Part shown: piece after piece, positions 1 to 64,000 of the stretch
How positions within the stretch are numbered: the first letter of the stretch is position 1
Layout: each line of letters starts with the position of its first letter
The notes under the pieces: model-generated
What the model was told of the DNA's origin: nothing
Databases searched by the model: none
The model's input: only the letters and a program-made list of their open reading frames with translations
NCBI GenBank assembly: GCA_947383145.1
Contig: CANDCH010000004.1
Span: 62,001-126,000 of the forward strand
Direction of reading: 5' to 3'
Length of the DNA: 64,000 bases
DNA from: an uncultured bacterium
Lineage (GTDB): Bacteria; Bacillota; Clostridia; Oscillospirales; Oscillospiraceae
Made by a program: the position numbers and the translations under genes

Positions 1-3000
1 GGCGTGGTGCGGATGCGCTCCACCGCCTGCGCGCCGTCATAGACGCAGTCCACCTCAAAGCCCCGCTCCTCCAGAAGGCACTGGGCGATCTCGGCATTCA
101 GCTCGTTGTCCTCCACCACCAGAATCCGGCGGCCGTCAAAGGAGAGCTCCTCCCGCGTGTCCCGGCTCTCCACCGGGCTGCCCAGGGCCAGCGGAATGGC
201 AAAGCTGAAGGTGCTGCCCTCGCCCAGGGCGCTGTCCAGGCGGATATTGCTCCCCATCATCTGCACCAGGCGGCTGCTGATGGACAGCCCCAGCCCGGTG
301 CCCTGCTGCTTGGACGGGCTGGCCCCCGCCTGCTCAAAGGCGCGGAACACCCGCTCCTGTTCCTCCTTCGCGATGCCCACGCCGGTGTCGGCGACGGCGA
401 AGTAGACCTGCGCCTCCTCCTCCACAGACTCCAGCTCCCGCACGGTAAGCACAATCCGCCCCTCTGCGGGGGTGAACTTCACGGCGTTGCCAAGCAGGTT
501 GATCAGCACCTGACTGATCCGCATCCGATCGGCAAAAAACCATCTGTGGGTCAGGACAGTATCCCGCACAAGCCTGATCCCTTTGGCGGAAACCTGCGGC
601 ATAACCAGCTCCTGAATGGTGTCCAGCATCTCGTTCATGTCAAAGTCCAGAGGCTCCAGCTTCATCTTCCCGCTCTCAATTTTGGACATATCCAAAATGT
701 CGTTGATGAGGCCAAGCAGGTAGCCGGAGGAGGACTGGATCTTTTGCAGGCAGTCCATCACCCGCTCCTGACTCTGGTCCTTTTGAAGCGCGATGGCCGT
801 CATGCCGATGATCCCGTTCATGGGCGTGCGGATTTCATGACTCATCCGGGAAAGGAACTCGGATTTTGCGCGGCTGGCAATGTCGTGCTGCTGCTGGTTC
901 AGCTGGCTTTGGATCACCCGGCCCAGCTCCGCCAGATCCTGATAGGCCTCCGAACCGTCCATAACGGAAGCCGGCACATCCAAAATGCACAGGTTTCCAA
1001 TGTAGCTCCCGCCGTCGTACATGGGCAGAACCACGCCCCGCCGCTCCCGTTCCACGCACAAAAACCGCTGAAACACCCCCCGGCGGCTGTCCTCTTCAGA
1101 GAAATACCGAACCTCTTTCCCGTCCAGCCAGGTGAAAAACGCCCGTTTCTCCTCCTCCGTGTACTTGGTCACGCTCTGGGCGGCGCAGGTCCCATCCCGG
1201 CGCCACTGGCAGCTGAGATAATTGGAATTGAAATCCGGACGAAGCAGTGACACCTGCACGCCCCCCGCGCGGTAAAACCGCCCGATTTTACGGATCATCA
1301 GCGCCATCTGGGCGGGGAAGTCGGCCCCCTTGCCAAACAGGTTCAGGGCCACCGACACCAGGCTCACCTCGTCGCCATAGCCCAGACTGTTGGTCTCGTG
1401 GGCCTGGAGCGGGGGCAGCGGAGCGCGGCGCTCCGGGGGGAGCGCTCCAAACAGAAGATACTGCCTCCCCGCGCCCGGGCGCACCAGCCCCCGGGCCAGC
1501 TTGGCCATGCGGATGGACCGCTCCGTATCCTGCCCCTTCCCCGCCCCGGCCAGCCCAGCCCGCACGCGGACGGAAAAGGTCTCCTCCTGAAAACACGCGG
1601 CGGCCGCCTCCAGCAGTTCCCGGATAAACCGCTCCGCCCGCGCCTCGGTCATGCCCTCCAGCCAGAGCACAAACTCGTCCCGGTTCAGGCGCAGCGCCAC
1701 GGTGCGGCAGCCCTCCGCCTCCTCCAGCGCCTGACAGCGCTCCCGGACCAGCCCGCCCAGCTCCTCCAGAATCATGTCGCCAAATACGATGCCGTTCTTC
1801 TCGTTGATCTGGCTCAGCCGGTCCAGATACAAATCGGCCGCCACGCCCTCCGGCCGCTCCCTCCGGCAGGCGGACAATTCCTCCAGTCCGGCGCTGTAGA
1901 CATACAGGCCGGTGACGCCGTCCACCCTGTTTTTCCGAAGCTGTTCCGCCTCCCGCTCCTTCTGCTCCTGGATGCTGCGGATGCTGCCCACCAGCCGCCA
2001 GCGCCGCCCGTCGGTGTCGTAAACCGCGCGGCCGGTCACAGCCACCCATTCATACGCCGCGTCCTCCGGCCATTTCAGCCGGAATTCCGCGTAAAGCTCA
2101 TCCGCGCCGCTTTGCAGCGCCTTGACCGCCTGGGAGCGGTCCGCCTCATAGATATACGCCGGGTCGATAAAGCTGCCCCCGAAATTGCTGCACCGCCACT
2201 GTCCGTTCATAGCGGGGTTGTTCACCAGATCCAGCATTTCGCTGTTCAGGTCATAGGAGAAAAAGATGTCTTTGGAGGACTCCAGCGCCATTTTATAGCG
2301 CTCCTTCTCCTCCAGAAGGATGTTTTCCGCCTCCTTCTGACGCTGGGTCAGGTCGTTCACCACGTCGTAGAGGGCGTCGATCTCCAGAATATTGGAGGGC
2401 TTGTAGCCCTGGAGCCCCGCACGGCCCGCCATAATGCTCTCCATCAGCCGCTGTACCGGCCTGGTCAGGTGGCGGACCACCAGATAAATGCCCGCCACGC
2501 CGAAGGCCAGACCAATCGCAACGGAGAGCATCATCCAGATATAGAGCTCCCGGCTCATGCCGAACAGGTCCTCCTCGGTATCCAGGCCCAACAGCACCCA
2601 CTCCGTATCCTCATAGGGAGCGTTGTTGCCGTACAGCCTCAGCGGACACGCCACGGCAAACACACCCTGCCCGTTCAGGCTGGCCTCCCGCACCTGCGCC
2701 AGCCCGTCATAGTCCGTCTCCCGCAGCGTAAAGCCGCCCTCCACCGCCCGGACCAGGTCATAAAGAATTCCCTTGCCCACCAGAGGCAGGTATCCGCCGT
2801 CCTGCTTCAGCGCCAGCATATACCCCGACTGCTGGGAGTCGTTCAGCTCCGCCGCGGGAAAATAGCTGTACAGGCTCTGGCTGGATATCTCCACCCCCAG
2901 CACGCCATAGGTCAGCCCCTCATACCGCAGGGGAATGGAGTACGCAATCATCTCATGGGGGTCCCCGGCCTTTTCCAGCGTAAACGGGAGGGACCAATAG

Positions 3001-3665
3001 CCCAAATCCGCCGTGTCGGCCTCCGGGTAGGCCTCGCCCGCCCGCCAGGGCTCATAGAAATAACGCGCGCCGGCGTCCTCCGAACCGTCCATGTGAAACC
3101 GGGTGGTCCAGCTGGTGTCCAGCGGGATATTCCACGCCCTGGACAGGTGCTTGCTTCCCCGCTCCAGCAAAAGGTCGGACCGGTTGGCGGGATTGGTATT
3201 CGGGTCGGAGTCCCGAATGAAAAAGCCCTCAAACTCCCCCTCCTCCAGTTCCCCCGTCCCCGTTAAAATCAAGAAGGCCCCGGTTGTGGCGTTATTCTGT
3301 AAAATATTCAAGCACTCCGGAAACAGCTCCTCCAACAGGCCGTTCCTGAGCTCACGGGACTGGAGGATTTCCTCCAGCCCCGTGCCGCACCGGTCCAGAT
3401 ACTGATCCAAAACGGCGTTCATCCGGTCCTCCCGCTCATAAACGGAGGCCCAGCGCTGATTCATATCGTTTTGCAATATCACCTTTCGGTTTTCCACCAG
3501 CCGGCTCATCATACTGCCGGAATACTCCTCCAGTGTTTTCGCCGTCCGCCTGACCACCAGGGTGCCCACGGTAATCCCGCCCTGCACCAGCATAATGGCG
3601 ATCAGCGGCGCCAGAAACATTCGGAATATGGTGGCCTTTTTCCGCGCTCTGCCCTTTTCTCTCAT
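1..3665 (-). CDS. Hybrid sensor histidine kinase with degenerate GGDEF domain (3' end outside window)
   Basis: Membrane sensor kinase; about 1221 residues are visible and the C-terminus runs off the left edge. By my translation it has a TM helix near residues 13-33, a large extracellular dCache-like sensor (about 35-370), a second TM near 373-395, a HAMP-like linker, and a PAS-like segment (about 455-560). A GGDEF-like domain (about 570-730) has RLNRDEF where the active GG(D/E)EF loop should be, so it is probably inactive. After a GAF-like stretch come HisKA with SHEIRTPMNG (His near 942), a HATPase with NLLGNAVKFTP and GTGLGL, and the start of a receiver domain (LVVEDNELNAEI). It starts at ATG 3665, six bases after the stop of the upstream solute-binding lipoprotein, so translation is probably coupled and the lipoprotein may present ligand to this sensor. 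No permease genes are nearby. The phosphoacceptor Asp lies outside the window. Confidence 0.9.
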   Translation of the reverse strand, partial: MREKGRARKKATIFRMFLAPLIAIMLVQGGITVGTLVVRRTAKTLEEYSGSMMSRLVENRKVILQNDMNQRWASVYEREDRMNAVLDQYLDRCGTGLEEILQSRELRNGLLEELFPECLNILQNNATTGAFLILTGTGELEEGEFEGFFIRDSDPNTNPANRSDLLLERGSKHLSRAWNIPLDTSWTTRFHMDGSEDAGARYFYEPWRAGEAYPEADTADLGYWSLPFTLEKAGDPHEMIAYSIPLRYEGLTYGVLGVEISSQSLYSYFPAAELNDSQQSGYMLALKQDGGYLPLVGKGILYDLVRAVEGGFTLRETDYDGLAQVREASLNGQGVFAVACPLRLYGNNAPYEDTEWVLLGLDTEEDLFGMSRELYIWMMLSVAIGLAFGVAGIYLVVRHLTRPVQRLMESIMAGRAGLQGYKPSNILEIDALYDVVNDLTQRQKEAENILLEEKERYKMALESSKDIFFSYDLNSEMLDLVNNPAMNGQWRCSNFGGSFIDPAYIYEADRSQAVKALQSGADELYAEFRLKWPEDAAYEWVAVTGRAVYDTDGRRWRLVGSIRSIQEQKEREAEQLRKNRVDGVTGLYVYSAGLEELSACRRERPEGVAADLYLDRLSQINEKNGIVFGDMILEELGGLVRERCQALEEAEGCRTVALRLNRDEFVLWLEGMTEARAERFIRELLEAAAACFQEETFSVRVRAGLAGAGKGQDTERSIRMAKLARGLVRPGAGRQYLLFGALPPERRAPLPPLQAHETNSLGYGDEVSLVSVALNLFGKGADFPAQMALMIRKIGRFYRAGGVQVSLLRPDFNSNYLSCQWRRDGTCAAQSVTKYTEEEKRAFFTWLDGKEVRYFSEEDSRRGVFQRFLCVERERRGVVLPMYDGGSYIGNLCILDVPASVMDGSEAYQDLAELGRVIQSQLNQQQHDIASRAKSEFLSRMSHEIRTPMNGIIGMTAIALQKDQSQERVMDCLQKIQSSSGYLLGLINDILDMSKIESGKMKLEPLDFDMNEMLDTIQELVMPQVSAKGIRLVRDTVLTHRWFFADRMRISQVLINLLGNAVKFTPAEGRIVLTVRELESVEEEAQVYFAVADTGVGIAKEEQERVFRAFEQAGASPSKQQGTGLGLSISSRLVQMMGSNIRLDSALGEGSTFSFAIPLALGSPVESRDTREELSFDGRRILVVEDNELNAEIAQCLLEERGFEVDCVYDGAQAVERIRTT

Positions 3666-3671
3666 GATTCT

Positions 3672-5135
3672 TTATTTGCCGACCGCCGCGTTCAGCGCGC
3701 CGCAGAAGGCCTCGTACCACTGTTCAAAGGCCGCGCCGGACACATAGTCCGCAGACGCCTCCTCCACGCTCATCCCTCCGGCCACCGCCTGGGCCACCTC
3801 CGCCCGGTCCGCCGCCGCCTTGTCCGCCAGATTGTACTCCAGCACCTTTCGCGCCGCCGAGCCGTTTTGGAAGCTCTTGTTGGTATAGAGGGTCATGCCG
3901 TCCAGCTCATCAAAAATGGTGGTCAGGCAGTCATAGGTCTTGGGCGCCACCGACAGGTCCTGGGCCGCAATGGCGTCGTCCAGCCGCTGGGTGCTGCCCG
4001 CCTCCTTCAGAACCGGCAGGTAGCCGGCCACACATCCGAACCGCAGGTTGTTTTCCGGCTGCGTAAACCACTTCAGGAATTCCACCGAGGCATACTCCCG
4101 CCGCTGGTCCGACCTGCTCACCACCATGCCGGCGCCCTGCTGCACGGCGTAGGGCCGCCCGCCCTGAAACACCGGCGCGGGCAGTACGAGATAGTCGATG
4201 GCGTGGCTGTCCTCCTCCAGCTCCACCTGATCCGGGAAATACATGGCCGAGGTGGTGGAGCCGGTATAGGCGAGGATATCCCCCGTCTTCACATCGTCGG
4301 AACGGAAGGAGCCGTAGGCCCCAAAATAGCCCTTGACCATGGGCACGTAGTAGTTTTCCCACAGGCGGCGCAGCTCCTCCTTCGGTGTATTCAAGGTGAC
4401 CTCGCCGTTTTCCACCTGAAAAATCTCCACGCCCAGCTGCTGCATTCCGATAATGAAATAGTTGGCCAGGGCATCCCGCCCGTAAAACGCCCTGCCGTCC
4501 CCGGGCACGCCGGGGGTGAGGCCGTCCGTCCACTCGTAGTAGGCCTTGGCGGTGGCCGCCACGCCCTCGATGGTGGCCAGATCGTCCAGCGACGCCCCCG
4601 TGGCCTGGGCAAAGGGCTCCCAGTCCGTCTTGTTGAGCATCATGATCTCAGTGGACTTTGCGGTGGGGAAAATGCGCAGGGTGCCGTCGGCGGCAATACG
4701 CCCCTCCTCTATGTACGAGTCCACATACCGTTCCAAATCCTCCTGACTGAGGTAATCGGACAGGTCGGCCAGCGCTCCGGCCTGCTCCACCTCATAGGCG
4801 GTATCCGCGTAGGAGGAAAAAATGTCGGGCATGGCGTCCGCCCCCACCTTGCCGTTGATGGCGTCCCGCACCGCCGTCTCCAAATCCGGCACGGAGCCCT
4901 GGGAATAGCTCTGGACATAGATGCCCTTCTCCCGGCCCACAGTGTCGTTGAACTCCTCCACCAGCGCGTCAAACGCCGCCTGCTGGGAGCCGTTGTAATA
5001 GTGCCAAACCGTAAGGGACACCGGGTTCTTCGGGTCCAGGGGGCTCTTGCTCCCACAGCCCGCCAAAGACAGCGCCATAACTGCCGCAAGGCAGGCCAGA
5101 GTACAGCGCCTTGCCGCACCGCTCATGATTCTCAT
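3672..5135 (-). CDS. Extracellular solute-binding lipoprotein (sugar-type, family 1)
   Basis: Lipid-anchored binding protein of the ABC type-1 (carbohydrate-type) family, 487 residues. The N-terminus has a positively charged start, a hydrophobic core and the lipobox LAGC with Cys at residue 27, followed by SLTVWHYYNGSQQ, which is typical of the first strand of this family. Start choice: AAGGAG lies nine bases before ATG 5135 but only three before ATG 5141, so I prefer 5135. The gene is first in a two-gene unit with the hybrid kinase and has its own sigma-A promoter. There are no ABC permeases or ATPase beside it, so a role as the extracytoplasmic sensor subunit of the kinase is at least as likely as transport. 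Ligand unknown. Confidence 0.88.
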   Translation of the reverse strand: MRIMSGAARRCTLACLAAVMALSLAGCGSKSPLDPKNPVSLTVWHYYNGSQQAAFDALVEEFNDTVGREKGIYVQSYSQGSVPDLETAVRDAINGKVGADAMPDIFSSYADTAYEVEQAGALADLSDYLSQEDLERYVDSYIEEGRIAADGTLRIFPTAKSTEIMMLNKTDWEPFAQATGASLDDLATIEGVAATAKAYYEWTDGLTPGVPGDGRAFYGRDALANYFIIGMQQLGVEIFQVENGEVTLNTPKEELRRLWENYYVPMVKGYFGAYGSFRSDDVKTGDILAYTGSTTSAMYFPDQVELEEDSHAIDYLVLPAPVFQGGRPYAVQQGAGMVVSRSDQRREYASVEFLKWFTQPENNLRFGCVAGYLPVLKEAGSTQRLDDAIAAQDLSVAPKTYDCLTTIFDELDGMTLYTNKSFQNGSAARKVLEYNLADKAAADRAEVAQAVAGGMSVEEASADYVSGAAFEQWYEAFCGALNAAVGK

Positions 5136-5179
5136 TTTCATCCGCTCCTTCCAAGCCTGATTCGCAGTTCAGTTTGGTA

Positions 5180-5208
5180 AGTATACCATATCCCGCGAAA
5201 GATTGCAA
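5180..5208 (-). promoter_or_regulatory. Sigma-A promoter of the lipoprotein/kinase unit
   Basis: Read on the minus strand: TTGCAA at 5208-5203, a 17-base spacer, TATACT at 5185-5180. The -35 box sits inside a perfect palindrome. Confidence 0.7.
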
Positions 5209-5216
5209 TTGCAATC
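5201..5216. promoter_or_regulatory. Perfect 16-bp palindrome over the -35 box, candidate operator
   Basis: GATTGCAATTGCAATC reads identically on both strands and covers the -35 element of the lipoprotein/kinase promoter. This position would suit a repressor or activator. The binding protein is unknown. Confidence 0.45.
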
Positions 5217-5245
5217 CGCCGCAGACGGCGGCATCGCCGGGGGAT

Positions 5246-5274
5246 TTGCCATCCTGCCGTTTTTCTGGTAAAAT
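5246..5274 (+). promoter_or_regulatory. Sigma-A promoter of the ATC-hydrolase-like gene
   Basis: TTGCCA 5246-5251, 17-base spacer, TAAAAT 5269-5274; about 70 bases before the start codon. Confidence 0.7.
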
Positions 5275-5346
5275 AGGGTCATCGCCCCGGCCGGCTCCGC
5301 CGAAATCAAGGCGCGCCGCCGGGATTGCAGAGGAAGGGAGAGCATT

Positions 5347-5859
5347 ATGAGCAAGGTAAAAAACGAGCCGAGGATCAAAAACCCGCTGATCGCCGCCATC
5401 CGGGAGCAGCTGGAGCACCGGGCGCTGTGGCTGTACCTGCTGTGCGACGAGGCAGCGAAAGAGGGCTTCCCGCCGGGCGACTACGCCCCCGCCGCCATCC
5501 GCCGGTGCGGGCTGTATCAGGGCGGGCTGCTGCGGAAAAAGGCGGGAGGCGGTTCCTCCCTCAAGGGCCTGAAAAAGGCCCTGTTCTCCAAGTTCGCCCA
5601 GTGGGTGTTCGAGATGGACATCAAGCGGTGCGACGACGACCATCTGGACATCGACTTTCACTACTGCCCCCTGGTGAAGGCGTGGCAGAAGCAGGGCTGC
5701 TCCGACGAGGAGCTCCGGGTGCTGTGCGACTACGCCATGTGCGGCGACCGGGGCATTGCGGAGAGCTTCGGCTGTGAGCTGGACCTGCCCGCAACCATCG
5801 CCCGGGGGGACGATATATGCCAAATCCGATTCGTGCGGCGAGGCGGGAAAGCGAGCTGA
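5347..5859 (+). CDS. L-2-amino-thiazoline-4-carboxylate hydrolase family protein
   Basis: 170-residue soluble protein that resembles the ATC hydrolase family (ring-opening hydrolases of D,L-ATC, named from Pseudomonas cysteine synthesis; in Firmicutes the substrates are mostly unproven). The visible family hallmarks are in the C-terminal half: a His-Tyr-Cys-Pro segment (HYCPLVKAW), the cysteine pair around LCDYAMCGDRG, and a terminal CQIRF block. The start at 5347 follows GGGAG. It is a single-gene unit with its own promoter and a strong terminator. The divergent neighbour is the lipoprotein/kinase unit, and no functional link is evident. The family call rests on remembered motifs and the actual reaction is uncertain. 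Confidence 0.7.
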   Translation: MSKVKNEPRIKNPLIAAIREQLEHRALWLYLLCDEAAKEGFPPGDYAPAAIRRCGLYQGGLLRKKAGGGSSLKGLKKALFSKFAQWVFEMDIKRCDDDHLDIDFHYCPLVKAWQKQGCSDEELRVLCDYAMCGDRGIAESFGCELDLPATIARGDDICQIRFVRRGGKAS

Positions 5860-5900
5860 ACCGGGCATCCGCCCCGCTCCAATCCGTCCGAACATTGACA

Positions 5901-5938
5901 AAACGGGCCGCAACGCTGAGCGTTGCGGCCCGTTTTTG
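5901..5938. terminator. Bidirectional rho-independent terminator
   Basis: Perfect 12-bp stem GGGCCGCAACGC / GCGTTGCGGCCC with loop TGA, flanked by A-run and T-run. It serves the converging ATC-hydrolase-like and glgX genes. Confidence 0.9.
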
Positions 5939-5960
5939 TCTTGCCGCTGCCGGAACCCGC

Positions 5961-8072
5961 TCATCTGGCGCGGAACACCATCACGCTGCGGGGACCGATG
6001 GTGAAGCAGCCGCCGTCCACCGGCCGGACGGCCTGCTCCTCCTCCCAGGTGTCCACCACCTGCTCCCAGCGCATGGACACGGGCAGCTGTGGAAGCGCCG
6101 CGTTCAGCTCCTCCCAATAGGAGTTGGACGCCACATAGACCACCTGGGGCCCCACGTTCCGCTCCGCCCCGGAGAACATCACCCCCACATAGCGGTCCTC
6201 CGGGCCGAATTTCTCCTGCCAGGGGGCCACCCCGTGGAAGCTCACATCGGGGAAGCCGCAGGCCCCGCCGCTCATGTCGCAGCGCAGCACCCGGTGGTCC
6301 CTGCGGAAACGGATCATATACTGGAAGAATCGGAACAGATCCCGGTTCTTCTCCAAAAGGGACCAGTCCAGCCAGGAGGTGATGTTATCCTGGCAATACG
6401 CGTTATTGTTGCCAAACTGGGTGTTGCCGAACTCGTCCCCCGCCAGGAACATGGGGGTGCCCCGGGAGCACATCAGCAGGGCAAAGGCGTTGCGCACCAT
6501 CCGGCGGCGCAGGGCGTTCACCCCCGGGTCCTCGGTCTCCCCCTCCGCGCCGCAGTTCCAGCTGTTGTTGTCGTTGGCACCGTCGGTGTTGTTCCAGCCG
6601 TTGGCCTCGTTGTGCTTGCCGTTGTAGGCGTACAGGTCGTGGAGGGTGAAGCCGTCGTGGCAGGTGAGGAAGTTCACCGAGGCGTTGCGCCGGGCGGCGG
6701 TGTCGTAGATGTCCTTGGAGCCCGTCATGCGCAGGGCCGCCGCCTGGGCCATCCCCCCGTCGCCCTTGATATAACGGCGCATGTCGTCCCGGTAGCGGCC
6801 GTTCCACTCCGCCCAGCGGTTCCAGGCAGGGAAGGTGCCCACCTGATACAGCCCCCCAGCGTCCCACGCCTCGGCGATGAGCTTCACGTCCCCCAAAATG
6901 GGGTCGAAGGCCATGGCCTGAAGCAGGGGCGGGGACACCATGGGCGCGCCGTGCTCGTCCCTGCCCAGAATGGAGGCCAGATCGAAGCGGAAGCCGTCCA
7001 CCCGGTAGGTGGTCACCCAATAGCGCAGGCAGTCCAGAATCATCTGGTGGACGATGGGGTGGTTGCAGTTCAGGGTGTTGCCGCAGCCGGAGAAGTTGTA
7101 ATAGTATCCCTCCGGGGTGAGCAGGTAATAGATGTTGTTGTCAAAGCCCTTGAAGGAGAAGAAGGGGCCCATCTCGTTGCCCTCGGCGGTGTGGTTGAAC
7201 ACCACGTCCAAATAGACCTCAATCCTTCGCTCCTTGCAGGCCCGGATGAGCCGCTTCAGCTCGTTGCCCTCCCGGTTGTACTCGGTGGAGGCGGTGTAGC
7301 TGGTGTTGGGGGAGAAAAAGCTGACGGTGTTGTAGCCCCAGTAGTTGTACAGCTTCCGCCCGTTCACCTCCCGGTAGTCCAGCATCTCGTCAAACTCGAA
7401 GATGGGCATCAGCTCAATGGCGTTCACCCCCAGCTCCTGGAGGTAGTCCAGCTTTTCCATCAGTCCGGCAAAGGTGCCGGGGTGGGCCACCCCGGAAGAG
7501 GGGTCCTTGGTAAAGCCCCGGACATGGAGCTCATAGATGACCAGGTCCTCCATAGGGATGAGGGGCTGGCCCATATTGCCCCAATCGAAGTCGTCCTTCA
7601 CCACCCGGGCCTTGTAGTGCTGTCCGTTGGGCTGGGTTTTCCCCCAGCCGCTCTGGCCGGTGACCGCCTTTGCGTAAGGGTCCAGCAGATAGCGGGAGGG
7701 GTCGAACACCAGACCCTTGTCCGGCTCATAGGGGCCGTATACCCGGTAGGCGTACTCGAACTCCTCGATGTTCAGCTTGAACACGATCATGGAGTACACG
7801 TTGCCGATGCGGTAGTGCTCCGGGAAGGGGAGCACCGCGAAGGGCTCGTCCTTCTCCCGCTCAAACAGCAGCAGCTCGATGCCGGTGGCCCCGTGGGAGT
7901 GGACGGTGAAGTTGACGCCGCCGGGGATGGCGGTGGCGCCGTTGGTCTCATAGAAGCCGGGTCGGACGTCGAAGCCGGCAATCTGATCCATGGGGACCAG
8001 ATGGATGGCCCGGGGCAGCACCACGCCCGATACCTTCGCGGGCTCCGGGGCGGAGCCTTTTTTCACACTCAT
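5961..8072 (-). CDS. glgX: Glycogen debranching enzyme, isoamylase/GlgX type (GH13)
   Basis: Hydrolyses alpha-1,6 branches of glycogen or limit dextrins in the cytoplasm. The 703 residues have an N-terminal CBM48-like beta domain (around GVNFTVHSHGATGIELLLF) and then the GH13 barrel. The four conserved GH13 regions are visible: DVVFNHTAEG; GFRFDLASILG with the nucleophile Asp; LIAEAWDAGG with the acid/base Glu; and LTCHDGFTLHDL with the transition-state His-Asp. Start: AGGAAGGAAG lies shortly before ATG 8072, and the longer in-frame extension to 8105 has no ribosome site. No other glycogen genes are adjacent. It converges on the ATC-hydrolase-like gene at a shared terminator. GlgX, isoamylase and pullulanase are hard to separate by eye. 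Confidence 0.9.
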   Translation of the reverse strand: MSVKKGSAPEPAKVSGVVLPRAIHLVPMDQIAGFDVRPGFYETNGATAIPGGVNFTVHSHGATGIELLLFEREKDEPFAVLPFPEHYRIGNVYSMIVFKLNIEEFEYAYRVYGPYEPDKGLVFDPSRYLLDPYAKAVTGQSGWGKTQPNGQHYKARVVKDDFDWGNMGQPLIPMEDLVIYELHVRGFTKDPSSGVAHPGTFAGLMEKLDYLQELGVNAIELMPIFEFDEMLDYREVNGRKLYNYWGYNTVSFFSPNTSYTASTEYNREGNELKRLIRACKERRIEVYLDVVFNHTAEGNEMGPFFSFKGFDNNIYYLLTPEGYYYNFSGCGNTLNCNHPIVHQMILDCLRYWVTTYRVDGFRFDLASILGRDEHGAPMVSPPLLQAMAFDPILGDVKLIAEAWDAGGLYQVGTFPAWNRWAEWNGRYRDDMRRYIKGDGGMAQAAALRMTGSKDIYDTAARRNASVNFLTCHDGFTLHDLYAYNGKHNEANGWNNTDGANDNNSWNCGAEGETEDPGVNALRRRMVRNAFALLMCSRGTPMFLAGDEFGNTQFGNNNAYCQDNITSWLDWSLLEKNRDLFRFFQYMIRFRRDHRVLRCDMSGGACGFPDVSFHGVAPWQEKFGPEDRYVGVMFSGAERNVGPQVVYVASNSYWEELNAALPQLPVSMRWEQVVDTWEEEQAVRPVDGGCFTIGPRSVMVFRAR

Positions 8073-8142
8073 GGTTCCATCTTCCTTCCTGTCCGCGCTC
8101 GCCAAAGGCCGCGCGTTCCATAAATAAGCCGGGGGCCCATTC

Positions 8143-8646
8143 TCACAGCCAGACGACTCTCTCCGGCTGGTAAAAGCCCCGGGCCGGGGGGTCCTCGTCG
8201 GGCACGCCCACGGCGACGAGGGCCACAGGGACAGACTGAACGCCTAAAATGTCCTGGATTTTGGAAATCCTGGGGCTGGGCCAGCAGCCGCACCAGCACG
8301 CGCCGTAGCCCAGGTCCACCGCCTGGAGCAGCAGATTCTCCACCGCCGCGCCGCAGTCCAGGGGCCAGTAGCCGGACACCGCGCCCTTCTGATCCTCCGG
8401 CCGGGCACACACCACAATGGCCAGGGAGGCGGTGTCCAGCATGGAGGCAAAGGGGTGGGCGGCGCGAAGGCCGGCCTTCAGCTCCGGGTTCTCCACCACG
8501 AAAAATTCCCAGGGCCGGGAGTTGCGGGCGCTGGGGGCCATCATGGCCGCCTCCAGCATGGCCTCTATGTCCGCCCTGGGAACGGCGGCGTCTGGTTTAA
8601 ACCTGCGGATGCTCCGCCGGGCGCGGATGGCCTGGGTGCAGTTCAT
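8143..8646 (-). CDS. Nitroreductase family protein (FMN-dependent)
   Basis: 167-residue flavoprotein of the nitroreductase fold, using NAD(P)H to reduce an unidentified substrate. Visible marks are the FMN-phosphate-binding RRSIRRF near residue 10, APSARNSRPWEF near residue 40, the central region GAAVENLLLQAVDLGYGACW, and a C-terminal VPVALVAVGVPDE block. The size matches the short single-domain members. It starts at ATG 8646 after AGGGAGG. It lies just upstream of glgX on the same strand, about 70 bases away, and may be co-transcribed. Substrate not predictable. Confidence 0.87.
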   Translation of the reverse strand: MNCTQAIRARRSIRRFKPDAAVPRADIEAMLEAAMMAPSARNSRPWEFFVVENPELKAGLRAAHPFASMLDTASLAIVVCARPEDQKGAVSGYWPLDCGAAVENLLLQAVDLGYGACWCGCWPSPRISKIQDILGVQSVPVALVAVGVPDEDPPARGFYQPERVVWL

Positions 8647-8680
8647 AAAAAAACCTCCCTGCGGGGCGGATGGGCCGCCC

Positions 8681-8720
8681 CGTCAAAATAAAGACCGGGC
8701 GGGCACCGCCCGCCCGGTCT
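8681..8720 (-). terminator. Rho-independent terminator of the P-loop gene
   Basis: Stem AGACCGGGCGGG / CCCGCCCGGTCT at 8692-8720, followed on the minus strand by TTTATTTT. Confidence 0.88.
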
Positions 8721-8737
8721 GACAACACTGGCTTGCT

Positions 8738-9148
8738 TCAAAAATACTTCTTCACGCCGTCGCTGGCCTTGGAAGCGTCCTCGCTGATGGAGATGGTATA
8801 CTTGATGCCGGTCTTCTGGGAGAAGTCGTCCAGGAAGGCCAGGAAAGGCTCCACGTCCTCATTGCCCACAGTAGGCACCAGCTTGTTCAGGCTCTCGATG
8901 AACACGTGGGTAATATCGTAATTGCTGGCGTACAGGCCGTACAGGAACCCCCGCAGGGTGTCATAGTTGGGAATGCTGTAGTCCGAGGTGTCCACCAGGC
9001 GGATTTTGTAGTTGATTTTATAGTTCAGCTTGGAATTGTGGGCGATGGCAACCACATTGCCGTGCTCCGTATCCACCGCTGTGTTGATGAGGTCGATCAT
9101 CTGCTTGGTCTTTCCGGTGCCCTTCAGGCCCATGATAACCTTGACCAT
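8738..9148 (-). CDS. Small P-loop NTPase of unknown function
   Basis: 136-residue protein that opens directly with a Walker A motif (MGLKGTGKTK, residues 6-15). A hydrophobic strand ending in acid (DITHVFIESL, near residues 80-90) could serve as Walker B. It has no membrane segment or signal. Its base composition is lower in GC than the neighbours and it has its own promoter and terminator, so it is a stand-alone unit. I recognise it only as a conserved-hypothetical type of Clostridia. The fold could be thymidine-kinase-like or a RecA-type mini-ATPase, but there is no evidence for a specific reaction. Confidence 0.85.
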   Translation of the reverse strand: MVKVIMGLKGTGKTKQMIDLINTAVDTEHGNVVAIAHNSKLNYKINYKIRLVDTSDYSIPNYDTLRGFLYGLYASNYDITHVFIESLNKLVPTVGNEDVEPFLAFLDDFSQKTGIKYTISISEDASKASDGVKKYF

Positions 9149-9199
9149 TTTTGACCACTCCTTACTTGGTATTGGGGGGAGTCCCCCTGTGATGAATCT

Positions 9200-9228
9200 A
9201 TGTTACCATCTTTTCGGGGAAATTTCAA
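9200..9228 (-). promoter_or_regulatory. Sigma-A promoter of the P-loop gene
   Basis: Minus strand TTGAAA 9228-9223, 17-base spacer, TAACAT 9205-9200. Confidence 0.55.
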
Positions 9229-9273
9229 TACATGAAAAGGAAGTTCACGAAAAATTAGGAAAGGCCCCGTCCG

Positions 9274-10074
9274 TCAGTCCATCTCCTCCATGGCGGAATG
9301 GGCGGCGGCCTGCCCCTGTCCCACCGCCTTTGCCAGCTGGAGGGGCTGTCCGGTGCAGTCTCCGGCGGCGTATACGCCGGGCAGATTGGTGGCCATGCGG
9401 CCGTCCACCTTGATATAGCCCCCCTCGGTCTCCAGGCCGGGGGCCAGCCGCGCGGGGGCGATGGAGGCACGCAGCAGGAACACGCCGTCACATGGGGTCT
9501 CCTCCCCCGCCGCGTCCCGCACGCCCGTCACCCGGCCCTCCCCCAGAATGGACAGACCCGCCAGACGCTTCACGGCGACGCCGCAGCCGATGGAGCGCAG
9601 GAATTCCACCTCTTCCTCAAAGCCGGGGGCGTCCCCGGCGCACACCACGGACTTTCCCCGGTAAAACATGCCGTCGCAGGTGGCGCAGTAGCTCACCCCC
9701 CGGCCCAGAAGCTCCGCCTCCCCTTGGAGAGGGGCCGCCCGGGACACGCCGGGAGCCAGAATGACCGCCCGTCCCTCCACGGCGTCGTTCTCCACCGACA
9801 CCATCACTGAGCCGCCCATGGGCATCACAGACAGAGCCCTGCCCCGTTTGAGCTCCGCTCCCAGGTTCCCGGCCTGCTTGACCAGCCGCTCCACCAGCTC
9901 CCGCCCAGTAACCCCGGGCAGCCCGGGGTAGTTTGCCATGGCGGGGGCCCTGCACAGGGGGGAGGCCATGGGATCGTTGGAGACGACCAGCACGGACTTG
10001 TCCCGGGCCCGGGCGTGGATGGCGGCGGTAAGGCCGGCGGGACCGCCGCCCACAATCAGAAGGTCGTATTTCAT
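9274..10074 (-). CDS. Thioredoxin-reductase-like FAD/NAD(P) oxidoreductase, atypical pyridine site
   Basis: 266-residue flavoprotein of the TrxB family. The FAD-binding GGGPAGL is at the N-terminus, the redox pair CATC is at residues 130-133, and the C-terminal FAD motif GVYAAGDCTGQPLQL is intact. The second nucleotide-binding loop reads CAGDAPGFEEE rather than the usual GGGDSA, and the chain is about 40 residues shorter than ordinary TrxB, so the NADPH site looks degenerate. It may use another electron donor (a ferredoxin- or F420-type variant has been described in anaerobes) or act on a dedicated thioredoxin-like partner. No thioredoxin gene is adjacent. Start: GGAGG lies eight bases before ATG 10074, better than the upstream ATG. 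Divergent from the asparaginase gene. Confidence 0.85.
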   Translation of the reverse strand: MKYDLLIVGGGPAGLTAAIHARARDKSVLVVSNDPMASPLCRAPAMANYPGLPGVTGRELVERLVKQAGNLGAELKRGRALSVMPMGGSVMVSVENDAVEGRAVILAPGVSRAAPLQGEAELLGRGVSYCATCDGMFYRGKSVVCAGDAPGFEEEVEFLRSIGCGVAVKRLAGLSILGEGRVTGVRDAAGEETPCDGVFLLRASIAPARLAPGLETEGGYIKVDGRMATNLPGVYAAGDCTGQPLQLAKAVGQGQAAAHSAMEEMD

Positions 10075-10102
10075 AGCGCGTTCCTCCAAAGCTGTTTTTT
10101 TC

Positions 10103-10131
10103 AGTATACCAGTTTTCCCAGCGATTTACAA
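10103..10131 (-). promoter_or_regulatory. Sigma-A promoter of the thioredoxin-reductase-like gene
   Basis: Minus strand TTGTAA 10131-10126, 17-base spacer, TATACT 10108-10103. Confidence 0.7.
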
Positions 10132-10134
10132 CAC

Positions 10135-10163
10135 TTGCAAACCTTTTCCGAATGGGCTATACT
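10135..10163 (+). promoter_or_regulatory. Sigma-A promoter of the asparaginase gene
   Basis: TTGCAA 10135-10140, 17-base spacer, TATACT 10158-10163. It is nearly back to back with the divergent promoter. Confidence 0.72.
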
Positions 10164-10241
10164 GGGCGGCGGAACCGCCGGACGCCGCCCGGCCACGGCG
10201 GGCGCGGAGCTCTCATGACAATACAGGAGGCGCTTTCACCC

Positions 10242-11234
10242 ATGAAACGCATTTTACTGCTCACCACCGGGGGGACCATCGCCTCCCGGCTCACCGACGA
10301 GGGGCTGGCCCCCGGCCTGGACGGCGGAGCCCTGTCCCGCTGCCTGGGCCCGCTGGCGGACAGCTATGATCTCGCCGTCCGGGACATCCTGCACCTGGAC
10401 TCGTCCAACATCCAGCCGGAGGAGTGGCGGCTCATCGCCCGCCACGTCTTTGAGGCCCGGGAGGACTTCGACGGCGTGGTGGTGTCCCACGGCACCGACA
10501 CCATGGCCTATACCGCCTCCGTGCTCAGCTACATGGTGCGCAACATCCCCATCCCGGTGGTGCTCACCGGGGCCCAGCTGCCCATCGAGCACCCCCTCAC
10601 CGACGGGCTGGACAACCTGCGCACCGCGTTCGCCATGGCGGCATCCGGCAAGCCCGGGGTGTTTCTGGCCTTTGACCGGCGGGTGATGCTGGGCTGCCGG
10701 GCCGTGAAAACCCATACCACCGCCTTCGGCGCCTTTGACAGCGTGAACTGGCCCCTGGTGGCCCAGGTGGACGGCTCGGGCCTGCGCGTCCGCCCGGAGG
10801 CCGTCCCGCCTCTGGACGGCCCCTGCCGCCTGCGGGACAAGCTGTGCGAGGCGGTGTTTCTCATCAAGCTCACCCCCGGGCTGGACCCGGAGATTTTTGA
10901 TATGCTGCTGCGAATGCACTACCGCGGAGTGGTCATCGAGGCCTTCGGCGCGGGAGGGCTCCACTTCATCCGCCGCAACCTGATTGAGAAGCTCCACGCC
11001 GCCGCCCAGGCGGGAATGGCGGTGGTGGTGTGCAGCCAGTGCCTGTACGAGAGCAGCAACTTCGCCCTCTACCAGGCGGGACAGAAGGCGCTGGCGGAGG
11101 GGGTCATCCAGGGATATGACATGACCACGGAGGCCGCCGTCACCAAGCTGATGTGGGCGCTGGGCCAGACAGGCAGCCTGAAGGAGGTCCGGGCCCTGTT
11201 CGGCCGGAGCATCGCCGGCGAGAGAAGCGTTTGA
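10242..11234 (+). CDS. ansA: L-asparaginase (type I, cytoplasmic)
   Basis: Hydrolyses asparagine to aspartate and ammonia. The 330 residues carry both threonine active-site signatures: LLTTGGTIAS at the N-terminus and VVSHGTDTMAYTAS around residues 80-93. There is no signal peptide, which fits the cytoplasmic class. Start: AGGAGG at 10225-10230 precedes ATG 10242, and the longer open extension upstream overlaps the promoter. It is a single-gene unit ending at a strong terminator. Asparaginase and glutaminase activities cannot be fully separated by sequence inspection. Confidence 0.93.
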   Translation: MKRILLLTTGGTIASRLTDEGLAPGLDGGALSRCLGPLADSYDLAVRDILHLDSSNIQPEEWRLIARHVFEAREDFDGVVVSHGTDTMAYTASVLSYMVRNIPIPVVLTGAQLPIEHPLTDGLDNLRTAFAMAASGKPGVFLAFDRRVMLGCRAVKTHTTAFGAFDSVNWPLVAQVDGSGLRVRPEAVPPLDGPCRLRDKLCEAVFLIKLTPGLDPEIFDMLLRMHYRGVVIEAFGAGGLHFIRRNLIEKLHAAAQAGMAVVVCSQCLYESSNFALYQAGQKALAEGVIQGYDMTTEAAVTKLMWALGQTGSLKEVRALFGRSIAGERSV

Positions 11235-11305
11235 GGCCCGCCTGGGCGTCCCCCGCTCCCCCGCCCGCTTGCGCGGCCGGAGTGGAATCCCGGGTCCGCC
11301 CAACG

Positions 11306-11336
11306 CAAAAGCCGCCGCTGCCAGCGGCGGCTTTTC
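11306..11336. terminator. Bidirectional rho-independent terminator
   Basis: Stem GCCGCCGCT / AGCGGCGGC with flanking A4 and T4 runs, between the converging asparaginase and metalloregulator genes. Confidence 0.87.
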
Positions 11337-11340
11337 CTGT

Positions 11341-11715
11341 TCAGATCACGCCCAGGTCCCGGTTGATGTGGTCCCGGAGGGCGTCGAAGGACTCCACGCT
11401 CAGGTCGTGCTCAATGCGGCAGGCGTCCTCGGAGGCCGTCTTTTCCGACACTCCCAGATGGACCAGCCAGCGGGTGAGCAGCAAGTGCCGCTCATAGATG
11501 CGCTGGGCGATTTCCAGTCCCTCGCCGGTGAGGGTGAGGAATCCCCCCGTGTCCATCACCACAAATCCCCCTTCCCGAAGCAGGCTCATGGCGCGGCTCA
11601 CGCTGGGTTTGGAAAAGCCCAGATGCTGGGCCACGTCCACAGAGCGCACCGGCCCCCGCTCCCCCAGCGCCAGAATGGCCTCCAGATAGTTTTCAGCGGA
11701 TTCATGAATGTTCAA
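11341..11715 (-). CDS. DtxR/MntR-family metal-dependent transcriptional regulator
   Basis: Winged-helix repressor with a dimerisation domain, sensing Mn(II) or Fe(II). It has the N-terminal AENYLEAILAL helix, the HTH (VRSVDVAQHLGFSKPSVSRAMSLL), a conserved metal-ligand region HLLLTRWL, and DACRIEH, which matches the Cys-x-x-Glu-His ligand set of DtxR rather than the Glu set of Bacillus MntR. It is about 124 residues and lacks the SH3-like third domain of DtxR. Start uncertain: no ATG is available, and a GGGGGTGA site best fits TTG 11715, with GTG 11718 and 11724 as alternatives. No metal transporter is adjacent, so its targets lie elsewhere. Confidence 0.9.
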   Translation of the reverse strand: MNIHESAENYLEAILALGERGPVRSVDVAQHLGFSKPSVSRAMSLLREGGFVVMDTGGFLTLTGEGLEIAQRIYERHLLLTRWLVHLGVSEKTASEDACRIEHDLSVESFDALRDHINRDLGVI

Positions 11716-11751
11716 CACGTTCACCCCCAAAACAGCCGCCTGTTTTTAGGT

Positions 11752-11780
11752 AATATATCATATTCCGCCCCGGATGGCAA
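11752..11780 (-). promoter_or_regulatory. Promoter of the metalloregulator gene
   Basis: Minus strand TTGCCA 11780-11775, 17-base spacer, TATATT 11757-11752. The AT-rich stretch TTTTTAGGTAATATATCAT here contains a DtxR-like half-site (TTAGGTAA) and could be an autoregulatory operator. Confidence 0.5.
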
Positions 11781-11819
11781 CAAGGATTTTCAAACCGTCC
11801 GAATTTTTTCCGCAAAGAC

Positions 11820-11848
11820 TTGCCAACCGGCGGAAAAGAGGCTAAAAT
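11820..11848 (+). promoter_or_regulatory. Sigma-A promoter of the aminopeptidase gene
   Basis: TTGCCA 11820-11825, 17-base spacer, TAAAAT 11843-11848. Confidence 0.68.
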
Positions 11849-11906
11849 GGCCTGGAATCCACGCGGGACAGATCACACAGATCACATTGTTTAGGAGTTG
11901 AAGCCA

Positions 11907-13268
11907 ATGATACAGCTTTGGAAGCAGGAGGCCGCGGATTGGCGGCTGGCGATGGAGTGTACTGAGGGCTCCGCCCCCCTGTCCCTGCGGGCAGTGGGAC
12001 AGGACCGCGCCCTGGTGATGAGCCTTGGCAGGGACGCCACCCCGGAAACCGCCCGCCGAGGGATCGCCAAGGCGGTAAAAACCGTCCGGGAGCTGGGGGC
12101 CCAGTCCCTTTTGCTGGACATAACCTCAATGCGGGCTTTGGGCGCGGACGGCCTGGCCGCCGCGGCCCAGGGGGCGGAGCTGGCCTGTTACCGGCAGGAG
12201 ACCTGGAAGCAGGCGGAGGAAAAGCCCTTCACCCTATACCTCACCGGCGCGGACGGGCTGGACGCCGCCGCCGTGCTGACCCAGACGGAAGCGGTGACCC
12301 GGGGGGTGTGCTTCGCCCGGACCCTCACCAACCGCCCCGGAAATATGCTCACCCCGGCGCTCCTGGCCCAGGCCATGGCCCAGGCGGCGGAGCGGGTCGG
12401 CGTAGAGGTCCAGATACTGGACGAAGCGGAAACCCGCGCCCTGGGCATGGGGGCCTTCCACGCCGTGGGGGACAGCGCCGCCCATCCCCCACGGCTCATC
12501 GTGCTGCGCTGGCGGGGCGGGCGGCCGGATGCCGCGCCCATCGCCCTGGTGGGCAAGGGGGTGTGCTTCGACACCGGCGGATATAATTTAAAGACCTCCG
12601 GCGGACTGAAAACCATGCGGGCCGACATGGCCGGCGGGGCGGCGGTGTGCGGCGCGGTGCTGGCCCTGGCGGAGAACCGGGTGCCGGTGAATGTGACGGC
12701 GGTGGTCCCGGCGGTGGAGAACCGCATCTCGCCGGACAGCATGCTCCCTGGCGACGTGGTTGTCTCCATGTCCGGCAAAACCATCCAGATCAACAATACC
12801 GACGCCGAGGGCCGCCTCATCCTGGCCGACGCCATCACCTACGCCATCCAGAAGGAGGGCGCCTCCCGGGTGGTGGACATCGCCACCCTCACCGGGGCCT
12901 GCGCCCGGACCCTGGGTCCAACGGTGGGCGGTCTGGTGAGCAACAGCGACGAGCTGTGCGCCCAGCTGCTGGACGCCGCCCGGCGGGCCGGGGAGCAGTA
13001 CTGGCGCTTCCCCGACTTCCCGGAGTACAAGAAAATGATCGAGAGCCCGGCGGCCGACCTGTCCAACCAGTCCAGCGACGGCTGCGGCGCCATCACCGCC
13101 GGGCTGTTCCTGGGGGCCTTCGCGGAGGATGTGCCCTGGGTCCACATGGACATCGCCGGAACCGCCTGGACGGACCGGCCCCGCCGGGAGTACCAGACTC
13201 CGGGGGCCACCGGCGCGGGGGTGACCACCCTGTACCAGCTCTGCGCGGCGCTGGCGGCGGAGGGCTGA
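11907..13268 (+). CDS. pepA: Leucyl aminopeptidase (M17)
   Basis: Cytosolic two-metal aminopeptidase that removes N-terminal residues from peptides. 453 residues: a divergent N-terminal macro-like domain, then the catalytic domain with GKGVCFDTGGYNLK (metal Lys and Asp), ADMAGGAAV, and the family signature NTDAEGRLILADA carrying metal-binding Asp and Glu and the catalytic Arg. The ATG at 11907 lies nine bases after AGGAG; an upstream in-frame TTG overlaps that ribosome site. The next gene, a response regulator, starts 30 bases after the stop and may be co-transcribed. Confidence 0.93.
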   Translation: MIQLWKQEAADWRLAMECTEGSAPLSLRAVGQDRALVMSLGRDATPETARRGIAKAVKTVRELGAQSLLLDITSMRALGADGLAAAAQGAELACYRQETWKQAEEKPFTLYLTGADGLDAAAVLTQTEAVTRGVCFARTLTNRPGNMLTPALLAQAMAQAAERVGVEVQILDEAETRALGMGAFHAVGDSAAHPPRLIVLRWRGGRPDAAPIALVGKGVCFDTGGYNLKTSGGLKTMRADMAGGAAVCGAVLALAENRVPVNVTAVVPAVENRISPDSMLPGDVVVSMSGKTIQINNTDAEGRLILADAITYAIQKEGASRVVDIATLTGACARTLGPTVGGLVSNSDELCAQLLDAARRAGEQYWRFPDFPEYKKMIESPAADLSNQSSDGCGAITAGLFLGAFAEDVPWVHMDIAGTAWTDRPRREYQTPGATGAGVTTLYQLCAALAAEG

Positions 13269-13298
13269 GCCCTCCCGGCCGCCCAGGAAGGAGTTCCC

Positions 13299-13976
13299 AT
13301 GAAAATACTCATCGTTGAGGACGACCGCCCCCTGTCCGACTCCCTCCGGGCCCTGCTGGAGGGCAGGGGCTACGAGGTGGACGCCGCTTTTGACGGCGAG
13401 GCGGGGGTGCAGTATGCCCTGCTGGGGGTATACGACCTCGTCATCCTGGACGTGATGCTGCCCAAGCTGGACGGCCGGCAGGCCGCCCGGCAGCTCCGGG
13501 GGGCGCGGTGCGCCGTGCCCATCCTCATGCTCACCGCCCGCTCCCAGCTGGAGGACCGGGTGGAGGGCCTCAACGCCGGGGCGGACTACTACCTCTCCAA
13601 GCCCTTCGACACCCGGGAGCTGCTGGCCTGCGTCAACGCCCTGCTCCGCCGCCAGGGGGGGCAGGTGGACGAGCTCACCTTCGGCAACACGGCGCTGGAC
13701 CTGGCCGCCTCCACCCTGGCCTGCGGGGAGAAGTGGGTGCGGCTGTCCGCCCGGGAGTTTGAGGTGATGCGCTGCCTCATGCAGGCCAAGGGGCGCAATC
13801 TCCCCAAGGAGGCCATCCTGGCCCGGGTGTGGGGATATGACTCCAACGCCGTGGAAAACCACGTGGAGGTGTATGTGGGCTTTCTGCGCAAGAAGCTGGC
13901 CAGCATCGGCTCCAACATACGCATTGAGGCGGTGCGGCGGCTGGGCTACCACCTGGAGGCGGAGCAGGGCCCCTGA
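13299..13976 (+). CDS. OmpR/PhoB-family response regulator without an adjacent kinase
   Basis: 225-residue two-domain transcription factor. The receiver domain (1-115) has the acidic pair EDD at 7-9, the phosphoacceptor in VILDVMLPKLDG, the switch Thr in LMLTAR and the Lys in SKPFD. The C-terminal winged helix (about 130-220) has LSAREFEVMRCLM and the recognition-helix region VENHVEVYVGFLRKKL, with the wing ending IRIEAVRRLGYHL. It lies 30 bases behind the aminopeptidase and is followed by a terminator, so no cognate kinase is encoded beside it. Partner and regulon unknown. Confidence 0.93.
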   Translation: MKILIVEDDRPLSDSLRALLEGRGYEVDAAFDGEAGVQYALLGVYDLVILDVMLPKLDGRQAARQLRGARCAVPILMLTARSQLEDRVEGLNAGADYYLSKPFDTRELLACVNALLRRQGGQVDELTFGNTALDLAASTLACGEKWVRLSAREFEVMRCLMQAKGRNLPKEAILARVWGYDSNAVENHVEVYVGFLRKKLASIGSNIRIEAVRRLGYHLEAEQGP

Positions 13977-14020
13977 CCGGGGCGGCGCCGCCGCTCCCCC
14001 GCCGCCCCATTCATAGCATA

Positions 14021-14055
14021 AAAACGCCGCCCCGGGACAACCGGGGCGGCGTTTA
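14021..14055. terminator. Bidirectional rho-independent terminator
   Basis: Stem AACGCCGCCCCGG / CCGGGGCGGCGTT with loop GACAA; T-rich on both outer sides. It separates the response regulator from the converging lysC gene. Confidence 0.87.
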
Positions 14056-14069
14056 TTGGGCGTTTTCCG

Positions 14070-15296
14070 TCACTGCGCGCCGTTGAACTCGTCGTAGAAG
14101 CGGTTGTGGATCACCTGCACCGCCCGGTCCGCGTCGCTGATGTGCACCAGTACGGACACCTTGATCTCGCTGGTGGAGATCATGTTGATGTTGATGCCCG
14201 CGCTGAACAGCGCCTCAAACATGGCGGCGGCCACGCCGGGGTTGTTGATCATGCCCGCGCCCACGATGGACACCTTGGCGATGTTGTCCGACACGTCGAT
14301 GCGGTCGAACCGGATGCTGTCCCGGTGCTCCTCCAGCAGCCGCTGGGCCAGCTCCATGTCGCCCTTGGCCACGGTAAAGCTGATGTCCTTGGTGTCGCTG
14401 CGGCCGATGGACTGGAGGATGATGTCCACGTTGACGTTATTTTTGGCCAGCAGAGAGAAAATCTTATAGGCGATGCCCGGGGTGTCCTCCAGGCCCACCA
14501 GGGCCAGGCGGGCGATATTTTTATCCTTGGCGACGCCGCTGATGTGGGATTTTTCCATGGTCTTCACGACCTCCTTCACTTTAGTACCGGGCTTGCCGGA
14601 GAAGCTGGACAGCACCTCCAGATTCACGTTGTATCGCTTGGCCATCTCCACCGAGCGGTTGTGGAGCACCTGGGCGCCCAGAGTGGCAAGCTCCAGCATC
14701 TCGTCGTAGGTGATCTCGTCCAGCTTATGGGCGCCGGACACCAGGCGTGGGTCGGCGGTGTATACGCCGTCCACGTCGGTATAGATCTGGCACAGGTCCG
14801 CGCCCAGCGCCGCCGCAATGGCCACCGCCGAGGTATCCGAGCCGCCCCGGCCCAGGGTGGTGATGTCGTCGTACTTGTTCAGGCCCTGGAAGCCGGTGAC
14901 GATGACGATGCGCCGTTTGTCCAGCTCCGCCCGGATGCGCTCCCCCTGCACCCGCTTGATGCGGGCGTTGCCGTAGCCGGAGTTGGTGCGGAAGCCCGCC
15001 TGCCACCCGGTGAGCGACACCACAGGAAAGCCCATGCCCTCAATGGCCATGGCGCACAGGGAGCAGGAGATCTGTTCGCCGGTGGACAGAAGCATATCCA
15101 GCTCCCGCTTGGAGGCGGAGGGGTTGATCTCCGCCGCCTTGCCGATGAGGTCGTCGGTGGTGTCGCCCTGGGCGGACAGCACCGCCACCACGCTGTTTCC
15201 CTTCTGATAAGTATCGGTGATGATGCGGGCCACGTTGCGGAGCTTTTCCGCATCCGCCACAGAGGACCCGCCGAATTTCTGTACAATCAAAGCCAT
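14070..15296 (-). CDS. lysC: Aspartate kinase
   Basis: Phosphorylates aspartate in the first step of the lysine, threonine and methionine pathway. 408 residues: kinase domain with the N-terminal KFGGSSV signature, TTLGRGGSDTSA, and DVDGVYTADPR. Two ACT domains follow from about residue 265, for feedback control by end-product amino acids (GVAKDKNIARLAL ... and VSIVGAGMINNPG ...). It starts at ATG 15296 after GAGAGG. It lies downstream of hom in a two-gene unit, 113 bases apart, giving a compact aspartate-to-homoserine branch. Confidence 0.96.
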   Translation of the reverse strand: MALIVQKFGGSSVADAEKLRNVARIITDTYQKGNSVVAVLSAQGDTTDDLIGKAAEINPSASKRELDMLLSTGEQISCSLCAMAIEGMGFPVVSLTGWQAGFRTNSGYGNARIKRVQGERIRAELDKRRIVIVTGFQGLNKYDDITTLGRGGSDTSAVAIAAALGADLCQIYTDVDGVYTADPRLVSGAHKLDEITYDEMLELATLGAQVLHNRSVEMAKRYNVNLEVLSSFSGKPGTKVKEVVKTMEKSHISGVAKDKNIARLALVGLEDTPGIAYKIFSLLAKNNVNVDIILQSIGRSDTKDISFTVAKGDMELAQRLLEEHRDSIRFDRIDVSDNIAKVSIVGAGMINNPGVAAAMFEALFSAGININMISTSEIKVSVLVHISDADRAVQVIHNRFYDEFNGAQ

Positions 15297-15409
15297 AAGT
15301 TCTTCATCCTCTCAAGGGTTTCCCATCCCGTCTGGAAATTGCCGGCATTATCCCGGCGCTCTATTTTATGCGGAAGCGGGACATATGGAGCCGCTTCTCC
15401 GCGCCCCTG

Positions 15410-16624
15410 TCAGTCCAGCACCCGCAGGATATTGGACACGGACAGCCCCGCCAGCCGCTCCTCCACCTGCGCCTGGGTAAACCCGCCCTCGGTGAGGCAG
15501 GCGGACTCCAGCCCGCCGCTCTCCCTGCGGGCCAGCAGCTTGCAGCCGGGGAACCGGGCGCGCAGCTCGTCCGCCGTGGCGGCGGCCCTGACATACCAGC
15601 GGCTCTCCAGCTCCCGGACGCCGCAGGCCGCGTCCTCCCCGCCGGGCTCCCAGGACAGCGCCTTGCGGTGGCCCATGTTCCGGGCCACGTCGATGACGTC
15701 CGCCACCACGGCGGAGGCGGTGGGCAGCTTGCCCGCCCCCCGGCCATAGAACATCACGTCGCCGATGGCGTCCCCCCGGACGGAGATGGCGTTGAACACG
15801 TCCTCCACTCCGGCCAGCGGGTCGGACTGGTCCACCAGATGGGGGGCCACATAGGCGCACACCCTGCCGTCCTCCCGGCGGATGGCCCGGCCCAGCAGCT
15901 TGATCTTCTTGCCCGCGCTCTCGGCGTAATCCACGTCCGCCAGAGTCACCCCGGTGATGCCCTGGGTGGGCACCTGGTCCGGGGTGATGTGCCGTCCGAA
16001 GGCGATATCCGCCAAAATGCAGATCTTCCGGCAGGCGTCATGACCCTCCACGTCGGCGGAGGGGTCCCGCTCCGCGTAGCCCTTTTCCTGGGCCTCCGCC
16101 AGCGCCGCGTCAAAGGTGAGGCCCGCCCGGATCATTCTTGTCAGAATATAGTTGGTGGTGCCGTTCAGAATTCCATAGATTTCCAAAATCTCGTTGGCGG
16201 CCAAGCACTGGCTCAGGGGCCGGATGATGGGGATGCCGCCCCCCACGCTGGCCTCAAAGAGGTAGCAGACTCCCTTCTCCTTGGCCAGCTGGGTGAGCTC
16301 ATAGCCGCAGGTGGCCACCAGCTCCTTGTTGGAGGTGACCACGCTCTTGCCCGCCTCCAGGGCTCTTCTGGTGAAGTCCAGCGCGATGGAGGCCCCGCCG
16401 ATGGTCTCCACCACCACATCCACCTCCGGGTCGTTCTCAATGACGCTGAAATCCTTCACAAACCGGTCCGCGAAGGGGCTGCCGGGAAAATCCCGCACGT
16501 CCAGGATATATTTCAGCCGGATCAGCCCGTCCGCCTTGCGCTCGATGCTGCTCTCGTGGCCGGTGAGCACCTCGGCCACGCCGGAGCCCACCGTACCGAA
16601 GCCCAGAATCGCCACATTTACCAT
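15410..16624 (-). CDS. hom: Homoserine dehydrogenase
   Basis: Reduces aspartate semialdehyde to homoserine with NAD(P)H. 404 residues: Rossmann motif GFGTVGSGVAEVL at the N-terminus, the substrate and catalytic region around SVGGGIPIIRPL and GTTNYILTRM, and AERDPSADVEGHDACRKI with the catalytic Lys/Asp neighbourhood. A C-terminal ACT-like domain (about 330-404) gives feedback regulation. The start at ATG 16624 follows GGAAGGA. It has its own sigma-A promoter and is followed by lysC. No thrB, thrC or asd is in view. Confidence 0.96.
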   Translation of the reverse strand: MVNVAILGFGTVGSGVAEVLTGHESSIERKADGLIRLKYILDVRDFPGSPFADRFVKDFSVIENDPEVDVVVETIGGASIALDFTRRALEAGKSVVTSNKELVATCGYELTQLAKEKGVCYLFEASVGGGIPIIRPLSQCLAANEILEIYGILNGTTNYILTRMIRAGLTFDAALAEAQEKGYAERDPSADVEGHDACRKICILADIAFGRHITPDQVPTQGITGVTLADVDYAESAGKKIKLLGRAIRREDGRVCAYVAPHLVDQSDPLAGVEDVFNAISVRGDAIGDVMFYGRGAGKLPTASAVVADVIDVARNMGHRKALSWEPGGEDAACGVRELESRWYVRAAATADELRARFPGCKLLARRESGGLESACLTEGGFTQAQVEERLAGLSVSNILRVLD

Positions 16625-16709
16625 TGCCAGTCATTCCTTCCATCGGGCCGCGCGGCCCGGGGATATGCTTTTCAGACTGGGAAAAAGCCTCTATTCCCAG
16701 ATTTCTTAG

Positions 16710-16738
16710 ACTATACCATATCTTTAGGCAGATATCAA
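16710..16738 (-). promoter_or_regulatory. Sigma-A promoter of hom-lysC
   Basis: Minus strand TTGATA 16738-16733, 17-base spacer, TATAGT 16715-16710. The leader to the start codon is only about 80 bases and holds a GGGCCGCGCGGCCC hairpin. There is no room for a lysine riboswitch or T-box. Confidence 0.7.
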
Positions 16739-17010
16739 TCGCCGGTCTCCCTGCTTTTTCACCAAACCTTTCCCGCTCCGCGCCCCTTTCTTTAGCGGAA
16801 TGAAGCAAATGGCGCTTCCAAAAACGGCCCAGACTGTTGATAAAGTGCGCAGCTTACCGGGAGCGGGAAGAAAAATAGTGTGAAAGAAACCCAGGAGAGG
16901 TGTCTTTCACATTCAATCAGCCGGTTTGTCGAAAAGAATTTTTCGACAAACTGGGCCGTCCGGCGAAAACGCCGGACGGCCTGAAATTTCGATGAGCGCG
17001 CTTCCTGCGC
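16739..17010. repeat. Gene-free spacer with three inverted repeats
   Basis: This stretch between the hom promoter and the PBP stop carries no convincing gene. It contains three inverted repeats: GTGAAAGA/TCTTTCAC arms at 16880-16887 and 16903-16910; a perfect 12-bp stem GTTTGTCGAAAA/TTTTCGACAAAC at 16924-16951; and a perfect 12-bp stem GGCCGTCCGGCG/CGCCGGACGGCC at 16954-16981. The last two are adjacent and lie just after the PBP stop on the minus strand, so they probably end or stabilise that transcript, although there is no classical U-run. Confidence 0.6.
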
Positions 17011-19845
17011 TCAGGGCATCAGCCAGCTGGGCTTGGGAAAATCCTCGTCTCCTCCCGCGGGGACATAGGTCTGGTCGGGATACGGGTCCACCGGCGGGAC
17101 GTCGAAGGTGGGCAGCGGGTCAAAGGTTGGATAGGGTTCCGGCGTGGGCCAGGGGTCCGCCGTGGGCGGAACGATGGGCGGGTCGCTCTGCTCCGGGGGC
17201 GGGAACGGCCAGTCCGTGGGCGTCACGCCGGGTTCGTCCGAGGGCAGCGGGTCCGAGGGCAGCGGCTCGCCGGTGTGAACGTCGCATTGGGGGTGCTCCA
17301 GGGTGTCGTACCAGCCCAGCAGGGCGCTGGTATCCCCCACCCGGACGGAGGAGGGCACGTCCCGGTGGAAGTCCACCATATACACCGTTTTGACGGTCTC
17401 CGCCGGACAGAATTCCCCCGCCAGGTGATAGCGGCCGGTGGCCTCCCCGTCTGCGTTGAGAATGGGGCTGTCCACGCACACCTTCACCGGCTTGTGGCAG
17501 TCGCAGTACTCCTGAGGGGCGTCCTCGGCGAACAGCCGGAAGGCCTGCACCCGGCTGCCCCGGATGTCGTTCTCGCACTCCGCCAGGGCCCGGTTGCCGC
17601 AGTCCCGGCAGATGTTGTAAGAATTCAGGGTGTCCGGCACGGTGAAGGCCGCGTTCTCCTTCCCCTCGTGGAGGATGGACATCACCTTCTGCCACAGGTC
17701 CACCGAGGGGTTATGGTAGTTATAGTTGATGACCTCGCTGTTGGGATAGCCCGTCCAGACGGCCCCGGTGTAGTAGGAGGTGTAGCCGCAGAACCAATAG
17801 TCGTAGGTGTCGCTGGTGGTGCCCGTCTTGCCCGCCACCGTCTGGCCGGAGATGCGGGCGCGGGTGCCGGTGCCCGAGGTGACGGCGTTGGTGAGCAGGG
17901 AGTTGATATAATAGGCGGTCTTGGGCTGGACGACGAATTTCATCTCCGGTTTGTTGTCCAATACCATGTGGCCCCTGGCGTCCCGGATCTCCAGCACGGT
18001 GGCGGCCTTGGTAAACGCGCCGTCCCTGGGGAAGGTGGCGAAGGCCGCCGCCATTTCAAAGGTGGACACGCCCTTGGTCAGGCCGCCCATGGACAGGGGG
18101 CTGAGCTCGATGTCCGACTTGATCTGGCCGGTGGAGGTCTCCAGATAGGGCACCATGGAGGTAAAGCCGTAGCGCTCCACCATATAGTTGTAAGACTCCT
18201 GGGGGGTGACCTGCTGGAGCACCCGCACCGCCACTGTGTTCAGCGAGTTGGTCACGCCGTCCAGCACGGTGGTCAGCCCCTTGTAGGTGGGGGTGACGTT
18301 CACCGGCCAGGGCTTTCCGTTGAGCTCCTGGGGGCTGTCGTCGATGATGGTGGCTGGGGTGATGAGCCCCATCTCCAGCGCCGGGGAATACACCGACAGG
18401 GGCTTAATGGAGGAGCCGGGCTGGCGCTTGGTGTCCACCGGGGTGTTCCAGCCCCGGTTCACCGTCTTTTCCTCGGTGCTGCCCATGGCCACCACATAGC
18501 CCGTCTCATTGTCCACCACCGAGATGGCGGACATGAGCCGCTGGCCCGTCCGCTTGGACACCTGGTCCAAATTTTCCCGGTTGTTGAACACGGTGTCCAC
18601 CGCCGCCTGAACGGTGGGGTCGTAGGCGCACACAATGGACAGGCCGCCGCTGAACACCCGCTGGGAGGCCGCCTTGTCGTTGATCTGATAGGTCTCCTTC
18701 ATCAGCTCAATGGCCTCGTTGATCACCGCCTCCACATACCAGGAATAGACGGTGGCGGGCTTGCTGTCCTCGGCCTGATCCGGGTTTTCCGGGTCCTCCG
18801 GCGCGTCCTGTCTGTCCCGCTGGAACACCAGGGGCTCGGCGATGGCGGCGTCCCGCTCCGCCTCGGTGATATAGGCCCCGTTGGGGGATATCTCTGGGTC
18901 GGCCATCAGCTTCAGGATGGTCTCCTGACGGGCCTTGTTGTAGTCCCGGTTGGTCCACACCGAGCCGTTGTCATAGGAGTTCTCCGCCCCGCAGTACTGG
19001 CACACCGGGTCCTTGGTCAGGGAGTACAGCCTGCACTCCGGGTTCTGGCACCGATAGCGCACCACCTCCACCGTACCATAGGGGGCGTAGAGAGACGGGT
19101 TGTTGGTGATGCCCGCGAGGCTGGCGCACTCCGCCAGGGACAGGTCCCACACATCCTTGCCGAAGTAGTACTTGGCGGCGGCCTGCACCCCGGAGCACTT
19201 GTTGCCCAGAAAGATGTAGTTCATGTAGGTGGTGAGAATATCCTCTTTTTTGTAGTTGTTCTCCAGCTCCAGCGCGGTAAAAATCTCCACAATCTTCCGG
19301 GTGACGGTGATATCGTCGTAGTCGGTGAGATTTTTGATGAGCTGTTGGGTGATGGTGGAGCCGCCCTGGATATTGCCGCCGGTGAACAGCCGCAGCAGGC
19401 CGGACGCGGTGCGGGTCCAGTCCACCCCGTGGTGGGTGGGGAATCGTTTGTCCTCCACGGCGATGAAGGCGTTGATCAGGTCCTCCGGGATGTCCTCATA
19501 CTGTATAATCTCCCGGTTCTCCTTGCCCACCAGGGTCTGGAGCTCCACCAAGTTGCCGGTGGCCTGATCCACATAGTAGATCACCGAATTCTCGTCCATG
19601 GTGTAGTCGTCCAGGTTCATGTAGGTCCTGGGCATCACCGCCGTGCGCACGTAGACCACGGCAAAGCAGGCCATAAAGCAGCCGGTGATGATCCCCACCA
19701 GCAGCAGGGTGCCGACGGCCTGGAGCAGGCGGATGAGGATGGTCAGCACAATGGGCCGGCGGCGGCGCTTGCGCTTGGGCCGAGCCTGTCCTCCGCCCTG
19801 GGGCTCACGGCGCTCGGGGGCGCGGTTTTGGTTGATATCTGCCAT
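17011..19845 (-). CDS. Class A penicillin-binding protein (PBP1a-like) with cysteine-cluster insertions
   Basis: Bifunctional peptidoglycan glycosyltransferase/transpeptidase, 944 residues. It has a basic cytoplasmic tail, a TM helix near residues 32-58, and a GT51 domain with AVEDKRFPTHHGVDW and the GGSTITQQLIKNL signature. The transpeptidase has SxxK at Ser478-Lys481 in PGSSIKP, an SLN motif, and KTGTT. Unusual: four cysteines at 266, 271, 282 and 285 (C-x4-C ... C-x2-C) make a zinc-ribbon-like insert right after the GT domain, and a second cysteine-rich stretch (CRDCG ... CDCHKP ... FCPAE) follows the transpeptidase. The tail is proline/aspartate-rich low-complexity sequence. Transcribed alone from its own promoter. 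Confidence 0.95.
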   Translation of the reverse strand: MADINQNRAPERREPQGGGQARPKRKRRRRPIVLTILIRLLQAVGTLLLVGIITGCFMACFAVVYVRTAVMPRTYMNLDDYTMDENSVIYYVDQATGNLVELQTLVGKENREIIQYEDIPEDLINAFIAVEDKRFPTHHGVDWTRTASGLLRLFTGGNIQGGSTITQQLIKNLTDYDDITVTRKIVEIFTALELENNYKKEDILTTYMNYIFLGNKCSGVQAAAKYYFGKDVWDLSLAECASLAGITNNPSLYAPYGTVEVVRYRCQNPECRLYSLTKDPVCQYCGAENSYDNGSVWTNRDYNKARQETILKLMADPEISPNGAYITEAERDAAIAEPLVFQRDRQDAPEDPENPDQAEDSKPATVYSWYVEAVINEAIELMKETYQINDKAASQRVFSGGLSIVCAYDPTVQAAVDTVFNNRENLDQVSKRTGQRLMSAISVVDNETGYVVAMGSTEEKTVNRGWNTPVDTKRQPGSSIKPLSVYSPALEMGLITPATIIDDSPQELNGKPWPVNVTPTYKGLTTVLDGVTNSLNTVAVRVLQQVTPQESYNYMVERYGFTSMVPYLETSTGQIKSDIELSPLSMGGLTKGVSTFEMAAAFATFPRDGAFTKAATVLEIRDARGHMVLDNKPEMKFVVQPKTAYYINSLLTNAVTSGTGTRARISGQTVAGKTGTTSDTYDYWFCGYTSYYTGAVWTGYPNSEVINYNYHNPSVDLWQKVMSILHEGKENAAFTVPDTLNSYNICRDCGNRALAECENDIRGSRVQAFRLFAEDAPQEYCDCHKPVKVCVDSPILNADGEATGRYHLAGEFCPAETVKTVYMVDFHRDVPSSVRVGDTSALLGWYDTLEHPQCDVHTGEPLPSDPLPSDEPGVTPTDWPFPPPEQSDPPIVPPTADPWPTPEPYPTFDPLPTFDVPPVDPYPDQTYVPAGGDEDFPKPSWLMP

Positions 19846-19945
19846 TTTTGAGATCCCTCCGATGTGTTAGACCCACCCCTGGCGGGATGGTCCGGGTCCC
19901 TCTCTCCGGGGCGCAGGCTCCCGCGCACAGCGCGATTCGCGGGAT

Positions 19946-19974
19946 ATTATACCACATAGAAACCCATTTGTCCA
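19946..19974 (-). promoter_or_regulatory. Sigma-A promoter of the PBP gene
   Basis: Minus strand TGGACA 19974-19969, 17-base spacer, perfect TATAAT 19951-19946. Confidence 0.72.
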
Positions 19975-20042
19975 CCCTGGGCGAAACGACGGGAAGCGGC
20001 ACAGTCCGGCGCCGGTTTTCCGTGAAAAATTTATGTTTCCTC

Positions 20043-20071
20043 TTGCAATTTTCTCCGGGAGCCGTTACAAT
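20043..20071 (+). promoter_or_regulatory. Sigma-A promoter of the DUF1292 gene
   Basis: TTGCAA 20043-20048, 17-base spacer, TACAAT 20066-20071. Confidence 0.65.
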
Positions 20072-20116
20072 AGGGGCATAGGCGGCGCGCCCGCCTCTGG
20101 AAGGAGGCCTGAGGTC

Positions 20117-20404
20117 ATGAGCGAGGAATACGGCCCGGATTTTGTGTCGGTCACCGACGACGAGGGCAATGAATTTGAATTGGAGCATCTGGGCACCCTG
20201 GAGTATAACGGCCAGGAATATATGGCGTTTGTCCCCGCCGATATGGACGAGGACGACGAGGATTTCGGCCTGATTCTTCTCAAGGCCGTCCAACAGGACG
20301 GCGAACAGCTTCTGGCCGACATCGACGACGAGCAGGAGCTCAACGCCGTGTATGAACAGTTCATGGAGGAGCTGTTCGCGGAGGACGAGGAGGACGGGGA
20401 ATAA
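20117..20404 (+). CDS. DUF1292 family acidic protein (YrzB-like)
   Basis: 95-residue, strongly acidic cytoplasmic protein. DUF1292 proteins are widespread in Firmicutes, often near ruvX and fur, and their function is unknown. The conserved core is visible: VTDDEGNEFELEHLGTLEYNGQEYMAFVPAD, then EDFGLILLKAVQ and an acidic tail. Start: AAGGAGG at 20101-20107 precedes ATG 20117. The usual ruvX/alaS neighbours are absent. A long structured intergenic stretch follows on the same strand, with no terminator directly after the stop, so the two may share a transcript. Confidence 0.9.
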   Translation: MSEEYGPDFVSVTDDEGNEFELEHLGTLEYNGQEYMAFVPADMDEDDEDFGLILLKAVQQDGEQLLADIDDEQELNAVYEQFMEELFAEDEEDGE

Positions 20405-20800
20405 GTCCGCTGTGCGGCGGCTCGGTCATGTCCCGCCTGCGCATCGCCTGTTTGCGGCGCGCGGCACAGGCTGATAAGTGTACCGCACCTACGTTTCGCC
20501 TGCTCGCGACGCGGTCCTAACTCCTCCGACTTCGGGAAAACCGCTCCAGGGCCTGCGGCCCTTCTCGGTTTTCCCTGCGCTTCGGAGTTAGTCCGCTGCT
20601 CGCAACGGCTACACGCATTTACCCCTGCCGGGTTCTAACTACGTGAACCTGCCCTGTTAAAACCCACATTTTTAAAACGGGACGCTCCACTCGCGCGGCG
20701 GTTCGCAGGCCTCCCGGCCCTCTTCGGAGGCACCTGGACGTTGGAAGCGGTAATGCCAAGCGGAGGCGACCCACCTGCATTCTTGTGCAGGTTTTTAATG
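20405..20800 (+). ncRNA. Structured intergenic region, candidate noncoding RNA (6S-like not excluded)
   Basis: About 400 bases without a credible protein. It contains a long hairpin at 20517-20591 (outer arms CTAACTCC/GGAGTTAG, middle arms GGGAAAACCG/CGGTTTTCCC, inner AGGGCC/GGCCCT). A hairpin GGTTCTAACTACGTGAACC lies near 20635, and a pairing TCCGCT (20406) with AGCGGA (near 20758) could close the whole region. It ends in a terminator (ACCTGCA/TGCAGGT plus T5). An irregular long duplex ending in a terminator is reminiscent of 6S RNA, but I cannot match a family consensus, and the length is about twice that of a typical 6S. Confidence 0.35.
20773..20797 (+). terminator. Rho-independent terminator ending the structured region
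   Basis: Stem ACCTGCA/TGCAGGT (20773-20779 with 20786-20792) followed by TTTTT. Confidence 0.8.
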
Positions 20801-20838
20801 GGGCGGCACGGCCACGGCGGGGGTTCTATCAGACAGAC

Positions 20839-20876
20839 CAGGCGGAGAGGCCGCGGGCCCCTCCGCCTGCTTTTTC
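20839..20876 (+). terminator. Second rho-independent terminator
   Basis: Stem CAGGCGGAG/CTCCGCCTG followed by TTTTT. It comes about 45 bases after the first, with no gene between. Confidence 0.82.
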
Positions 20877-20918
20877 GTCCCCGAATTTGTGAATTTTCAT
20901 CGGCGGACGAATTTAACC

Positions 20919-20947
20919 TTGCAACGGCGGTTTTGCCATGCTATAAT
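20919..20947 (+). promoter_or_regulatory. Sigma-A promoter of the foldase gene
   Basis: TTGCAA 20919-20924, 17-base spacer, perfect TATAAT 20942-20947. Confidence 0.75.
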
Positions 20948-21066
20948 ATCAGGCAGCGCCCTGCGGGGGCTGTGTTTTTCAAATAAAATGCAGCCGGCAC
21001 CGCCGGGACCGGACGGGCCTCCCGGCCCGCCGCCACCACTACGAACACTGAGAGGATTGATATACC

Positions 21067-22626
21067 ATGAGCGCATCCAGAGAGAAAAAGCAGCGCCAGG
21101 GCGCCGGTCCCGACCCCAAGGCCGCAAAGGTCCAGCAGGAGCAGGCCGCCCGCAAGCGCCAGACTATCATTTATTCCGTAACCGCCGCCGTCATCGCGGT
21201 CCTGGTGATCGCCCTGCTTGTGTGGCGCTCCGGCTTCTTCCAGGGCCGGGCCTCCGCCGCCACTCTGGGCGGGCAGTCCCTGTCCACCGCCGAGCTGAGC
21301 TTTTACTACCAAGGCGTGCGCAGCTCCTACGCCAACCCCTACCTCAGCGCCAGCCTGGGCTTTGACACCACCAAGTCCGACGAGGACCAGTTCTACAACG
21401 AGGCGGAGGGCGTCACCTTCCGGGATTACTTCCTGGAGACCGCCCTGAACAACGCCCAGCAGCAGCTGGCCCTGGCCGACGAGGCCGTAAAGCTGGGCCA
21501 CAGCGAGTCCGAAATCAAGGACAACCTTGACGCCACCATCGACAGCGTCAAGGCCGAGGCCGCCTCTTACGGATACAGCTACTCCGCCTACCTGCGCAGC
21601 GTTTACGGCCCCTATATGAGCGCCGGCATCTACGAGTCCCTCACCGCCCGCTTCCTGATGGCCCGGCTGGCGGCCAGCGACAAGGCCGATGAGCTGTACG
21701 ACAGCTTCACCCAGGCCGATCTGGAGAATTATTACAAGGACAACGCCGACGGCCTGGACACCATCGAGTACTCCTTCCTCTACTTCGCCGTTCCCAGCGT
21801 GAACAGCAAGGACGAGGACGGCGCCGACATCCCCGAGGACGAGCTCCAGAAGCTGAAGGACGAGGCCCAGGCCAACGCCAAGCAGAGCGCCGAGGACGCC
21901 ATGGCCGAGCTCAAGGAGGGCGAGGAGGTGGCTCACCTGAAGGAGCACTTCAATCCCACCAGCTCCGGCGACCACATCAAGACCGTGGGCACCGGCTCCA
22001 TCAACTCCGCTTACAGCAAGCAGCTTCTGGCCCTGAACAAGGAGGACTGCCAGCTGGTGGAGACAGACAGCGGCTATTATGTCGTCGCCTTCCATGACCG
22101 CTACCGCGACGAGGAGCCCACCCGGGATGTGCGCCACATCGCCATTCTGGCCGAAACCACCACCGACGAGGACGGCCACGCCGTTGCCCCCACCGACGAG
22201 GCCTGGGCCGCCGCCAAGGAGAAGATCGACGCCATCCAGGCCGAGTACGAGGGCGGTGCCAAGACCGAGGACGCCTTCGCCGCCCTGGCCAACGAGAAGT
22301 CCGACGACGGCGACGGCACCACCGGCGGCCTGTACACCCGCATCGCCAGAAGCAATACCTCCCTGGTCCCCGAGTTCCTGGGCTGGATCTATGAGGACGG
22401 CCGCACGGCGGGCGACGTGGGCGTTGTCCAGCACAGCGCGGCCGACTCCGACAGCAACAAATATTGGGGCTACCACCTGATGTACTATGTGGGCGAGAAC
22501 GAGCCCGTCTGGATGGGTTCCGTCCGCAACACCCTGACCACCGAGGGCCAGCAGGACTGGATCGACCAGCTGGCCGCCGCCTATCCCACCGCCCTGGCCG
22601 GCGGCGCGGACTATCTCGGCAAGTAA
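21067..22626 (+). CDS. Membrane-anchored SurA/PrsA-like peptidyl-prolyl isomerase
   Basis: 519-residue protein with a charged cytoplasmic head, one TM helix at about residues 34-53, and a large extracellular part. The N-terminal SurA-like helical domain begins with GGQSLSTAELSFYY. A parvulin-type (PpiC) region lies in the second half, around RDVRHIAILAETTTDEDG and TGGLYTRIA, with a closing helix. It would fold secreted proteins at the outer membrane face. There is no lipobox, so it is TM-anchored rather than a lipoprotein like PrsA. The parvulin core is divergent and catalysis is uncertain. It has its own promoter and terminator. Confidence 0.82.
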   Translation: MSASREKKQRQGAGPDPKAAKVQQEQAARKRQTIIYSVTAAVIAVLVIALLVWRSGFFQGRASAATLGGQSLSTAELSFYYQGVRSSYANPYLSASLGFDTTKSDEDQFYNEAEGVTFRDYFLETALNNAQQQLALADEAVKLGHSESEIKDNLDATIDSVKAEAASYGYSYSAYLRSVYGPYMSAGIYESLTARFLMARLAASDKADELYDSFTQADLENYYKDNADGLDTIEYSFLYFAVPSVNSKDEDGADIPEDELQKLKDEAQANAKQSAEDAMAELKEGEEVAHLKEHFNPTSSGDHIKTVGTGSINSAYSKQLLALNKEDCQLVETDSGYYVVAFHDRYRDEEPTRDVRHIAILAETTTDEDGHAVAPTDEAWAAAKEKIDAIQAEYEGGAKTEDAFAALANEKSDDGDGTTGGLYTRIARSNTSLVPEFLGWIYEDGRTAGDVGVVQHSAADSDSNKYWGYHLMYYVGENEPVWMGSVRNTLTTEGQQDWIDQLAAAYPTALAGGADYLGK

Positions 22627-22636
22627 CTGCGCACGT

Positions 22637-22672
22637 CAAAAAGGGGCCGGACTATGTGTCCGGCCCCTTTTC
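22637..22672 (+). terminator. Rho-independent terminator after the foldase gene
   Basis: Stem AAAAGGGGCCGGAC/GTCCGGCCCCTTTT with loop TATGT. Confidence 0.9.
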
Positions 22673-22695
22673 CAAACCCAAGGAGGCATTTCAAT

Positions 22696-23433
22696 ATGGA
22701 GGATCAATTCATCCGCACCCGGATGCTGCTGGGTTCCCCCGCCATGGTCCGGCTGCGCTCCGCCCACGTAGCGGTGTTCGGCCTGGGGGGCGTGGGGAGC
22801 TGGTGCGCCGAGGCCCTGTGCCGCTCCGGCGTGGGAGAGCTCACCCTGGTGGATCAGGACACGGTGTCGGTGAGCAACCTGAACCGGCAGGCCGCCGCCC
22901 TGCGCTCCACCGTGGGCATGGAAAAAGCCCGGGCCGCCGCCCTGCGCCTTCGGGATATCGCCCCGGACTGCGTGCTCCACCCCCTTTGCGCCCGGTACGA
23001 GGCGGGGTCGCGGGAACAGTTTTTCACCGCGAAATACGACTATATTGTGGACGCCATCGACCTGGTGAGCTGCAAGCTGGATTTGATCGAGACAGCCCAC
23101 GCCCGGGGCGTCCCCATCATCTCCGCCCTGGGCACCGGCAACAAGCGGGACGCCCAGCTGCTGCGCATCGCCGACATATCGCAGACCGAGGGGTGCCCCC
23201 TGGCCCGGGTGGTGCGCAGGGAGCTGCGCCGGCGGGGCATCTCCCGCCATCAGGTGGTGTTCTCCCCCGAGCCTGCCCGGAGCGCCGAGGCAGGGGACGA
23301 GGCCCCGCCCCCCGGCCGCCGTTCCGTCCCCGCCAGCGCCATGTGGGTCCCGGCGGCGGCGGGGCTGCTGCTGGCCCAGGCGGTCATTCTGGCGCTTGCG
23401 GACGGGGCCGGACCCGCTCCCACGCCCGTCTGA
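22696..23433 (+). CDS. tcdA: tRNA threonylcarbamoyladenosine dehydratase (TcdA/CsdL), ThiF superfamily
   Basis: E1-like enzyme that uses ATP to dehydrate t6A37 of tRNA to cyclic t6A. 245 residues. It opens with DQFIRTRMLLG, then the nucleotide-binding GLGGVGSWCAEALCRSG and VDQDTVSVSNLNRQ with the ATP-contacting Asn-Arg-Gln. DAIDLVSCKLDLI and GTGNKRDAQLLRIADI are TcdA-specific blocks. The C-terminus carries a hydrophobic helix (AAAGLLLAQAVILALA). Start: AGGAGG at 22681-22686 precedes ATG 22696. Its last 50 bases overlap the 3' end of the convergent PAP2 gene. Confidence 0.92.
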   Translation: MEDQFIRTRMLLGSPAMVRLRSAHVAVFGLGGVGSWCAEALCRSGVGELTLVDQDTVSVSNLNRQAAALRSTVGMEKARAAALRLRDIAPDCVLHPLCARYEAGSREQFFTAKYDYIVDAIDLVSCKLDLIETAHARGVPIISALGTGNKRDAQLLRIADISQTEGCPLARVVRRELRRRGISRHQVVFSPEPARSAEAGDEAPPPGRRSVPASAMWVPAAAGLLLAQAVILALADGAGPAPTPV

Positions 23434-23950
23434 CCGCCCACGCCCCCAGCAAGCCGCACAGTGAGCCGATTGCCGCCCCTGCCAGCACGTCGCTTGGAAA
23501 ATGGACCCCTACATACAGCCGGGACAGGCCCATGAGCACGGCGGCACACACCGCCGCAATTCTGATCCACCGCCTTGGCGCAGCGGCCCACACCGCCAGG
23601 GCAAAGGCAAAGGCGGCGCTGGTGTGGCCCGACGGGAAGGAATTGGGGTCGTGCTCCGGCACCAGGCTGGCAAAATTTTCGATGACCAGCCAGGGCCTGG
23701 GCCGCGACACCAGAGGCTTGATGGTGACGTTCACCGCCACAAGCCCGATAAGCATGGCGCAAAGCGCCGAGGCCCCCGCCCTCCGGGTCCGCTTGAAGCA
23801 CAGAAGCAGAAGCGCCAGCCCGATAAACAGAAGGCCGCCGTCGCCCAACCGGGTGTAGAACTCCATGAGCGGGTCCAGAAAGCCGCCCCGCAGATGTTCC
23901 GCGATCCACACCAGCGCCCGCTGGTCCAGCTGCTGAATCACTTCCGGCAT
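23384..23950 (-). CDS. PAP2 family phosphatase (integral membrane)
   Basis: 188-residue multi-helix membrane phosphatase of the PAP2 family, acting on phosphatidate-type or undecaprenyl-diphosphate lipids. All three catalytic motifs are present: KPLVSRPRPW (motif 1), PSGHTSAAF with the His acid (motif 2), and SRLYVGVHFPSD with the nucleophile His (motif 3). It starts at ATG 23950 after AAAGGGGG. Between motifs it has about five hydrophobic segments. The last 50 bases overlap tcdA tail to tail. An undecaprenyl pyrophosphatase role is plausible but not provable here. Confidence 0.9.
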   Translation of the reverse strand: MPEVIQQLDQRALVWIAEHLRGGFLDPLMEFYTRLGDGGLLFIGLALLLLCFKRTRRAGASALCAMLIGLVAVNVTIKPLVSRPRPWLVIENFASLVPEHDPNSFPSGHTSAAFAFALAVWAAAPRRWIRIAAVCAAVLMGLSRLYVGVHFPSDVLAGAAIGSLCGLLGAWAVRRAWERVRPRPQAPE

Positions 23951-24029
23951 GGAAATGCCCCCTTTCTCCCTTGACCTGGGAGGAATTTGCCTGTATACTG
24001 GCATACGGGCCGTCTGGCCCACGGATACC

Positions 24030-24058
24030 ATTTTAGCCCATCCCGCCGCCGTTGGCAA
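24030..24058 (-). promoter_or_regulatory. Sigma-A promoter of the PAP2 gene
   Basis: Minus strand TTGCCA 24058-24053, 17-base spacer, TAAAAT 24035-24030. Confidence 0.6.
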
Positions 24059-24078
24059 GCCCCTTCCCCGGCGGCGCC

Positions 24079-24107
24079 TTGCAAAGCTCCAGGGAACGTA
24101 CTATAAT
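24079..24107 (+). promoter_or_regulatory. Sigma-A promoter of the glycosyltransferase-csaB operon
   Basis: TTGCAA 24079-24084, 17-base spacer, perfect TATAAT 24102-24107. Confidence 0.75.
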
Positions 24108-24154
24108 ATGGGACGATCCCCCACCATATGTCACTGTGAAAGGCGGCCAACCCC

Positions 24155-25210
24155 ATGAAACACATCGCGTTCTTTCAGACCGACCTCCGGGTGGGCGGGG
24201 TGCAGAAATCTCTGGTGAACATCCTCAACGACATCGACCTCAGCCGCTGCTGCGTTGATGTCTACCTGTTCGACCGGGAGTGCTTCTTCGACCTGCCCGC
24301 CCACGAGAACCTCCAAATCAAGTATCTGCCCGCCGCCCCCGGTTTTTTCCGGGTGGTTTACTTCGGTCTGGCCCGCCGCCTGCTGGGGGACGTCACCGGC
24401 GGCAGGGAGTACGACGTGGCGGTGGATTTCAACAGCTATCAAAACGAGTGCGCCGCGGGCGTGGTCAACGCCAACGCCAAAAAGCGGGTCATGTGGATTC
24501 ACAACGACGTGGAGATCAAGCGAAAAAACGAACCCAAATACCGCATTCTGTGGCATTTCTTCCGGGGAAAGCTGCGGCACTACGACGAGTTCGCGGCCGT
24601 CTCCCCCGGCATTGTGGACGGCTTCCGCCGGGTGTCCGGCATCTGGGACAAGCCCATCACCCCCATCCCCAACCACATCGACACCGGCGAGATCTTCCGC
24701 AAGGCCAAGCTTTCGGTGGACTTCTCCGTAGATCCGGCCAAGCTCAACCTGTGCTCCGTGGGACGCCTCTGCCACCAGAAGGGCTATGACCTGCTGATGG
24801 GCTATCTGGACCAGGTGAAGAAAAACCGCCGGGATTTCCACTTCTATCTCATCGGCGACGGGCCTGACCGGGCCGCTCTGGAGGGACAGATCAGGGAGCT
24901 GGGCCTGGGCGAGTATGTCACCCTGCTGGGCAACCAGACCAACCCCTTCTGCTACATGGACCAGATGGACGGCTTTGTGCTCACCTCCCGGTACGAGGGG
25001 CAGGGCATGGTCATCTGGGAGGCCAAGGCCCTGGGCCTGCCCCTTTATATCTCCAAAAATCTGGAGGCCTACAACCCCGGCGTTACCGGGTGCGAGGACA
25101 TCGTCCAGGCGCTGACGGCGGCGAAAAAGCCGGAACACAAGGTCTATGACGACCTGGCGGACTACAACGGCGAGATCACCCGGCTGGCGGACCGCCTGCT
25201 GGGGCTGTGA
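24155..25210 (+). CDS. Glycosyltransferase, family 4 type
   Basis: 351-residue GT-B glycosyltransferase. The N-terminal acceptor domain starts FQTDLRVGGVQKSLVNIL. The C-terminal donor domain has SVGRLCHQKGYDLLMGYL, a DGPDRAALEGQIRELGL block, and the EX7E-like signature SRYEGQGMVIWEAKALGLPLYIS, which binds the nucleotide sugar. There are no TM helices, so it is cytoplasmic or peripheral. It is the first gene of a three-gene operon with csaB and another glycosyltransferase and probably builds a wall-linked polymer. Donor and acceptor sugars unknown. Confidence 0.9.
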   Translation: MKHIAFFQTDLRVGGVQKSLVNILNDIDLSRCCVDVYLFDRECFFDLPAHENLQIKYLPAAPGFFRVVYFGLARRLLGDVTGGREYDVAVDFNSYQNECAAGVVNANAKKRVMWIHNDVEIKRKNEPKYRILWHFFRGKLRHYDEFAAVSPGIVDGFRRVSGIWDKPITPIPNHIDTGEIFRKAKLSVDFSVDPAKLNLCSVGRLCHQKGYDLLMGYLDQVKKNRRDFHFYLIGDGPDRAALEGQIRELGLGEYVTLLGNQTNPFCYMDQMDGFVLTSRYEGQGMVIWEAKALGLPLYISKNLEAYNPGVTGCEDIVQALTAAKKPEHKVYDDLADYNGEITRLADRLLGL

Positions 25211-25240
25211 CGGATGCCGCCGATCAGAGGAGCGACAGCT

Positions 25241-26371
25241 ATGGGCCAACAGGCTTCAAAATCGAATCAGCGGCGGGGAATCCTCATCTGCGGCTCCTAT
25301 GGGCTGGGCAACACCGGGGACGAGGCCATCCTGAAGGCCATCCTCCGGGAGGTGCGCGCCGCCGCCGGGGACGAGGAGCTCACCGTCCTGTCCCGGAACC
25401 CGGAGGAGACCGCCGTCCGCCACGGGGTCAAGGCGCTGCACATGTTCGACATACCCGGCATACTCGGCGCCATGGACCGGGTGCGGCTGTATATCAACGG
25501 CGGCGGCAGCCTCATCCAGGACGCCACCTCCCGGCGCAGCCTGCTGTACTACCTGTTCACCCTCCGCGCCGCCCACAGCCGGGGCTGCAGGGTGCTGATG
25601 TACGGCTGCGGCATCGGGCCGGTGGAGCGCCTGGGCGACGCCGCCCTGGTCCGCCGGGTGCTCAACCGCTGCGTGGACGCCATCACCCTCCGGGAGGACG
25701 CCAGTCTGGCCGAGCTGAAGCGGTTCGGGGTGGACAAGCCGGAGATCGTGCTGGCGGCGGACCCTGTGCTCTCCCTCCAGCCCGCCGCCCCCGGGGAGAC
25801 CGACGCCCTGATGGCCCAGCTGGGGCTGGACCCCGGCGGCGCCTATTTGGGCGTCTGCCTGCGCACCTGGCGGGGCTTTGAGGCCAAGGTGCCCGTCATC
25901 GCGGAGGCGGTGCGCTACGCCAGGGACGCCTACGGCCTGACCCCGGTCTTCCTGTCCGTCAACCACATCACCGACGGGGACGCCGCCGACTTGGTGGTGT
26001 CCCATCTGAAGGGCGGGCCAGCCTTCGTGGTGCGGGAGCCCCTCAGCTCCGAGCTGATGCTGGGCATCACCTCCCGGATGCAGGCGGTGATCTCCATGCG
26101 GCTCCATGGACTGGTGTTCGCCGCCGGACAGGGCGTCCCCCTGGTGGGCATCATCTACGATCCAAAGGTCAGCGGCTTTTTGGCCTACATGGGCCAGGAG
26201 CTGTGCCAGGACCTGGACAAGCTCACGGGAGACAGCCTCCGGGATATGCTGGACCGGGCCCTGGCCCTCCGGGCGGACCGAGACTCCCTGCGCGCCGCCG
26301 TAGACGCCCTGCGCCGCCTGGAGGAAAACAACTCCACCGTTCTGCGCCGCCTGCTGGAGGTATCCCCATGA
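25241..26371 (+). CDS. csaB: Polysaccharide pyruvyl transferase CsaB
   Basis: Transfers a pyruvyl ketal from phosphoenolpyruvate onto a cell-wall polymer. In Bacilli and Clostridia this modification anchors SLH-domain surface proteins. 376 residues. The N-terminal loop ICGSYGLGNTGDEAIL, the central INGGGSLIQDATSRRSL and GCGIGPVERL, and the late SMRLHGLVFAAGQGVPLVGI block are characteristic of the family. Start: AGAGGAG lies eight bases before ATG 25241; an upstream in-frame start has no site. The stop overlaps the next start (ATGA at 26368), so translation is coupled. Confidence 0.93.
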   Translation: MGQQASKSNQRRGILICGSYGLGNTGDEAILKAILREVRAAAGDEELTVLSRNPEETAVRHGVKALHMFDIPGILGAMDRVRLYINGGGSLIQDATSRRSLLYYLFTLRAAHSRGCRVLMYGCGIGPVERLGDAALVRRVLNRCVDAITLREDASLAELKRFGVDKPEIVLAADPVLSLQPAAPGETDALMAQLGLDPGGAYLGVCLRTWRGFEAKVPVIAEAVRYARDAYGLTPVFLSVNHITDGDAADLVVSHLKGGPAFVVREPLSSELMLGITSRMQAVISMRLHGLVFAAGQGVPLVGIIYDPKVSGFLAYMGQELCQDLDKLTGDSLRDMLDRALALRADRDSLRAAVDALRRLEENNSTVLRRLLEVSP

Positions 26372-27444
26372 AGCAGATCGTCTGTCTGGCCCACGCCCCC
26401 TGGCGGGCCCGCACCGACCGCACCCAACAGCTTCTGGCCCGGCTGGGAGACGCCCAGATTCTGTTTTTCGAGCCCGCCCCCAGAAAGGGCGTCCCCATGC
26501 CCGAGCAGGGCCGCCGGGTCCGGGCCCACATCACGGCGTACACCCTGCCCGTTCCACTGCCCGGCCCCCAGGAGGGCTCCGTGCTCCACCACCGAAGGCT
26601 GGACCGGGCGGCGGACTATGTCCAACAGGTGATGGAAAAGCACCGCTTCCGCGAGCCGGTGCTGTGGTGCACCACCCCTGCCCACGCCCAGTTTCTGGAC
26701 AAGCTGGCCTACCGGGGGGTGGTATATGACTGCCACCGCTTTTGGGACGACAGCTTCCTGGACTGGGAGAGCGACCTCACCCGCCACGCCGAGGTGGTGT
26801 TCGCCGCCTCCTTCGGCCTCATCAAGCGCCTCTCCCCTTGTAGCGACAATATCGCCCTGCTGCCCAACGGAGTGAACCCGGTGCTGTTCCAACAGAAGGT
26901 GCGGACCGTCCCCCCCGCCCTGGCCGGCCTGCCCGGGCGCCGGCTGCTGGGCCGGGTGGGCGGCGTCACCGGCCAGGTGGACCTGGAACCCCTGCTCTAT
27001 CTGGCGCGGCACCGGCCGGAGTGGACCATCGCCCTCATAGGCCGGGTAACCAAACCGGCGGCGGAGCAGCTCCGAGGGCTGGAAAACGTGGTGCTCACCG
27101 GGCCGGTGAACCCCCTGGACCTGCCCGACTTCCTGTACCGCTGCGACCTGCTGTTCGACCTGCCCCGCTTTGACCGCCCCGGCGACGTGGTGCCCACCCG
27201 GGTGTACGAATACCTGGCCACAGGCAAACCCATCGTCACTGTGGTGGACCCCAGCGTGCCCGACGCCATCCCCGAGCTGGTGTCCACCGCCTACGACGGC
27301 CCCGGCTTCCTGCGCCGGTGCAAATCGGCGCTGGCGGAGGACCCCTCCCTGCCCCGCCGGCGGCGGGAGATGGCCCGGCAGTGCTCCTGGACCGGCCGCG
27401 CCGCCCAGGTCTCCAATATTTTGGAGGCGACCGGGCTGTTTTGA
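26368..27444 (+). CDS. Glycosyltransferase (GT-B) for a cell-surface polymer
   Basis: 358-residue protein with a GT-B layout: CLAHAPWRARTDRTQQLL in the first domain, YDCHRFWDDSF near residue 120, ALLPNGVNP at the domain junction, then a donor-side region ALIGRVTKPAAEQL and VPTRVYEYLATGKPIVTV, which is typical of GT4-like enzymes. Translationally coupled to csaB by a 4-base overlap. It probably extends or decorates the same polymer. After the stop there is a gap of about 270 bases that holds the purine-operon promoter and leader; I see no obvious terminator for this operon. Confidence 0.87.
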   Translation: MKQIVCLAHAPWRARTDRTQQLLARLGDAQILFFEPAPRKGVPMPEQGRRVRAHITAYTLPVPLPGPQEGSVLHHRRLDRAADYVQQVMEKHRFREPVLWCTTPAHAQFLDKLAYRGVVYDCHRFWDDSFLDWESDLTRHAEVVFAASFGLIKRLSPCSDNIALLPNGVNPVLFQQKVRTVPPALAGLPGRRLLGRVGGVTGQVDLEPLLYLARHRPEWTIALIGRVTKPAAEQLRGLENVVLTGPVNPLDLPDFLYRCDLLFDLPRFDRPGDVVPTRVYEYLATGKPIVTVVDPSVPDAIPELVSTAYDGPGFLRRCKSALAEDPSLPRRRREMARQCSWTGRAAQVSNILEATGLF

Positions 27445-27513
27445 GGTTTTCGCCATGGACGGCCCTCCCCGGCCCCAGAGAATCGTACAAGCCTACAAAT
27501 TTGGAAAAACCCC

Positions 27514-27542
27514 TTGCTTTTTGGCTCTTTTTTAGCTAAAAT
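27514..27542 (+). promoter_or_regulatory. Sigma-A promoter of the purine operon
   Basis: TTGCTT 27514-27519, 17-base spacer, TAAAAT 27537-27542. Confidence 0.68.
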
Positions 27543-27715
27543 GAAGGTGACTTTTTGGAAATGAGGTGGCTGTCGTGGTGCGTTTCCGCCCTGCCCTTCC
27601 GGGCTTCCGTCTCCACGGCCTCATTGCGTCCAAATCCGCCGCCTGAAGCGCTCAATACAGGTCCGCCCGCACCTGCGCGGCGGCCTGTTTTATTTTCAAT
27701 TAAGGAGGGCTTGAC
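27543..27715 (+). promoter_or_regulatory. Structured purE leader with internal terminator
   Basis: About 170 bases between promoter and purE. Complementary arms around TGGAAATGAGG (27555-27565) and CCTCATTGCGTCCA (27619-27632) could fold an outer stem over an inner GTGG...CCAC region, and a terminator hairpin stands before the purE ribosome site. The layout suits transcription attenuation of purine synthesis. It does not match the purine, PRPP or ZTP riboswitch consensus as I know them. Confidence 0.5.
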
Positions 27716-27719
27716 ATGA
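27561..27719 (+). CDS. Leader ORF overlapping the purE start (52 codons, doubtful)
   Basis: ATG 27561 opens a frame starting MRWLSWCVSALPF and ending KEGLT, whose TGA overlaps the purE ATG by four bases (ATGA). A weak AGGTGA stands upstream. It runs through the whole leader and through the terminator hairpin, so it could be a leader peptide that couples translation to attenuation. The proline/serine-rich sequence has no recognisable domain, and the same bases look structured as RNA, so it may be fortuitous. Confidence 0.3.
   Translation: MRWLSWCVSALPFRASVSTASLRPNPPPEALNTGPPAPARRPVLFSIKEGLT
27658..27696 (+). terminator. Rho-independent terminator inside the purE leader
   Basis: Arms CAGG-CCGCC and GGCGG-CCTG (one bulged T) followed by TTTTATTTT, ending about 20 bases before purE. 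It lies upstream of an operon, so it is a candidate attenuator. Confidence 0.65.
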
Positions 27720-28210
27720 AAAAAGTCGCCGTTATCATGGGCTCCGACTCCGACTGGCCAGTGGTCAAGGGGGCCTGCGCCCAGCTTGACGAGTTCGGCA
27801 TCCCCTATGAGGCCCACATACTCAGCGCCCACCGCACCCCCGCCGCCGCCGCGCAGTTCGCTAAAAACGCGCGGAAAAACGGCTTCGGCGTGCTCATCTG
27901 CGCGGCGGGCATGGCCGCCCATCTGGCGGGAACCTTCGCCGGAAACTCCACCCTGCCCGTCGTCGGCATCCCCATGAAGGGGGGCGCCATAGACGGGCTG
28001 GACGCCCTGCTGGCCACCGTCCAGATGCCCAGCGGCATTCCCGTGGCAACCGTGGCCATCAACGGGGCCAAAAACGCTGCGGTGCTGGCGGCGCAGATTT
28101 TAGCCGTGTCCGACGAGGAACTGGCCGCCAAGCTGGACGGGGCGCGGGAGAAGATGGCCGCACAGATCGCGGAGAAGGAGGCAAAGCTCCAGGCGGAGCT
28201 GGAGGCGTGA
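27716..28210 (+). CDS. purE: 5-(carboxyamino)imidazole ribonucleotide mutase / AIR carboxylase
   Basis: Produces 4-carboxy-AIR in de novo IMP synthesis. 164 residues with the family blocks GSDSDWPVV, the active-site SAHRTP, GMAAHLAG, and DALLATVQMPSGIPVATVAI. These look like the PurE of the N5-CAIR-mutase class, but no purK is in the window, so direct use of AIR plus CO2 (class II) is not excluded. AAGGAGG lies nine bases before ATG 27716. First gene of the operon; its stop overlaps the next start (GTGA). Confidence 0.95.
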   Translation: MKKVAVIMGSDSDWPVVKGACAQLDEFGIPYEAHILSAHRTPAAAAQFAKNARKNGFGVLICAAGMAAHLAGTFAGNSTLPVVGIPMKGGAIDGLDALLATVQMPSGIPVATVAINGAKNAAVLAAQILAVSDEELAAKLDGAREKMAAQIAEKEAKLQAELEA

Positions 28211-28728
28211 ACTGGCAGGAGGCTCAGCGTTCTCGCCGAGGGACCAGACTGTACGGGGACATAGCGCGGGCCTACCTCAAAAGCAAAAAGGTCTACCGAT
28301 ACCGCATGAAGAAAATCAGCGATATGGACGACAGCCAGGTGTCCCAAGCCTGCCACCACTGGTATGAGGAGAACAATCTGGTGGAGGATTATCAGGCGTT
28401 CCAGGCGCTTTATTTCCAGCGGCACCGGGGGGAATACCTGGCGGTCTACCCCATCAACAATCAGGAGGAGGGGTTCCCAATGTTCCAGGAATCGTCCAGG
28501 GAGGAGCTGACCCAGCTGGTCAGGGCCATCCAGACCGTCCGCGACCCAGAGACCGGGCAAGAGCTCACCGAGGCGGAACACACCGCGCTGGTGGTGAAAT
28601 TCGCGAAAGGCATCCCCCATCCCGGCGGAAGCGACCTGATCTATTTTCCCCAGCTGGTGGAGGGCTTTCCCAGGGACCGGGAGCCCACCGTGGAGGAGAT
28701 CGTGAATATGGCCCTCCGGGAGATTTGA
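28207..28728 (+). CDS. Protein with C-terminal colicin/pyocin-immunity-like domain
   Basis: 173 residues starting at GTG 28207, overlapping the purE stop. The last 80 or so residues, from REELTQLVRAIQ, resemble the four-helix colicin E/pyocin DNase immunity family: an acidic helix, then HPGGSDLIYFP, which closely parallels the HPDGTDLIYYP block of Im7/Im9, then a PTVEEIVNMALREI helix. The first 90 residues (basic, with KSKKVYRYRMKK and CHHWYEE) match nothing I know. An internal ATG at 28480 with AGGAGG before it could make the immunity-like part alone. No nuclease toxin is nearby. Its place in a purine operon is unexplained. Confidence 0.65.
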   Translation: MNWQEAQRSRRGTRLYGDIARAYLKSKKVYRYRMKKISDMDDSQVSQACHHWYEENNLVEDYQAFQALYFQRHRGEYLAVYPINNQEEGFPMFQESSREELTQLVRAIQTVRDPETGQELTEAEHTALVVKFAKGIPHPGGSDLIYFPQLVEGFPRDREPTVEEIVNMALREI

Positions 28729-28767
28729 CCGTTTACAATCACAATTTTATTTTGGGAGGAATTACTC

Positions 28768-29454
28768 ATGGAAAACAAACTCGTTTACACCGGCAAAACC
28801 AAGAACGTTTACGCCCTGGACAACGGCAATTATCTGCTCAAGTTCAAGGACGACTGCACCGGCAAGGACGGCGTGTTCGACCCCGGCGAGAACTCCGTGG
28901 GCCTGACCATCGAGGGCGTGGGCGACGTGAACCTGCGCATGTCCATCTACTTCTTTGAGAAAATCAACGCCGCCGGCATCCGCACCCACTTCGTCTCCGC
29001 CAACCTGGAGGATACCACCATGGAGGTGCTGCCCGCCAAGGTGTTCGGCAAGGGGCTGGAGGTCATCTGCCGCCACAAGGCGGTGGGTTCCTTCTTTAAG
29101 CGCTACGGCGAGTACATCAAGGAGGGCGCCGACCTGCCCGCCTACGTGGAAACCACCTTCAAAAACGACGAGAAGGGCGACCCCCTGGTGACCAAGGACG
29201 CCCTGGTGGCCCTGGGCGTGATGACCGAGGCCCAGTACGACGACATCAAGGACATGACCCAGAAGATCACCAAAATCGTGGCCGACGACCTGAAGGAAAA
29301 GGGTCTGGTCCTCTACGACATCAAATTTGAGTACGGCTATGACGCCGGCGGCAGGGTGATGCTCATCGACGAGATCGCCTCCGGCAACATGCGGGTGTAC
29401 AAGGACGGGAAGTATATCGACCCCATGACCCTGTCCAAGCTGTTCTTCGCCTGA
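28768..29454 (+). CDS. purC: SAICAR synthase
   Basis: Condenses CAIR with aspartate using ATP in purine synthesis. 228 residues, with YTGKTKNVY at the N-terminus (the ATP-site loop), [38 protein letters not shown] (metal/ATP site) and a short C-terminus. The stop is two bases before a 48-codon micropeptide gene. GGGAGG precedes ATG 28768. The motif [15 protein letters not shown] is where the usual Asp-Pro substrate loop lies, so it looks like an ordinary family member of the slightly shorter type. Confidence 0.95.
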
Positions 29455-29456
29455 GT

Positions 29457-29603
29457 ATGGATATCGGCGTTATCGGCGGGCGGGACGGCCCCACCGCCAT
29501 CCTCGTGGGCGGCGATCCCGTCGGATTCATCCTCATGCTGCTCCTGGCCGCGGCACTGATTGGAGGAGCGGTTTGGCTCTTCCGGCGCAAACGCAACAAA
29601 TAA
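29457..29603 (+). CDS. 48-residue single-TM micropeptide with GGxDGPTAI motif
   Basis: ATG 29457 to TAA 29603, beginning two bases after the purC stop. It encodes MDIGVIGGRDGPTAILV, a short turn, one hydrophobic helix (VGFILMLLLAAALIGGAVWLF) and a basic RRKRNK tail. The GVIGGxDGPTAI box is the signature otherwise seen near the C-terminus of the beta subunits of Na+-translocating decarboxylases (OadB/GcdB). Small free-standing proteins with this motif occur in Firmicutes. No decarboxylase subunits are nearby. Function unknown. The ribosome site would lie inside the purC end, which suggests coupling, and AAGGAGG for purF directly follows its stop. Confidence 0.7.
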   Translation: MDIGVIGGRDGPTAILVGGDPVGFILMLLLAAALIGGAVWLFRRKRNK

Positions 29604-29615
29604 GGAGGCTCTGTA

Positions 29616-31034
29616 ATGGGCGGATTCTTCGGCGCGATCTCCCAGCGCGACGTGACCCTTGACATTTTCTTCGGCGTGGACTATCACTCCCATCTGGGCA
29701 CCCGCCGGGGCGGCATGATTATCTACGACGGGCAGGACGGCTTCCAGCGGCAGATTCACTCCATTGAGAACACCCCCTTCCGCACCAAGTTCGAGAAGGA
29801 CCTGGAGAAATTCCACGGCTGCTCCGGCATCGGCTGCATCAGCGATACCGACCCCCAGCCCCTGCTGGTGCGCTCTCATCTGGGGCTGTACGCCATCTCC
29901 ACCGTGGGCATCATTAACAACGCCGACCAGCTGGTGGAGGAGTATTTCGACGGCTGCCACCAGTTCATGGCCATGAGCTCCGGCAAGATCAACTCCACCG
30001 AGCTCACCGCCGCCCTCATCAACCGGAAAAACTCCCTGGTGGAGGGCATTCAATACGCCCAGCGGGTCATCGACGGCTCGTCCACCATCCTGATTCTCAC
30101 CCCGGAGGGCATCGTGGCCGCCCGGGACCGGCTGGGCCGCCTGCCGGTGCTCGTCGGCAGAAACGCGGAGGGCTGCTGCGTGTCCTTCGAGTCCTTTGCC
30201 TATCAGAAGCTGGGCTATGAGAGCGCCTATGAGCTGGGCCCCGGCGAGATTGTCCGGGTCACCCGGTCAGGCTGGGAGACCCTGGCCCCCGCCGGAGACA
30301 AAATGCGCATCTGCGCCTTTTTGTGGACCTACTACGGCTACCCCAACTCCAACTACGAGGGGCAGAATGTGGAGGTCATGCGGTGCCGCAACGGCGAGAT
30401 CATGGCCCGCGCCGAAAAGGCCAAGGGCGCCCTGCCCGACGTGGACTGGGTGGCCGGGGTGCCCGACTCCGGCGTGCCCCACGCCATCGGCTACGCCAAC
30501 GCCAGCGGCAGGCCCTTCGCCCGGCCCTTTGTGAAGTACACCCCCACCTGGCCCCGCTCCTTCATGCCCGCCAATCAGGAGGTGCGCAACCAGGTGGCCA
30601 AAATGAAGCAGATTCCCGTACCCGAGCTGATTCAGGGCAAAAAGCTCCTGTTTGTGGACGACTCCATCGTTCGGGGCACCCAGCTGCGGGAGACGGTGGA
30701 TTTTCTGTACGGCGCGGGTGCCAAGGAGGTCCATATGCGCTCCGCCTGCCCCCCCATCATGTACGGCTGCAAGTTTCTCAACTTCTCCCGGAGCAACTCC
30801 GATATGGAGCTGCTGGCCCGTAAAACGGTTCAGGAGCTGGAGGGAAGCGAGGGGGACCAGCACATTGAGGAATATGCCGACTCCTCCACCCAGCGGGGGC
30901 AGTGCCTGCTGAAGTCCATCTGTGAAAAGCTGGGCTTCGACTCCCTGGGTTACCAGTCGCTGGACGGCCTTCTGGAGGCCATCGGCATCGACAGGGATAA
31001 AATCTGCACCTACTGCTGGACCGGAAAAGAATAA
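29616..31034 (+). CDS. purF: Amidophosphoribosyltransferase-like protein lacking the N-terminal catalytic cysteine
   Basis: First step of purine synthesis (PRPP to phosphoribosylamine), 472 residues. The phosphoribosyltransferase half is normal: the PRPP loop LLFVDDSIVRGTQLRE and VPDSGVPHAIGYA are intact. The glutaminase half is altered. Mature PurF begins with the nucleophile Cys (CGxFG), but here the protein starts MGGFFGAIS with Gly, and SHLGTRRGGM replaces the usual QHRGQEGAG. The Asn/Asp oxyanion and ammonia-site region (IINNADQL, NSTELT) also differs. It therefore probably cannot hydrolyse glutamine by the usual mechanism, and either uses free ammonia or a separate glutaminase. RBS AAGGAGG, ATG 29616. 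Confidence 0.9.
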   Translation: MGGFFGAISQRDVTLDIFFGVDYHSHLGTRRGGMIIYDGQDGFQRQIHSIENTPFRTKFEKDLEKFHGCSGIGCISDTDPQPLLVRSHLGLYAISTVGIINNADQLVEEYFDGCHQFMAMSSGKINSTELTAALINRKNSLVEGIQYAQRVIDGSSTILILTPEGIVAARDRLGRLPVLVGRNAEGCCVSFESFAYQKLGYESAYELGPGEIVRVTRSGWETLAPAGDKMRICAFLWTYYGYPNSNYEGQNVEVMRCRNGEIMARAEKAKGALPDVDWVAGVPDSGVPHAIGYANASGRPFARPFVKYTPTWPRSFMPANQEVRNQVAKMKQIPVPELIQGKKLLFVDDSIVRGTQLRETVDFLYGAGAKEVHMRSACPPIMYGCKFLNFSRSNSDMELLARKTVQELEGSEGDQHIEEYADSSTQRGQCLLKSICEKLGFDSLGYQSLDGLLEAIGIDRDKICTYCWTGKE

Positions 31035-31056
31035 CTTTGAAAAGGAGGCGGCGGTC

Positions 31057-31323
31057 ATGGTCGAGTCAAGATGCGGCATCCTGTGCGGCCAATGCGGGTA
31101 CCGGGAGCAAATGGGCTGTACCGGCTGCGTCAACATCCAAAAACCCTTTTGGGGGGACAGCTGCCCCGTAAAATCCTGTACTGAGGACAAAGCCCACGCC
31201 CACTGCGGGCAGTGCGAGGCGTTCCCCTGCGAGCTGCTGAACCAGTTCGCCTATGACGAAAAGCAGGGCGACGGCGGCAAGCGCATTGAACAGTGCAGGC
31301 TCTGGAAAGGACAGGAATCATGA
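31057..31323 (+). CDS. DUF3795-type cysteine-rich small protein
   Basis: 88 residues with eleven cysteines in pairs (CGILCGQCGY, CTGCVNI, CPVKSC, CGQCEAFPC), which suggests Zn or Fe-S binding. This matches the DUF3795 pattern common in anaerobes; its function is unknown. Start: AAAGGAGG at 31040-31047 precedes ATG 31057. Its stop overlaps the purM start (ATGA), so it is translated as part of the purine operon. A metal-binding or redox chaperone role for a neighbour is possible but purely inferred. Confidence 0.82.
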   Translation: MVESRCGILCGQCGYREQMGCTGCVNIQKPFWGDSCPVKSCTEDKAHAHCGQCEAFPCELLNQFAYDEKQGDGGKRIEQCRLWKGQES

Positions 31324-32363
31324 ACAACTCCCATTCTGAATCTTACGCCGCCGCCGGGGTGGACGTCACCGCCGGCTATGAGGCGGTGCGGCGCATCAAG
31401 CCCATGGTGGAGTCCACCTACATCCCCGGGGTGATGGGCTCCCTGGGGGGCTTCGGTGGCATGTTCGCCCCCGACCTGGCCGGCATGAAAAGGCCGGTGC
31501 TGGTGTCCGGCACCGACGGCGTGGGCACCAAGCTGAAGATCGCCTTCCTGATGGACAAACACGACACCGTGGGCATCGACTGCGTGGCCATGTGCGTCAA
31601 CGACATCATCTGCGGCGGCGCCGTCCCTCTGTTTTTCCTGGATTACATCGCATGCGGCAAGAACAACCCAGACCGCATCGCCCAGATTGTTGCGGGCATC
31701 ACCGAGGGATGCCGTCAGGCCCAGTGCGCCCTGGTGGGGGGCGAGACCGCCGAAATGCCCGGATTCTATCCGGCGGAGGAGTACGATCTGGCGGGCTTCT
31801 CCGTGGGCATGGTGGACGAGGAGGACATCATCGACGGCAAAAAGCTGGCCCAGGGCGACGCTTTGATCGGTCTGGCCTCCTCCGGCGTCCACTCCAACGG
31901 CTTCTCCCTGGTGCGCAAGGTGCTCCACATTGAGCACGCCGACCTGCGCACCCCCCTGGACGAGCTGGGGGGCAGAAGCCTGGGCGAGACCCTGCTCGCC
32001 CCCACCAGGATCTATGTCAAGGCGGTCAAGGCCCTGCTGGCGGCGGGGGTGGACATTCACGCCGTCAGCCACATCACCGGCGGCGGCTTTTACGAGAACG
32101 TGCCCCGGATGATGACGGCCGGCCTCACCGCCAGGATTGAGCTGAGCGCCTTCCCCTGCCCGCCCATTTTCAAGCTCATCCAGCGGCTGGGCGGCATCCC
32201 GGAGCGGGATATGTACAACACCTTCAATATGGGCGCCGGCATGGTGCTGGCCGTTCCCGACGGACAGGCGGACCAGGCGCTGAGCCTCCTCAAGGAGAAC
32301 GGCGAGGAGGCGTACCGGATCGGCCAGGTGGTCCCCGGCGGCGGGGGCGTGGAGCTGGTATGA
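31320..32363 (+). CDS. purM: Phosphoribosylformylglycinamidine cyclo-ligase (AIR synthetase)
   Basis: Closes the imidazole ring using ATP. 347 residues. Near the N-terminus are the family blocks SYAAAGVDVTAGYEAV and SGTDGVGTKLKIAF, then the conserved VNDIICGGAVPLFFLDYIA, CALVGGETAEMPGFY, LASSGVHSNGFSLVR, and SHITGGGFYENVPRM. ATG 31320 overlaps the DUF3795 stop by four bases, and its own stop overlaps the purN start by four bases (ATGA), making a chain of translational coupling. Confidence 0.97.
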   Translation: MNNSHSESYAAAGVDVTAGYEAVRRIKPMVESTYIPGVMGSLGGFGGMFAPDLAGMKRPVLVSGTDGVGTKLKIAFLMDKHDTVGIDCVAMCVNDIICGGAVPLFFLDYIACGKNNPDRIAQIVAGITEGCRQAQCALVGGETAEMPGFYPAEEYDLAGFSVGMVDEEDIIDGKKLAQGDALIGLASSGVHSNGFSLVRKVLHIEHADLRTPLDELGGRSLGETLLAPTRIYVKAVKALLAAGVDIHAVSHITGGGFYENVPRMMTAGLTARIELSAFPCPPIFKLIQRLGGIPERDMYNTFNMGAGMVLAVPDGQADQALSLLKENGEEAYRIGQVVPGGGGVELV

Positions 32364-33022
32364 GCGTAAAGCGCATCGCCGTGCTGGTGTCCGGCGGGGG
32401 CACCAATTTGCAAGCCCTCATCGACGCCCAGCGCCGGGGAGAGATTGTCAACGGAGAGATTGCCGCCGTCGTCGCCTCCAACCCCGGCGCCTATGCCCTG
32501 GAGCGGGCCGCGCGGGCGGGCATCCCCGGCTATGTGGTGGCCCGGCGCGGCTATCCCAGCAATCAGGCCATGACCATCGCCCTGGTGGACAAGCTGAAAA
32601 GCCTGGACATCGACCTAGTGGTGCTGGCCGGGTTCATGGTCATTCTGACGGAGGAGATGGTGCGGGCCTACCCCAACGCCATTCTCAACGTCCATCCCGC
32701 CCTCATCCCCTCCTTCTGCGGGGAGGGCTATTACGGCCTCCACGTCCACGAAAAGGCGCTGGAGTATGGAGTGAAGGTGTCCGGTGCCACCGTCCATTTC
32801 GTCAGCGAGGAGTGCGACGGCGGACCCATCGTGCTCCAAAAGGCGGTGCCCGTGGAGGAGGGCGACACCCCGGAGGCCCTCCAGCGCCGGATTATGGAGC
32901 AGGCGGAGTGGGTCATCCTGCCCCGGGCGGTGTCCCTGTTCTGTCAGGGGCGTTTGCGGGTGGAGGGCCGCACGGTCCGCATTTTGAAGCCTGTGAATCT
33001 ATCAAAGGAGTGTCTGCAATGA
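32360..33022 (+). CDS. purN: Phosphoribosylglycinamide formyltransferase
   Basis: Transfers a formyl group from 10-formyl-THF to GAR. 220 residues with AVLVSGGGTNLQALID at the N-terminus, LAGFMVILTEEMV, the catalytic Asn-His in NVHPALIPSFCG, GYYGLHVHEKAL, and the Asp in VSEECDGGPIVLQ. The length is normal. It overlaps purM by four bases and its stop overlaps the start of the IMP cyclohydrolase gene (ATGA at 33019), continuing the coupled block. Confidence 0.97.
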   Translation: MSVKRIAVLVSGGGTNLQALIDAQRRGEIVNGEIAAVVASNPGAYALERAARAGIPGYVVARRGYPSNQAMTIALVDKLKSLDIDLVVLAGFMVILTEEMVRAYPNAILNVHPALIPSFCGEGYYGLHVHEKALEYGVKVSGATVHFVSEECDGGPIVLQKAVPVEEGDTPEALQRRIMEQAEWVILPRAVSLFCQGRLRVEGRTVRILKPVNLSKECLQ

Positions 33023-33723
33023 CCGACATCATCGAGTATTTACAGAACAACCCCTATCCCGGCCGGGGCATTCTGCTGGGCCGCTCTGCGGACAACAAAT
33101 GCGCCGTCATCGCCTACTTCATCATGGGCCGCAGCGAGAACAGCCGCAACCGGGTGTTTGAGGAGACGGAGGACGGCATCCGCACCCGCGCCTTCGACGA
33201 GTCCAAAATGACCGACCCCTCCCTCATCATCTACCACCCGGTGCGGCGGATGGAAAACGGCCTGACCATCGTCACCAACGGCGACCAGACCGACACCATC
33301 CGGGACAACATCCTGGCGGGCCACTGCTACCGCCACGCCCTGAACACCCGCACCTTTGAGCCTGACGGGCCCAACTATACCCCCCGCATCTCCGGGGTTG
33401 TGAAGCCCGACGGGGCCTATAACCTGTCCATCCTCAAGAGCCTGGACGGCGACCCCTCCTGCGCCTGCCGGTACTTCTATGAGTACGACGCTCCCAAGGC
33501 GGGAACGGGCCATTTCATCCACACCTACGAGAGAGACGGCAATCCCCTGCCCTCCTTCCAGGGAGAACCCCGGATGACGGCCATCGCCGCCCCCGACGCG
33601 GAGACGCTGGCCAACGACCTGTGGCTGGCGCTGAACGAGGACAACAAGGTGTCCCTGTTCGTGCGGTACATCGACCTGGAGACCGGGGACGACGAAACCT
33701 CCATCATCAACAAGCACTGGTAA
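33019..33723 (+). CDS. IMP cyclohydrolase, archaeal PurO-like family
   Basis: Closes FAICAR to IMP, the last step of purine synthesis. 234 residues without similarity to the MGS-like cyclohydrolase domain of bacterial PurH. The blocks PYPGRGILLGRSADNKCAVIAYFIMGRSENSRNR, the YHPVRR loop, GDQTDTI, and FEPDGPNYTPRISG fit the PurO/IMP-cyclohydrolase-like family (PF07826 type). Together with the stand-alone AICAR transformylase downstream it replaces bifunctional PurH. ATG 33019 overlaps the purN stop, after AAAGGAG. Confidence 0.88.
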   Translation: MTDIIEYLQNNPYPGRGILLGRSADNKCAVIAYFIMGRSENSRNRVFEETEDGIRTRAFDESKMTDPSLIIYHPVRRMENGLTIVTNGDQTDTIRDNILAGHCYRHALNTRTFEPDGPNYTPRISGVVKPDGAYNLSILKSLDGDPSCACRYFYEYDAPKAGTGHFIHTYERDGNPLPSFQGEPRMTAIAAPDAETLANDLWLALNEDNKVSLFVRYIDLETGDDETSIINKHW

Positions 33724-33758
33724 GTCAGGGGGCGAAGCTGCGAAAGGAGGCACAGTGC

Positions 33759-34349
33759 ATGAAAGCGGACAAGTACATTGAGAGGACAGGTCCGACAGGG
33801 AATGGATACTCCAGGATTCACGACAGAAAAACCGGCAGAGATGGGTATATAGATAACTATGGCAATGTCGTCCTCGACCCGGAGCCGAGGGATGACCCGG
33901 AACCGAAGCAGAGCAGCTTTGAGGATGACCCAGAATTTCAAGCGCGTCTCCAGAGCACAAGGCAGCCTGGCGGGGATCACTATGCTAAGGGCGGCCCCTC
34001 CGCCGGCGCCCCTCAGAAGGACCCCGGGCTGGGGGTCCTCCCCATTCTCGCAGGTATTTTCGCGGGCATCGCCATGGCGGACCACGACGCCAAAGCCAGG
34101 CGGCAGCGGCAATCCGCCTACTCCCCTCCTCCCGCCCCCGCCGCAAAAGAGGAGGATAAAAGCGGCGCTCTAGACACAATTGTGGGCCTCGCGCTCCTCC
34201 TCCTGTTGGGGCGGCTTGCCCTTTTGGCGCTCATGACACTTTTCGGTGGCTGCACCATACCCCGGTTTCTCTTGAACCTGGCAGGTACGCTGGCGGGCGC
34301 CGTTGCGCTGGTTTTCCTCGCGGACAAGCTCAAAAAGCTGTTCCAATAA
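33759..34349 (+). CDS. Hypothetical membrane protein in the purine operon
   Basis: 196 residues, start ATG 33759 after AAAGGAGG. The N-terminal 85 residues are hydrophilic and repeat GR/GY-type turns (NGYSRIHDRKTGRDGYIDNYGNVV), a segment seen in short Firmicutes hypotheticals. Then come a hydrophobic stretch (LGVLPILAGIFAGIAMA), a charged proline-rich linker, and two or three TM segments (LDTIVGLALLLLLGRLALLAL, NLAGTLAGAVALVFLA). The first 200 bases are clearly lower in GC than the flanking genes, which may indicate acquisition. No functional prediction. Confidence 0.75.
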   Translation: MKADKYIERTGPTGNGYSRIHDRKTGRDGYIDNYGNVVLDPEPRDDPEPKQSSFEDDPEFQARLQSTRQPGGDHYAKGGPSAGAPQKDPGLGVLPILAGIFAGIAMADHDAKARRQRQSAYSPPPAPAAKEEDKSGALDTIVGLALLLLLGRLALLALMTLFGGCTIPRFLLNLAGTLAGAVALVFLADKLKKLFQ

Positions 34350-34422
34350 GCGGGCAGTCCCCACAGATTCATCCGGGTACGTTTCGATTACAAAACAGAA
34401 TCAGGAAGGGAAGAAAAGAACC

Positions 34423-35598
34423 ATGACCGAACTGGAACTGAAATACGGCTGCAACCCCAACCAGAAGCCCGCCCGCATTTTCATGAAGGGAGACCGGGAG
34501 CTGCCCCTGGAGGTGCTCAACGGGAAGCCGGGGTACATCAATTTCATGGACGCGCTGAACTCCTGGCAGCTGGTAAAGGCGCTGAAAGCCGCCACCGGCC
34601 TGCCCGCCGCCGCCTCCTTCAAGCATGTCTCCCCCGCCGGGGCCGCCCTGGGCCTGCCCCTGTCTGAGGTAGAGCGTCAGATCTACTTTGCCCCCGAGGG
34701 GGAGCTGTCCCCCATCGCCTGCGCCTATATCCGGGCCCGGGGCGCCGACCGGCTGTGCTCCTACGGCGACTGGGCGGCCCTGTCCGACACCTGCGACGCC
34801 GACACCGCCCGCTATCTGGCCCTGGAGGTGTCCGACGGCGTCATCGCCCCGGATTACACCGCCGAGGCCCTGGAGATCCTGAAGGCCAAGCGCAAGGGCG
34901 GCTATAACGTGGTGAAAATCGACCCGGATTATACCCCCTCCCCTGTGGAACGGCGGAGCATTTTCGGCATCGTGTTTGAGCAGGGCTACAATGACCTGAC
35001 CATCGGCGAAAACATGCTGGAGAACATCGTCACCGCCAACAAAGACCTGCCCCAGGCCGCCAAGCACGACATGCTTCTCGCCCTCATCACTCTGAAATAC
35101 ACCCAGTCCAATTCCGTGTGCTACGTGAAGGGCGGACAGACCCTCGGCGTGGGCGCGGGCCAGCAGAGCCGCATCCACTGCACCCGGCTGGCGGGGAACA
35201 AGGCGGACACCTGGTGGCTGCGGCAGCACCCCAAGGTCCTGGGCCTCCAGTTTGTGGACGGCATCCGCCGCCCCGACCGGGACAACGCCATCGACATCTA
35301 CATCTCCGACGAGCACGACGACGTGCTGGCCGAGGGTGTGTGGCAGAATACCTTCAAGGCGCGCCCCGAGGCCCTCACCCAGGCGGAGAAAAAGGAGTGG
35401 ATCGCCAAGCAGTCCGGGGTCACCGTGGGCTCCGACGCCTTCTTCCCCTTCGGGGATAACGTGGAACGGGCCTTTAAGTCCGGCGTGAAGTACATCGCCC
35501 AGCCCGGCGGCTCCATCCGGGACGACCACGTGATTTCCACCGCCGACAAGCACGACATGGTGATGGCCTTCACCGGCATCCGCCTGTTCCATCACTAA
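34423..35598 (+). CDS. purH: Stand-alone AICAR transformylase (PurH C-terminal half)
   Basis: Formylates AICAR with 10-formyl-THF. 391 residues correspond to the transformylase domain only; the IMP-cyclohydrolase domain of normal 510-residue PurH is missing. Key blocks are LKYGCNPNQKPA at the N-terminus, the catalytic Lys-His of ASFKHVSPAGAALG, VYVKGGQTLGVGAGQQSRI (folate/active-site loop), DAFFPFGDNVERA, and the terminal QPGGSIRDDHVISTADKHDMVM. The missing activity is supplied by the PurO-like gene 700 bases upstream. Start ATG 34423 after AGGAAGG. Confidence 0.95.
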   Translation: MTELELKYGCNPNQKPARIFMKGDRELPLEVLNGKPGYINFMDALNSWQLVKALKAATGLPAAASFKHVSPAGAALGLPLSEVERQIYFAPEGELSPIACAYIRARGADRLCSYGDWAALSDTCDADTARYLALEVSDGVIAPDYTAEALEILKAKRKGGYNVVKIDPDYTPSPVERRSIFGIVFEQGYNDLTIGENMLENIVTANKDLPQAAKHDMLLALITLKYTQSNSVCYVKGGQTLGVGAGQQSRIHCTRLAGNKADTWWLRQHPKVLGLQFVDGIRRPDRDNAIDIYISDEHDDVLAEGVWQNTFKARPEALTQAEKKEWIAKQSGVTVGSDAFFPFGDNVERAFKSGVKYIAQPGGSIRDDHVISTADKHDMVMAFTGIRLFHH

Positions 35599-35612
35599 GG
35601 TCAAGGACCTGC

Positions 35613-35695
35613 TTCTTTTTCTTGAAAGAAAAAGAACTTTAAACTGCTTACGCATGAAGTATTTATTTCCCCGCCCAGAGGGTGGGGAAATAAAT
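35613..35695. repeat. Two intra-operon hairpins before purD
   Basis: A near-perfect palindrome TTCTTTTTCTT/AAGAAAAAGAA at 35613-35636 is followed by a 12-bp stem ATTTATTTCCCC/GGGGAAATAAAT at 35661-35695 with a GCCC..GGGT inner extension. Neither looks like a classical terminator. They may process or stabilise the mRNA between the AICAR transformylase gene and purD. Confidence 0.6.
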
Positions 35696-35720
35696 GATTA
35701 ATATCCAATGGGAGGGTTTT

Positions 35721-36980
35721 ATGAAGGTTTTAGTTGTGGGATCGGGCGGACGGGAGCACGCCATCTGCTGGAAGCTGGCCCAGTCCCCCAAGGTGGATGA
35801 GCTGTACTGCGCCCCCGGCAACGGCGGCATCGCCCAGATTGCGGCCTGCGTAGACATAAAGGCCACCGATGTGGAGGGCATGGTCAAATGGGCCAAGGAC
35901 AACGCCATGGACTTTGTGGCGGTGGCCCCCGACGACCCCCTTGCCCTGGGCATGGTGGACGCCCTGGAGGCGGCGGGTATCCCCGCCTTCGGCCCCCGGG
36001 CCAACGCCGCCGTCATCGAGGCCAGCAAGGCCTTTTCCAAGGAGCTGATGAAAAAATACCGCATCCCCACCGCCGGATACGAAACCTTCACCGATCTGGA
36101 CGCGGCCCTGGCGTACATTGAGGAGCGGGGCGCGCCCATTGTGGTGAAGGCGGACGGCCTGGCCCTGGGCAAGGGCGTGGTGGTGGCCGCCACCGTGGAG
36201 GAGGCAAAAACCGCCGCCCGGGAGATGATGGCGGATAAAAAGTTCGGTGAATCCGGCTCCACTGTGGTCATTGAGGAGTGCATGACCGGCCCTGAGGTGA
36301 CGGTGCTGGCCTTCGCCGACGGGGAGCACGTGCGGCCCATGGTGTCCAGCCAGGACCACAAACGGGCATACGACGGCAACCAGGGCCCCAACACCGGCGG
36401 CATGGGGGCCATCGCCCCGCCCCCGGCCTATACGCCGGAGGTGGCCCAGCGGTGCATGGATGAGATTTTCCTGCCCACCATCCGGGCGCTGAAGGCGGAG
36501 GGCCGGCCCTTCCACGGGGTTCTCTACTTCGGCCTGATGCTCACCCCCCAGGGCCCCCGGGTGGTGGAGTACAACGCCAGGTTCGGCGACCCGGAGTGTC
36601 AGGCGGTGCTGTCTCTGCTGGACGGCGACCTGATGGACATCTTCACCGCCTGCCGGGAGGGGACCCTGGACCGGGCCGGCATCCGCTGGAAAAATCAGGC
36701 CGCCTGCTGTCTGGTGCTGGCCTCCGGCGGCTATCCGCTGGATTACAAAAAGGGCTATCCCATCTCCGGGCTGGAGGAGGCGGGAAAAACTGCCGTGGTA
36801 TTCCACGCGGGCACCAAGCTGGGGGAGCACGGCGAATACCTCACCAACGGCGGGCGGGTGCTGGGCGTCACCGCCCTGGGAGACACCCTGGAGCAGGCCA
36901 TCGCCAACGCCTACGCCGCCGCCAAGCCCATCTCCTTCCCCGGGATGCATTTCCGCACCGACATCGGGCACGCATTTTAA
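35721..36980 (+). CDS. purD: Phosphoribosylamine-glycine ligase (GAR synthetase)
   Basis: ATP-grasp enzyme that joins glycine to phosphoribosylamine. 419 residues: VVGSGGREHAICWKL at the N-terminus, PRANAAVIEASKAFSKELM, the ATP-grasp region VKADGLALGKGVVVA, QDHKRAYDGNQGPNTGGMGAI, and the metal-binding VEYNARFGDPECQAV. GGGAGGG lies just before ATG 35721; an in-frame ATG at 35694 lies in the preceding hairpin and is less likely. Last gene of the purine operon; purL and purB are not in the window. Confidence 0.97.
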   Translation: MKVLVVGSGGREHAICWKLAQSPKVDELYCAPGNGGIAQIAACVDIKATDVEGMVKWAKDNAMDFVAVAPDDPLALGMVDALEAAGIPAFGPRANAAVIEASKAFSKELMKKYRIPTAGYETFTDLDAALAYIEERGAPIVVKADGLALGKGVVVAATVEEAKTAAREMMADKKFGESGSTVVIEECMTGPEVTVLAFADGEHVRPMVSSQDHKRAYDGNQGPNTGGMGAIAPPPAYTPEVAQRCMDEIFLPTIRALKAEGRPFHGVLYFGLMLTPQGPRVVEYNARFGDPECQAVLSLLDGDLMDIFTACREGTLDRAGIRWKNQAACCLVLASGGYPLDYKKGYPISGLEEAGKTAVVFHAGTKLGEHGEYLTNGGRVLGVTALGDTLEQAIANAYAAAKPISFPGMHFRTDIGHAF

Positions 36981-36986
36981 AGACAC

Positions 36987-37019
36987 AGGGACCTCCCCGC
37001 CGCAGGCGGAGAGGTCCCT
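36987..37019. terminator. Weak terminator-like hairpin between purD and the formyltransferase gene
   Basis: Stem AGGGACCTC/GAGGTCCCT with inner GCC/GGC. Only short U-rich stretches flank it, but it is well placed between converging genes. Confidence 0.5.
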
Positions 37020-37053
37020 AAAGCATATCATTGGTGAAAAGTAATTTCACTTG

Positions 37054-37839
37054 TCAGTTCAGCGCCCGGACCCGCTCCGCCGCCACGTATCCGCCCCGGA
37101 GGGGAAAGCCGCTGCCCGCCGCACCGCCGAACACCACCCGTCCTCCGATCAGCTCCGTCCGGCGCGCTCCATCCCGGTACACGCACTCATAGCCATAAAA
37201 GGCCCGGAGGATGCGGTCCGCCTGGACGGCGTCCATATCCGGCGTCACCGTCCAGTCCTCCTCCGTGGGAAGCGCCCAATACTCCCCCGCACCCTGAGGC
37301 CGGGCGCCCGCCAGCACCTGGGGCAGGCCCCTCACCAGGGCGCGGACCATGTCGGGAATCCGCTCATACACCTTCTCCATATAGCTCCGGTGGTCCTCCC
37401 GCCTGTCCAAGGGAAACCGCTCCTGGAGCAGAATATCCCCGGCGTCAAAATCCGCCGCCATTTTATGGGCGGTGACGCCGCCATACTCCGCCCCCTCCAG
37501 AATCAGGCGGGGCATGGGCCACGAGCCCCGGCCCACCGGCAGAGGCGTGGGGTGGAAGTTCACCATGGGAAAGGCCTCCGTCACGGGAGCCCGGTAGTAG
37601 TACCCCGCGCATACCAACAGCTCACAGCCCTGTACCGCCAGCTCCTCCAGATCCGCGGCGGTGATCCGGCTCAGCGTATAGGGTATCCCAAGCTCCTCCG
37701 CCGCCTGAAGAACCGCCGTGTTGGTCTCCGTCACGTTGTCCACCGGGCAGGTGAACAGCTTCAGCACCCGGCACCCCTCCCCCAACAGCGCGTCCAGCAC
37801 GGGCTTCAGAAGATCAATGCCCAGATAAGCAGTTTTCAC
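37054..37839 (-). CDS. Formyltransferase-family protein (Fmt/PurN fold)
   Basis: 261-residue hydrolase/transferase of the formyltransferase fold. The formyl-transfer site is visible: MVNFHPTPLPVGRGSW with Asn and His, and the Asp in AADFDAGDILLQE. It is shorter than methionyl-tRNA formyltransferase and has a small C-terminal domain, so the substrate could be an amino sugar, an amino acid or tRNA. Start: GTG 37839 lies about eight bases after GGGGG; the GTG at 37860 has no site. It converges on purD and has its own extended -10 promoter. Confidence 0.82.
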   Translation of the reverse strand: MKTAYLGIDLLKPVLDALLGEGCRVLKLFTCPVDNVTETNTAVLQAAEELGIPYTLSRITAADLEELAVQGCELLVCAGYYYRAPVTEAFPMVNFHPTPLPVGRGSWPMPRLILEGAEYGGVTAHKMAADFDAGDILLQERFPLDRREDHRSYMEKVYERIPDMVRALVRGLPQVLAGARPQGAGEYWALPTEEDWTVTPDMDAVQADRILRAFYGYECVYRDGARRTELIGGRVVFGGAAGSGFPLRGGYVAAERVRALN

Positions 37840-37878
37840 ACGGTTCAGCCCCCGTTTCACTCCAATTGAATCACTTTA

Positions 37879-37887
37879 ATTATAGCA
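37879..37887 (-). promoter_or_regulatory. Extended -10 promoter of the formyltransferase gene
   Basis: Minus strand TGCTATAAT; no clear -35 box at the usual distance. Confidence 0.5.
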
Positions 37888-37954
37888 CAAAGTCCGTCTA
37901 AAAAGCCACTGGAAAACTGCGCCTCCAATTTCTGATAAATTTCCCTCAAAATGA

Positions 37955-37983
37955 TTGACAAACGCAGGCGAAACCGCTATAGT
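37955..37983 (+). promoter_or_regulatory. Sigma-A promoter of the pot operon
   Basis: Perfect TTGACA 37955-37960, 17-base spacer, TATAGT 37978-37983. Confidence 0.78.
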
Positions 37984-38162
37984 GTATCTCGCTATCCGTG
38001 AAGCTCTGAGAAGCGCGGAGAAACGGGCAGTGAGGAAGCTTGGAGCGTAGCGAAAGCGTCCGAACGTCCTGGCCGTTTCGCAGCGTGACAGCGAAAGCGC
38101 ATCTCAGGGAATAAAAAAAGGGAGCTGACAAAACACTCATCATTAGAAATGGGGGAGGATAA
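37984..38162 (+). promoter_or_regulatory. Structured 5' leader of the pot operon
   Basis: About 170 gene-free bases. CTGAGAAGCGC (near 38006) can pair with GCGCATCTCAG (near 38098), one mismatch, enclosing further complementary arms (GAAACGGG with GCCGTTTC, and AGCGTAGCGAAAGCGT). It then reads into an A-rich run and the GGGGGAGG site of potA. No terminator hairpin is seen, so any control would be translational. It is not a riboswitch class I recognise. Confidence 0.45.
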
Positions 38163-39344
38163 ATGTCCAAGGAGCTGATCCGCCTGCGGGACTGCGTGAT
38201 GTCCTACGGCGACGAGGTCGTGCTCGACCACATCAATCTGTATATCAACGATAAGGAATTCCTCACGCTGCTGGGCCCCAGCGGGTGCGGCAAGACAACC
38301 ACGCTTCGTATTATAGGCGGGTTTCTGTCGCCAACCGCCGGGGATATTTTGTTTGACGGCGCGAGGATCAACGACGTCCCGCCCCACAAGCGGGCGGTAA
38401 ACACGGTGTTCCAGCGGTACGCCCTGTTTCCCCATCTCAATGTGTTTGAAAACGTGGCCTTCGGCCTGCGTATCCCCAAGGCGGACCGGGACGGCCGAAA
38501 GGTGAAGCTCCCCGAGCGGGAGATTCACCAGCGCGTGATGGAGATGCTGGAAACGGTGAACCTGAAGGGCTTTGAAAAACGCCCCGTGTCCGCCCTGTCC
38601 GGCGGGCAACAGCAACGGGTGGCCATCGCCCGGGCCCTGGTGAACCGTCCCAAGGTGCTGTTGCTGGACGAGCCCCTGGGGGCGCTGGACATGCGCCTGC
38701 GCAAGGATATGCAGATCGAGCTGAAGCGCATTCAGCAGGAGATGGAGATCACCTTCATCTATGTGACCCACGACCAGGAGGAGGCGCTGGCCATGTCCGA
38801 CACCGTGGTGGTGATGGACGGCGGGCGCATCCAGCAGATCGGCACCCCCGAGGACATTTACAACGAACCGAAAAACGCCTTTGTGGCCGACTTCATCGGC
38901 GAGTCCAACATTATTGACGGCATCATGCGCGCCGACGGGGTGGTGGAGATTTTCAACCGCCGCTTCCAGTGCCTGGACAAGGGCTTCGAACAGGATGAGC
39001 CGGTGGACGTGGTCATCCGCCCGGAGGATGTGGACATCGTGGACGAAGCGGCGGGCCAGCTCAAGGGCACCGTCACCTCCGTCACCTTCAAGGGGATGCA
39101 GTACGACACCATCGTGGACTTCTACGGCTTCAAGTGGCTCATCCAGACCACCGACTACTGCCCGACGGGCAGCCGCATCGGCATAAAAATTGACCCGGAC
39201 GGCATCCATGTGATGAAAAAAAGCCACTATTCCGGGATGTTCGGGGACTATTCCTCCTACTCCGAGGAATATGAGGAGCTGGACGCGGCCGAACCCGAGG
39301 ACGGGGAGGAGAACGGCTCCCAGGAGGACGGCCATGAGAAATAA
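38163..39344 (+). CDS. potA: Spermidine/putrescine ABC transporter ATP-binding protein
   Basis: ATPase of the polyamine importer, 393 residues. Walker [10 protein letters not shown] is near residue 39, the Q-loop is FQRYALFPH, the signature [16 protein letters not shown], Walker [13 protein letters not shown], and the H-loop [14 protein letters not shown]-terminal TOBE regulatory domain ([12 protein letters not shown] ... [13 protein letters not shown]) follows, with a long acidic tail ([18 protein letters not shown]). GGGGGAGG precedes ATG 38163. It is the first of three genes, and its end overlaps potB by 11 bases. Confidence 0.95.
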
Positions 39345-40185
39345 CCGCGGCTGGTTCGCCGTTCCCTATGTGGTCTGGATGGCCCTGTTTGTGGTAATCC
39401 CCATTGTCATCATGGCGGTATACGCCTTCTCTATCACCGACCCCATCACCAGCGCCGCCCTGCCCACCCTGGACAATTTCACCGGCATGGGGGCCTATCT
39501 GTCCGTGTTCCTGCGCTCCTTCTGGCTGGCTGTGATCGCCACCCTGGTGTGCCTGCTCATCGGCTATCCGGTGTCCTATTGGATGGCCAAGGAGGGCCCC
39601 CGGTTTCAGCGCCTGGCCATGGCCCTCATCATGCTGCCCATGTGGATGAACTTCCTGCTGCGCACCTACTCCTGGATGTCCATCCTGGAGAATAACGGCC
39701 TGTTGAACCAGTTTTTCCGGGCCATCGGCCTGCTGGACCTGCTGGGGGTGGACCACCTCCAGATGATCGGCACCCCCGGCGCGGTGGTGCTGGGCATGGT
39801 GTACAACTACCTGCCCTTCATGATTCTGCCCATCTATTCCGTCATCGTCAAGCTGGACGGCTCCCTGCTGGAGGCCGCCCGGGACCTGGGGGCGGACGGC
39901 CCGCGGGTATTCCGCAAGGTGATCTTTCCCCTGTCCCTGCCGGGCATCCTGTCCGGGGTGACCATGGTGTTTGTGCCGTCGGTGTCCACCTTTGCCATCT
40001 CCAACCTGCTGGGCGGCGGCAAGCAGATGATGCTGGGCGACCTGATTGAGCTGCAATTCCTGGGCGGAGCCTACAACCCCCACCTGGGCGCCGCCGTCGC
40101 CATGGTGATGATGGTGGTCGTGGTGGTGTGCATGGTGGTCATGAACCACTTCGGCGAAGGTGAAGAACAGGCGGTGATCATGTGA
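39334..40185 (+). CDS. potB: Spermidine/putrescine ABC transporter permease
   Basis: 283-residue inner permease with about six TM helices. The N-terminal helix begins [21 protein letters not shown], and the cytoplasmic coupling loop [26 protein letters not shown] carries the EAA motif that docks onto PotA. The AGGAGG at 39321-39326 sits eight bases before ATG 39334, inside the potA tail. Works with PotA and the fused PotCD protein. Confidence 0.95.
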
Positions 40186-40204
40186 GGGACAGATATGATG
40201 ATGT

Positions 40205-40226
40205 AGGGGCGCGCAGTGCGCGCCCT
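40205..40226. repeat. Intercistronic hairpin between potB and potCD
   Basis: GGGGCGCGCA/TGCGCGCCC inverted repeat. There is no U-run; it may be an mRNA stability or processing element. Confidence 0.55.
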
Positions 40227-40244
40227 GGAAAGGGGAGCCCTCCC

Positions 40245-42254
40245 ATGAAGAGATCCAGCCGCGTCGGAAGCCGTATCTTCATTGGCCTCACCTTCCTGTT
40301 TCTGTACCTGCCCATCCTTTTGCTCATCGTATTCTCTTTCAACGCCGGGGACTCCAGCGCCGTGTGGAGGGGTTTCTCCCTGGACTGGTACAAGGCTCTG
40401 TTCCAAAACCGGCTCATTATGGAGAGCCTATACACCACCCTGCTGGTTTCCCTGCTGTCCACCGCCATCGCCACCGCGGCGGGCACATTCGCCGCCATCG
40501 GCCTGTACTCTCTGTCCAAACGGAGGAGGGACGCGCTGCTGGTGGTCAACGACATCCCAATGATGAACGCGGACATCGTCACCGGCGTGTCCCTGTGCCT
40601 GTTCTTTGTGGCCTTTTTCCAGGGCTGGGGGGCTTTCGCCCAGTGGTTCAACGGCGTACAGAGCGCGGTGGAGCTGCCTGTCCGGCTCACCCTGGGTTTC
40701 GGCACCATGCTTCTGGCCCATATCGCGTTCAATATTCCCTATGTCATTCTCAACGTGGCCCCCAAGCTGCGGCAGATGGACAAAAACCTGGTGGACGCCG
40801 CCCAGGACCTGGGCTGCACCTGGATGCAGGCGTTCTGGAAGGTGATCCTGCCCGAAATCAAGCCGGGCATCGTCTCCGGGGCGCTCATCGCCTTCACCAT
40901 GTCCATCGACGACTTCGTGATCTCCTACTTCACCGCCGGGTCGTCCACCTCCACCCTGGCCATGCGCATCTACTCCATGACCAAAAAACGCATCACCCCG
41001 GAGGTTAACGCCGTGTCCACCCTTCTGTTCTTATCGGTGCTGGCCCTGCTGGTGCTCAACAACGTGCGGGAGATCCGCCAGGAGCGCCGGACGGACCGGC
41101 AGGAGCTCCGGGGGCCCTCCTTCTTTGAAAACCTGTCCATGCGCCTGTCCTCTCCCGCCTGGAAGTGGGCCCGCCGGGGCGGTCTGGCCGCCGCGGCCTG
41201 CGTCTTTGTGGCGGCGGTGGCCCTGCTCACCGGGGCCGCCTGGTCCCAGCCGGTGGTCAACGTGTGCTCCTGGGGAGAGTACATCGACGAGGACCTCATC
41301 ACCCAGTTTGAGGACGCCACCGGCATCCGGGTGAACTACCAGACCGCCGAGAGCAACGAGGCGCTCTACTCCCTGCTGAAGAGCGGCGGCGCGGACTATG
41401 ACGTGATCGTTCCCTCCGACTACATGATCTCTCAGCTGCTGGAGGAGGGAATGCTGGAGGAGCTGGACTACAGCCAGATTCCCAACTTTGAAAAAATTGA
41501 CCCCCGGTTCCGCAATCTGCCCTACGACCCAGAGAACAAGTACACCGTCCCCTACACCTGGGGCACCATGGGGCTCATCTACAACGCCAATATGGTGGAC
41601 GGGGAGCTGGACAGCTGGGGCGCGCTGTACGACGGCCGGTACGCCGGGAGCGTGCTGCTCATCAACAATTCCCGGGACGCTCTGGGCGCGGCCCTGCTCC
41701 ATCTGGGCCATTCGGTGAACACCACCGATGAGGCCGAGATCCGGGAGGCGTTTGCCCTCATCTCCGACGCCAGCCGCCGGGGGGTATTCCAGGGCAAGGT
41801 GATGGACCAGGTGTTCCAGAAGATGGAGGGCGGCAACGCCGCCATCGCCTCCTATTACGCCGGGGACTACCTGTCCATGCTGGACAACCAGGCGGACGGC
41901 GTGGACCTGCGGTATGTCATCCCGGAGGAGGGCGCCAACTGGTTTGTGGACGCCATGTGCGTGCTCAAGGACGCCCCTCACTACGGAGAGGCCATGCAGT
42001 GGATCAACTTCATCGCCTCCACCGAGGCCAATCTGGCCAACATGGACTATATCTGGTACGCCTCCCCCAACACCGAGGCCCTGGAGCGGTATCCCGCCTG
42101 GTACGAAGCGGAGTATGGCGAGGAGCTGGACCCGGAGCTGTACGAGATCATGGCCGCCCCCGCCGAAGTGCTGGAGCGGTGCGAGATGTATCTGGTGCTT
42201 CCCCCGGAAACCCGGGCGCTGTATAACGAGCTGTGGATTGAGCTTGGCGTCTGA
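40245..42254 (+). CDS. potCD: Fused polyamine permease and substrate-binding protein (PotC-PotD)
   Basis: 669 residues join two normally separate subunits. Residues 1 to about 275 are a PotC permease with six TM helices and the coupling loop DAAQDLGCTWMQAFWKVILPEI. A linker with a further TM helix (about 310-330: GLAAAACVFVAAVALLTGA) leads to the external PotD-like binding domain, which starts PVVNVCSWGEYIDEDLITQFEDATGI and contains YDVIVPSDYMISQL, VPYTWGTMGLIYN and a WYEAEYGEEL end. The binding domain is therefore tethered to the translocator and needs no lipobox. RBS GGGGAG precedes ATG 40245. Similar fusions are known in Firmicutes. Confidence 0.95.
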   Translation: MKRSSRVGSRIFIGLTFLFLYLPILLLIVFSFNAGDSSAVWRGFSLDWYKALFQNRLIMESLYTTLLVSLLSTAIATAAGTFAAIGLYSLSKRRRDALLVVNDIPMMNADIVTGVSLCLFFVAFFQGWGAFAQWFNGVQSAVELPVRLTLGFGTMLLAHIAFNIPYVILNVAPKLRQMDKNLVDAAQDLGCTWMQAFWKVILPEIKPGIVSGALIAFTMSIDDFVISYFTAGSSTSTLAMRIYSMTKKRITPEVNAVSTLLFLSVLALLVLNNVREIRQERRTDRQELRGPSFFENLSMRLSSPAWKWARRGGLAAAACVFVAAVALLTGAAWSQPVVNVCSWGEYIDEDLITQFEDATGIRVNYQTAESNEALYSLLKSGGADYDVIVPSDYMISQLLEEGMLEELDYSQIPNFEKIDPRFRNLPYDPENKYTVPYTWGTMGLIYNANMVDGELDSWGALYDGRYAGSVLLINNSRDALGAALLHLGHSVNTTDEAEIREAFALISDASRRGVFQGKVMDQVFQKMEGGNAAIASYYAGDYLSMLDNQADGVDLRYVIPEEGANWFVDAMCVLKDAPHYGEAMQWINFIASTEANLANMDYIWYASPNTEALERYPAWYEAEYGEELDPELYEIMAAPAEVLERCEMYLVLPPETRALYNELWIELGV

Positions 42255-42264
42255 GCCAAACAGG

Positions 42265-42303
42265 GACCGCCGGAGGGCATTCAGCCCTCCGGCGGTTCTT
42301 GTT
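42265..42303 (+). terminator. Rho-independent terminator of the pot operon
   Basis: Stem ACCGCCGGAGGGC/GCCCTCCGGCGGT with loop ATTCA, followed by TCTTGTTT. Confidence 0.88.
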
Positions 42304-42320
42304 TGCGTCCGGCGGCCCGT

Positions 42321-45278
42321 CTAGGTCGCCGCGTTCAGAGCCGCGTGGCTCCCGTCCTGCCGCAGGAGCGCCACCACGGTCTTCAGCCGCCCCATGTCCA
42401 GGGGCTTGGCGGTGTGGGCGCTCATGCCCGCGGCCAGCGCCGCCTGCACGTCCTCTTCAAAGGCGTTGGCGGTCATGGCGATGATGGGGATGGTCTGGGC
42501 CATGGGATGGGAACTGGAGCGAATGGCCCGGGCAGCCTCATAGCCGTCCATCACCGGCATCTGGATGTCCATAAAAATCATGTCAAACTCGCCGGGCTGG
42601 GAGCGCAGGAAGCGGTTCAGAGCCTCCTGTCCGTTGGGCATCACCTCACAGCGGACGCCCTCCATCTCCAGCAGTTCCAGCAGGATCTCCGCGTTGATCT
42701 CATTGTCCTCCGCCGCCAGGACCCGCAGTCCCTCCAGCGATATCTCCTCACGCTTGGGCTCCTCATCGCCCTCCGGCACGCCGCCCTCCAGCAGCTGCGC
42801 CGCCATCCGCTGGAGGCTGGTGGGAAAGAAGGGCTTGGGCAGAAACCCGTCGATGACGCCGTCTCCGGCGGCCTCCCGGGCCTCCTCCAGATCATAGGAG
42901 GTGAGCACAATGATGGGCGGCTCTCCCTCCGTCGTCTGACGGATGCGCCGGGCCGTCTCCACGCCGTCCATCCCCGGCATACGCCAATCCAGCAGCACCA
43001 GGCGGAAGGGCCTGCCCCCGGCCTGGGCGGCCTGGAACCGCTCCAGCGCCCCGGCTCCTCCCGTGGCATAGGACACCTCCACGCCAAAGCCCTTCATGGC
43101 GTCCTGAACGCTCCGGCAGATATCCTCCTCATCGTCCGCCGTGAGCATCTGTTCGATGCCGTGGCGGCTCCAGAAATCCGGGTCCCGGCGGCCGCCTGCC
43201 GCCGCCAGCTCCACCTCCACGGTGAATGTGGAGCCATGGCCCAGCTCGCTGTCCACAAAGATGGTCCCGCCCATCAGGTCCACAATATTCTTGGTGATGG
43301 CCATGCCCAGGCCGGTGCCCTGAATCTCCCGCGTGGCCTCGGTGACCTCCCGGGCAAAGGGATCGAAAATCACCTGGACAAAGCCCGCGCTCATGCCATA
43401 GCCGTTGTCCGCCACCGCAAAGCGCAGATGGGCGTGGCTGGGCGTGTTCTGCTCCAGCTCCTCCACGCTCAGAGATATCTCGCCGCCGGGCTGGGTGTAT
43501 TTCACCGCGTTGGACAGAAGGTTGATCAGCACCTGGCTCAGCCGGAGCTTGTCGCCCAGCAGCAGCTCGGGCACGGCCCCCCGCGTGTGCACCTCCAGGT
43601 TCTGCCTCTTGGCGCGGGCCTGGGGGAGCATCATGGTGTACAGCTCGTCCAGAAGCACAGGCAGGCTGAACTCGGTCATATTTAAGGAGGTCTTGCCGCT
43701 CTCAATCTTGCTCATGTCCAGGATGTCGTTGATGAGGCCAAGCAGGTGCTGGCTGGAGGAGGAGATTTTCCGGGTGTACTCCCGCACCTTCTCCGGGTCG
43801 TCCGCGTCCCGGCTCAGAAGGGCGGAGAAGCCCACGATGGCGTTCATGGGGGTGCGGATGTCGTGGGACATGTTGGCCAGGAAATTGCTCTTCGCCTCGT
43901 TGGCGGCCTTGGCCGTGTTGAGGGCCTCCCCCAGCGTCTCGTTCATCTGCTGCTCCTTGGTGCGGTCGGACAGCATCAGGATGAACTGATCCCGCGCCTC
44001 CAGCGTGCAGTGGTGGAGCAGCTGCTTGAACCAGCGCAGCTCATGGGTCTTGGTGTGGAGCATATCCCGCTCTCCCGTCCACACGCCGCCCACCGGCACC
44101 GCCTCCAGCACCTGCGGGGTGAGGGCGTGCTCATCGGGAAACAGGCTGTCCGGGTCGCCGAACAGCACAGGCCGCACGTCCCGCCCGACCTCCTCCGCGT
44201 CCAGCCCCAGCACGCGCTCCAGATTGGGGCTGACGTATTGGGCGGTGAAATCCTCCGGCGAGAACAGGATAAAAATATCCTCCGTGTTCTGGGTCAGCAG
44301 GTTGAACAGCTGATCGCGGGACTGAATCTCCCGGTTTTTCTCCCCCATGCGGCGGCGGCCGGCCTGCACCGCAAAAACCGTCACACAGGTGACGACGATG
44401 GCGCACAGCGCCGCCATCACGCACAGCGTCACCACAATAAAACGGTTCATGCTGGCGTTCACCACAGCCACCGGCGCGGCGCTCACCAGCATCCACCCGG
44501 CAAAGCCCACCGGCTGGCAGCACAGGTAATAGTCGTCTCCGTCCATCTCACAGGTGACCACCCGGCTGTTCCCCTCCCGCCAGTCCCGGGCCAGAGCGTC
44601 CGCCTCGGCCGGACCAAAGGCTCCGCTGTCCCGCAGGTAGGTGAGAAAATTCTCCGGCTGCTCCCCGCCCGGCCGGGAGGAGAACAGCACCCGTCCGTCC
44701 GGATAGGTGATATAGCAGTCGCTGCGCCCGGAAAACGCGCTGATGCTCAGCGCCCCGGTAATGTCGCCGGGATTAAAGCTGATGCCGATGGCCCGGTAGG
44801 CAAGCCCCTTGTAGGCGTCCGGCTGGGTGGGCACGGCGAACACCGTGGCCTTCTGGCCCCCGGGCAGAAGGCCGTCCGCCACAATGTCCTCCCCTGCGTC
44901 CATCAGCCTACCCAGGTCCTCCCCCAGGTCCATGCGGCCGGTCTCTCCCAGCGCCGTGACATAACGCCCGTCCTCCGCCAGAAAATAGAAGGTGGTGAAG
45001 TGCCACTCCTCCTTCTCCTCCCGGATAAAATCCAGGAATTCCTCCGGACGCTCCTCCGCGGCGGCGACATAGACCCGCCAGCTGTGGAGAAGCCGCCAGT
45101 TTTTGGACATGGTGGCGCGAAAGGTGCCGGTAATCTGGGTGTATATCTCGTTGAGATGGCTCACGCTCTCCTGATAGATCTGGCTCGTGGCAAACTGGTA
45201 ATAGGCCGCGCTGATGAGAACCACCATGGCGATGGTCAGCAGCACGGCACAGCCTCCCAGCAGTTTTTTCCGGGTCAT
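42321..45278 (-). CDS. Hybrid sensor histidine kinase with two receiver domains
   Basis: 985 residues. TM1 is near 7-27, an extracellular Cache-like sensor spans about 30-278, and TM2 is near 280-305. A PAS domain follows (about 326-440: NTEDIFILFSPEDFTAQYVSPNLERVLG), then HisKA with NMSHDIRTPMNAIVGF (His near 470) and a HATPase with NLLSNAVKYTQPG and GTGLGMAI. REC1 (about 713-826) has LLDWRMPGMDG and REC2 (about 849-976) has MDIQMPVMDG and AKPLD. Start ATG 45278 is preceded by GGGGAG; the longer reading to 45380 would run into the promoter. Architecture resembles BarA/TorS-type phosphorelay kinases but lacks an HPt domain. Divergent from blaI. Confidence 0.93.
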   Translation of the reverse strand: MTRKKLLGGCAVLLTIAMVVLISAAYYQFATSQIYQESVSHLNEIYTQITGTFRATMSKNWRLLHSWRVYVAAAEERPEEFLDFIREEKEEWHFTTFYFLAEDGRYVTALGETGRMDLGEDLGRLMDAGEDIVADGLLPGGQKATVFAVPTQPDAYKGLAYRAIGISFNPGDITGALSISAFSGRSDCYITYPDGRVLFSSRPGGEQPENFLTYLRDSGAFGPAEADALARDWREGNSRVVTCEMDGDDYYLCCQPVGFAGWMLVSAAPVAVVNASMNRFIVVTLCVMAALCAIVVTCVTVFAVQAGRRRMGEKNREIQSRDQLFNLLTQNTEDIFILFSPEDFTAQYVSPNLERVLGLDAEEVGRDVRPVLFGDPDSLFPDEHALTPQVLEAVPVGGVWTGERDMLHTKTHELRWFKQLLHHCTLEARDQFILMLSDRTKEQQMNETLGEALNTAKAANEAKSNFLANMSHDIRTPMNAIVGFSALLSRDADDPEKVREYTRKISSSSQHLLGLINDILDMSKIESGKTSLNMTEFSLPVLLDELYTMMLPQARAKRQNLEVHTRGAVPELLLGDKLRLSQVLINLLSNAVKYTQPGGEISLSVEELEQNTPSHAHLRFAVADNGYGMSAGFVQVIFDPFAREVTEATREIQGTGLGMAITKNIVDLMGGTIFVDSELGHGSTFTVEVELAAAGGRRDPDFWSRHGIEQMLTADDEEDICRSVQDAMKGFGVEVSYATGGAGALERFQAAQAGGRPFRLVLLDWRMPGMDGVETARRIRQTTEGEPPIIVLTSYDLEEAREAAGDGVIDGFLPKPFFPTSLQRMAAQLLEGGVPEGDEEPKREEISLEGLRVLAAEDNEINAEILLELLEMEGVRCEVMPNGQEALNRFLRSQPGEFDMIFMDIQMPVMDGYEAARAIRSSSHPMAQTIPIIAMTANAFEEDVQAALAAGMSAHTAKPLDMGRLKTVVALLRQDGSHAALNAAT

Positions 45279-45351
45279 GGAGGTCTCCCCTCGCTGTTCT
45301 GGATTTTGCGGTGCGGAACGCCGCCTCAGCCGCCTGCCGCAGGCACAGGGT

Positions 45352-45380
45352 ATTATATCATCTTCCTCTTCCGCTGGCAA
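45352..45380 (-). promoter_or_regulatory. Sigma-A promoter of the hybrid kinase
   Basis: Minus strand TTGCCA 45380-45375, 17-base spacer, perfect TATAAT 45357-45352. Confidence 0.72.
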
Positions 45381-45416
45381 GTGGTGATCGGGGCCGGACA
45401 GGCCTCCGCTTTTCTG

Positions 45417-45445
45417 TTGACATTGTAGACATTCCCTGCTATACT
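45417..45445 (+). promoter_or_regulatory. Sigma-A promoter of the blaI-blaR1-like operon
   Basis: Perfect TTGACA 45417-45422, 17-base spacer, TATACT 45440-45445. Confidence 0.8.
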
Positions 45446-45464
45446 ATGTCTACAACGTAGACAG
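45424..45464. promoter_or_regulatory. Operator sites of the BlaI-like repressor
   Basis: A half-site TGTAGACA at 45424-45431 lies in the promoter spacer. A 17-bp inverted repeat TGTCTACAACGTAGACA at 45448-45464 covers the likely transcription start. The TACA/TGTA cores match BlaI/MecI operators, so the operon is probably autorepressed. Confidence 0.7.
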
Positions 45465-45475
45465 GAGGAGACGGC

Positions 45476-45859
45476 ATGGATAACGTCAAGCTGACCGCCA
45501 GCGAGTGGAACATTCTCAACTGCCTGTGGGCGCAAAGCCCCCGCACCGTCATGCAGCTTGTGAGCCAGCTGGAGGAAACGGTGGGCTGGGCCCGGAGCAC
45601 CACCATCACCACCCTGCACCGCATGGAGGCCAAGGGGCTGGTGCGCTGCCAGCGGGCGGGCCGGGGCACAGCCTACGTTCCGCTGGTGGAGCGGGAGCAG
45701 GCGGCGCTGCTGGAGACAAAAAGCTTTTTGGACCGGGTATACCAGGGCAGCGTGGGCATGATGATGAGCGCCATGGCCCGGCAGGAGGGGCTGAGCCTGG
45801 AGCAGATCGCCCAGCTCCGGGCCATTCTGGATGAGGCGGAGCGGGAGGCCAAACCATGA
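45476..45859 (+). CDS. BlaI/MecI/CopY-family transcriptional repressor
   Basis: 127-residue winged-helix repressor. LTASEWNILNCLWAQSPRTVMQLV forms the first helices, and GWARSTTITTLHRMEAKGLV is the recognition helix region that is characteristic of BlaI. The C-terminal dimerisation helices contain the cleavage/inactivation region used by BlaR1-type partners. AGGAGG stands just before ATG 45476, and operator repeats lie in its promoter. Its stop overlaps the start of the membrane metallopeptidase (45856) by four bases. The regulon may include resistance or envelope-stress genes elsewhere; no beta-lactamase is adjacent. Confidence 0.93.
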   Translation: MDNVKLTASEWNILNCLWAQSPRTVMQLVSQLEETVGWARSTTITTLHRMEAKGLVRCQRAGRGTAYVPLVEREQAALLETKSFLDRVYQGSVGMMMSAMARQEGLSLEQIAQLRAILDEAEREAKP

Positions 45860-47913
45860 GGGCGGCGCTGGCGGAATGGGCGCTTACCTCGTCGTTCCTC
45901 ATTCTGGCTGTGCTGGCCCTGCGGGCGCTGCTGGGCAGGCGGGTGAGCGCCCGGCTGCGGTATGCCCTGTGGGCGGTGGCGCTGGTCCGGCTGCTGATAC
46001 CGATACAGCTGTTTCCCATCCCCATACCCGGCCCGTCAGCGCCGCTGAAAATTGGTCTGGAGCAGTGGGCGGCCCCTCCGCTCCTCCGGCCGGACCCCTT
46101 CCCCGCCGGGTCCTCCGGCCTCTCCGATGCCTCTGCGCCGGGTGATACCGCCCCAGCCAGCCTTCCCGCCCCTGCCCCGGAACGGGCGGAGCCTTTGGCC
46201 GCGCCTTCCGCCCTGGGCCGGCTGTGGGCGGCGGGGTCCGGGGTCATGGCGGCGGCGCTGGTTCTGTCCAACGTCCGCTTTGCCCGCCGCCTCAGGCGGG
46301 CGCGCGTCCCCCTGGACTGCCCCTCCTGTCCCCTCCCAGTGTATGCGGCGGAGGGCCTCCCCTCCCCCTGCCTGTTCGGGCCGGCGGTCTACCTCACCCC
46401 CCAGGCGGCGGAGGACCCGGTCATGCTCCGCCATGTGCTGGCCCACGAGACCACCCACTTCCGCCACGGGGACCATCTCTGGAACGTCCTGAAGGGCGCG
46501 GCGCTGGCCATACACTGGTGGAATCCGCTGGTGTGGCTGGCGGCGGCCCTCAGCCGCCGGGACTGCGAGCTGGCCTGCGACGAGGGAACGCTGAAGCGGC
46601 TGGGCGAAGAGGAGCGGTTCGCCTACGGCCGTACCCTGCTCACCCTCCTGGCGGCGCGGCCCCGGCCCGGGGGCCTGCTCACCTGCGCCACCACCATGGC
46701 CGGGGGCCGGAGCTGCGCGGAGGAGCGGATCAAGCGCATCGCCCGCGCGCCCAAGCGCTGGCGGTGGGCGGCGGCTCTGGCGGTGCCGCTGGCGGCGCTG
46801 GCCTGCGCCTGCGCCTTTGGGCGGGCGGAAACGCCGGAGGCCGGCCCTGCCCCGCCGACCGCCGCAGATACGGACGCGCCCGCGCCTGACCCCTCCCCAA
46901 TTTCTCCGCTCGATTCCCTCACGTTCAGCATGGACGGCGCGCCCTTTGGCGCATGGAGCGGCGGCGCCGCCATACAGGGCCTGGACGCCGCCTCCATAAC
47001 CTGGTATCCCTCCGGCCAATATGACGCCTACCCCTACGGCCTGCTGTGGTTTGAAGATCCCGCCTTTCTCGGCGGCTGTTTCGCGGACAGGCCGTTCCAG
47101 GGCAGCGCGTGGTGGCTGGACCCGGAACACTCCGCCGTGGCGGTCAGCCTGCTGCGCATTCAGCCGGACAGCGGCACTGCCGGCCTGGCCGCCACCTGCT
47201 CCGTTGACCTGTCCAGCGGCGCAATCCTGGAGAAGGGGGTGCACGATGAGCTGGGCGAGGAACCCCTGCTGACAGACGACGCCCTCAGCTCCGCGGGGCT
47301 GACCCTGGCCCAGCTGCTGGCGGCGGCGGAGGACTGGTACAGCGGCTCCGCCGGAGCCGCCCCCTCCCCCGAGCCCAGCGCCCTGGAACGCTGCCGGGGG
47401 GTGATTCAGGAAAACGACCTCCTGTACAGCCCGAAGGATGGGGAATGGATGACGCTGAACGAGCTTTGCGCGAAACCGGGCTTTGACCCTGCTTGGGCCG
47501 AGATATCGTCCTTTTCCGTGCTGGATCTGGACGGAGATGGCGCACAGGAGGTCATTTTAGGCATCGACGTCGCCCACTACCGCGATTGGTGCGTTGTCCT
47601 GCACGGGCAGGACAACGCGGTGAGGGGGTATATTCTGTACATCCGCTGGCTGAACACCCTGACGCTGAAGGATAACGGCGCGTTCGGATGGTCTAGCAGC
47701 GCGTCTGAAAACGGCTGGGGAAAGCTCCGCTTTACGGCGGATGGATATGACACCGAGCGTACCATATGGCATGCAGATATGACCCACTATCTCGACGGCC
47801 GGACCGTATCGCAGGCGGAATATGAAGCCGCCGATTCCCGTCAGGCGGCGGCGCCCGACGCAGTGTGGTACGACTTCACCCAAGAGAACATCCGGGCCCT
47901 CCTCTCTCCCTGA
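45856..47913 (+). CDS. BlaR1/MecR1-like M56 membrane metallopeptidase with non-PBP sensor domain
   Basis: 685 residues. Several TM helices at the N-terminus enclose the cytoplasmic zinc-peptidase site HETTHFRHGD (HExxH-like His-Glu-Thr-Thr-His) and the downstream ACDE glutamate ligand. The extracellular C-terminal half begins after CACAFGRAE. It has no SxxK/KTG transpeptidase motifs, so it is not a beta-lactam-binding sensor. Instead it has an uncharacterised region ending with a DLDGDGAQEVILG calcium-type loop typical of FG-GAP/VCBS repeats. On sensing an unknown signal it would cleave the BlaI-like repressor made by the overlapping upstream gene. Confidence 0.9.
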   Translation: MRAALAEWALTSSFLILAVLALRALLGRRVSARLRYALWAVALVRLLIPIQLFPIPIPGPSAPLKIGLEQWAAPPLLRPDPFPAGSSGLSDASAPGDTAPASLPAPAPERAEPLAAPSALGRLWAAGSGVMAAALVLSNVRFARRLRRARVPLDCPSCPLPVYAAEGLPSPCLFGPAVYLTPQAAEDPVMLRHVLAHETTHFRHGDHLWNVLKGAALAIHWWNPLVWLAAALSRRDCELACDEGTLKRLGEEERFAYGRTLLTLLAARPRPGGLLTCATTMAGGRSCAEERIKRIARAPKRWRWAAALAVPLAALACACAFGRAETPEAGPAPPTAADTDAPAPDPSPISPLDSLTFSMDGAPFGAWSGGAAIQGLDAASITWYPSGQYDAYPYGLLWFEDPAFLGGCFADRPFQGSAWWLDPEHSAVAVSLLRIQPDSGTAGLAATCSVDLSSGAILEKGVHDELGEEPLLTDDALSSAGLTLAQLLAAAEDWYSGSAGAAPSPEPSALERCRGVIQENDLLYSPKDGEWMTLNELCAKPGFDPAWAEISSFSVLDLDGDGAQEVILGIDVAHYRDWCVVLHGQDNAVRGYILYIRWLNTLTLKDNGAFGWSSSASENGWGKLRFTADGYDTERTIWHADMTHYLDGRTVSQAEYEAADSRQAAAPDAVWYDFTQENIRALLSP

Positions 47914-48071
47914 CAAAATCCGGCACTTTGTTTCTGAGATCTCCGCTTTCTCCCGCGATTCAGCCCTTTTCTCACCCTGTTTTTGACAGATGTATTAACA
48001 ATGCCGACAGGTGTCCTCTAATTTTGGACGTGTTACACAAAAAAGACCGCACTTTTTTGGCAAATCAGCGC

Positions 48072-48100
48072 TTGAAACTAAGTTCCGCTCCTGGTATAAT
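48072..48100 (+). promoter_or_regulatory. Sigma-A promoter of the zinc-ribbon gene
   Basis: TTGAAA 48072-48077, 17-base spacer, perfect TATAAT 48095-48100. The start codon is only 17 bases beyond the -10 box, so the mRNA leader is very short. Between 47914 and 48071 I see no gene. Confidence 0.7.
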
Positions 48101-48116
48101 GGAACTGGTGATCGAA

Positions 48117-48623
48117 ATGGTGTATATCTGCGAGAATTGCGGCTATTTATTCAGCAGAACCGGCGAAGAACACCAGTGTCCCGACTGCGGCAGGACCAGA
48201 GTGCGGTCCGCCAGCAAGGCGGAAATCTACAAATTCATCTCCCATATCGCCGAGCTGGTCCACAGCAGGTACACAAGCGACCCCCGATTCCCTAACCTGG
48301 TGGAGACCGAAATCTCCACCCTCAGCTGTTTCGCGTTCACCCTCCCCGCCACCGCGCTGCAAATCGACAGCGGCATGATGACTGAGATCATCGTCAACTA
48401 TGGCCGGAACTCCGCCGACCACAGCGATTTGACCGCCAACGTCTGGGCCAAGCGGGACGACGGCGTGACGATTGATTTTCTCATGCCCCTCCACCTGCCC
48501 GCCAAGGAGGGCGAACCGCCCAAGGAACAGGTGGAGCGCATTTTCGCGGCGCTGAACATGAACGACACCTTCAAAGCGCGGCTGCTGGAGTTTTTCTCCA
48601 AGCAGCTGGAGACCGGCGGCTGA
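48117..48623 (+). CDS. Zinc-ribbon protein of unknown function
   Basis: 168 residues. The N-terminus is a rubredoxin-like/zinc ribbon (CENCG, then CPDCG about 17 residues later). A helix-rich middle (SASKAEIYKFISHIAELVHSRYTSDPRF) and an alpha/beta region with LTANVWAKRDDGVTIDFLMPLHLP follow. No membrane segment. The nearest in-frame ATG that keeps the ribbon is 48117; the upstream ATG overlaps the -10 box. Its leader would be only about 10 bases, so it may be near-leaderless. Role unknown. Not part of the BlaI/BlaR1-like operon, from which it is separated by 200 bases. Confidence 0.75.
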   Translation: MVYICENCGYLFSRTGEEHQCPDCGRTRVRSASKAEIYKFISHIAELVHSRYTSDPRFPNLVETEISTLSCFAFTLPATALQIDSGMMTEIIVNYGRNSADHSDLTANVWAKRDDGVTIDFLMPLHLPAKEGEPPKEQVERIFAALNMNDTFKARLLEFFSKQLETGG

Positions 48624-48650
48624 GGCCGGGCTCCCCTCCCTCCCACGCAG

Positions 48651-48688
48651 AACGGCGGCAGGAACGCACTGTTCCTGCCGCCGTTTTT
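48651..48688. terminator. Bidirectional rho-independent terminator
   Basis: Stem AACGGCGGCAGGAAC/GTTCCTGCCGCCGTT with loop GCACT followed by TTTTT, between the zinc-ribbon gene and the converging ABC operon. Confidence 0.92.
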
Positions 48689-48691
48689 CCG

Positions 48692-50602
48692 TCACAGCCA
48701 GTCCGGGTCAATCTGCCGCGCCTTCCGCTCCTTGTAATACTGCGCCTGGGCCTCCCACAGCGCCCGGTATTTGCCCTCCGCCTCCACCAGGCTGTCGTGG
48801 TTCCCCTGCTGCACCACCCGCCCATGGTCGAACACGGCGATCTCCCCGCAGAACCGGCAGGAGGACAGCCGGTGGCTGATATAAATGGCGGTCTTGTCCT
48901 CCACAATGTCGTTGAATTTGGTGTACACCTCGGCCTCCGCCTCCGGGTCCAGGGTGGCGGTGGGCTCGTCCAGCACGATGAAGGGCGCGTCCTGATACAG
49001 CACCCGGGCCAGGGCGATCTTCTGGGCCTCGCCGCCGGACACCTCCACCCCATCGTCCTCAAACTCCCGGTACAGACAGGTGTCCAGCCCCCGGGGCAGC
49101 TCCCCCAGCCTGCCGCCGAAGCCCGCCTTTCTCAGGCACTCCTCCGCCCTGGCCCGGTCATAGTCCTCCGCCGCCGCCACGTTCTGGCCCAGGGGCTGGG
49201 ACAGAAGCTTGAAGTCCTGAAACACCACGGAAAACAGAGCCAGGTAATCGTCGTAGCGGTACTTGCGGATGTCGATGCCGTTGAGAAGGATCACGCCCTC
49301 GGTGGGGTCGTAGAGGCGGCACAGCAGCTTGATGAAGGTGGTCTTGCCGGAGCCGTTCTCCCCCACCACCGCCAGCCGCCCGCCCACGTCGAACTTCATG
49401 GACACATGGCGCAGGGCCCAGGCCTCCGTTCCGGGATATCGGAAGGACACATCCCGGAACTCAATCTCATACTTGCGGTCGGAGCGCTTTTCCGTGGTCA
49501 GGCTGCCCTGGTACATGTTGTTGGGGATGTCCAGAAACTCATAGGTGAGCTTGAGGAATTCCGCGTTGACCCGCAGCTCGCCCCCAATCTCCAGAAGTTC
49601 GGTGAACCCCCGGGCCAGCCCCGCCAGGGCCCCCACGTACTGGGCCACGGAGCCGACCCCAAAGGCCCCGCCCAGGGCCTTCAGTCCCGCGAACAGGTAG
49701 ATCACCCCCACAAAGCCCTGGGACACCGCCCCGGACGCGGCCGCGCAGGCCCCCGCCCACCCCCGGAACGCCTTGGCGATGGGGGAGGCGGTGCCAAAAC
49801 CATGCTGGTCCCCCATATGCGCCTCTCCTTCCGCCTTGAAGTATTCGTCCTGGGCATAGGCGCGGATATCGGCGCCCCGGTGGCGTTCCCGCATGGCAAT
49901 GAAGTAGAAGAAGGAAAAATTACGGTTCCCCTGGGTGCCGTCGTAATCGTCCCAGCAGGAGTTGGCACGGCAGATCAGCGTGCCGGACAACAGCACCGAC
50001 CCCACCAGAAGCGCCCCCATTCCCGCCAAACACAGGGGGCTGTTGAGCCAAGCCAGCGGCCCGCCGGGGGGCACTGGCAGGGTAAACAGGCTCACCGACA
50101 AAGCCACCGCCCCCAGAATCCGAAATACCGCCTCCGTCATATGCTCCATGAGGAGCGTCAGCTTGTTCAGCCCCCAGGCCCCCCAGTTGTTATTCTGCAT
50201 GATCTGGGTGAGCAGCGCCTGGGTTTTGGGTTCGTCCACGTCGCAGTAATCCATGGACAGAAGCTTGTCAAAGAAAATTCGGTTGAACGCGGGCCAAAGG
50301 CTGCTGTGCTCCCAGGCGCCGCACCAACAGGCCGCGGCGGCCTCTATGGCCCCCACCGCCGCCATGGAGGCCAGAAGAGCCGCCAGCATGGCCCACGCCC
50401 GCGCTCCGTCCCCGCCCCCCACGATGGCGTTCACCAGCCGCGCGGTGAAATACAGGGGCAGATAGGGGGCCAGGGCGGTCACCGCCGGCTTGAGGGTGTA
50501 GATGAGAAACACCTCGGGCGCGTACTTCCGCCAGATGGCAAAGCCCCGGCGGCTACAGGCCGCCGCCGCCCGGAAGGACAGGCGCTCCTTTTTCTCAGCC
50601 AT
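48692..50602 (-). CDS. ABC transporter half-molecule (exporter type), second partner
   Basis: 636 residues: six-helix TM domain (about 25-330), then a nucleotide-binding domain (about 375-620). Walker A GENGSGKTT and Walker B FIVLDEPTATLD are intact, but the signature reads VSGGEAQKIALAR instead of LSGGQ, a common asymmetry in heterodimeric exporters. Very few charged residues mark the TM region as type IV exporter. ATG 50602 is preceded by GGGGGGAGG and overlaps a 41-codon frame by eight bases. It probably dimerises with the preceding ABC protein. Substrate unknown; multidrug, peptide or lipid export all possible. Confidence 0.92.
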   Translation of the reverse strand: MAEKKERLSFRAAAACSRRGFAIWRKYAPEVFLIYTLKPAVTALAPYLPLYFTARLVNAIVGGGDGARAWAMLAALLASMAAVGAIEAAAACWCGAWEHSSLWPAFNRIFFDKLLSMDYCDVDEPKTQALLTQIMQNNNWGAWGLNKLTLLMEHMTEAVFRILGAVALSVSLFTLPVPPGGPLAWLNSPLCLAGMGALLVGSVLLSGTLICRANSCWDDYDGTQGNRNFSFFYFIAMRERHRGADIRAYAQDEYFKAEGEAHMGDQHGFGTASPIAKAFRGWAGACAAASGAVSQGFVGVIYLFAGLKALGGAFGVGSVAQYVGALAGLARGFTELLEIGGELRVNAEFLKLTYEFLDIPNNMYQGSLTTEKRSDRKYEIEFRDVSFRYPGTEAWALRHVSMKFDVGGRLAVVGENGSGKTTFIKLLCRLYDPTEGVILLNGIDIRKYRYDDYLALFSVVFQDFKLLSQPLGQNVAAAEDYDRARAEECLRKAGFGGRLGELPRGLDTCLYREFEDDGVEVSGGEAQKIALARVLYQDAPFIVLDEPTATLDPEAEAEVYTKFNDIVEDKTAIYISHRLSSCRFCGEIAVFDHGRVVQQGNHDSLVEAEGKYRALWEAQAQYYKERKARQIDPDWL

Positions 50603-50720
50603 GGCGCGCGCCTCCCCCCTCCGTCCGGCCGAAGGTGAACAGCTCCGGCGGAAGCTTCCCCCACGCCATCATCCCTCGCCTGTCATAATCAAAAATCTGC
50701 CGCAGCAACTCCTTATTCAT
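50595..50720 (-). CDS. 41-residue overlapping small ORF between the two ABC genes
   Basis: ATG 50720 overlaps the stop of the upstream ABC gene by eight bases, and its TGA overlaps the start of the downstream ABC gene by eight bases. It encodes MNKELLRQIFDYDRRGMMAW, then a PPELFTFG segment and a glycine-rich end. A GGGGAG site precedes it. Frame length and the double overlap fit a genuine translationally coupled peptide. It has no TM segment and no known domain. It could be a subunit or accessory peptide of the exporter, or simply a coupling device. Confidence 0.55.
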   Translation of the reverse strand: MNKELLRQIFDYDRRGMMAWGKLPPELFTFGRTEGGGARHG

Positions 50721-52548
50721 CCTCTATCTCCCCTTCCTGATAGTATTTGCTCTGGATATGGAACAGGTAGGCGTACCGCCCGCCCGCGTTCAGCAGCTCC
50801 TCGTGGGTGCCCTCCTCGGCGATGCCGCCGCCCTCCACCAGGATGATGCGGTCGCAGAACCGGGTGGAGGCCAGCCGGTGAGAGATGTACACGCTGGTGC
50901 AGCGCCCGGTGAGGTCGCTGTAGCGCTGGTACAGGTCCCGCTCGGCGATGGGGTCCAGGGCGGCGGTGGGCTCGTCCAGCACCACCACCGGTCCGTTTTT
51001 GTACAGCGCTCTGGCCAGCATCAGCCGCTGCATCTGGCCCCCGGACAGGTCGATGCCGTCCAAATACACCTCCCGGCCCAGATGGGTGTTTTCCCGCTGG
51101 GGCAGCTCCCGGATCTTGTCCGCCACCCCCGCCCGCTCCAGGCAGTCCCACATCCGGGGCAGGTCCGCGCCGTCCCCAGCGGTCTGGACCACGTTTTCCG
51201 CCACGGTGCCCGCCAGCACGGAAAACTGCTGGAACACGGCGGAAAAATGCCTGTAATAGTCCCGGCGGTTGAACTGCCGGATGTCCTCCCCGTCCAGCAG
51301 CACCTGGCCCTCCGTGGGGTCGTAGAGGCCGCAAAGCAGCTTGATGAGGGTGGTCTTGCCCGCTCCGTTTTTGCCCACCACCGCCAGCTTCTCCCCGGGG
51401 CGGATGGTCAGGTTCACGTGGGACAGGGTGTCCTCCTCCGCCCCGGGGTAGCGGAAGGAGACGTCCCGCAGCTCCAGCTGGTAGAGGTGGTTTTCCTTGA
51501 CTGGCAGGGGCCTGCCGTCCTCAAAACGGAAGGGCTCCTCCACGTCCGCCATCTCCCGCAGGGCGGACAGCTCCAGACTCTGCCGGTGGAGCTCCGTCAG
51601 CTGGGCGAATATGCCAGTCACCCACTGGGTAAAGCCGCTCACCGCCGTAAAATACAGCACAAATTGGGCGGGCGTCAGCTCACCCCGGAGGGCCATGGCG
51701 ATGAGCAGGCCGTAGGCCGCGCCGTTGCGCAGAAAGGCCAGCGCCACGTCCAACAGTCCGGCCCACAGGTAGCGCCGGTGGTATTGGGCGCAGAAGTCCC
51801 GGAGCAGGCGGGCGTACTTGCCGTACAGCTCGTTGAGCCAGGGGACCAGGCCGAAAATGCGGATGTCCTTTGCCAGCTTCAGGTCCCGGCTGCGGTTGAT
51901 GACATAATCCCGCTTATGGCGCAGCTCGCCCTCCTCCTCCCGGTGGCGGTAGCGCCAGGAACGGATGCGCTCCCCGGCGAAATAGCTGACGGCGGACAGG
52001 GCAGCGCACAGCCCCGCCGCCCACGGCCCCACCCTGGAGAGCAGCAACAGGTAGATCACAAAGCTGATCACGTTGGTGGCCAGGTCCGTCATGGTTTTCC
52101 AGACGGCCTCCCCGGGGTCTCTGTTGCTGTCCAGGCAGTGGGACGCCTTTTTCATCCGCTTGAGATAGTCTGGGTCCTCAATATGGGGAAAGGATGTACG
52201 GCAGAAGGTCAGGTGCAGGTCCTGGCACAGCCCCTGCCGCACATGAACGCGGCCAAAGATGGCGTTCTGCTCCAGGTAATCCCGCAGGGCGCGGACGGCG
52301 GCCATGCCCAGGGTGAACCCGCCGGTCATCACCGCCAGCGCTCCAGGGGCCGCGCCCCGCTCCACCGCCTCCAGAATGGCCGGAACCACCAGCAGCTCCA
52401 GCAGGCTGGCCGTCACGCCGCAGAACACCAGGCCCGCGCACACGCTGAGCACGCCCTTGCAGTCCCGCCACGCCCGGCGGATCATAAAGGCGCAGTTGGA
52501 CGCCATGCCGTAGGCGGGCTTTTGGCTGTGGTCTCTCAAGTTTTCCAT
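50713..52548 (-). CDS. ABC transporter half-molecule (exporter type), first partner
   Basis: 611 residues: TM domain (about 25-330) followed by a nucleotide-binding domain with Walker A GKNGAGKTT, a canonical LSGGQMQRLMLARAL signature, Walker B PVVVLDEPTAALD and the H-loop YISHRLAS. Start: AGGTGA lies six bases before ATG 52548; a GTG three codons upstream is less likely. It carries the consensus catalytic site, while the partner is degenerate in the signature. It lies downstream of a LytTR/GHKL two-component pair and a terminator, so its expression is probably set by that regulator or read-through. Confidence 0.93.
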   Translation of the reverse strand: MENLRDHSQKPAYGMASNCAFMIRRAWRDCKGVLSVCAGLVFCGVTASLLELLVVPAILEAVERGAAPGALAVMTGGFTLGMAAVRALRDYLEQNAIFGRVHVRQGLCQDLHLTFCRTSFPHIEDPDYLKRMKKASHCLDSNRDPGEAVWKTMTDLATNVISFVIYLLLLSRVGPWAAGLCAALSAVSYFAGERIRSWRYRHREEEGELRHKRDYVINRSRDLKLAKDIRIFGLVPWLNELYGKYARLLRDFCAQYHRRYLWAGLLDVALAFLRNGAAYGLLIAMALRGELTPAQFVLYFTAVSGFTQWVTGIFAQLTELHRQSLELSALREMADVEEPFRFEDGRPLPVKENHLYQLELRDVSFRYPGAEEDTLSHVNLTIRPGEKLAVVGKNGAGKTTLIKLLCGLYDPTEGQVLLDGEDIRQFNRRDYYRHFSAVFQQFSVLAGTVAENVVQTAGDGADLPRMWDCLERAGVADKIRELPQRENTHLGREVYLDGIDLSGGQMQRLMLARALYKNGPVVVLDEPTAALDPIAERDLYQRYSDLTGRCTSVYISHRLASTRFCDRIILVEGGGIAEEGTHEELLNAGGRYAYLFHIQSKYYQEGEIEDE

Positions 52549-52576
52549 GTCTCTCACCTCGAACAGGAGTATAGCG

Positions 52577-52608
52577 CAAAAGCCCCCGGCTGTGCGGGCC
52601 GGGGGCTG
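52577..52608 (-). terminator. Terminator between the GHKL kinase and the ABC genes
   Basis: Stem AGCCCCCGGC/GCCGGGGGCT, followed on the minus strand by CTTTTGCG. It could act as an attenuator in the regulator-to-exporter transcript. A possible -10 (TATACT, 52573-52568) lies just after it. Confidence 0.7.
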
Positions 52609-52650
52609 AATCGTATTGCTCAGGGGCTGAACCGTCTCACAGGGGCGGCG

Positions 52651-53313
52651 TCACCCCACCGGCAGGAGAATTTCGGTGGTAAACGCCCCGTCCTCGCTGT
52701 TTCGGCTGAGCCAGCCCCCCAGCCGCTCCACTATGGCGTCGATGCGGACCAGCCCGAAGCCGTGTCCCTCCCCCTTGGTGGTGCGGAAGCGGCCCCCCAG
52801 CTTTTTCTGCTTGCCTACGGCGGTGAAGTTGGTGAAGGACAGGTAGAGCTGGCTCCCTTTCATGTCAATGTACACCCGGATCAGCCGCTCCTCCTCGGGC
52901 AGGGCCTGACTGGCCTCGATGGCGTTGTCAAACAGGTTGCCGATGATGACGCACAAATCCAGCCGGGAGATGCGCAGCGCCACGGGAATGCTGGCGTCCG
53001 CCTGCACCGGGATATGCTTGGACCTGGCCAGGGATATCTTGCTGTTGAGGATGGCGTCCGCCATGGGGTCTCCCGTCTTAACCACCGTGTCCACTGTGGA
53101 CAGGTCATTCTCCAGCTCGTCCAGATAGGCCCGGACCGCCTCCCAGTTTTCCTGGGCGGCGTAGGCCTTCAGCGCCTGGATATGGCTGCGGTAGTCGTGC
53201 CGCCAGCCCCGCGTCTGGCGGTACATATTTTCCACCTCGGCGTAGTGGATTTCAATCAGTTCCCGCTGGTAGGCGGCGATGCGCCGGTCGATGAGCTTGG
53301 ACAGCAGCGGCAT
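52651..53313 (-). CDS. GHKL-domain sensor kinase without membrane domain
   Basis: 220 residues. A short helical dimerisation/phosphoacceptor region has RGWRHDYRSHIQALKAY (His in the DHp-like RHD), then a GHKL ATPase with IIGNLFDNAIEAS (N-box) and GHGFGLVRIDAIVERLGG (G-box). No TM helix, so it resembles the cytoplasmic catalytic half of AgrC/CitS-type kinases, and how it senses a signal is unclear. Start: GGAGGG lies eight bases before ATG 53313. Separated by 13 bases from the LytTR regulator; the two form a pair. Confidence 0.9.
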   Translation of the reverse strand: MPLLSKLIDRRIAAYQRELIEIHYAEVENMYRQTRGWRHDYRSHIQALKAYAAQENWEAVRAYLDELENDLSTVDTVVKTGDPMADAILNSKISLARSKHIPVQADASIPVALRISRLDLCVIIGNLFDNAIEASQALPEEERLIRVYIDMKGSQLYLSFTNFTAVGKQKKLGGRFRTTKGEGHGFGLVRIDAIVERLGGWLSRNSEDGAFTTEILLPVG

Positions 53314-53326
53314 AGAGCACCCTCCT

Positions 53327-54025
53327 TCATATACGCTGTACAATCGCCCGGTTCAGCTTCTCATACTGTCCCCTGGGCAGCGGAAGCCGTTCCCCGGAGG
53401 ACAGCTCCACCTCCGTCCGGGCCACCCGCTGGATGTAGGCCAAATTGACCAGGCAGGAGCGCCCCACCCTGAAAAACCGGCTGTCCAGCGACCGCTCCAG
53501 CTCGCTGAGGGGCCGCTTCACCGCATAGTCCCGTCCGGCGTGAACGGTGACATAGTTGTGAAGCACGTCGATATAGCGGATTTTGCCCAGAGGCACCCGC
53601 ACGGTCTCCCCAGGCAGCTCCAGGGTCAGGACGGGCTCGTTCCGGGCCAGCCGCCCCACGGCCCGGTCCAAAACCTGGAGCAGCTTATCCGGATTCACCG
53701 GCTTGGTCAGATAGTGCAGGGCGGACACCTCGTAGCCCTCGGCGATATAGTCGGTATAGCCGGTGATAAACACGATCTGAATGCCGTCGTCGTCCCGCCG
53801 CACGGCCTTGGCCAGCTCCACTCCGTCCATCCCCGCCATCTCAATGTCCAGCAGCAGCACGTCAAAATCCTTCCGCTCCTCATAGCGGAACAGGAACGCC
53901 TCCGCCGACGGGAACCTCTCCGTCTCCAGCTCCACCCCCGCCCGCCGGGCCCACTGGGCGGCCAGACCGCCGATATATCCGGCGTAATCCCCGTCGTCGT
54001 CGCAAATGGCGAACCGATAGTCCAT
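53327..54025 (-). CDS. LytTR-family response regulator
   Basis: 232 residues. The receiver domain (1 to about 125) has CDDDGDY acidic residues, LLLDIEMAGMDG, and FITGYTDY with a Lys in LTKPVN. The LytTR DNA-binding domain (about 135-232) has IRYIDVLHNYVTVHAG and SRFFRVGRSCLVNLAYI. LytTR regulators typically control exported peptides, bacteriocins or competence. Start ATG 54025 after AGGTGAG. First gene of the regulator-kinase-ABC module, with its own promoter. Confidence 0.94.
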   Translation of the reverse strand: MDYRFAICDDDGDYAGYIGGLAAQWARRAGVELETERFPSAEAFLFRYEERKDFDVLLLDIEMAGMDGVELAKAVRRDDDGIQIVFITGYTDYIAEGYEVSALHYLTKPVNPDKLLQVLDRAVGRLARNEPVLTLELPGETVRVPLGKIRYIDVLHNYVTVHAGRDYAVKRPLSELERSLDSRFFRVGRSCLVNLAYIQRVARTEVELSSGERLPLPRGQYEKLNRAIVQRI

Positions 54026-54047
54026 AGCTCTCACCTCACTGAATGGA

Positions 54048-54076
54048 AGTATACCATCTCCCGGCGGCAAACGCAA
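54048..54076 (-). promoter_or_regulatory. Promoter of the LytTR/GHKL/ABC module
   Basis: Minus strand TTGCGT 54076-54071, 17-base spacer, TATACT 54053-54048. Confidence 0.6.
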
Positions 54077-54089
54077 CCGGAGAGCATGG

Positions 54090-54119
54090 CAAAAGCCCCG
54101 GCCTGCGCCGGGGCTTTTG
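54090..54119. terminator. Rho-independent terminator of guaB
   Basis: Stem AAAAGCCCCGGC/GCCGGGGCTTTT with loop CTGC. On the minus strand it follows the guaB stop. The next promoter starts beyond it. Confidence 0.9.
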
Positions 54120-54127
54120 CCCGTGGA

Positions 54128-55606
<1,479 letters not shown>

Positions 55607-55633
55607 TCATCCTCCTATTTCTTAATTTTTCCT

Positions 55634-55662
55634 ATTTTACGCTCTGTTTGAATGCCTGTCAA
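55634..55662 (-). promoter_or_regulatory. Sigma-A promoter of guaB
   Basis: Minus strand perfect TTGACA 55662-55657, 17-base spacer, TAAAAT 55639-55634. The -35 box overlaps the last codons of the upstream gluQ gene. Confidence 0.75.
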
Positions 55663-56585
55663 GATAAACAAACTACAACGTCATTTTTCGGCACTTTTGC
55701 CCAGGAGAACTGGCGGGTGAGCTCTTTGGCTGTCACTTTTTCCGGCCTGTCCAACAGCCCCGCGTAATGGGCCAGAAGGCCGGTGAGCTCCCGCGCCGTA
55801 TACCGCGCCCGCAGCGCCCCCATATCCAGGTCGCGGTCCCGCTTGGCCAGCCGCCGCCCGCCGGGCGAAAGCAGCAGCGGCGTGTGGAAAAACCGGGGCG
55901 GCTCATAGCCCAGCGCCCGGTGAAGCCACGCCTGCCGGGGGGCGGAGCACAGCAGGTCCCGGCCCCGGACCACATGGTTGATCCCCATGAGCGCGTCGTC
56001 CACCACCACCGCCAGCTGGTAGGCGAACACCCCGTCGGACCGGCGGACAATGAAATCGCCGCAGTCATGGGCCAGGTTTTCCGCGTAGGGGCCGCAGTTC
56101 CCGTCCTCCAGGGCCACGGTCAGGTCGGGACAGCGCACTCGCCAAGCCGGACGGCGGCCCTGCCGCTCCAGTTCTTCCCGTTCCCGCTGTGTCAAATGGA
56201 AGCACTTGCCGCTGTATACCACCGCGCCGTCGTCCCGGTGGGGGGCGGAGGCGGCCATTCGCTCCGTCCGGCTGCAATAGCAGGGGTAGACCAGACCCTG
56301 CTCCTCCAGGCGGTGAAAGGCGTCCTCATAACAGGCGGTCCTGCGGCTCTGCATATATCCAGGCTCCAGCCCCCCCTCGTCCCAGTCCAGACCCAGCCAC
56401 CGCAGGTCGTCCATGAGCTGGGCGGCAAAGGCCTCACTGGTCCGCTGGGTGTCCAAGTCCTCGATGCGCAGCACCAGCTCTCCCCCGGCGCTCCGCGCGT
56501 CCAGCCAGGCCAGCAGCGCCGCCAGCAGATTGCCCAGGTGCATCCGCCCGCTGGGGGTGGGGGCGAACCGCCCTCTCACGCCCAT
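55659..56585 (-). CDS. gluQ: Glutamyl-queuosine tRNA(Asp) synthetase
   Basis: Truncated GluRS paralogue that attaches glutamate to queuosine at position 34 of tRNA(Asp). 308 residues with the class I signature RFAPTPSGRMHLGNLLAALL (HIGH-like) and a KMSKS-like LAKRD. Between them are four conserved Cys/His zinc-site residues (CYC ... YSGKCFHLT). No anticodon-binding domain, as expected. The last 20 or so residues are somewhat extended. Co-oriented with the SPL-type gene 12 bases upstream; no queuosine-synthesis genes are in the window. Confidence 0.9.
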   Translation of the reverse strand: MGVRGRFAPTPSGRMHLGNLLAALLAWLDARSAGGELVLRIEDLDTQRTSEAFAAQLMDDLRWLGLDWDEGGLEPGYMQSRRTACYEDAFHRLEEQGLVYPCYCSRTERMAASAPHRDDGAVVYSGKCFHLTQREREELERQGRRPAWRVRCPDLTVALEDGNCGPYAENLAHDCGDFIVRRSDGVFAYQLAVVVDDALMGINHVVRGRDLLCSAPRQAWLHRALGYEPPRFFHTPLLLSPGGRRLAKRDRDLDMGALRARYTARELTGLLAHYAGLLDRPEKVTAKELTRQFSWAKVPKNDVVVCLS

Positions 56586-56597
56586 TGCCTCTCCCCC

Positions 56598-57488
56598 TCA
56601 GTCAAAAAATGTGAGCTGCCGGTCCCCATAGCCCAGGGTGGCCGCCCGGACGATGGACTTCATCTCGTACAAAACGCCTTTCTCCCGGCAAGCCTGGGTG
56701 AATGCCGCCCACAGAGCCCGGGCCCTGGGGCTTGCGCACTGATAGCGATCCCCGTACTGCCGCAGATAGCGCTCCCGCAGGCCCCGGCCGGGAAAGGCCC
56801 GCTCCAGGCCGTCCAGAAAATACTCCCGCTGGCCCTGCCGCATGGTGACGCCGAAGACGGGATAGATAAACCGGGCCCCCGCCTGGGCGGCGCGCTCCAC
56901 CACGGCCAGCACGTTTTCCTCGCTGTCCTCCAAAAAGGGCAGCACCGGCATAAGCAGCACGCCGGCAAACAGCCCCGCCCCGGACAGCTTCTCCAGCGCC
57001 GCCAGCCGGCGGCTGGGCGGGGGCGCGTGGGGCTCGATTTTCGCCGCCAGGGCGTCGTCCGCCGTGGTGACGGTGAGCTTGCAGATCACCGGGGAATGCC
57101 GCTGAATGGACGCGAGAATATCCTTGTCCCGGACGATCAGATCACTTTTGGTGGCGATGGCCGTGCCGCACTCATAGGCGTCGATGAGCTCCAGGGCATG
57201 GCGGGTGAGCAGCAATTCCGCCTCAAAGGGATTGTAGGGATCGCTCATGGAGCCGGTGCAGATAAAAGCGGGCCGCGCCTTCCGGGCCAGGTCGTCCCGA
57301 AGGATACGCAGAGCGTCCGCCTTGGCCCGCACAGTGTCAAATTCCCCGATCTGATAGCAGCCGCTGCGGCTGTCGCAGTACAAGCAGCCGTGACAGCACC
57401 CCCGGTAGAGGTTCATGGTATGGTCGGCGCCGAACCACTCCGTGGACCGGCTGCGGTGGAGAAGATGTTTGGCGGACACATATTCCAC
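56598..57488 (-). CDS. SPL-family radical SAM protein
   Basis: 296-residue radical SAM enzyme of the spore photoproduct lyase superfamily. The cluster motif is in YRGCCHGCLYCDSR (Cys-x3-Cys-x2-Cys). Family-typical follow-ups are KARPAFICTGSMSDPYNPFEAE, ATKSDLIVRD, and a C-terminal RQYGDRYQCASPRAR region. Reaction unknown: true SPL repairs spore thymine dimers, but most relatives are uncharacterised. Start: GGGGGGG lies six bases before GTG 57488; the ATG at 57503 has no site. It ends 12 bases before gluQ. Confidence 0.87.
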   Translation of the reverse strand: MEYVSAKHLLHRSRSTEWFGADHTMNLYRGCCHGCLYCDSRSGCYQIGEFDTVRAKADALRILRDDLARKARPAFICTGSMSDPYNPFEAELLLTRHALELIDAYECGTAIATKSDLIVRDKDILASIQRHSPVICKLTVTTADDALAAKIEPHAPPPSRRLAALEKLSGAGLFAGVLLMPVLPFLEDSEENVLAVVERAAQAGARFIYPVFGVTMRQGQREYFLDGLERAFPGRGLRERYLRQYGDRYQCASPRARALWAAFTQACREKGVLYEMKSIVRAATLGYGDRQLTFFD

Positions 57489-57516
57489 AGCGGTCCCCCC
57501 CATTCAAAATGGGCGC

Positions 57517-57550
57517 ATACCCCTCCCGGCGGTCCGTCGGGAGGGGTATG
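57517..57550 (-). terminator. Rho-independent terminator of ftsZ
   Basis: Stem CATACCCCTCCCG/CGGGAGGGGTATG followed, on the minus strand, by a CATTTT stretch. Confidence 0.85.
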
Positions 57551-57552
57551 GT

Positions 57553-58719
57553 TCAGCGTTTGTTGAAGATGCGGAAAATCTCGTCAAAGGGGTCGTCCTC
57601 CACCTGCGCGGCGGCAGTTTCGGACAGCGGCCTGGGGGGCGTGACGGGCCCTACTCCGGCGGGAACGCACTTGGGCTTGTCCTCTGCGGCGGCGGGCTGC
57701 GCCTTGGCCTGGGGCTGCGGCTGGGCAGGCTGCTCCCCTTCCTTGGCGGGCACAGGGTTGTCCACCGTGCCAAAGCCGGTGGCGATGACGGTGACCCGCA
57801 GCTCGTCCTCCAGCGTATCGTCGAAAGCGGTGCCCATCATAAACAGCGCGTCCGGGTCGGCCACCTGCTTGACCATCTCGGCGGCCTGCTCCACCTCCTC
57901 CAGGCCCATGTCCATGGGCCCGGTGATATTGACGATAATTCCCTTGGCTCCCTGAATGGAGGTCTCCAGCAGGGGGCTGTTGATGGCGATCCGGGTGGCC
58001 TCCTCGGCCTTATTCTTCCCCGCGGCCCGGCCCACGCCCATGTGGGCCAGCCCCGCGTCCTTCATGACGGCGGTGACGTCGGCGAAGTCCAAGTTAATGA
58101 GGCCGGTGGTCTTGATGAGGTCGGAGATGGACTGCACCGCCTGCCGCAGCACATCGTCGGCAATGGCAAAGGCGTTGGCAAAGGTGATCTTCTCGTCGGT
58201 GGCGTACTGGAGCCGGTCATTGGGGATAATCACCAGGGAGTCCACCTTCTGCCGCAGTTCCTCAATGCCCTGGGCGGCCTGCTCCATGCGGCGGCGGCCC
58301 TCAAAGTTGAAGGGCTTTGTGACCACGCCCACGGTGAGGATGCCCTTCTCCTTGGCGATCTCCGCCACCACGGGGGCCGCGCCGGTGCCGGTGCCGCCTC
58401 CCATGCCGGCGGTGACAAATACCATGTCCGCCCCCTCCAGCAGGGCGTTGATCTGCTCCTTGCTCTCCTTGGCGGACTCCCGGCCCACCTCTGGGTTGGC
58501 CCCCGCGCCCTTGCCGCCGGTGAGCTTCTCCCCGATGGCCAGCTTCTGGGTGGCCTCAGAGGCGTTGAGGCACTGGCGGTCGGTGTTCACCGCGATGAAC
58601 TCCACCCCCTGCATCCCCGCCCGAACCATGCGGTTGACCACGTTATTGCCGCCGCCGCCCACGCCGATGACCTTTAACACGTCCTCATGACTGGCGGTGG
58701 AATCCATTACAAATGCCAT
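57553..58719 (-). CDS. ftsZ: Cell-division GTPase FtsZ
   Basis: Tubulin-like GTPase forming the Z ring. 388 residues: [13 protein letters not shown] at the N-terminus, the tubulin signature GGGTGTG at residues 107-113, and catalytic-loop residues in [12 protein letters not shown] variable linker ([14 protein letters not shown]) leads to the conserved C-terminal peptide [11 protein letters not shown], which binds FtsA/SepF. Start ATG 58719 after GGAGGG. It is a separate transcription unit with its own promoter, downstream of the ftsQ-murA-murG cluster. Confidence 0.98.
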
Positions 58720-58786
58720 CCTGTGACCCTCCTATGTAAAACCAGTTAGAAAAAACCTCAGTTGGTATCAAACCATATCTTGTAGT

Positions 58787-58815
58787 ATTGTACCCTTTTT
58801 TCCCCACGGGGTCAA
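58787..58815 (-). promoter_or_regulatory. Sigma-A promoter of ftsZ
   Basis: Minus strand TTGACC 58815-58810, 17-base spacer, TACAAT 58792-58787. Confidence 0.68.
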
Positions 58816-58850
58816 TAGAAAATCGCAGTTTTTTGCCGCTGGGAAAAATC

Positions 58851-59630
58851 TCAGCCGGAATCCGGCCGGAAGCGGGCCTTGCCGTCCGCCACCGTCAGAT
58901 CCAGCAGCCCCCCCTGCCCTTCCAGGATTTTTCCCTCCTCCAGCCCGAAGGACAGGGAGCTCAGCGCCAGACGGATGCAGTAGTCGTAATCCCCGCCCCG
59001 GGGCAGGCGCAGGCGGTAGATGCCGTACTCCAGGGTCATGGACGCGGCGGCGGTGCAGTCCAGCGCCGTGCACTGGGCCAGCATCCCATGCTCCTCCAGC
59101 ACCGCCAGCAGCTCCTTCACGTAGTCCAGGGTGAGCCGGTCCGCCTCCTCCGTCTGCACCATTCCCCCGGCATAGGGGCCCACCGCCGACAGCCCGGTGA
59201 TCCGAATGGCCTGAATGGTTCCGTTGTCCTTCTCCAGCAGCTTGCCCTGGGTGGAGATCAGCCAGCGGCCCTCGGCGGACTCCACCGACGCCGACGCCAC
59301 CCGCTCCGTCACCCGGATCACCAGCTGGTCTGGATACCGAATCTGAAAGGCCACATTCTCCACATAGGGCAGCTGGGTCAGAATCTGCGCCGACACCCGG
59401 CTCCGGGGCAGGAAAATGAGGTTGTCTCCCGTCTGCACGCCGGACGCCTCCAGCACCTCCTGGGCGGTGTAGCGCACATTGCCCGCCACCTCCACCGAGT
59501 TCACACGGAAAAACACCACGCAGGCCGCAACCACCGCCGCCGCAATCAGCACGACAGACAACGCCTTATAAAGCCCGCTGAACCGGCCCCGCCTGCGGCT
59601 GGGCCGGTTGTGCCTGCGCTGCCTTGCCAT
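58851..59630 (-). CDS. ftsQ: Cell-division protein FtsQ/DivIB
   Basis: 259-residue bitopic divisome protein. A basic cytoplasmic head (RQRRHNRPSRRRGR) and one TM helix near residues 20-45 precede the POTRA domain beginning VNSVEVAGNVRYTAQEVLEASGVQTGDNLIFL, and then the beta region ending around TLEYGIYRLRLPRGGD. Low sequence conservation is normal for the family; the position between murA and ftsZ supports the call. Start: GGAGGTGA precedes ATG 59630. Confidence 0.9.
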   Translation of the reverse strand: MARQRRHNRPSRRRGRFSGLYKALSVVLIAAAVVAACVVFFRVNSVEVAGNVRYTAQEVLEASGVQTGDNLIFLPRSRVSAQILTQLPYVENVAFQIRYPDQLVIRVTERVASASVESAEGRWLISTQGKLLEKDNGTIQAIRITGLSAVGPYAGGMVQTEEADRLTLDYVKELLAVLEEHGMLAQCTALDCTAAASMTLEYGIYRLRLPRGGDYDYCIRLALSSLSFGLEEGKILEGQGGLLDLTVADGKARFRPDSG

Positions 59631-59674
59631 GGTGTCACCTCCGCTCTGATCTGCCCGTGTTTTTCCGGCTGTCC

Positions 59675-60931
59675 TCACGCCTCCCGGCGCTCCACGTTGG
59701 CGCCCAGGGCCTGAAGCATCTCCTCCAGCCCCTCGTAGCCCCGGTCGATGTGGCTCAGGCCGGACAGAATGGTGGTTCCCTCCGCCCCCAGAGCCGCCGC
59801 CGCCAGCGCGCCGCCGCCCCGCAGGTCGGACGCCTCCACCCGCGCCCCCCGCAGCCGCTCCACCCCCCGGACCAGGGCCACCCGCCCCTCGGTGGTGACG
59901 TCCGCCCCCATCCGGATGAGCTCCGGCACATGGCGGTAGCGGCTGTCAAACATGGCCTCCACAAATAATGTACACCCCTGGGACGCCGCCAGCGCCGCCA
60001 TCACCGGGGCCTGTGCGTCGGTGGGAAAGCCGGGATAGGGCGCTGTGCGGATGGTGGGCACCGCCCGCAGCGGCACAGCCCGGTCACGCTCCAGCTCCAC
60101 ATACTCCAGCCTGCTCTCCACCCGGCACCCCGCCTGGTGGAGCACGGACAGGACGGTGGCCAAATGCCGCCAGTCCACTCCGCTCAGCCGCACCCGGCCC
60201 CCCGCCGCCGCCGCGGCGGACAGCAGGGTGGCGGCCACAATGCGGTCCCCCATGACGGTGAACTCCCCGCCGGACAGGGGCCTGCCCCCCTCCACGGTGA
60301 TGGTGGAGCTCCCCGCCCCCCGCACCCGCGCCCCCAGCAGGTTGAGGAAGCTCTGGAGGTCGCCGATCTCCGGCTCCCGGGCGGCGTTGGCAATGGTGGT
60401 GGGTCCGGACGCCCCAACGGCGCACAGCATGGCGTTTTCGGTGGCGCCCACGCTGGGCAGGGCCAGCTGGACCTCTCCCCCCCGGGGCCGCCCCTGGCAG
60501 TGGATGCCCCGCTCCTCGCTGACCCGGCACCCCATGGCCCGGATGGCGGACAGGTGCAGGTCGATGGGCCGGGGGCCCAGCTCACACCCGCCGGGATAGG
60601 TGAGATGGGCCTCCCCCGCCCGGGCCAGCAGCGGCCCCAGAAAGATGATGGACGAGCGCATGGCCCGCATCTGCTCCTCCGAGATGGAGCATCCCGCCGC
60701 CCCGGAGGGGTCCACGGCGACGGTGTGCCCCTCCTGCTCCGCCTTGCAGCCCAGGCGGCGGAGTATGCCCAGCGCGGCGCCGACGTCGGTGAGCCGGGGG
60801 CAGTTGTGGAGCACCACCGGCCCCCCCGCCAGCAGGCAGGCCGCTAAAATGGGCAGCACGCTGTTCTTGGCCCCGTGGACGGCCAGCTCTCCCTCCAGCG
60901 GCGTCCCGCCCCGCAGATACATCACACTCAT
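59675..60931 (-). CDS. murA: UDP-N-acetylglucosamine 1-carboxyvinyltransferase
   Basis: First committed step of peptidoglycan precursor synthesis. 418 residues of the EPSP-synthase fold. HGAKNSVLPILAACLLAGG is near the N-terminus, and the active-site loop has Cys116 in YPGGCELG, the residue attacked by fosfomycin. VGATENAMLCAVGASG and the late FPTDAQAPVMAALAASQG are also conserved. ATG 60931 is preceded by GGGGAGG. Sits between murG and ftsQ. Fosfomycin sensitivity would be expected from the intact Cys. Confidence 0.97.
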   Translation of the reverse strand: MSVMYLRGGTPLEGELAVHGAKNSVLPILAACLLAGGPVVLHNCPRLTDVGAALGILRRLGCKAEQEGHTVAVDPSGAAGCSISEEQMRAMRSSIIFLGPLLARAGEAHLTYPGGCELGPRPIDLHLSAIRAMGCRVSEERGIHCQGRPRGGEVQLALPSVGATENAMLCAVGASGPTTIANAAREPEIGDLQSFLNLLGARVRGAGSSTITVEGGRPLSGGEFTVMGDRIVAATLLSAAAAAGGRVRLSGVDWRHLATVLSVLHQAGCRVESRLEYVELERDRAVPLRAVPTIRTAPYPGFPTDAQAPVMAALAASQGCTLFVEAMFDSRYRHVPELIRMGADVTTEGRVALVRGVERLRGARVEASDLRGGGALAAAALGAEGTTILSGLSHIDRGYEGLEEMLQALGANVERREA

Positions 60932-60991
60932 GGCAAAGCCTCCCCATAGAAAGAAATCTCGATTCATTCTATGCGGAAGGGCTTTGGCCCG

Positions 60992-62104
60992 TTATTTCAT
61001 GAGCCGGATGAGGTTTTCATAGATATCCTGAGCGGCATGGGGCGACGCCAGTTCCTTCAGCGCCCGGCCCATCGCCGCCCGGCGGGCCCCGTCCGCCAGC
61101 AGCGCCATGGCGGACTCATACAGCCCGGCGCCGGTGCAGTCCTTCTCCTCGATCAGCTCCACCCCGCCCCGGTCCGCCAGCACCTTGGCGTTCTTGAACT
61201 GATGATTGGCCGCCACAAAGGGAGAGGGCACCAGAATCGCGGGCTTGCCCAGGGCGGTGAGCTCCCCGATGGTGGACGCCCCCGCCCGGCAGATCACCAG
61301 GTCCGCGGCCGCCATCACCACCGGCATATCGTCGATGTAGGGCCGCACCTCCCGGTTCGTCGCCGCAACGCCCCGCTTTTTCAACTCGGCGGTCATATCC
61401 TCGTAATCACGTCCGGCGGCGTGGACATAGTGGAACCTGCGGCCCTCGGCGGCCCAGCGCTCCACAAAGTCCACCGTGCGCTCGCTCATGTGCCCCGCCC
61501 CCTGGGAGCCCCAGAACGAGACCACCAGAGGCTGGCTGTCCGTCAGCCCCAGCTCCAGCCGGGCCCGTTCCCGGTCCAGGGCGAAAAACTCCCCCCGCAC
61601 CGGGGTCCCGGTGACGGCCACCCGCTTGGCGTCCCTGTAGTACTCCGCCGCCTCGGGGAAGCCCACCATCACCAGGTCCACCTTGTTGGCCAGCGCCCGG
61701 GTGGTGAGGCCCGGATAGGCGTTGGACTCGTGGATGGCGCAGGGGACGCGCCGCCGCGCCGCCGCGTGGACGGCGGGATAGGAGGCGTAGCCCCCGGTGC
61801 CCACCACCAGGTCCGGCTTGAACCTTTTAAGAATGGACGCCGCCTCCCGCTGCCCCGCGGGGAGCTTGAACGCGCTGCTCAGGTTGTGCTTGAGCACCTT
61901 GAAGCTCCAGGCGCGCTCAAAGGTGGACACCTTCACCGTCTCAATGGGATAGCCCGCCTGTCTGACCAGGCGCTGCTCCATCCCCCGCTCCGCCCCCACA
62001 AACAGGATCTCGCAGCCGGGATGATGGGCCTCAAACTGCTGGGCCACCGCCAGGGCCGGGTTGACGTGGCCCGCGGAGCCGCCGCAGGTAAAAATCACTC
62101 TCAT
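60992..62104 (-). CDS. murG: Lipid II synthase (MurG)
   Basis: Adds GlcNAc to lipid I on the inner membrane face. 370 residues: VIFTCGGSAGHVNPALAVA in the acceptor domain, GTGGYASYPAVHAA, IHESNAYPGLTTRALA, then the donor domain with GSQGAGHMSERTV and ICRAGASTIGELTALGKPAILVPSPF. Start: ATG 62104 lies after GAGGAT. The spacer of about 165 bases to ftsW holds only a GC-rich hairpin (GGGGCC...GGCCCC) and no gene. Confidence 0.97.
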   Translation of the reverse strand: MRVIFTCGGSAGHVNPALAVAQQFEAHHPGCEILFVGAERGMEQRLVRQAGYPIETVKVSTFERAWSFKVLKHNLSSAFKLPAGQREAASILKRFKPDLVVGTGGYASYPAVHAAARRRVPCAIHESNAYPGLTTRALANKVDLVMVGFPEAAEYYRDAKRVAVTGTPVRGEFFALDRERARLELGLTDSQPLVVSFWGSQGAGHMSERTVDFVERWAAEGRRFHYVHAAGRDYEDMTAELKKRGVAATNREVRPYIDDMPVVMAAADLVICRAGASTIGELTALGKPAILVPSPFVAANHQFKNAKVLADRGGVELIEEKDCTGAGLYESAMALLADGARRAAMGRALKELASPHAAQDIYENLIRLMK

Positions 62105-62269
62105 GCCATCCTCACATCCTCGAAGCAAAATCCGTCTGGCGGCCTTTCCGCCTTTGGGGAAAGCCGCGCCCGCTCCCTCGCTTCTCCTCTCCCCGAAAGG
62201 CCAGGGGCCGGCTTTGCGCGGGCCCCCGCTTGTCTCATAAGCTTCATTTTCCCGCCTCCGATTTTCCGC

Positions 62270-63499
62270 TTACTCCGCCTTGGGCGCGGCGATCTGCCTG
62301 GATACGCTGAGCACCATGCCCATCTCCGCCAGCTGGATGGCCAGGGCCGTGCCGCCGTAGCTGAAAAAGGGCAGGGAGATGCCGGTGGGGGGCAGGAAGC
62401 CCGTCACCACGCCGATGTTGAAAAAGGTCTGAAAGGCGGTCAGCGACGTGACGCCCACGATAAGCAGGGTGCCGAACCGGTCCCGGGCGTGGAGGGCCAG
62501 CCAGTATCCCCGGATGATGAGCAGGGCGAACAGCGCCATGACGACGCAGGCGCCCACCATGCCCATCTCCTCGCAGACGATGGCGAAGATGTAGTCGTTG
62601 TGCTCCTCCGGGAGAAACAGGTACTTCTGGCGGCTGTTTCCCAGCCCCGTCCCCAGAAGCCCGCCGGAGCCAATGGCGATTTTGGACTGGATGGGCTGGA
62701 AGCCGCCCCCCTTGGGGTCGCTGAAGGGGTCCCGCCAGATGGTGATGCGGGCGGTCATGTATTCCGTCTGGGTGATGATCCAAACCAGCACCCCGCTCAC
62801 CAGCGCCCCCCCCAGGGCGAACCAGCCCAGCGAAACTCCCGAGACGAACAGCACCGAGGCCGCCGCCACCACGATCAGGACCATGGCGGACATATGGTGC
62901 TGCATGGCGATGATCCCCAGCACCACCGCCAGCACAGCGCCGTAGGGAACCAGCTCCAGCAGGCCCACCCGGTCCAGCCGGGCGGCCATCCGGCCGGTGA
63001 GGGTGCGCTTGCTCCACCTTCTGTCCAGATTCACCTGACCTGTTCGTTTCGACAATCCCGCGGCAAAAAACAGGATGACGCCCACCTTGGCGATCTCCGA
63101 GGGCTGGAAGCGAATGGGACCAATCTTGACCCACCGCAGCGCGCCGCCGCCGGACCGTCCGAAGTAGGGGACGAACACCAGCAGCATCAGCACAATGGAC
63201 GCCCCCAGCACAAATACGGACATCCAACGGAAGTGCTGGTAGTCGATTTTGGAGATGATGAACATGGCGATCACGCCCAACACCGCAAATCCAAACTGCC
63301 GCTTGAAATAGTACAGCGGATCTCCTTTGGTGATGACATCCGGGTCCAGGTCGTACATGGCGGAGGCATAGGAGGCGGACAGCACCATGATAAGGCCCAC
63401 CGCGGTGAGCAGCATCACCAGGGCCAGGAACGGCAGGTCGATAGGTCCTCCGGCCAGCTGCTGCTCGATGGTCAGGTCCCGCTTGGCTTTTTTCCGCAT
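62270..63499 (-). CDS. ftsW: SEDS peptidoglycan polymerase FtsW
   Basis: Ten-helix membrane glycosyltransferase that works with a class B PBP at the septum. 409 residues. The hallmark regions are KIGPIRFQPSEIAKVGVILFFA (the conserved Pro-Ser-Glu turn), the DPFSDPKGGGFQPIQSKIAIGSGGLLGTGLGNSRQKYLFLPEEHNDYIFA loop, and the C-terminal FFNIGVVTGFLPPTGISLPFFSYGGTALA. Start: GGGGAG lies nine bases before ATG 63499 but directly abuts the ATG at 63508. FtsW versus SpoVE/RodA is decided by location next to mraY and murG. Confidence 0.95.
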   Translation of the reverse strand: MRKKAKRDLTIEQQLAGGPIDLPFLALVMLLTAVGLIMVLSASYASAMYDLDPDVITKGDPLYYFKRQFGFAVLGVIAMFIISKIDYQHFRWMSVFVLGASIVLMLLVFVPYFGRSGGGALRWVKIGPIRFQPSEIAKVGVILFFAAGLSKRTGQVNLDRRWSKRTLTGRMAARLDRVGLLELVPYGAVLAVVLGIIAMQHHMSAMVLIVVAAASVLFVSGVSLGWFALGGALVSGVLVWIITQTEYMTARITIWRDPFSDPKGGGFQPIQSKIAIGSGGLLGTGLGNSRQKYLFLPEEHNDYIFAIVCEEMGMVGACVVMALFALLIIRGYWLALHARDRFGTLLIVGVTSLTAFQTFFNIGVVTGFLPPTGISLPFFSYGGTALAIQLAEMGMVLSVSRQIAAPKAE

Positions 63500-63560
63500 G
63501 GCGCTCATCTCCCCTCAGTTGCAATTCCGCGTTTCCGCGCCGCTCACGGCGGCTCCGCGC

Positions 63561-64000
63561 TCATATGGCGTATCGGTACATGACTCCCACGAAGGCCAGC
63601 AGGCAGAAGGCCACCGTGATCCCCGTGAACGTGACCACAATGCGCACCTCGCTCCAGCCCCCCAGCTCCAGGTGGTGGTGCAGCGGGGCCATGCGGAAGA
63701 TCCGCTTGCCGTGGGTGAGCTTGAAATAGCCCACCTGGATGATGTCGCTCACAGTCTCGGCGATGTAGATCACCCCCACCGGCACCAGCACCAGGGGCGC
63801 GTCCAGGGCGAAGGCCATGCCGCACACCGCCCCTCCCAGAAAGAGGGAGCCGGTGTCCCCCATGAACACCTTGGCGGGGTGGAAGTTGTACACCAGGAAG
63901 CCAAGCAGGCCCCCCGCCAGCGCCCCGGCAAACACCCCCACCGCGCCGTAATCCCACCACTGGGACAGCGCGGCGAAGAACACCGACACCGCCAGCGTCA
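63561..64000 (-). CDS. mraY: Phospho-MurNAc-pentapeptide transferase (5' part outside window)
   Basis: Transfers phospho-MurNAc-pentapeptide to undecaprenyl phosphate, making lipid I. Only the C-terminal 146 or so residues are visible. They contain [19 protein letters not shown] (metal/substrate Asp) and the family block [14 protein letters not shown] near the end, and at least three TM helices. The coding frame continues beyond position 64000. The next gene downstream is ftsW with about 60 bases between, so murD, often placed here, is absent from this position. Confidence 0.96.

Follow-up and report, generated by a model that had tools for sequence, protein, structure and literature searches.

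Colicin/pyocin DNase immunity (Im) proteins have the fold of a distorted four-helix bundle. The PF01320 proteins Im2, Im7, Im8, Im9 and ImS2 share with the protein described here their size (82 aa), acidity, a helix II glutamate, the motif SDLIY[Y/F]P and a profile match. As set out in excerpts of PMC4548480, Im helix III binds the exosites of colicin-type DNases through the hot spot [S/T]DLIYYP, specificity is largely set by helix II, and Glu30 in helix II of Im2 has a role in DNase binding. Nuclease bacteriocins are reported exclusively in gamma-proteobacteria, and Bacillus HNH nucleases are linked to SUKH, not Im, proteins (passages of PMC5536347). Searches of open-access literature found nothing pairing a bacteriocin immunity protein with a purine operon, nothing joining Im9 and Im7 with Clostridia and nothing joining a nuclease bacteriocin and an Im protein with Firmicutes; the open-access papers found to name PF01320 do not appear to concern Gram-positives. 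PMC3482391, PMC9990079 and PMC7884437 offered no specific information about Im.

Several plasmids encode proteins that can be compared with ours. In Enterobacter cancerogenus, an immunity gene (WP_153682328.1, locus L051) comes immediately after the gene for a bacteriocin whose Col-Pyo_DNase domain matches PF21431 at 5.4e-52. A Niallia taxi plasmid (locus L052, 1093-4213) carries consecutive genes of the LXG, Tox-HNH-HHH, SUKH-2 and PF01320 families. Its Im-like gene likewise comes from Bacillota, matches PF01320 (26.2 bits) and is small and stand-alone, but it reads SDLIFW at the hot spot and sits in a toxin-immunity locus. Two different immunity families stand behind one toxin in this plasmid, and the genes are absent from the gene table of the collection. 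This single case suggests that contact-delivered toxins may be the Gram-positive counterpart. An actinomycete plasmid (Embleya sp., locus L053, 4010-4237) has an 'e9imm peptide' gene that scores 17.0 bits against PF01320, under the cut-off, and lies about 1.1 kb ahead of a Tox-REase-2/WXG100-like ORF.

Immunity genes without a toxin are also described. In gut Bacteroidales, the orphan immunity genes of rAID systems protect against foreign attack (an excerpt of PMC12247911). Orphan bacteriocin immunity genes on E. coli plasmids are argued to be protective against foreign attack, with the DNase type represented by only one of those counted (an excerpt of PMC12546727). The gene reported here likewise appears to be an immunity gene without a toxin; unlike those systems, it is a single gene in a purE-purC junction, neither part of a recombinase-associated array nor carried by a plasmid.

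The window (the whole 64-kb stretch of DNA analysed) comes from a draft genome that is 85.4% complete and consists of 58 contigs; the genomes of the relatives compared here are drafts as well. The features under study are as follows.

27716-28210, + strand: purE, AIR carboxylase family (PF00731, AIRC, 1.2e-60); its stop TGA shares bases with the GTG that opens the following frame.
28207-28479, + strand: gene N, 91 codons that share the frame of the Im gene, the window copy having no stop of its own; no Pfam match at E<=1, 66% identical homologue in the congener G002.
28463-28471, + strand: Shine-Dalgarno AGGAGGAGG preceding ATG 28480; duplex energy -12.6 kcal/mol.
28480-28728, + strand: predicted Im gene, encoding an 82-aa acidic protein of the colicin/pyocin DNase immunity family (homologue alignment, PF01320 in relatives, PDB profile match).
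28570-28572, + strand: codon of the putative helix II Glu, aligned to Im9 position 30.
28630-28650, + strand: SDLIYFP, the predicted Im helix III hot spot (colicin hot spot as given in an excerpt of PMC4548480).
28768-29454, + strand: purC, 228-aa type (PF01259, SAICAR_synt, 1.7e-41).

The preliminary description reported an ORF with the motif HPGGSDLIYFP inside a purine operon and no nuclease toxin beside it, and both points hold. The ORF (28207-28728, + strand, 173 aa) starts with a GTG that shares a GTGA overlap with the purE stop, carries the motif at residues 138-148 and ends 39 nt ahead of purC; the genes upstream of the Im gene are purE and N. A scan of the + strand from 27300 to 29000 found no terminator-like site, and 24000-38000 has no Rfam riboswitch match at the gathering score. 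A promoter-like site at 28725-28753, 5' of purC, matches 9 of 12 positions (two such sites found, 0.7 expected), so purC may also own a promoter. From the arrangement, we infer that the Im gene is co-transcribed with the pur operon. Further along the pur cluster, an IMP_cyclohyd-family ORF (32818-33723; PF07826, 6.1e-62) is followed by an ORF at 34303-35598 that by eye resembles AICAR transformylase.

N and Im are best taken as separate small genes that lie in one frame within the 173-aa ORF; each occurs alone in relatives. The congener G002 has a stand-alone 77-codon N between purE and purC without Im, and G017 and G015 have Im without N. In G033, the N copy is broken by a frameshift, or by an error of the draft assembly. 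In the window, N continues in frame into Im with no stop between. The internal start at 28480, already named in the preliminary description, is preceded by a very strong Shine-Dalgarno: its duplex energy with the anti-Shine-Dalgarno is the same as that of purE, and of 2000 places drawn at random from 20000-40000, 0.2% reach -12.6 kcal/mol. An 82-aa protein is therefore expected from 28480. The earlier wording, that the immunity-like part is fused to or follows another domain, thus leans toward two genes sharing a frame, with a 173-aa N-Im read-through product possible.

The supposed N-terminal domain, a separate gene in G002, is also less basic than had been described, with a pI of 8.7 (weakly basic) in the window and 6.9 in G002. 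A profile of N (A2) matched its own genome among 300 family genomes, plus one weak match (locus L050, E 0.0037) that was rejected, as it lies within a 488-aa lipoprotein-like ORF. N matched no plasmid, phage or viral contig, its best PDB match has an E-value of 0.52, and it has no strong PHROG match. It shows no likeness to Im (hhalign probability 0.3%).

Assignment of the Im gene to its family runs mainly through its relatives. The curated PF01320 cut-off is 21.2 bits; the window copy scores 17.9 bits as the whole ORF and 19.4 bits from 28480, both below it. The window protein matches Im9 by phmmer with an E-value of 0.0016 and has no match in NCBIfam; at E 0.01 it matches neither plasmids nor phages. 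Matches were found in 5 of the 199 related genomes searched, the own genome counted, and all five are congeneric. Stand-alone genes of 82 codons in G017 and G015 align without gaps from the window ATG at 28480 to the stop, with 71% and 65% identity, and exceed the PF01320 cut-off (29.0 bits, 1.1e-6, and 25.2 bits, 1.8e-5, respectively). A profile built from the three Im proteins (A1) matches ImS2, the pyocin S2 immunity protein (1.2e-7), and Im9 of colicin E9 (2.5e-6) in the PDB.

With E-values allowed up to 1, the G017 protein also matches 263 plasmid records, among them genes annotated 'bacteriocin immunity protein'. The best is the E. cancerogenus immunity gene (39.7% over 89% of the length, E 4e-5; 40% over 73 aligned columns), whose product has a pI of 4.9 next to 4.7 for the window Im. 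It differs in being paired with a bacteriocin and in its PF01320 score of 123.9 bits, compared with 19-29 here. The motif [ST]DLIY[YF]P occurs once in all six frames of the 64 kb. A profile test of family membership is thus positive through G017, G015 and A1 and negative for the window copy alone (19.4 versus 21.2 bits). The resemblance to Im proteins is accepted because the relatives clear the cut-off where the window copy is borderline, and it is well supported that the last 82 residues represent a colicin/pyocin DNase immunity protein, as judged by sequence. The three Im copies are probably orthologous, given their identity and position.

The similarity appears to go beyond the fold pattern and to include the residues predicted to contact a toxin. 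The hot spot reads SDLIYYP in G017 and G015 and SDLIYFP in the window, a single conservative change of the second Tyr to Phe. The Glu that aligns with Im9 position 30, E122 in the ORF, is kept in all three copies. Helix II reads EHT in the three copies and in the E. cancerogenus protein. Compared with the PF01320 proteins named above, the window Im is longer ahead of helix II and beyond helix III, comes from Clostridia and lies in a housekeeping operon with no cognate toxin gene beside it. PF01320 genes are expected to have the cognate DNase directly upstream; the window Im has purE and N there, so the gene counts as an orphan of the family and not as one half of a toxin-immunity pair.

The reading that we favor, with a probability of roughly two in three (0.68), is that the Im gene is an orphan immunity gene that guards against colicin/pyocin-type DNase toxins of competitors. 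The 82-aa acidic protein would be made mainly from ATG 28480 and could adopt the Im fold. It would attach to the exosite of an HNH DNase domain of the colicin/pyocin type and thereby inactivate that domain; SDLIYFP in helix III would supply the energy hot spot, and helix II would confer specificity. The gene itself would be cargo of the purE-purC junction, expressed with the pur operon.

A colicin-like toxin had been proposed as a partner to look for in the genome, and no colicin-type DNase exceeds the cut-off in the 42 genomes of the genus. PF12639 (Colicin-DNase) gave no match above its cut-off in the 42, and 0 of 14 control genomes were positive, so that this negative may reflect limited sensitivity; PF21431 (Col-Pyo_DNase) likewise gave none in the 42, with E. 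coli positive among the controls. Since the window genome is 85.4% complete, a toxin could be missing from it. Two matches below threshold were rejected. At the PF12639 match in G023 (locus L054), a WHH nuclease domain shares its ORF with a SUKH-1 domain, and the PF21431 match in G033 (locus L066) is an HNH ORF that by eye resembles a group II intron protein. The G023 ORF (1303-2175 of its locus) is in itself a fusion of a nuclease with the SUKH-1 immunity domain in a congener. The DNase domain of the E. cancerogenus bacteriocin was found in 815 plasmid records (the 10 organism names listed, out of 18, are all Proteobacteria) and in no phage record.

Because no matching toxin was found, the Im protein most likely shields against the toxin of another organism. 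The T7SS/LXG-type toxins of other Bacillota would be a guess at the carrier. Points against the orphan immunity reading are that the searches found no Gram-positive toxin that Im could neutralize, that nuclease bacteriocins are reported from gamma-proteobacteria alone, that the DNase type is rare among the orphan genes counted on E. coli plasmids, that the window copy lies under the Pfam cut-off and has Phe in place of the second Tyr, that purC may have its own promoter and that selection on Im is weaker than on purE.

Comparison of relatives, which the preliminary description had suggested, shows that the Im gene is sporadic. purE was matched in 41 of the 42 genus genomes, and 40 junctions (30 + 10) were read, leaving aside G005 (purE not found) and G020 (purE at a contig end). 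Im is present in three of them (the window genome G000, G015 and G017), N in three (G000, G002 and, broken, G033), and neither in 34, where the gaps measure 14-176 nt. The remaining junction (G016) carries other cargo, a P-loop ATPase-like gene, so the purE-purC junction hosts varied insertions. This cargo (locus L038, 775-1347, minus strand) is AT-rich and has weak AAA_18 and CPT matches. A recurring stretch 3' of purE, GAAAGAAAAAG..AAAAAGAACTTT..CGTTACC (by eye; loci L020, L025, L032, L037 and L042), looks like a dispersed repeat.

Beyond the genus, profile A1 found only its own genome among 391 genomes of the class, two of them from this genus. PF01320 exceeded its cut-off in 1 of the 391 class genomes and 1 of 398 phylum genomes; among 14 control genomes, it was positive in E. 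coli only. Both matches were judged, from their loci, to be due to chance. The class match (locus L048) overlies the start of an ORF that resembles SufS by eye and has a stop in the stretch, and the phylum match (locus L055, 21.2 bits) lies inside an 829-aa ORF that resembles PcrA/UvrD helicase by eye. Further A1 matches in G033 and G017 (E ~0.03; loci L016 and L017) were rejected as antisense to a transposon protein-like ORF, and a weak Im match (E 0.58; locus L026) was ignored as it lies on the opposite strand, outside the junction.

Both small genes are under constraint, Im less so than purE. The three pairs of Im copies have dN/dS of 0.30, 0.25 and 0.13 (dN and dS 0.19/0.64, 0.24/0.97 and 0.11/0.86), consistent with purifying selection. 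N and its G002 homologue differ by a dN of 0.11 and a dS of 1.16 over 58 codons. For purE against four relatives, dN is 0.04-0.05 and dS 0.42-0.47, a dN/dS of about 0.1.

These values bear on the strongest rival, that the Im gene is a drifting remnant, a toxin-less and functionless gene in decay whose in-frame union with N is accidental. The rarity of Im in the junctions, the broken N of G033 (unless this is an assembly error), the stop-free union of N and Im, a dN/dS above that of purE and the lowest PF01320 score of the three copies for the window would all suit such a remnant. However, none of the three Im copies has a stop within its 82 codons, each keeps the toxin-contact residues, dN/dS is 0.13-0.30 and a strong Shine-Dalgarno precedes 28480. 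We consider decay unlikely.

It is improbable that the protein inhibits an HNH nuclease of phages or selfish elements and so serves in defence other than bacterial-toxin immunity. The window Im (5.3e-5) and the G017 protein (5.5e-6) both match phrog_37357, a family of phage proteins with no assigned function, so Im-like proteins travel on phages; the family is perhaps a phage-borne Im family. A congener also has an HNH ORF, the group II intron protein-like ORF of G033. Yet tblastn found no match in 50,697 phage records or in viral contigs, no PADLOC model matched, and Im helix III is described as binding the exosites of colicin-type DNases (PMC4548480, in excerpt).

Still less probable is a domesticated Im fold that regulates purine synthesis, for example by modulating PurE or PurC, which the preliminary description had offered beside orphan immunity. 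The three Im copies do all lie between purE and purC, Im starts 16 nt (G017) and 3 nt (G015) past the purE stop, and the window N overlaps purE. Against this, 34 of the 40 junctions have neither small gene, which makes Im and N rare cargo, not a partner of the purine enzymes. Both purC types, which are only ~35% identical, are found beside Im as well as beside N, and the conserved Im residues are those of DNase binding. Orphan immunity fits the three junctions of 40 and the retained contact residues better, and the regulatory reading is left without support. The two purC types (228 and 236 aa) occupy the same site after purE in different members of the genus (the window, and loci L003, L004 and L006); here a core purine gene has been replaced in situ.

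That N and Im form a toxin-antitoxin pair with N as the toxin is very unlikely, for although they are adjacent, in one frame and of opposite pI (8.7 and 4.7), G002 has N without Im, G015 and G017 have Im without N, and N has no Pfam match, no PDB match at E<0.5 and no strong PHROG match.

The orphan immunity reading can be extended, tentatively, to an undescribed toxin with a canonical colicin/pyocin-type HNH DNase that attacks this genus and against which the acquired Im gene defends. The junction would then exchange small defence genes, and N could be a second immunity protein, unrelated to Im and able to form a two-domain polyimmunity protein with it. If this were true, the Im gene would have been acquired horizontally, and a type of DNase domain so far gamma-proteobacterial would reach Gram-positives. 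Detailed measurements exist for the interface between Im proteins and DNases, so binding assays offer a direct way to look for the target. A canonical DNase immunity protein retained by Clostridia would imply an undescribed route of a matching DNase into Gram-positive bacteria, or other targets of the Im fold.
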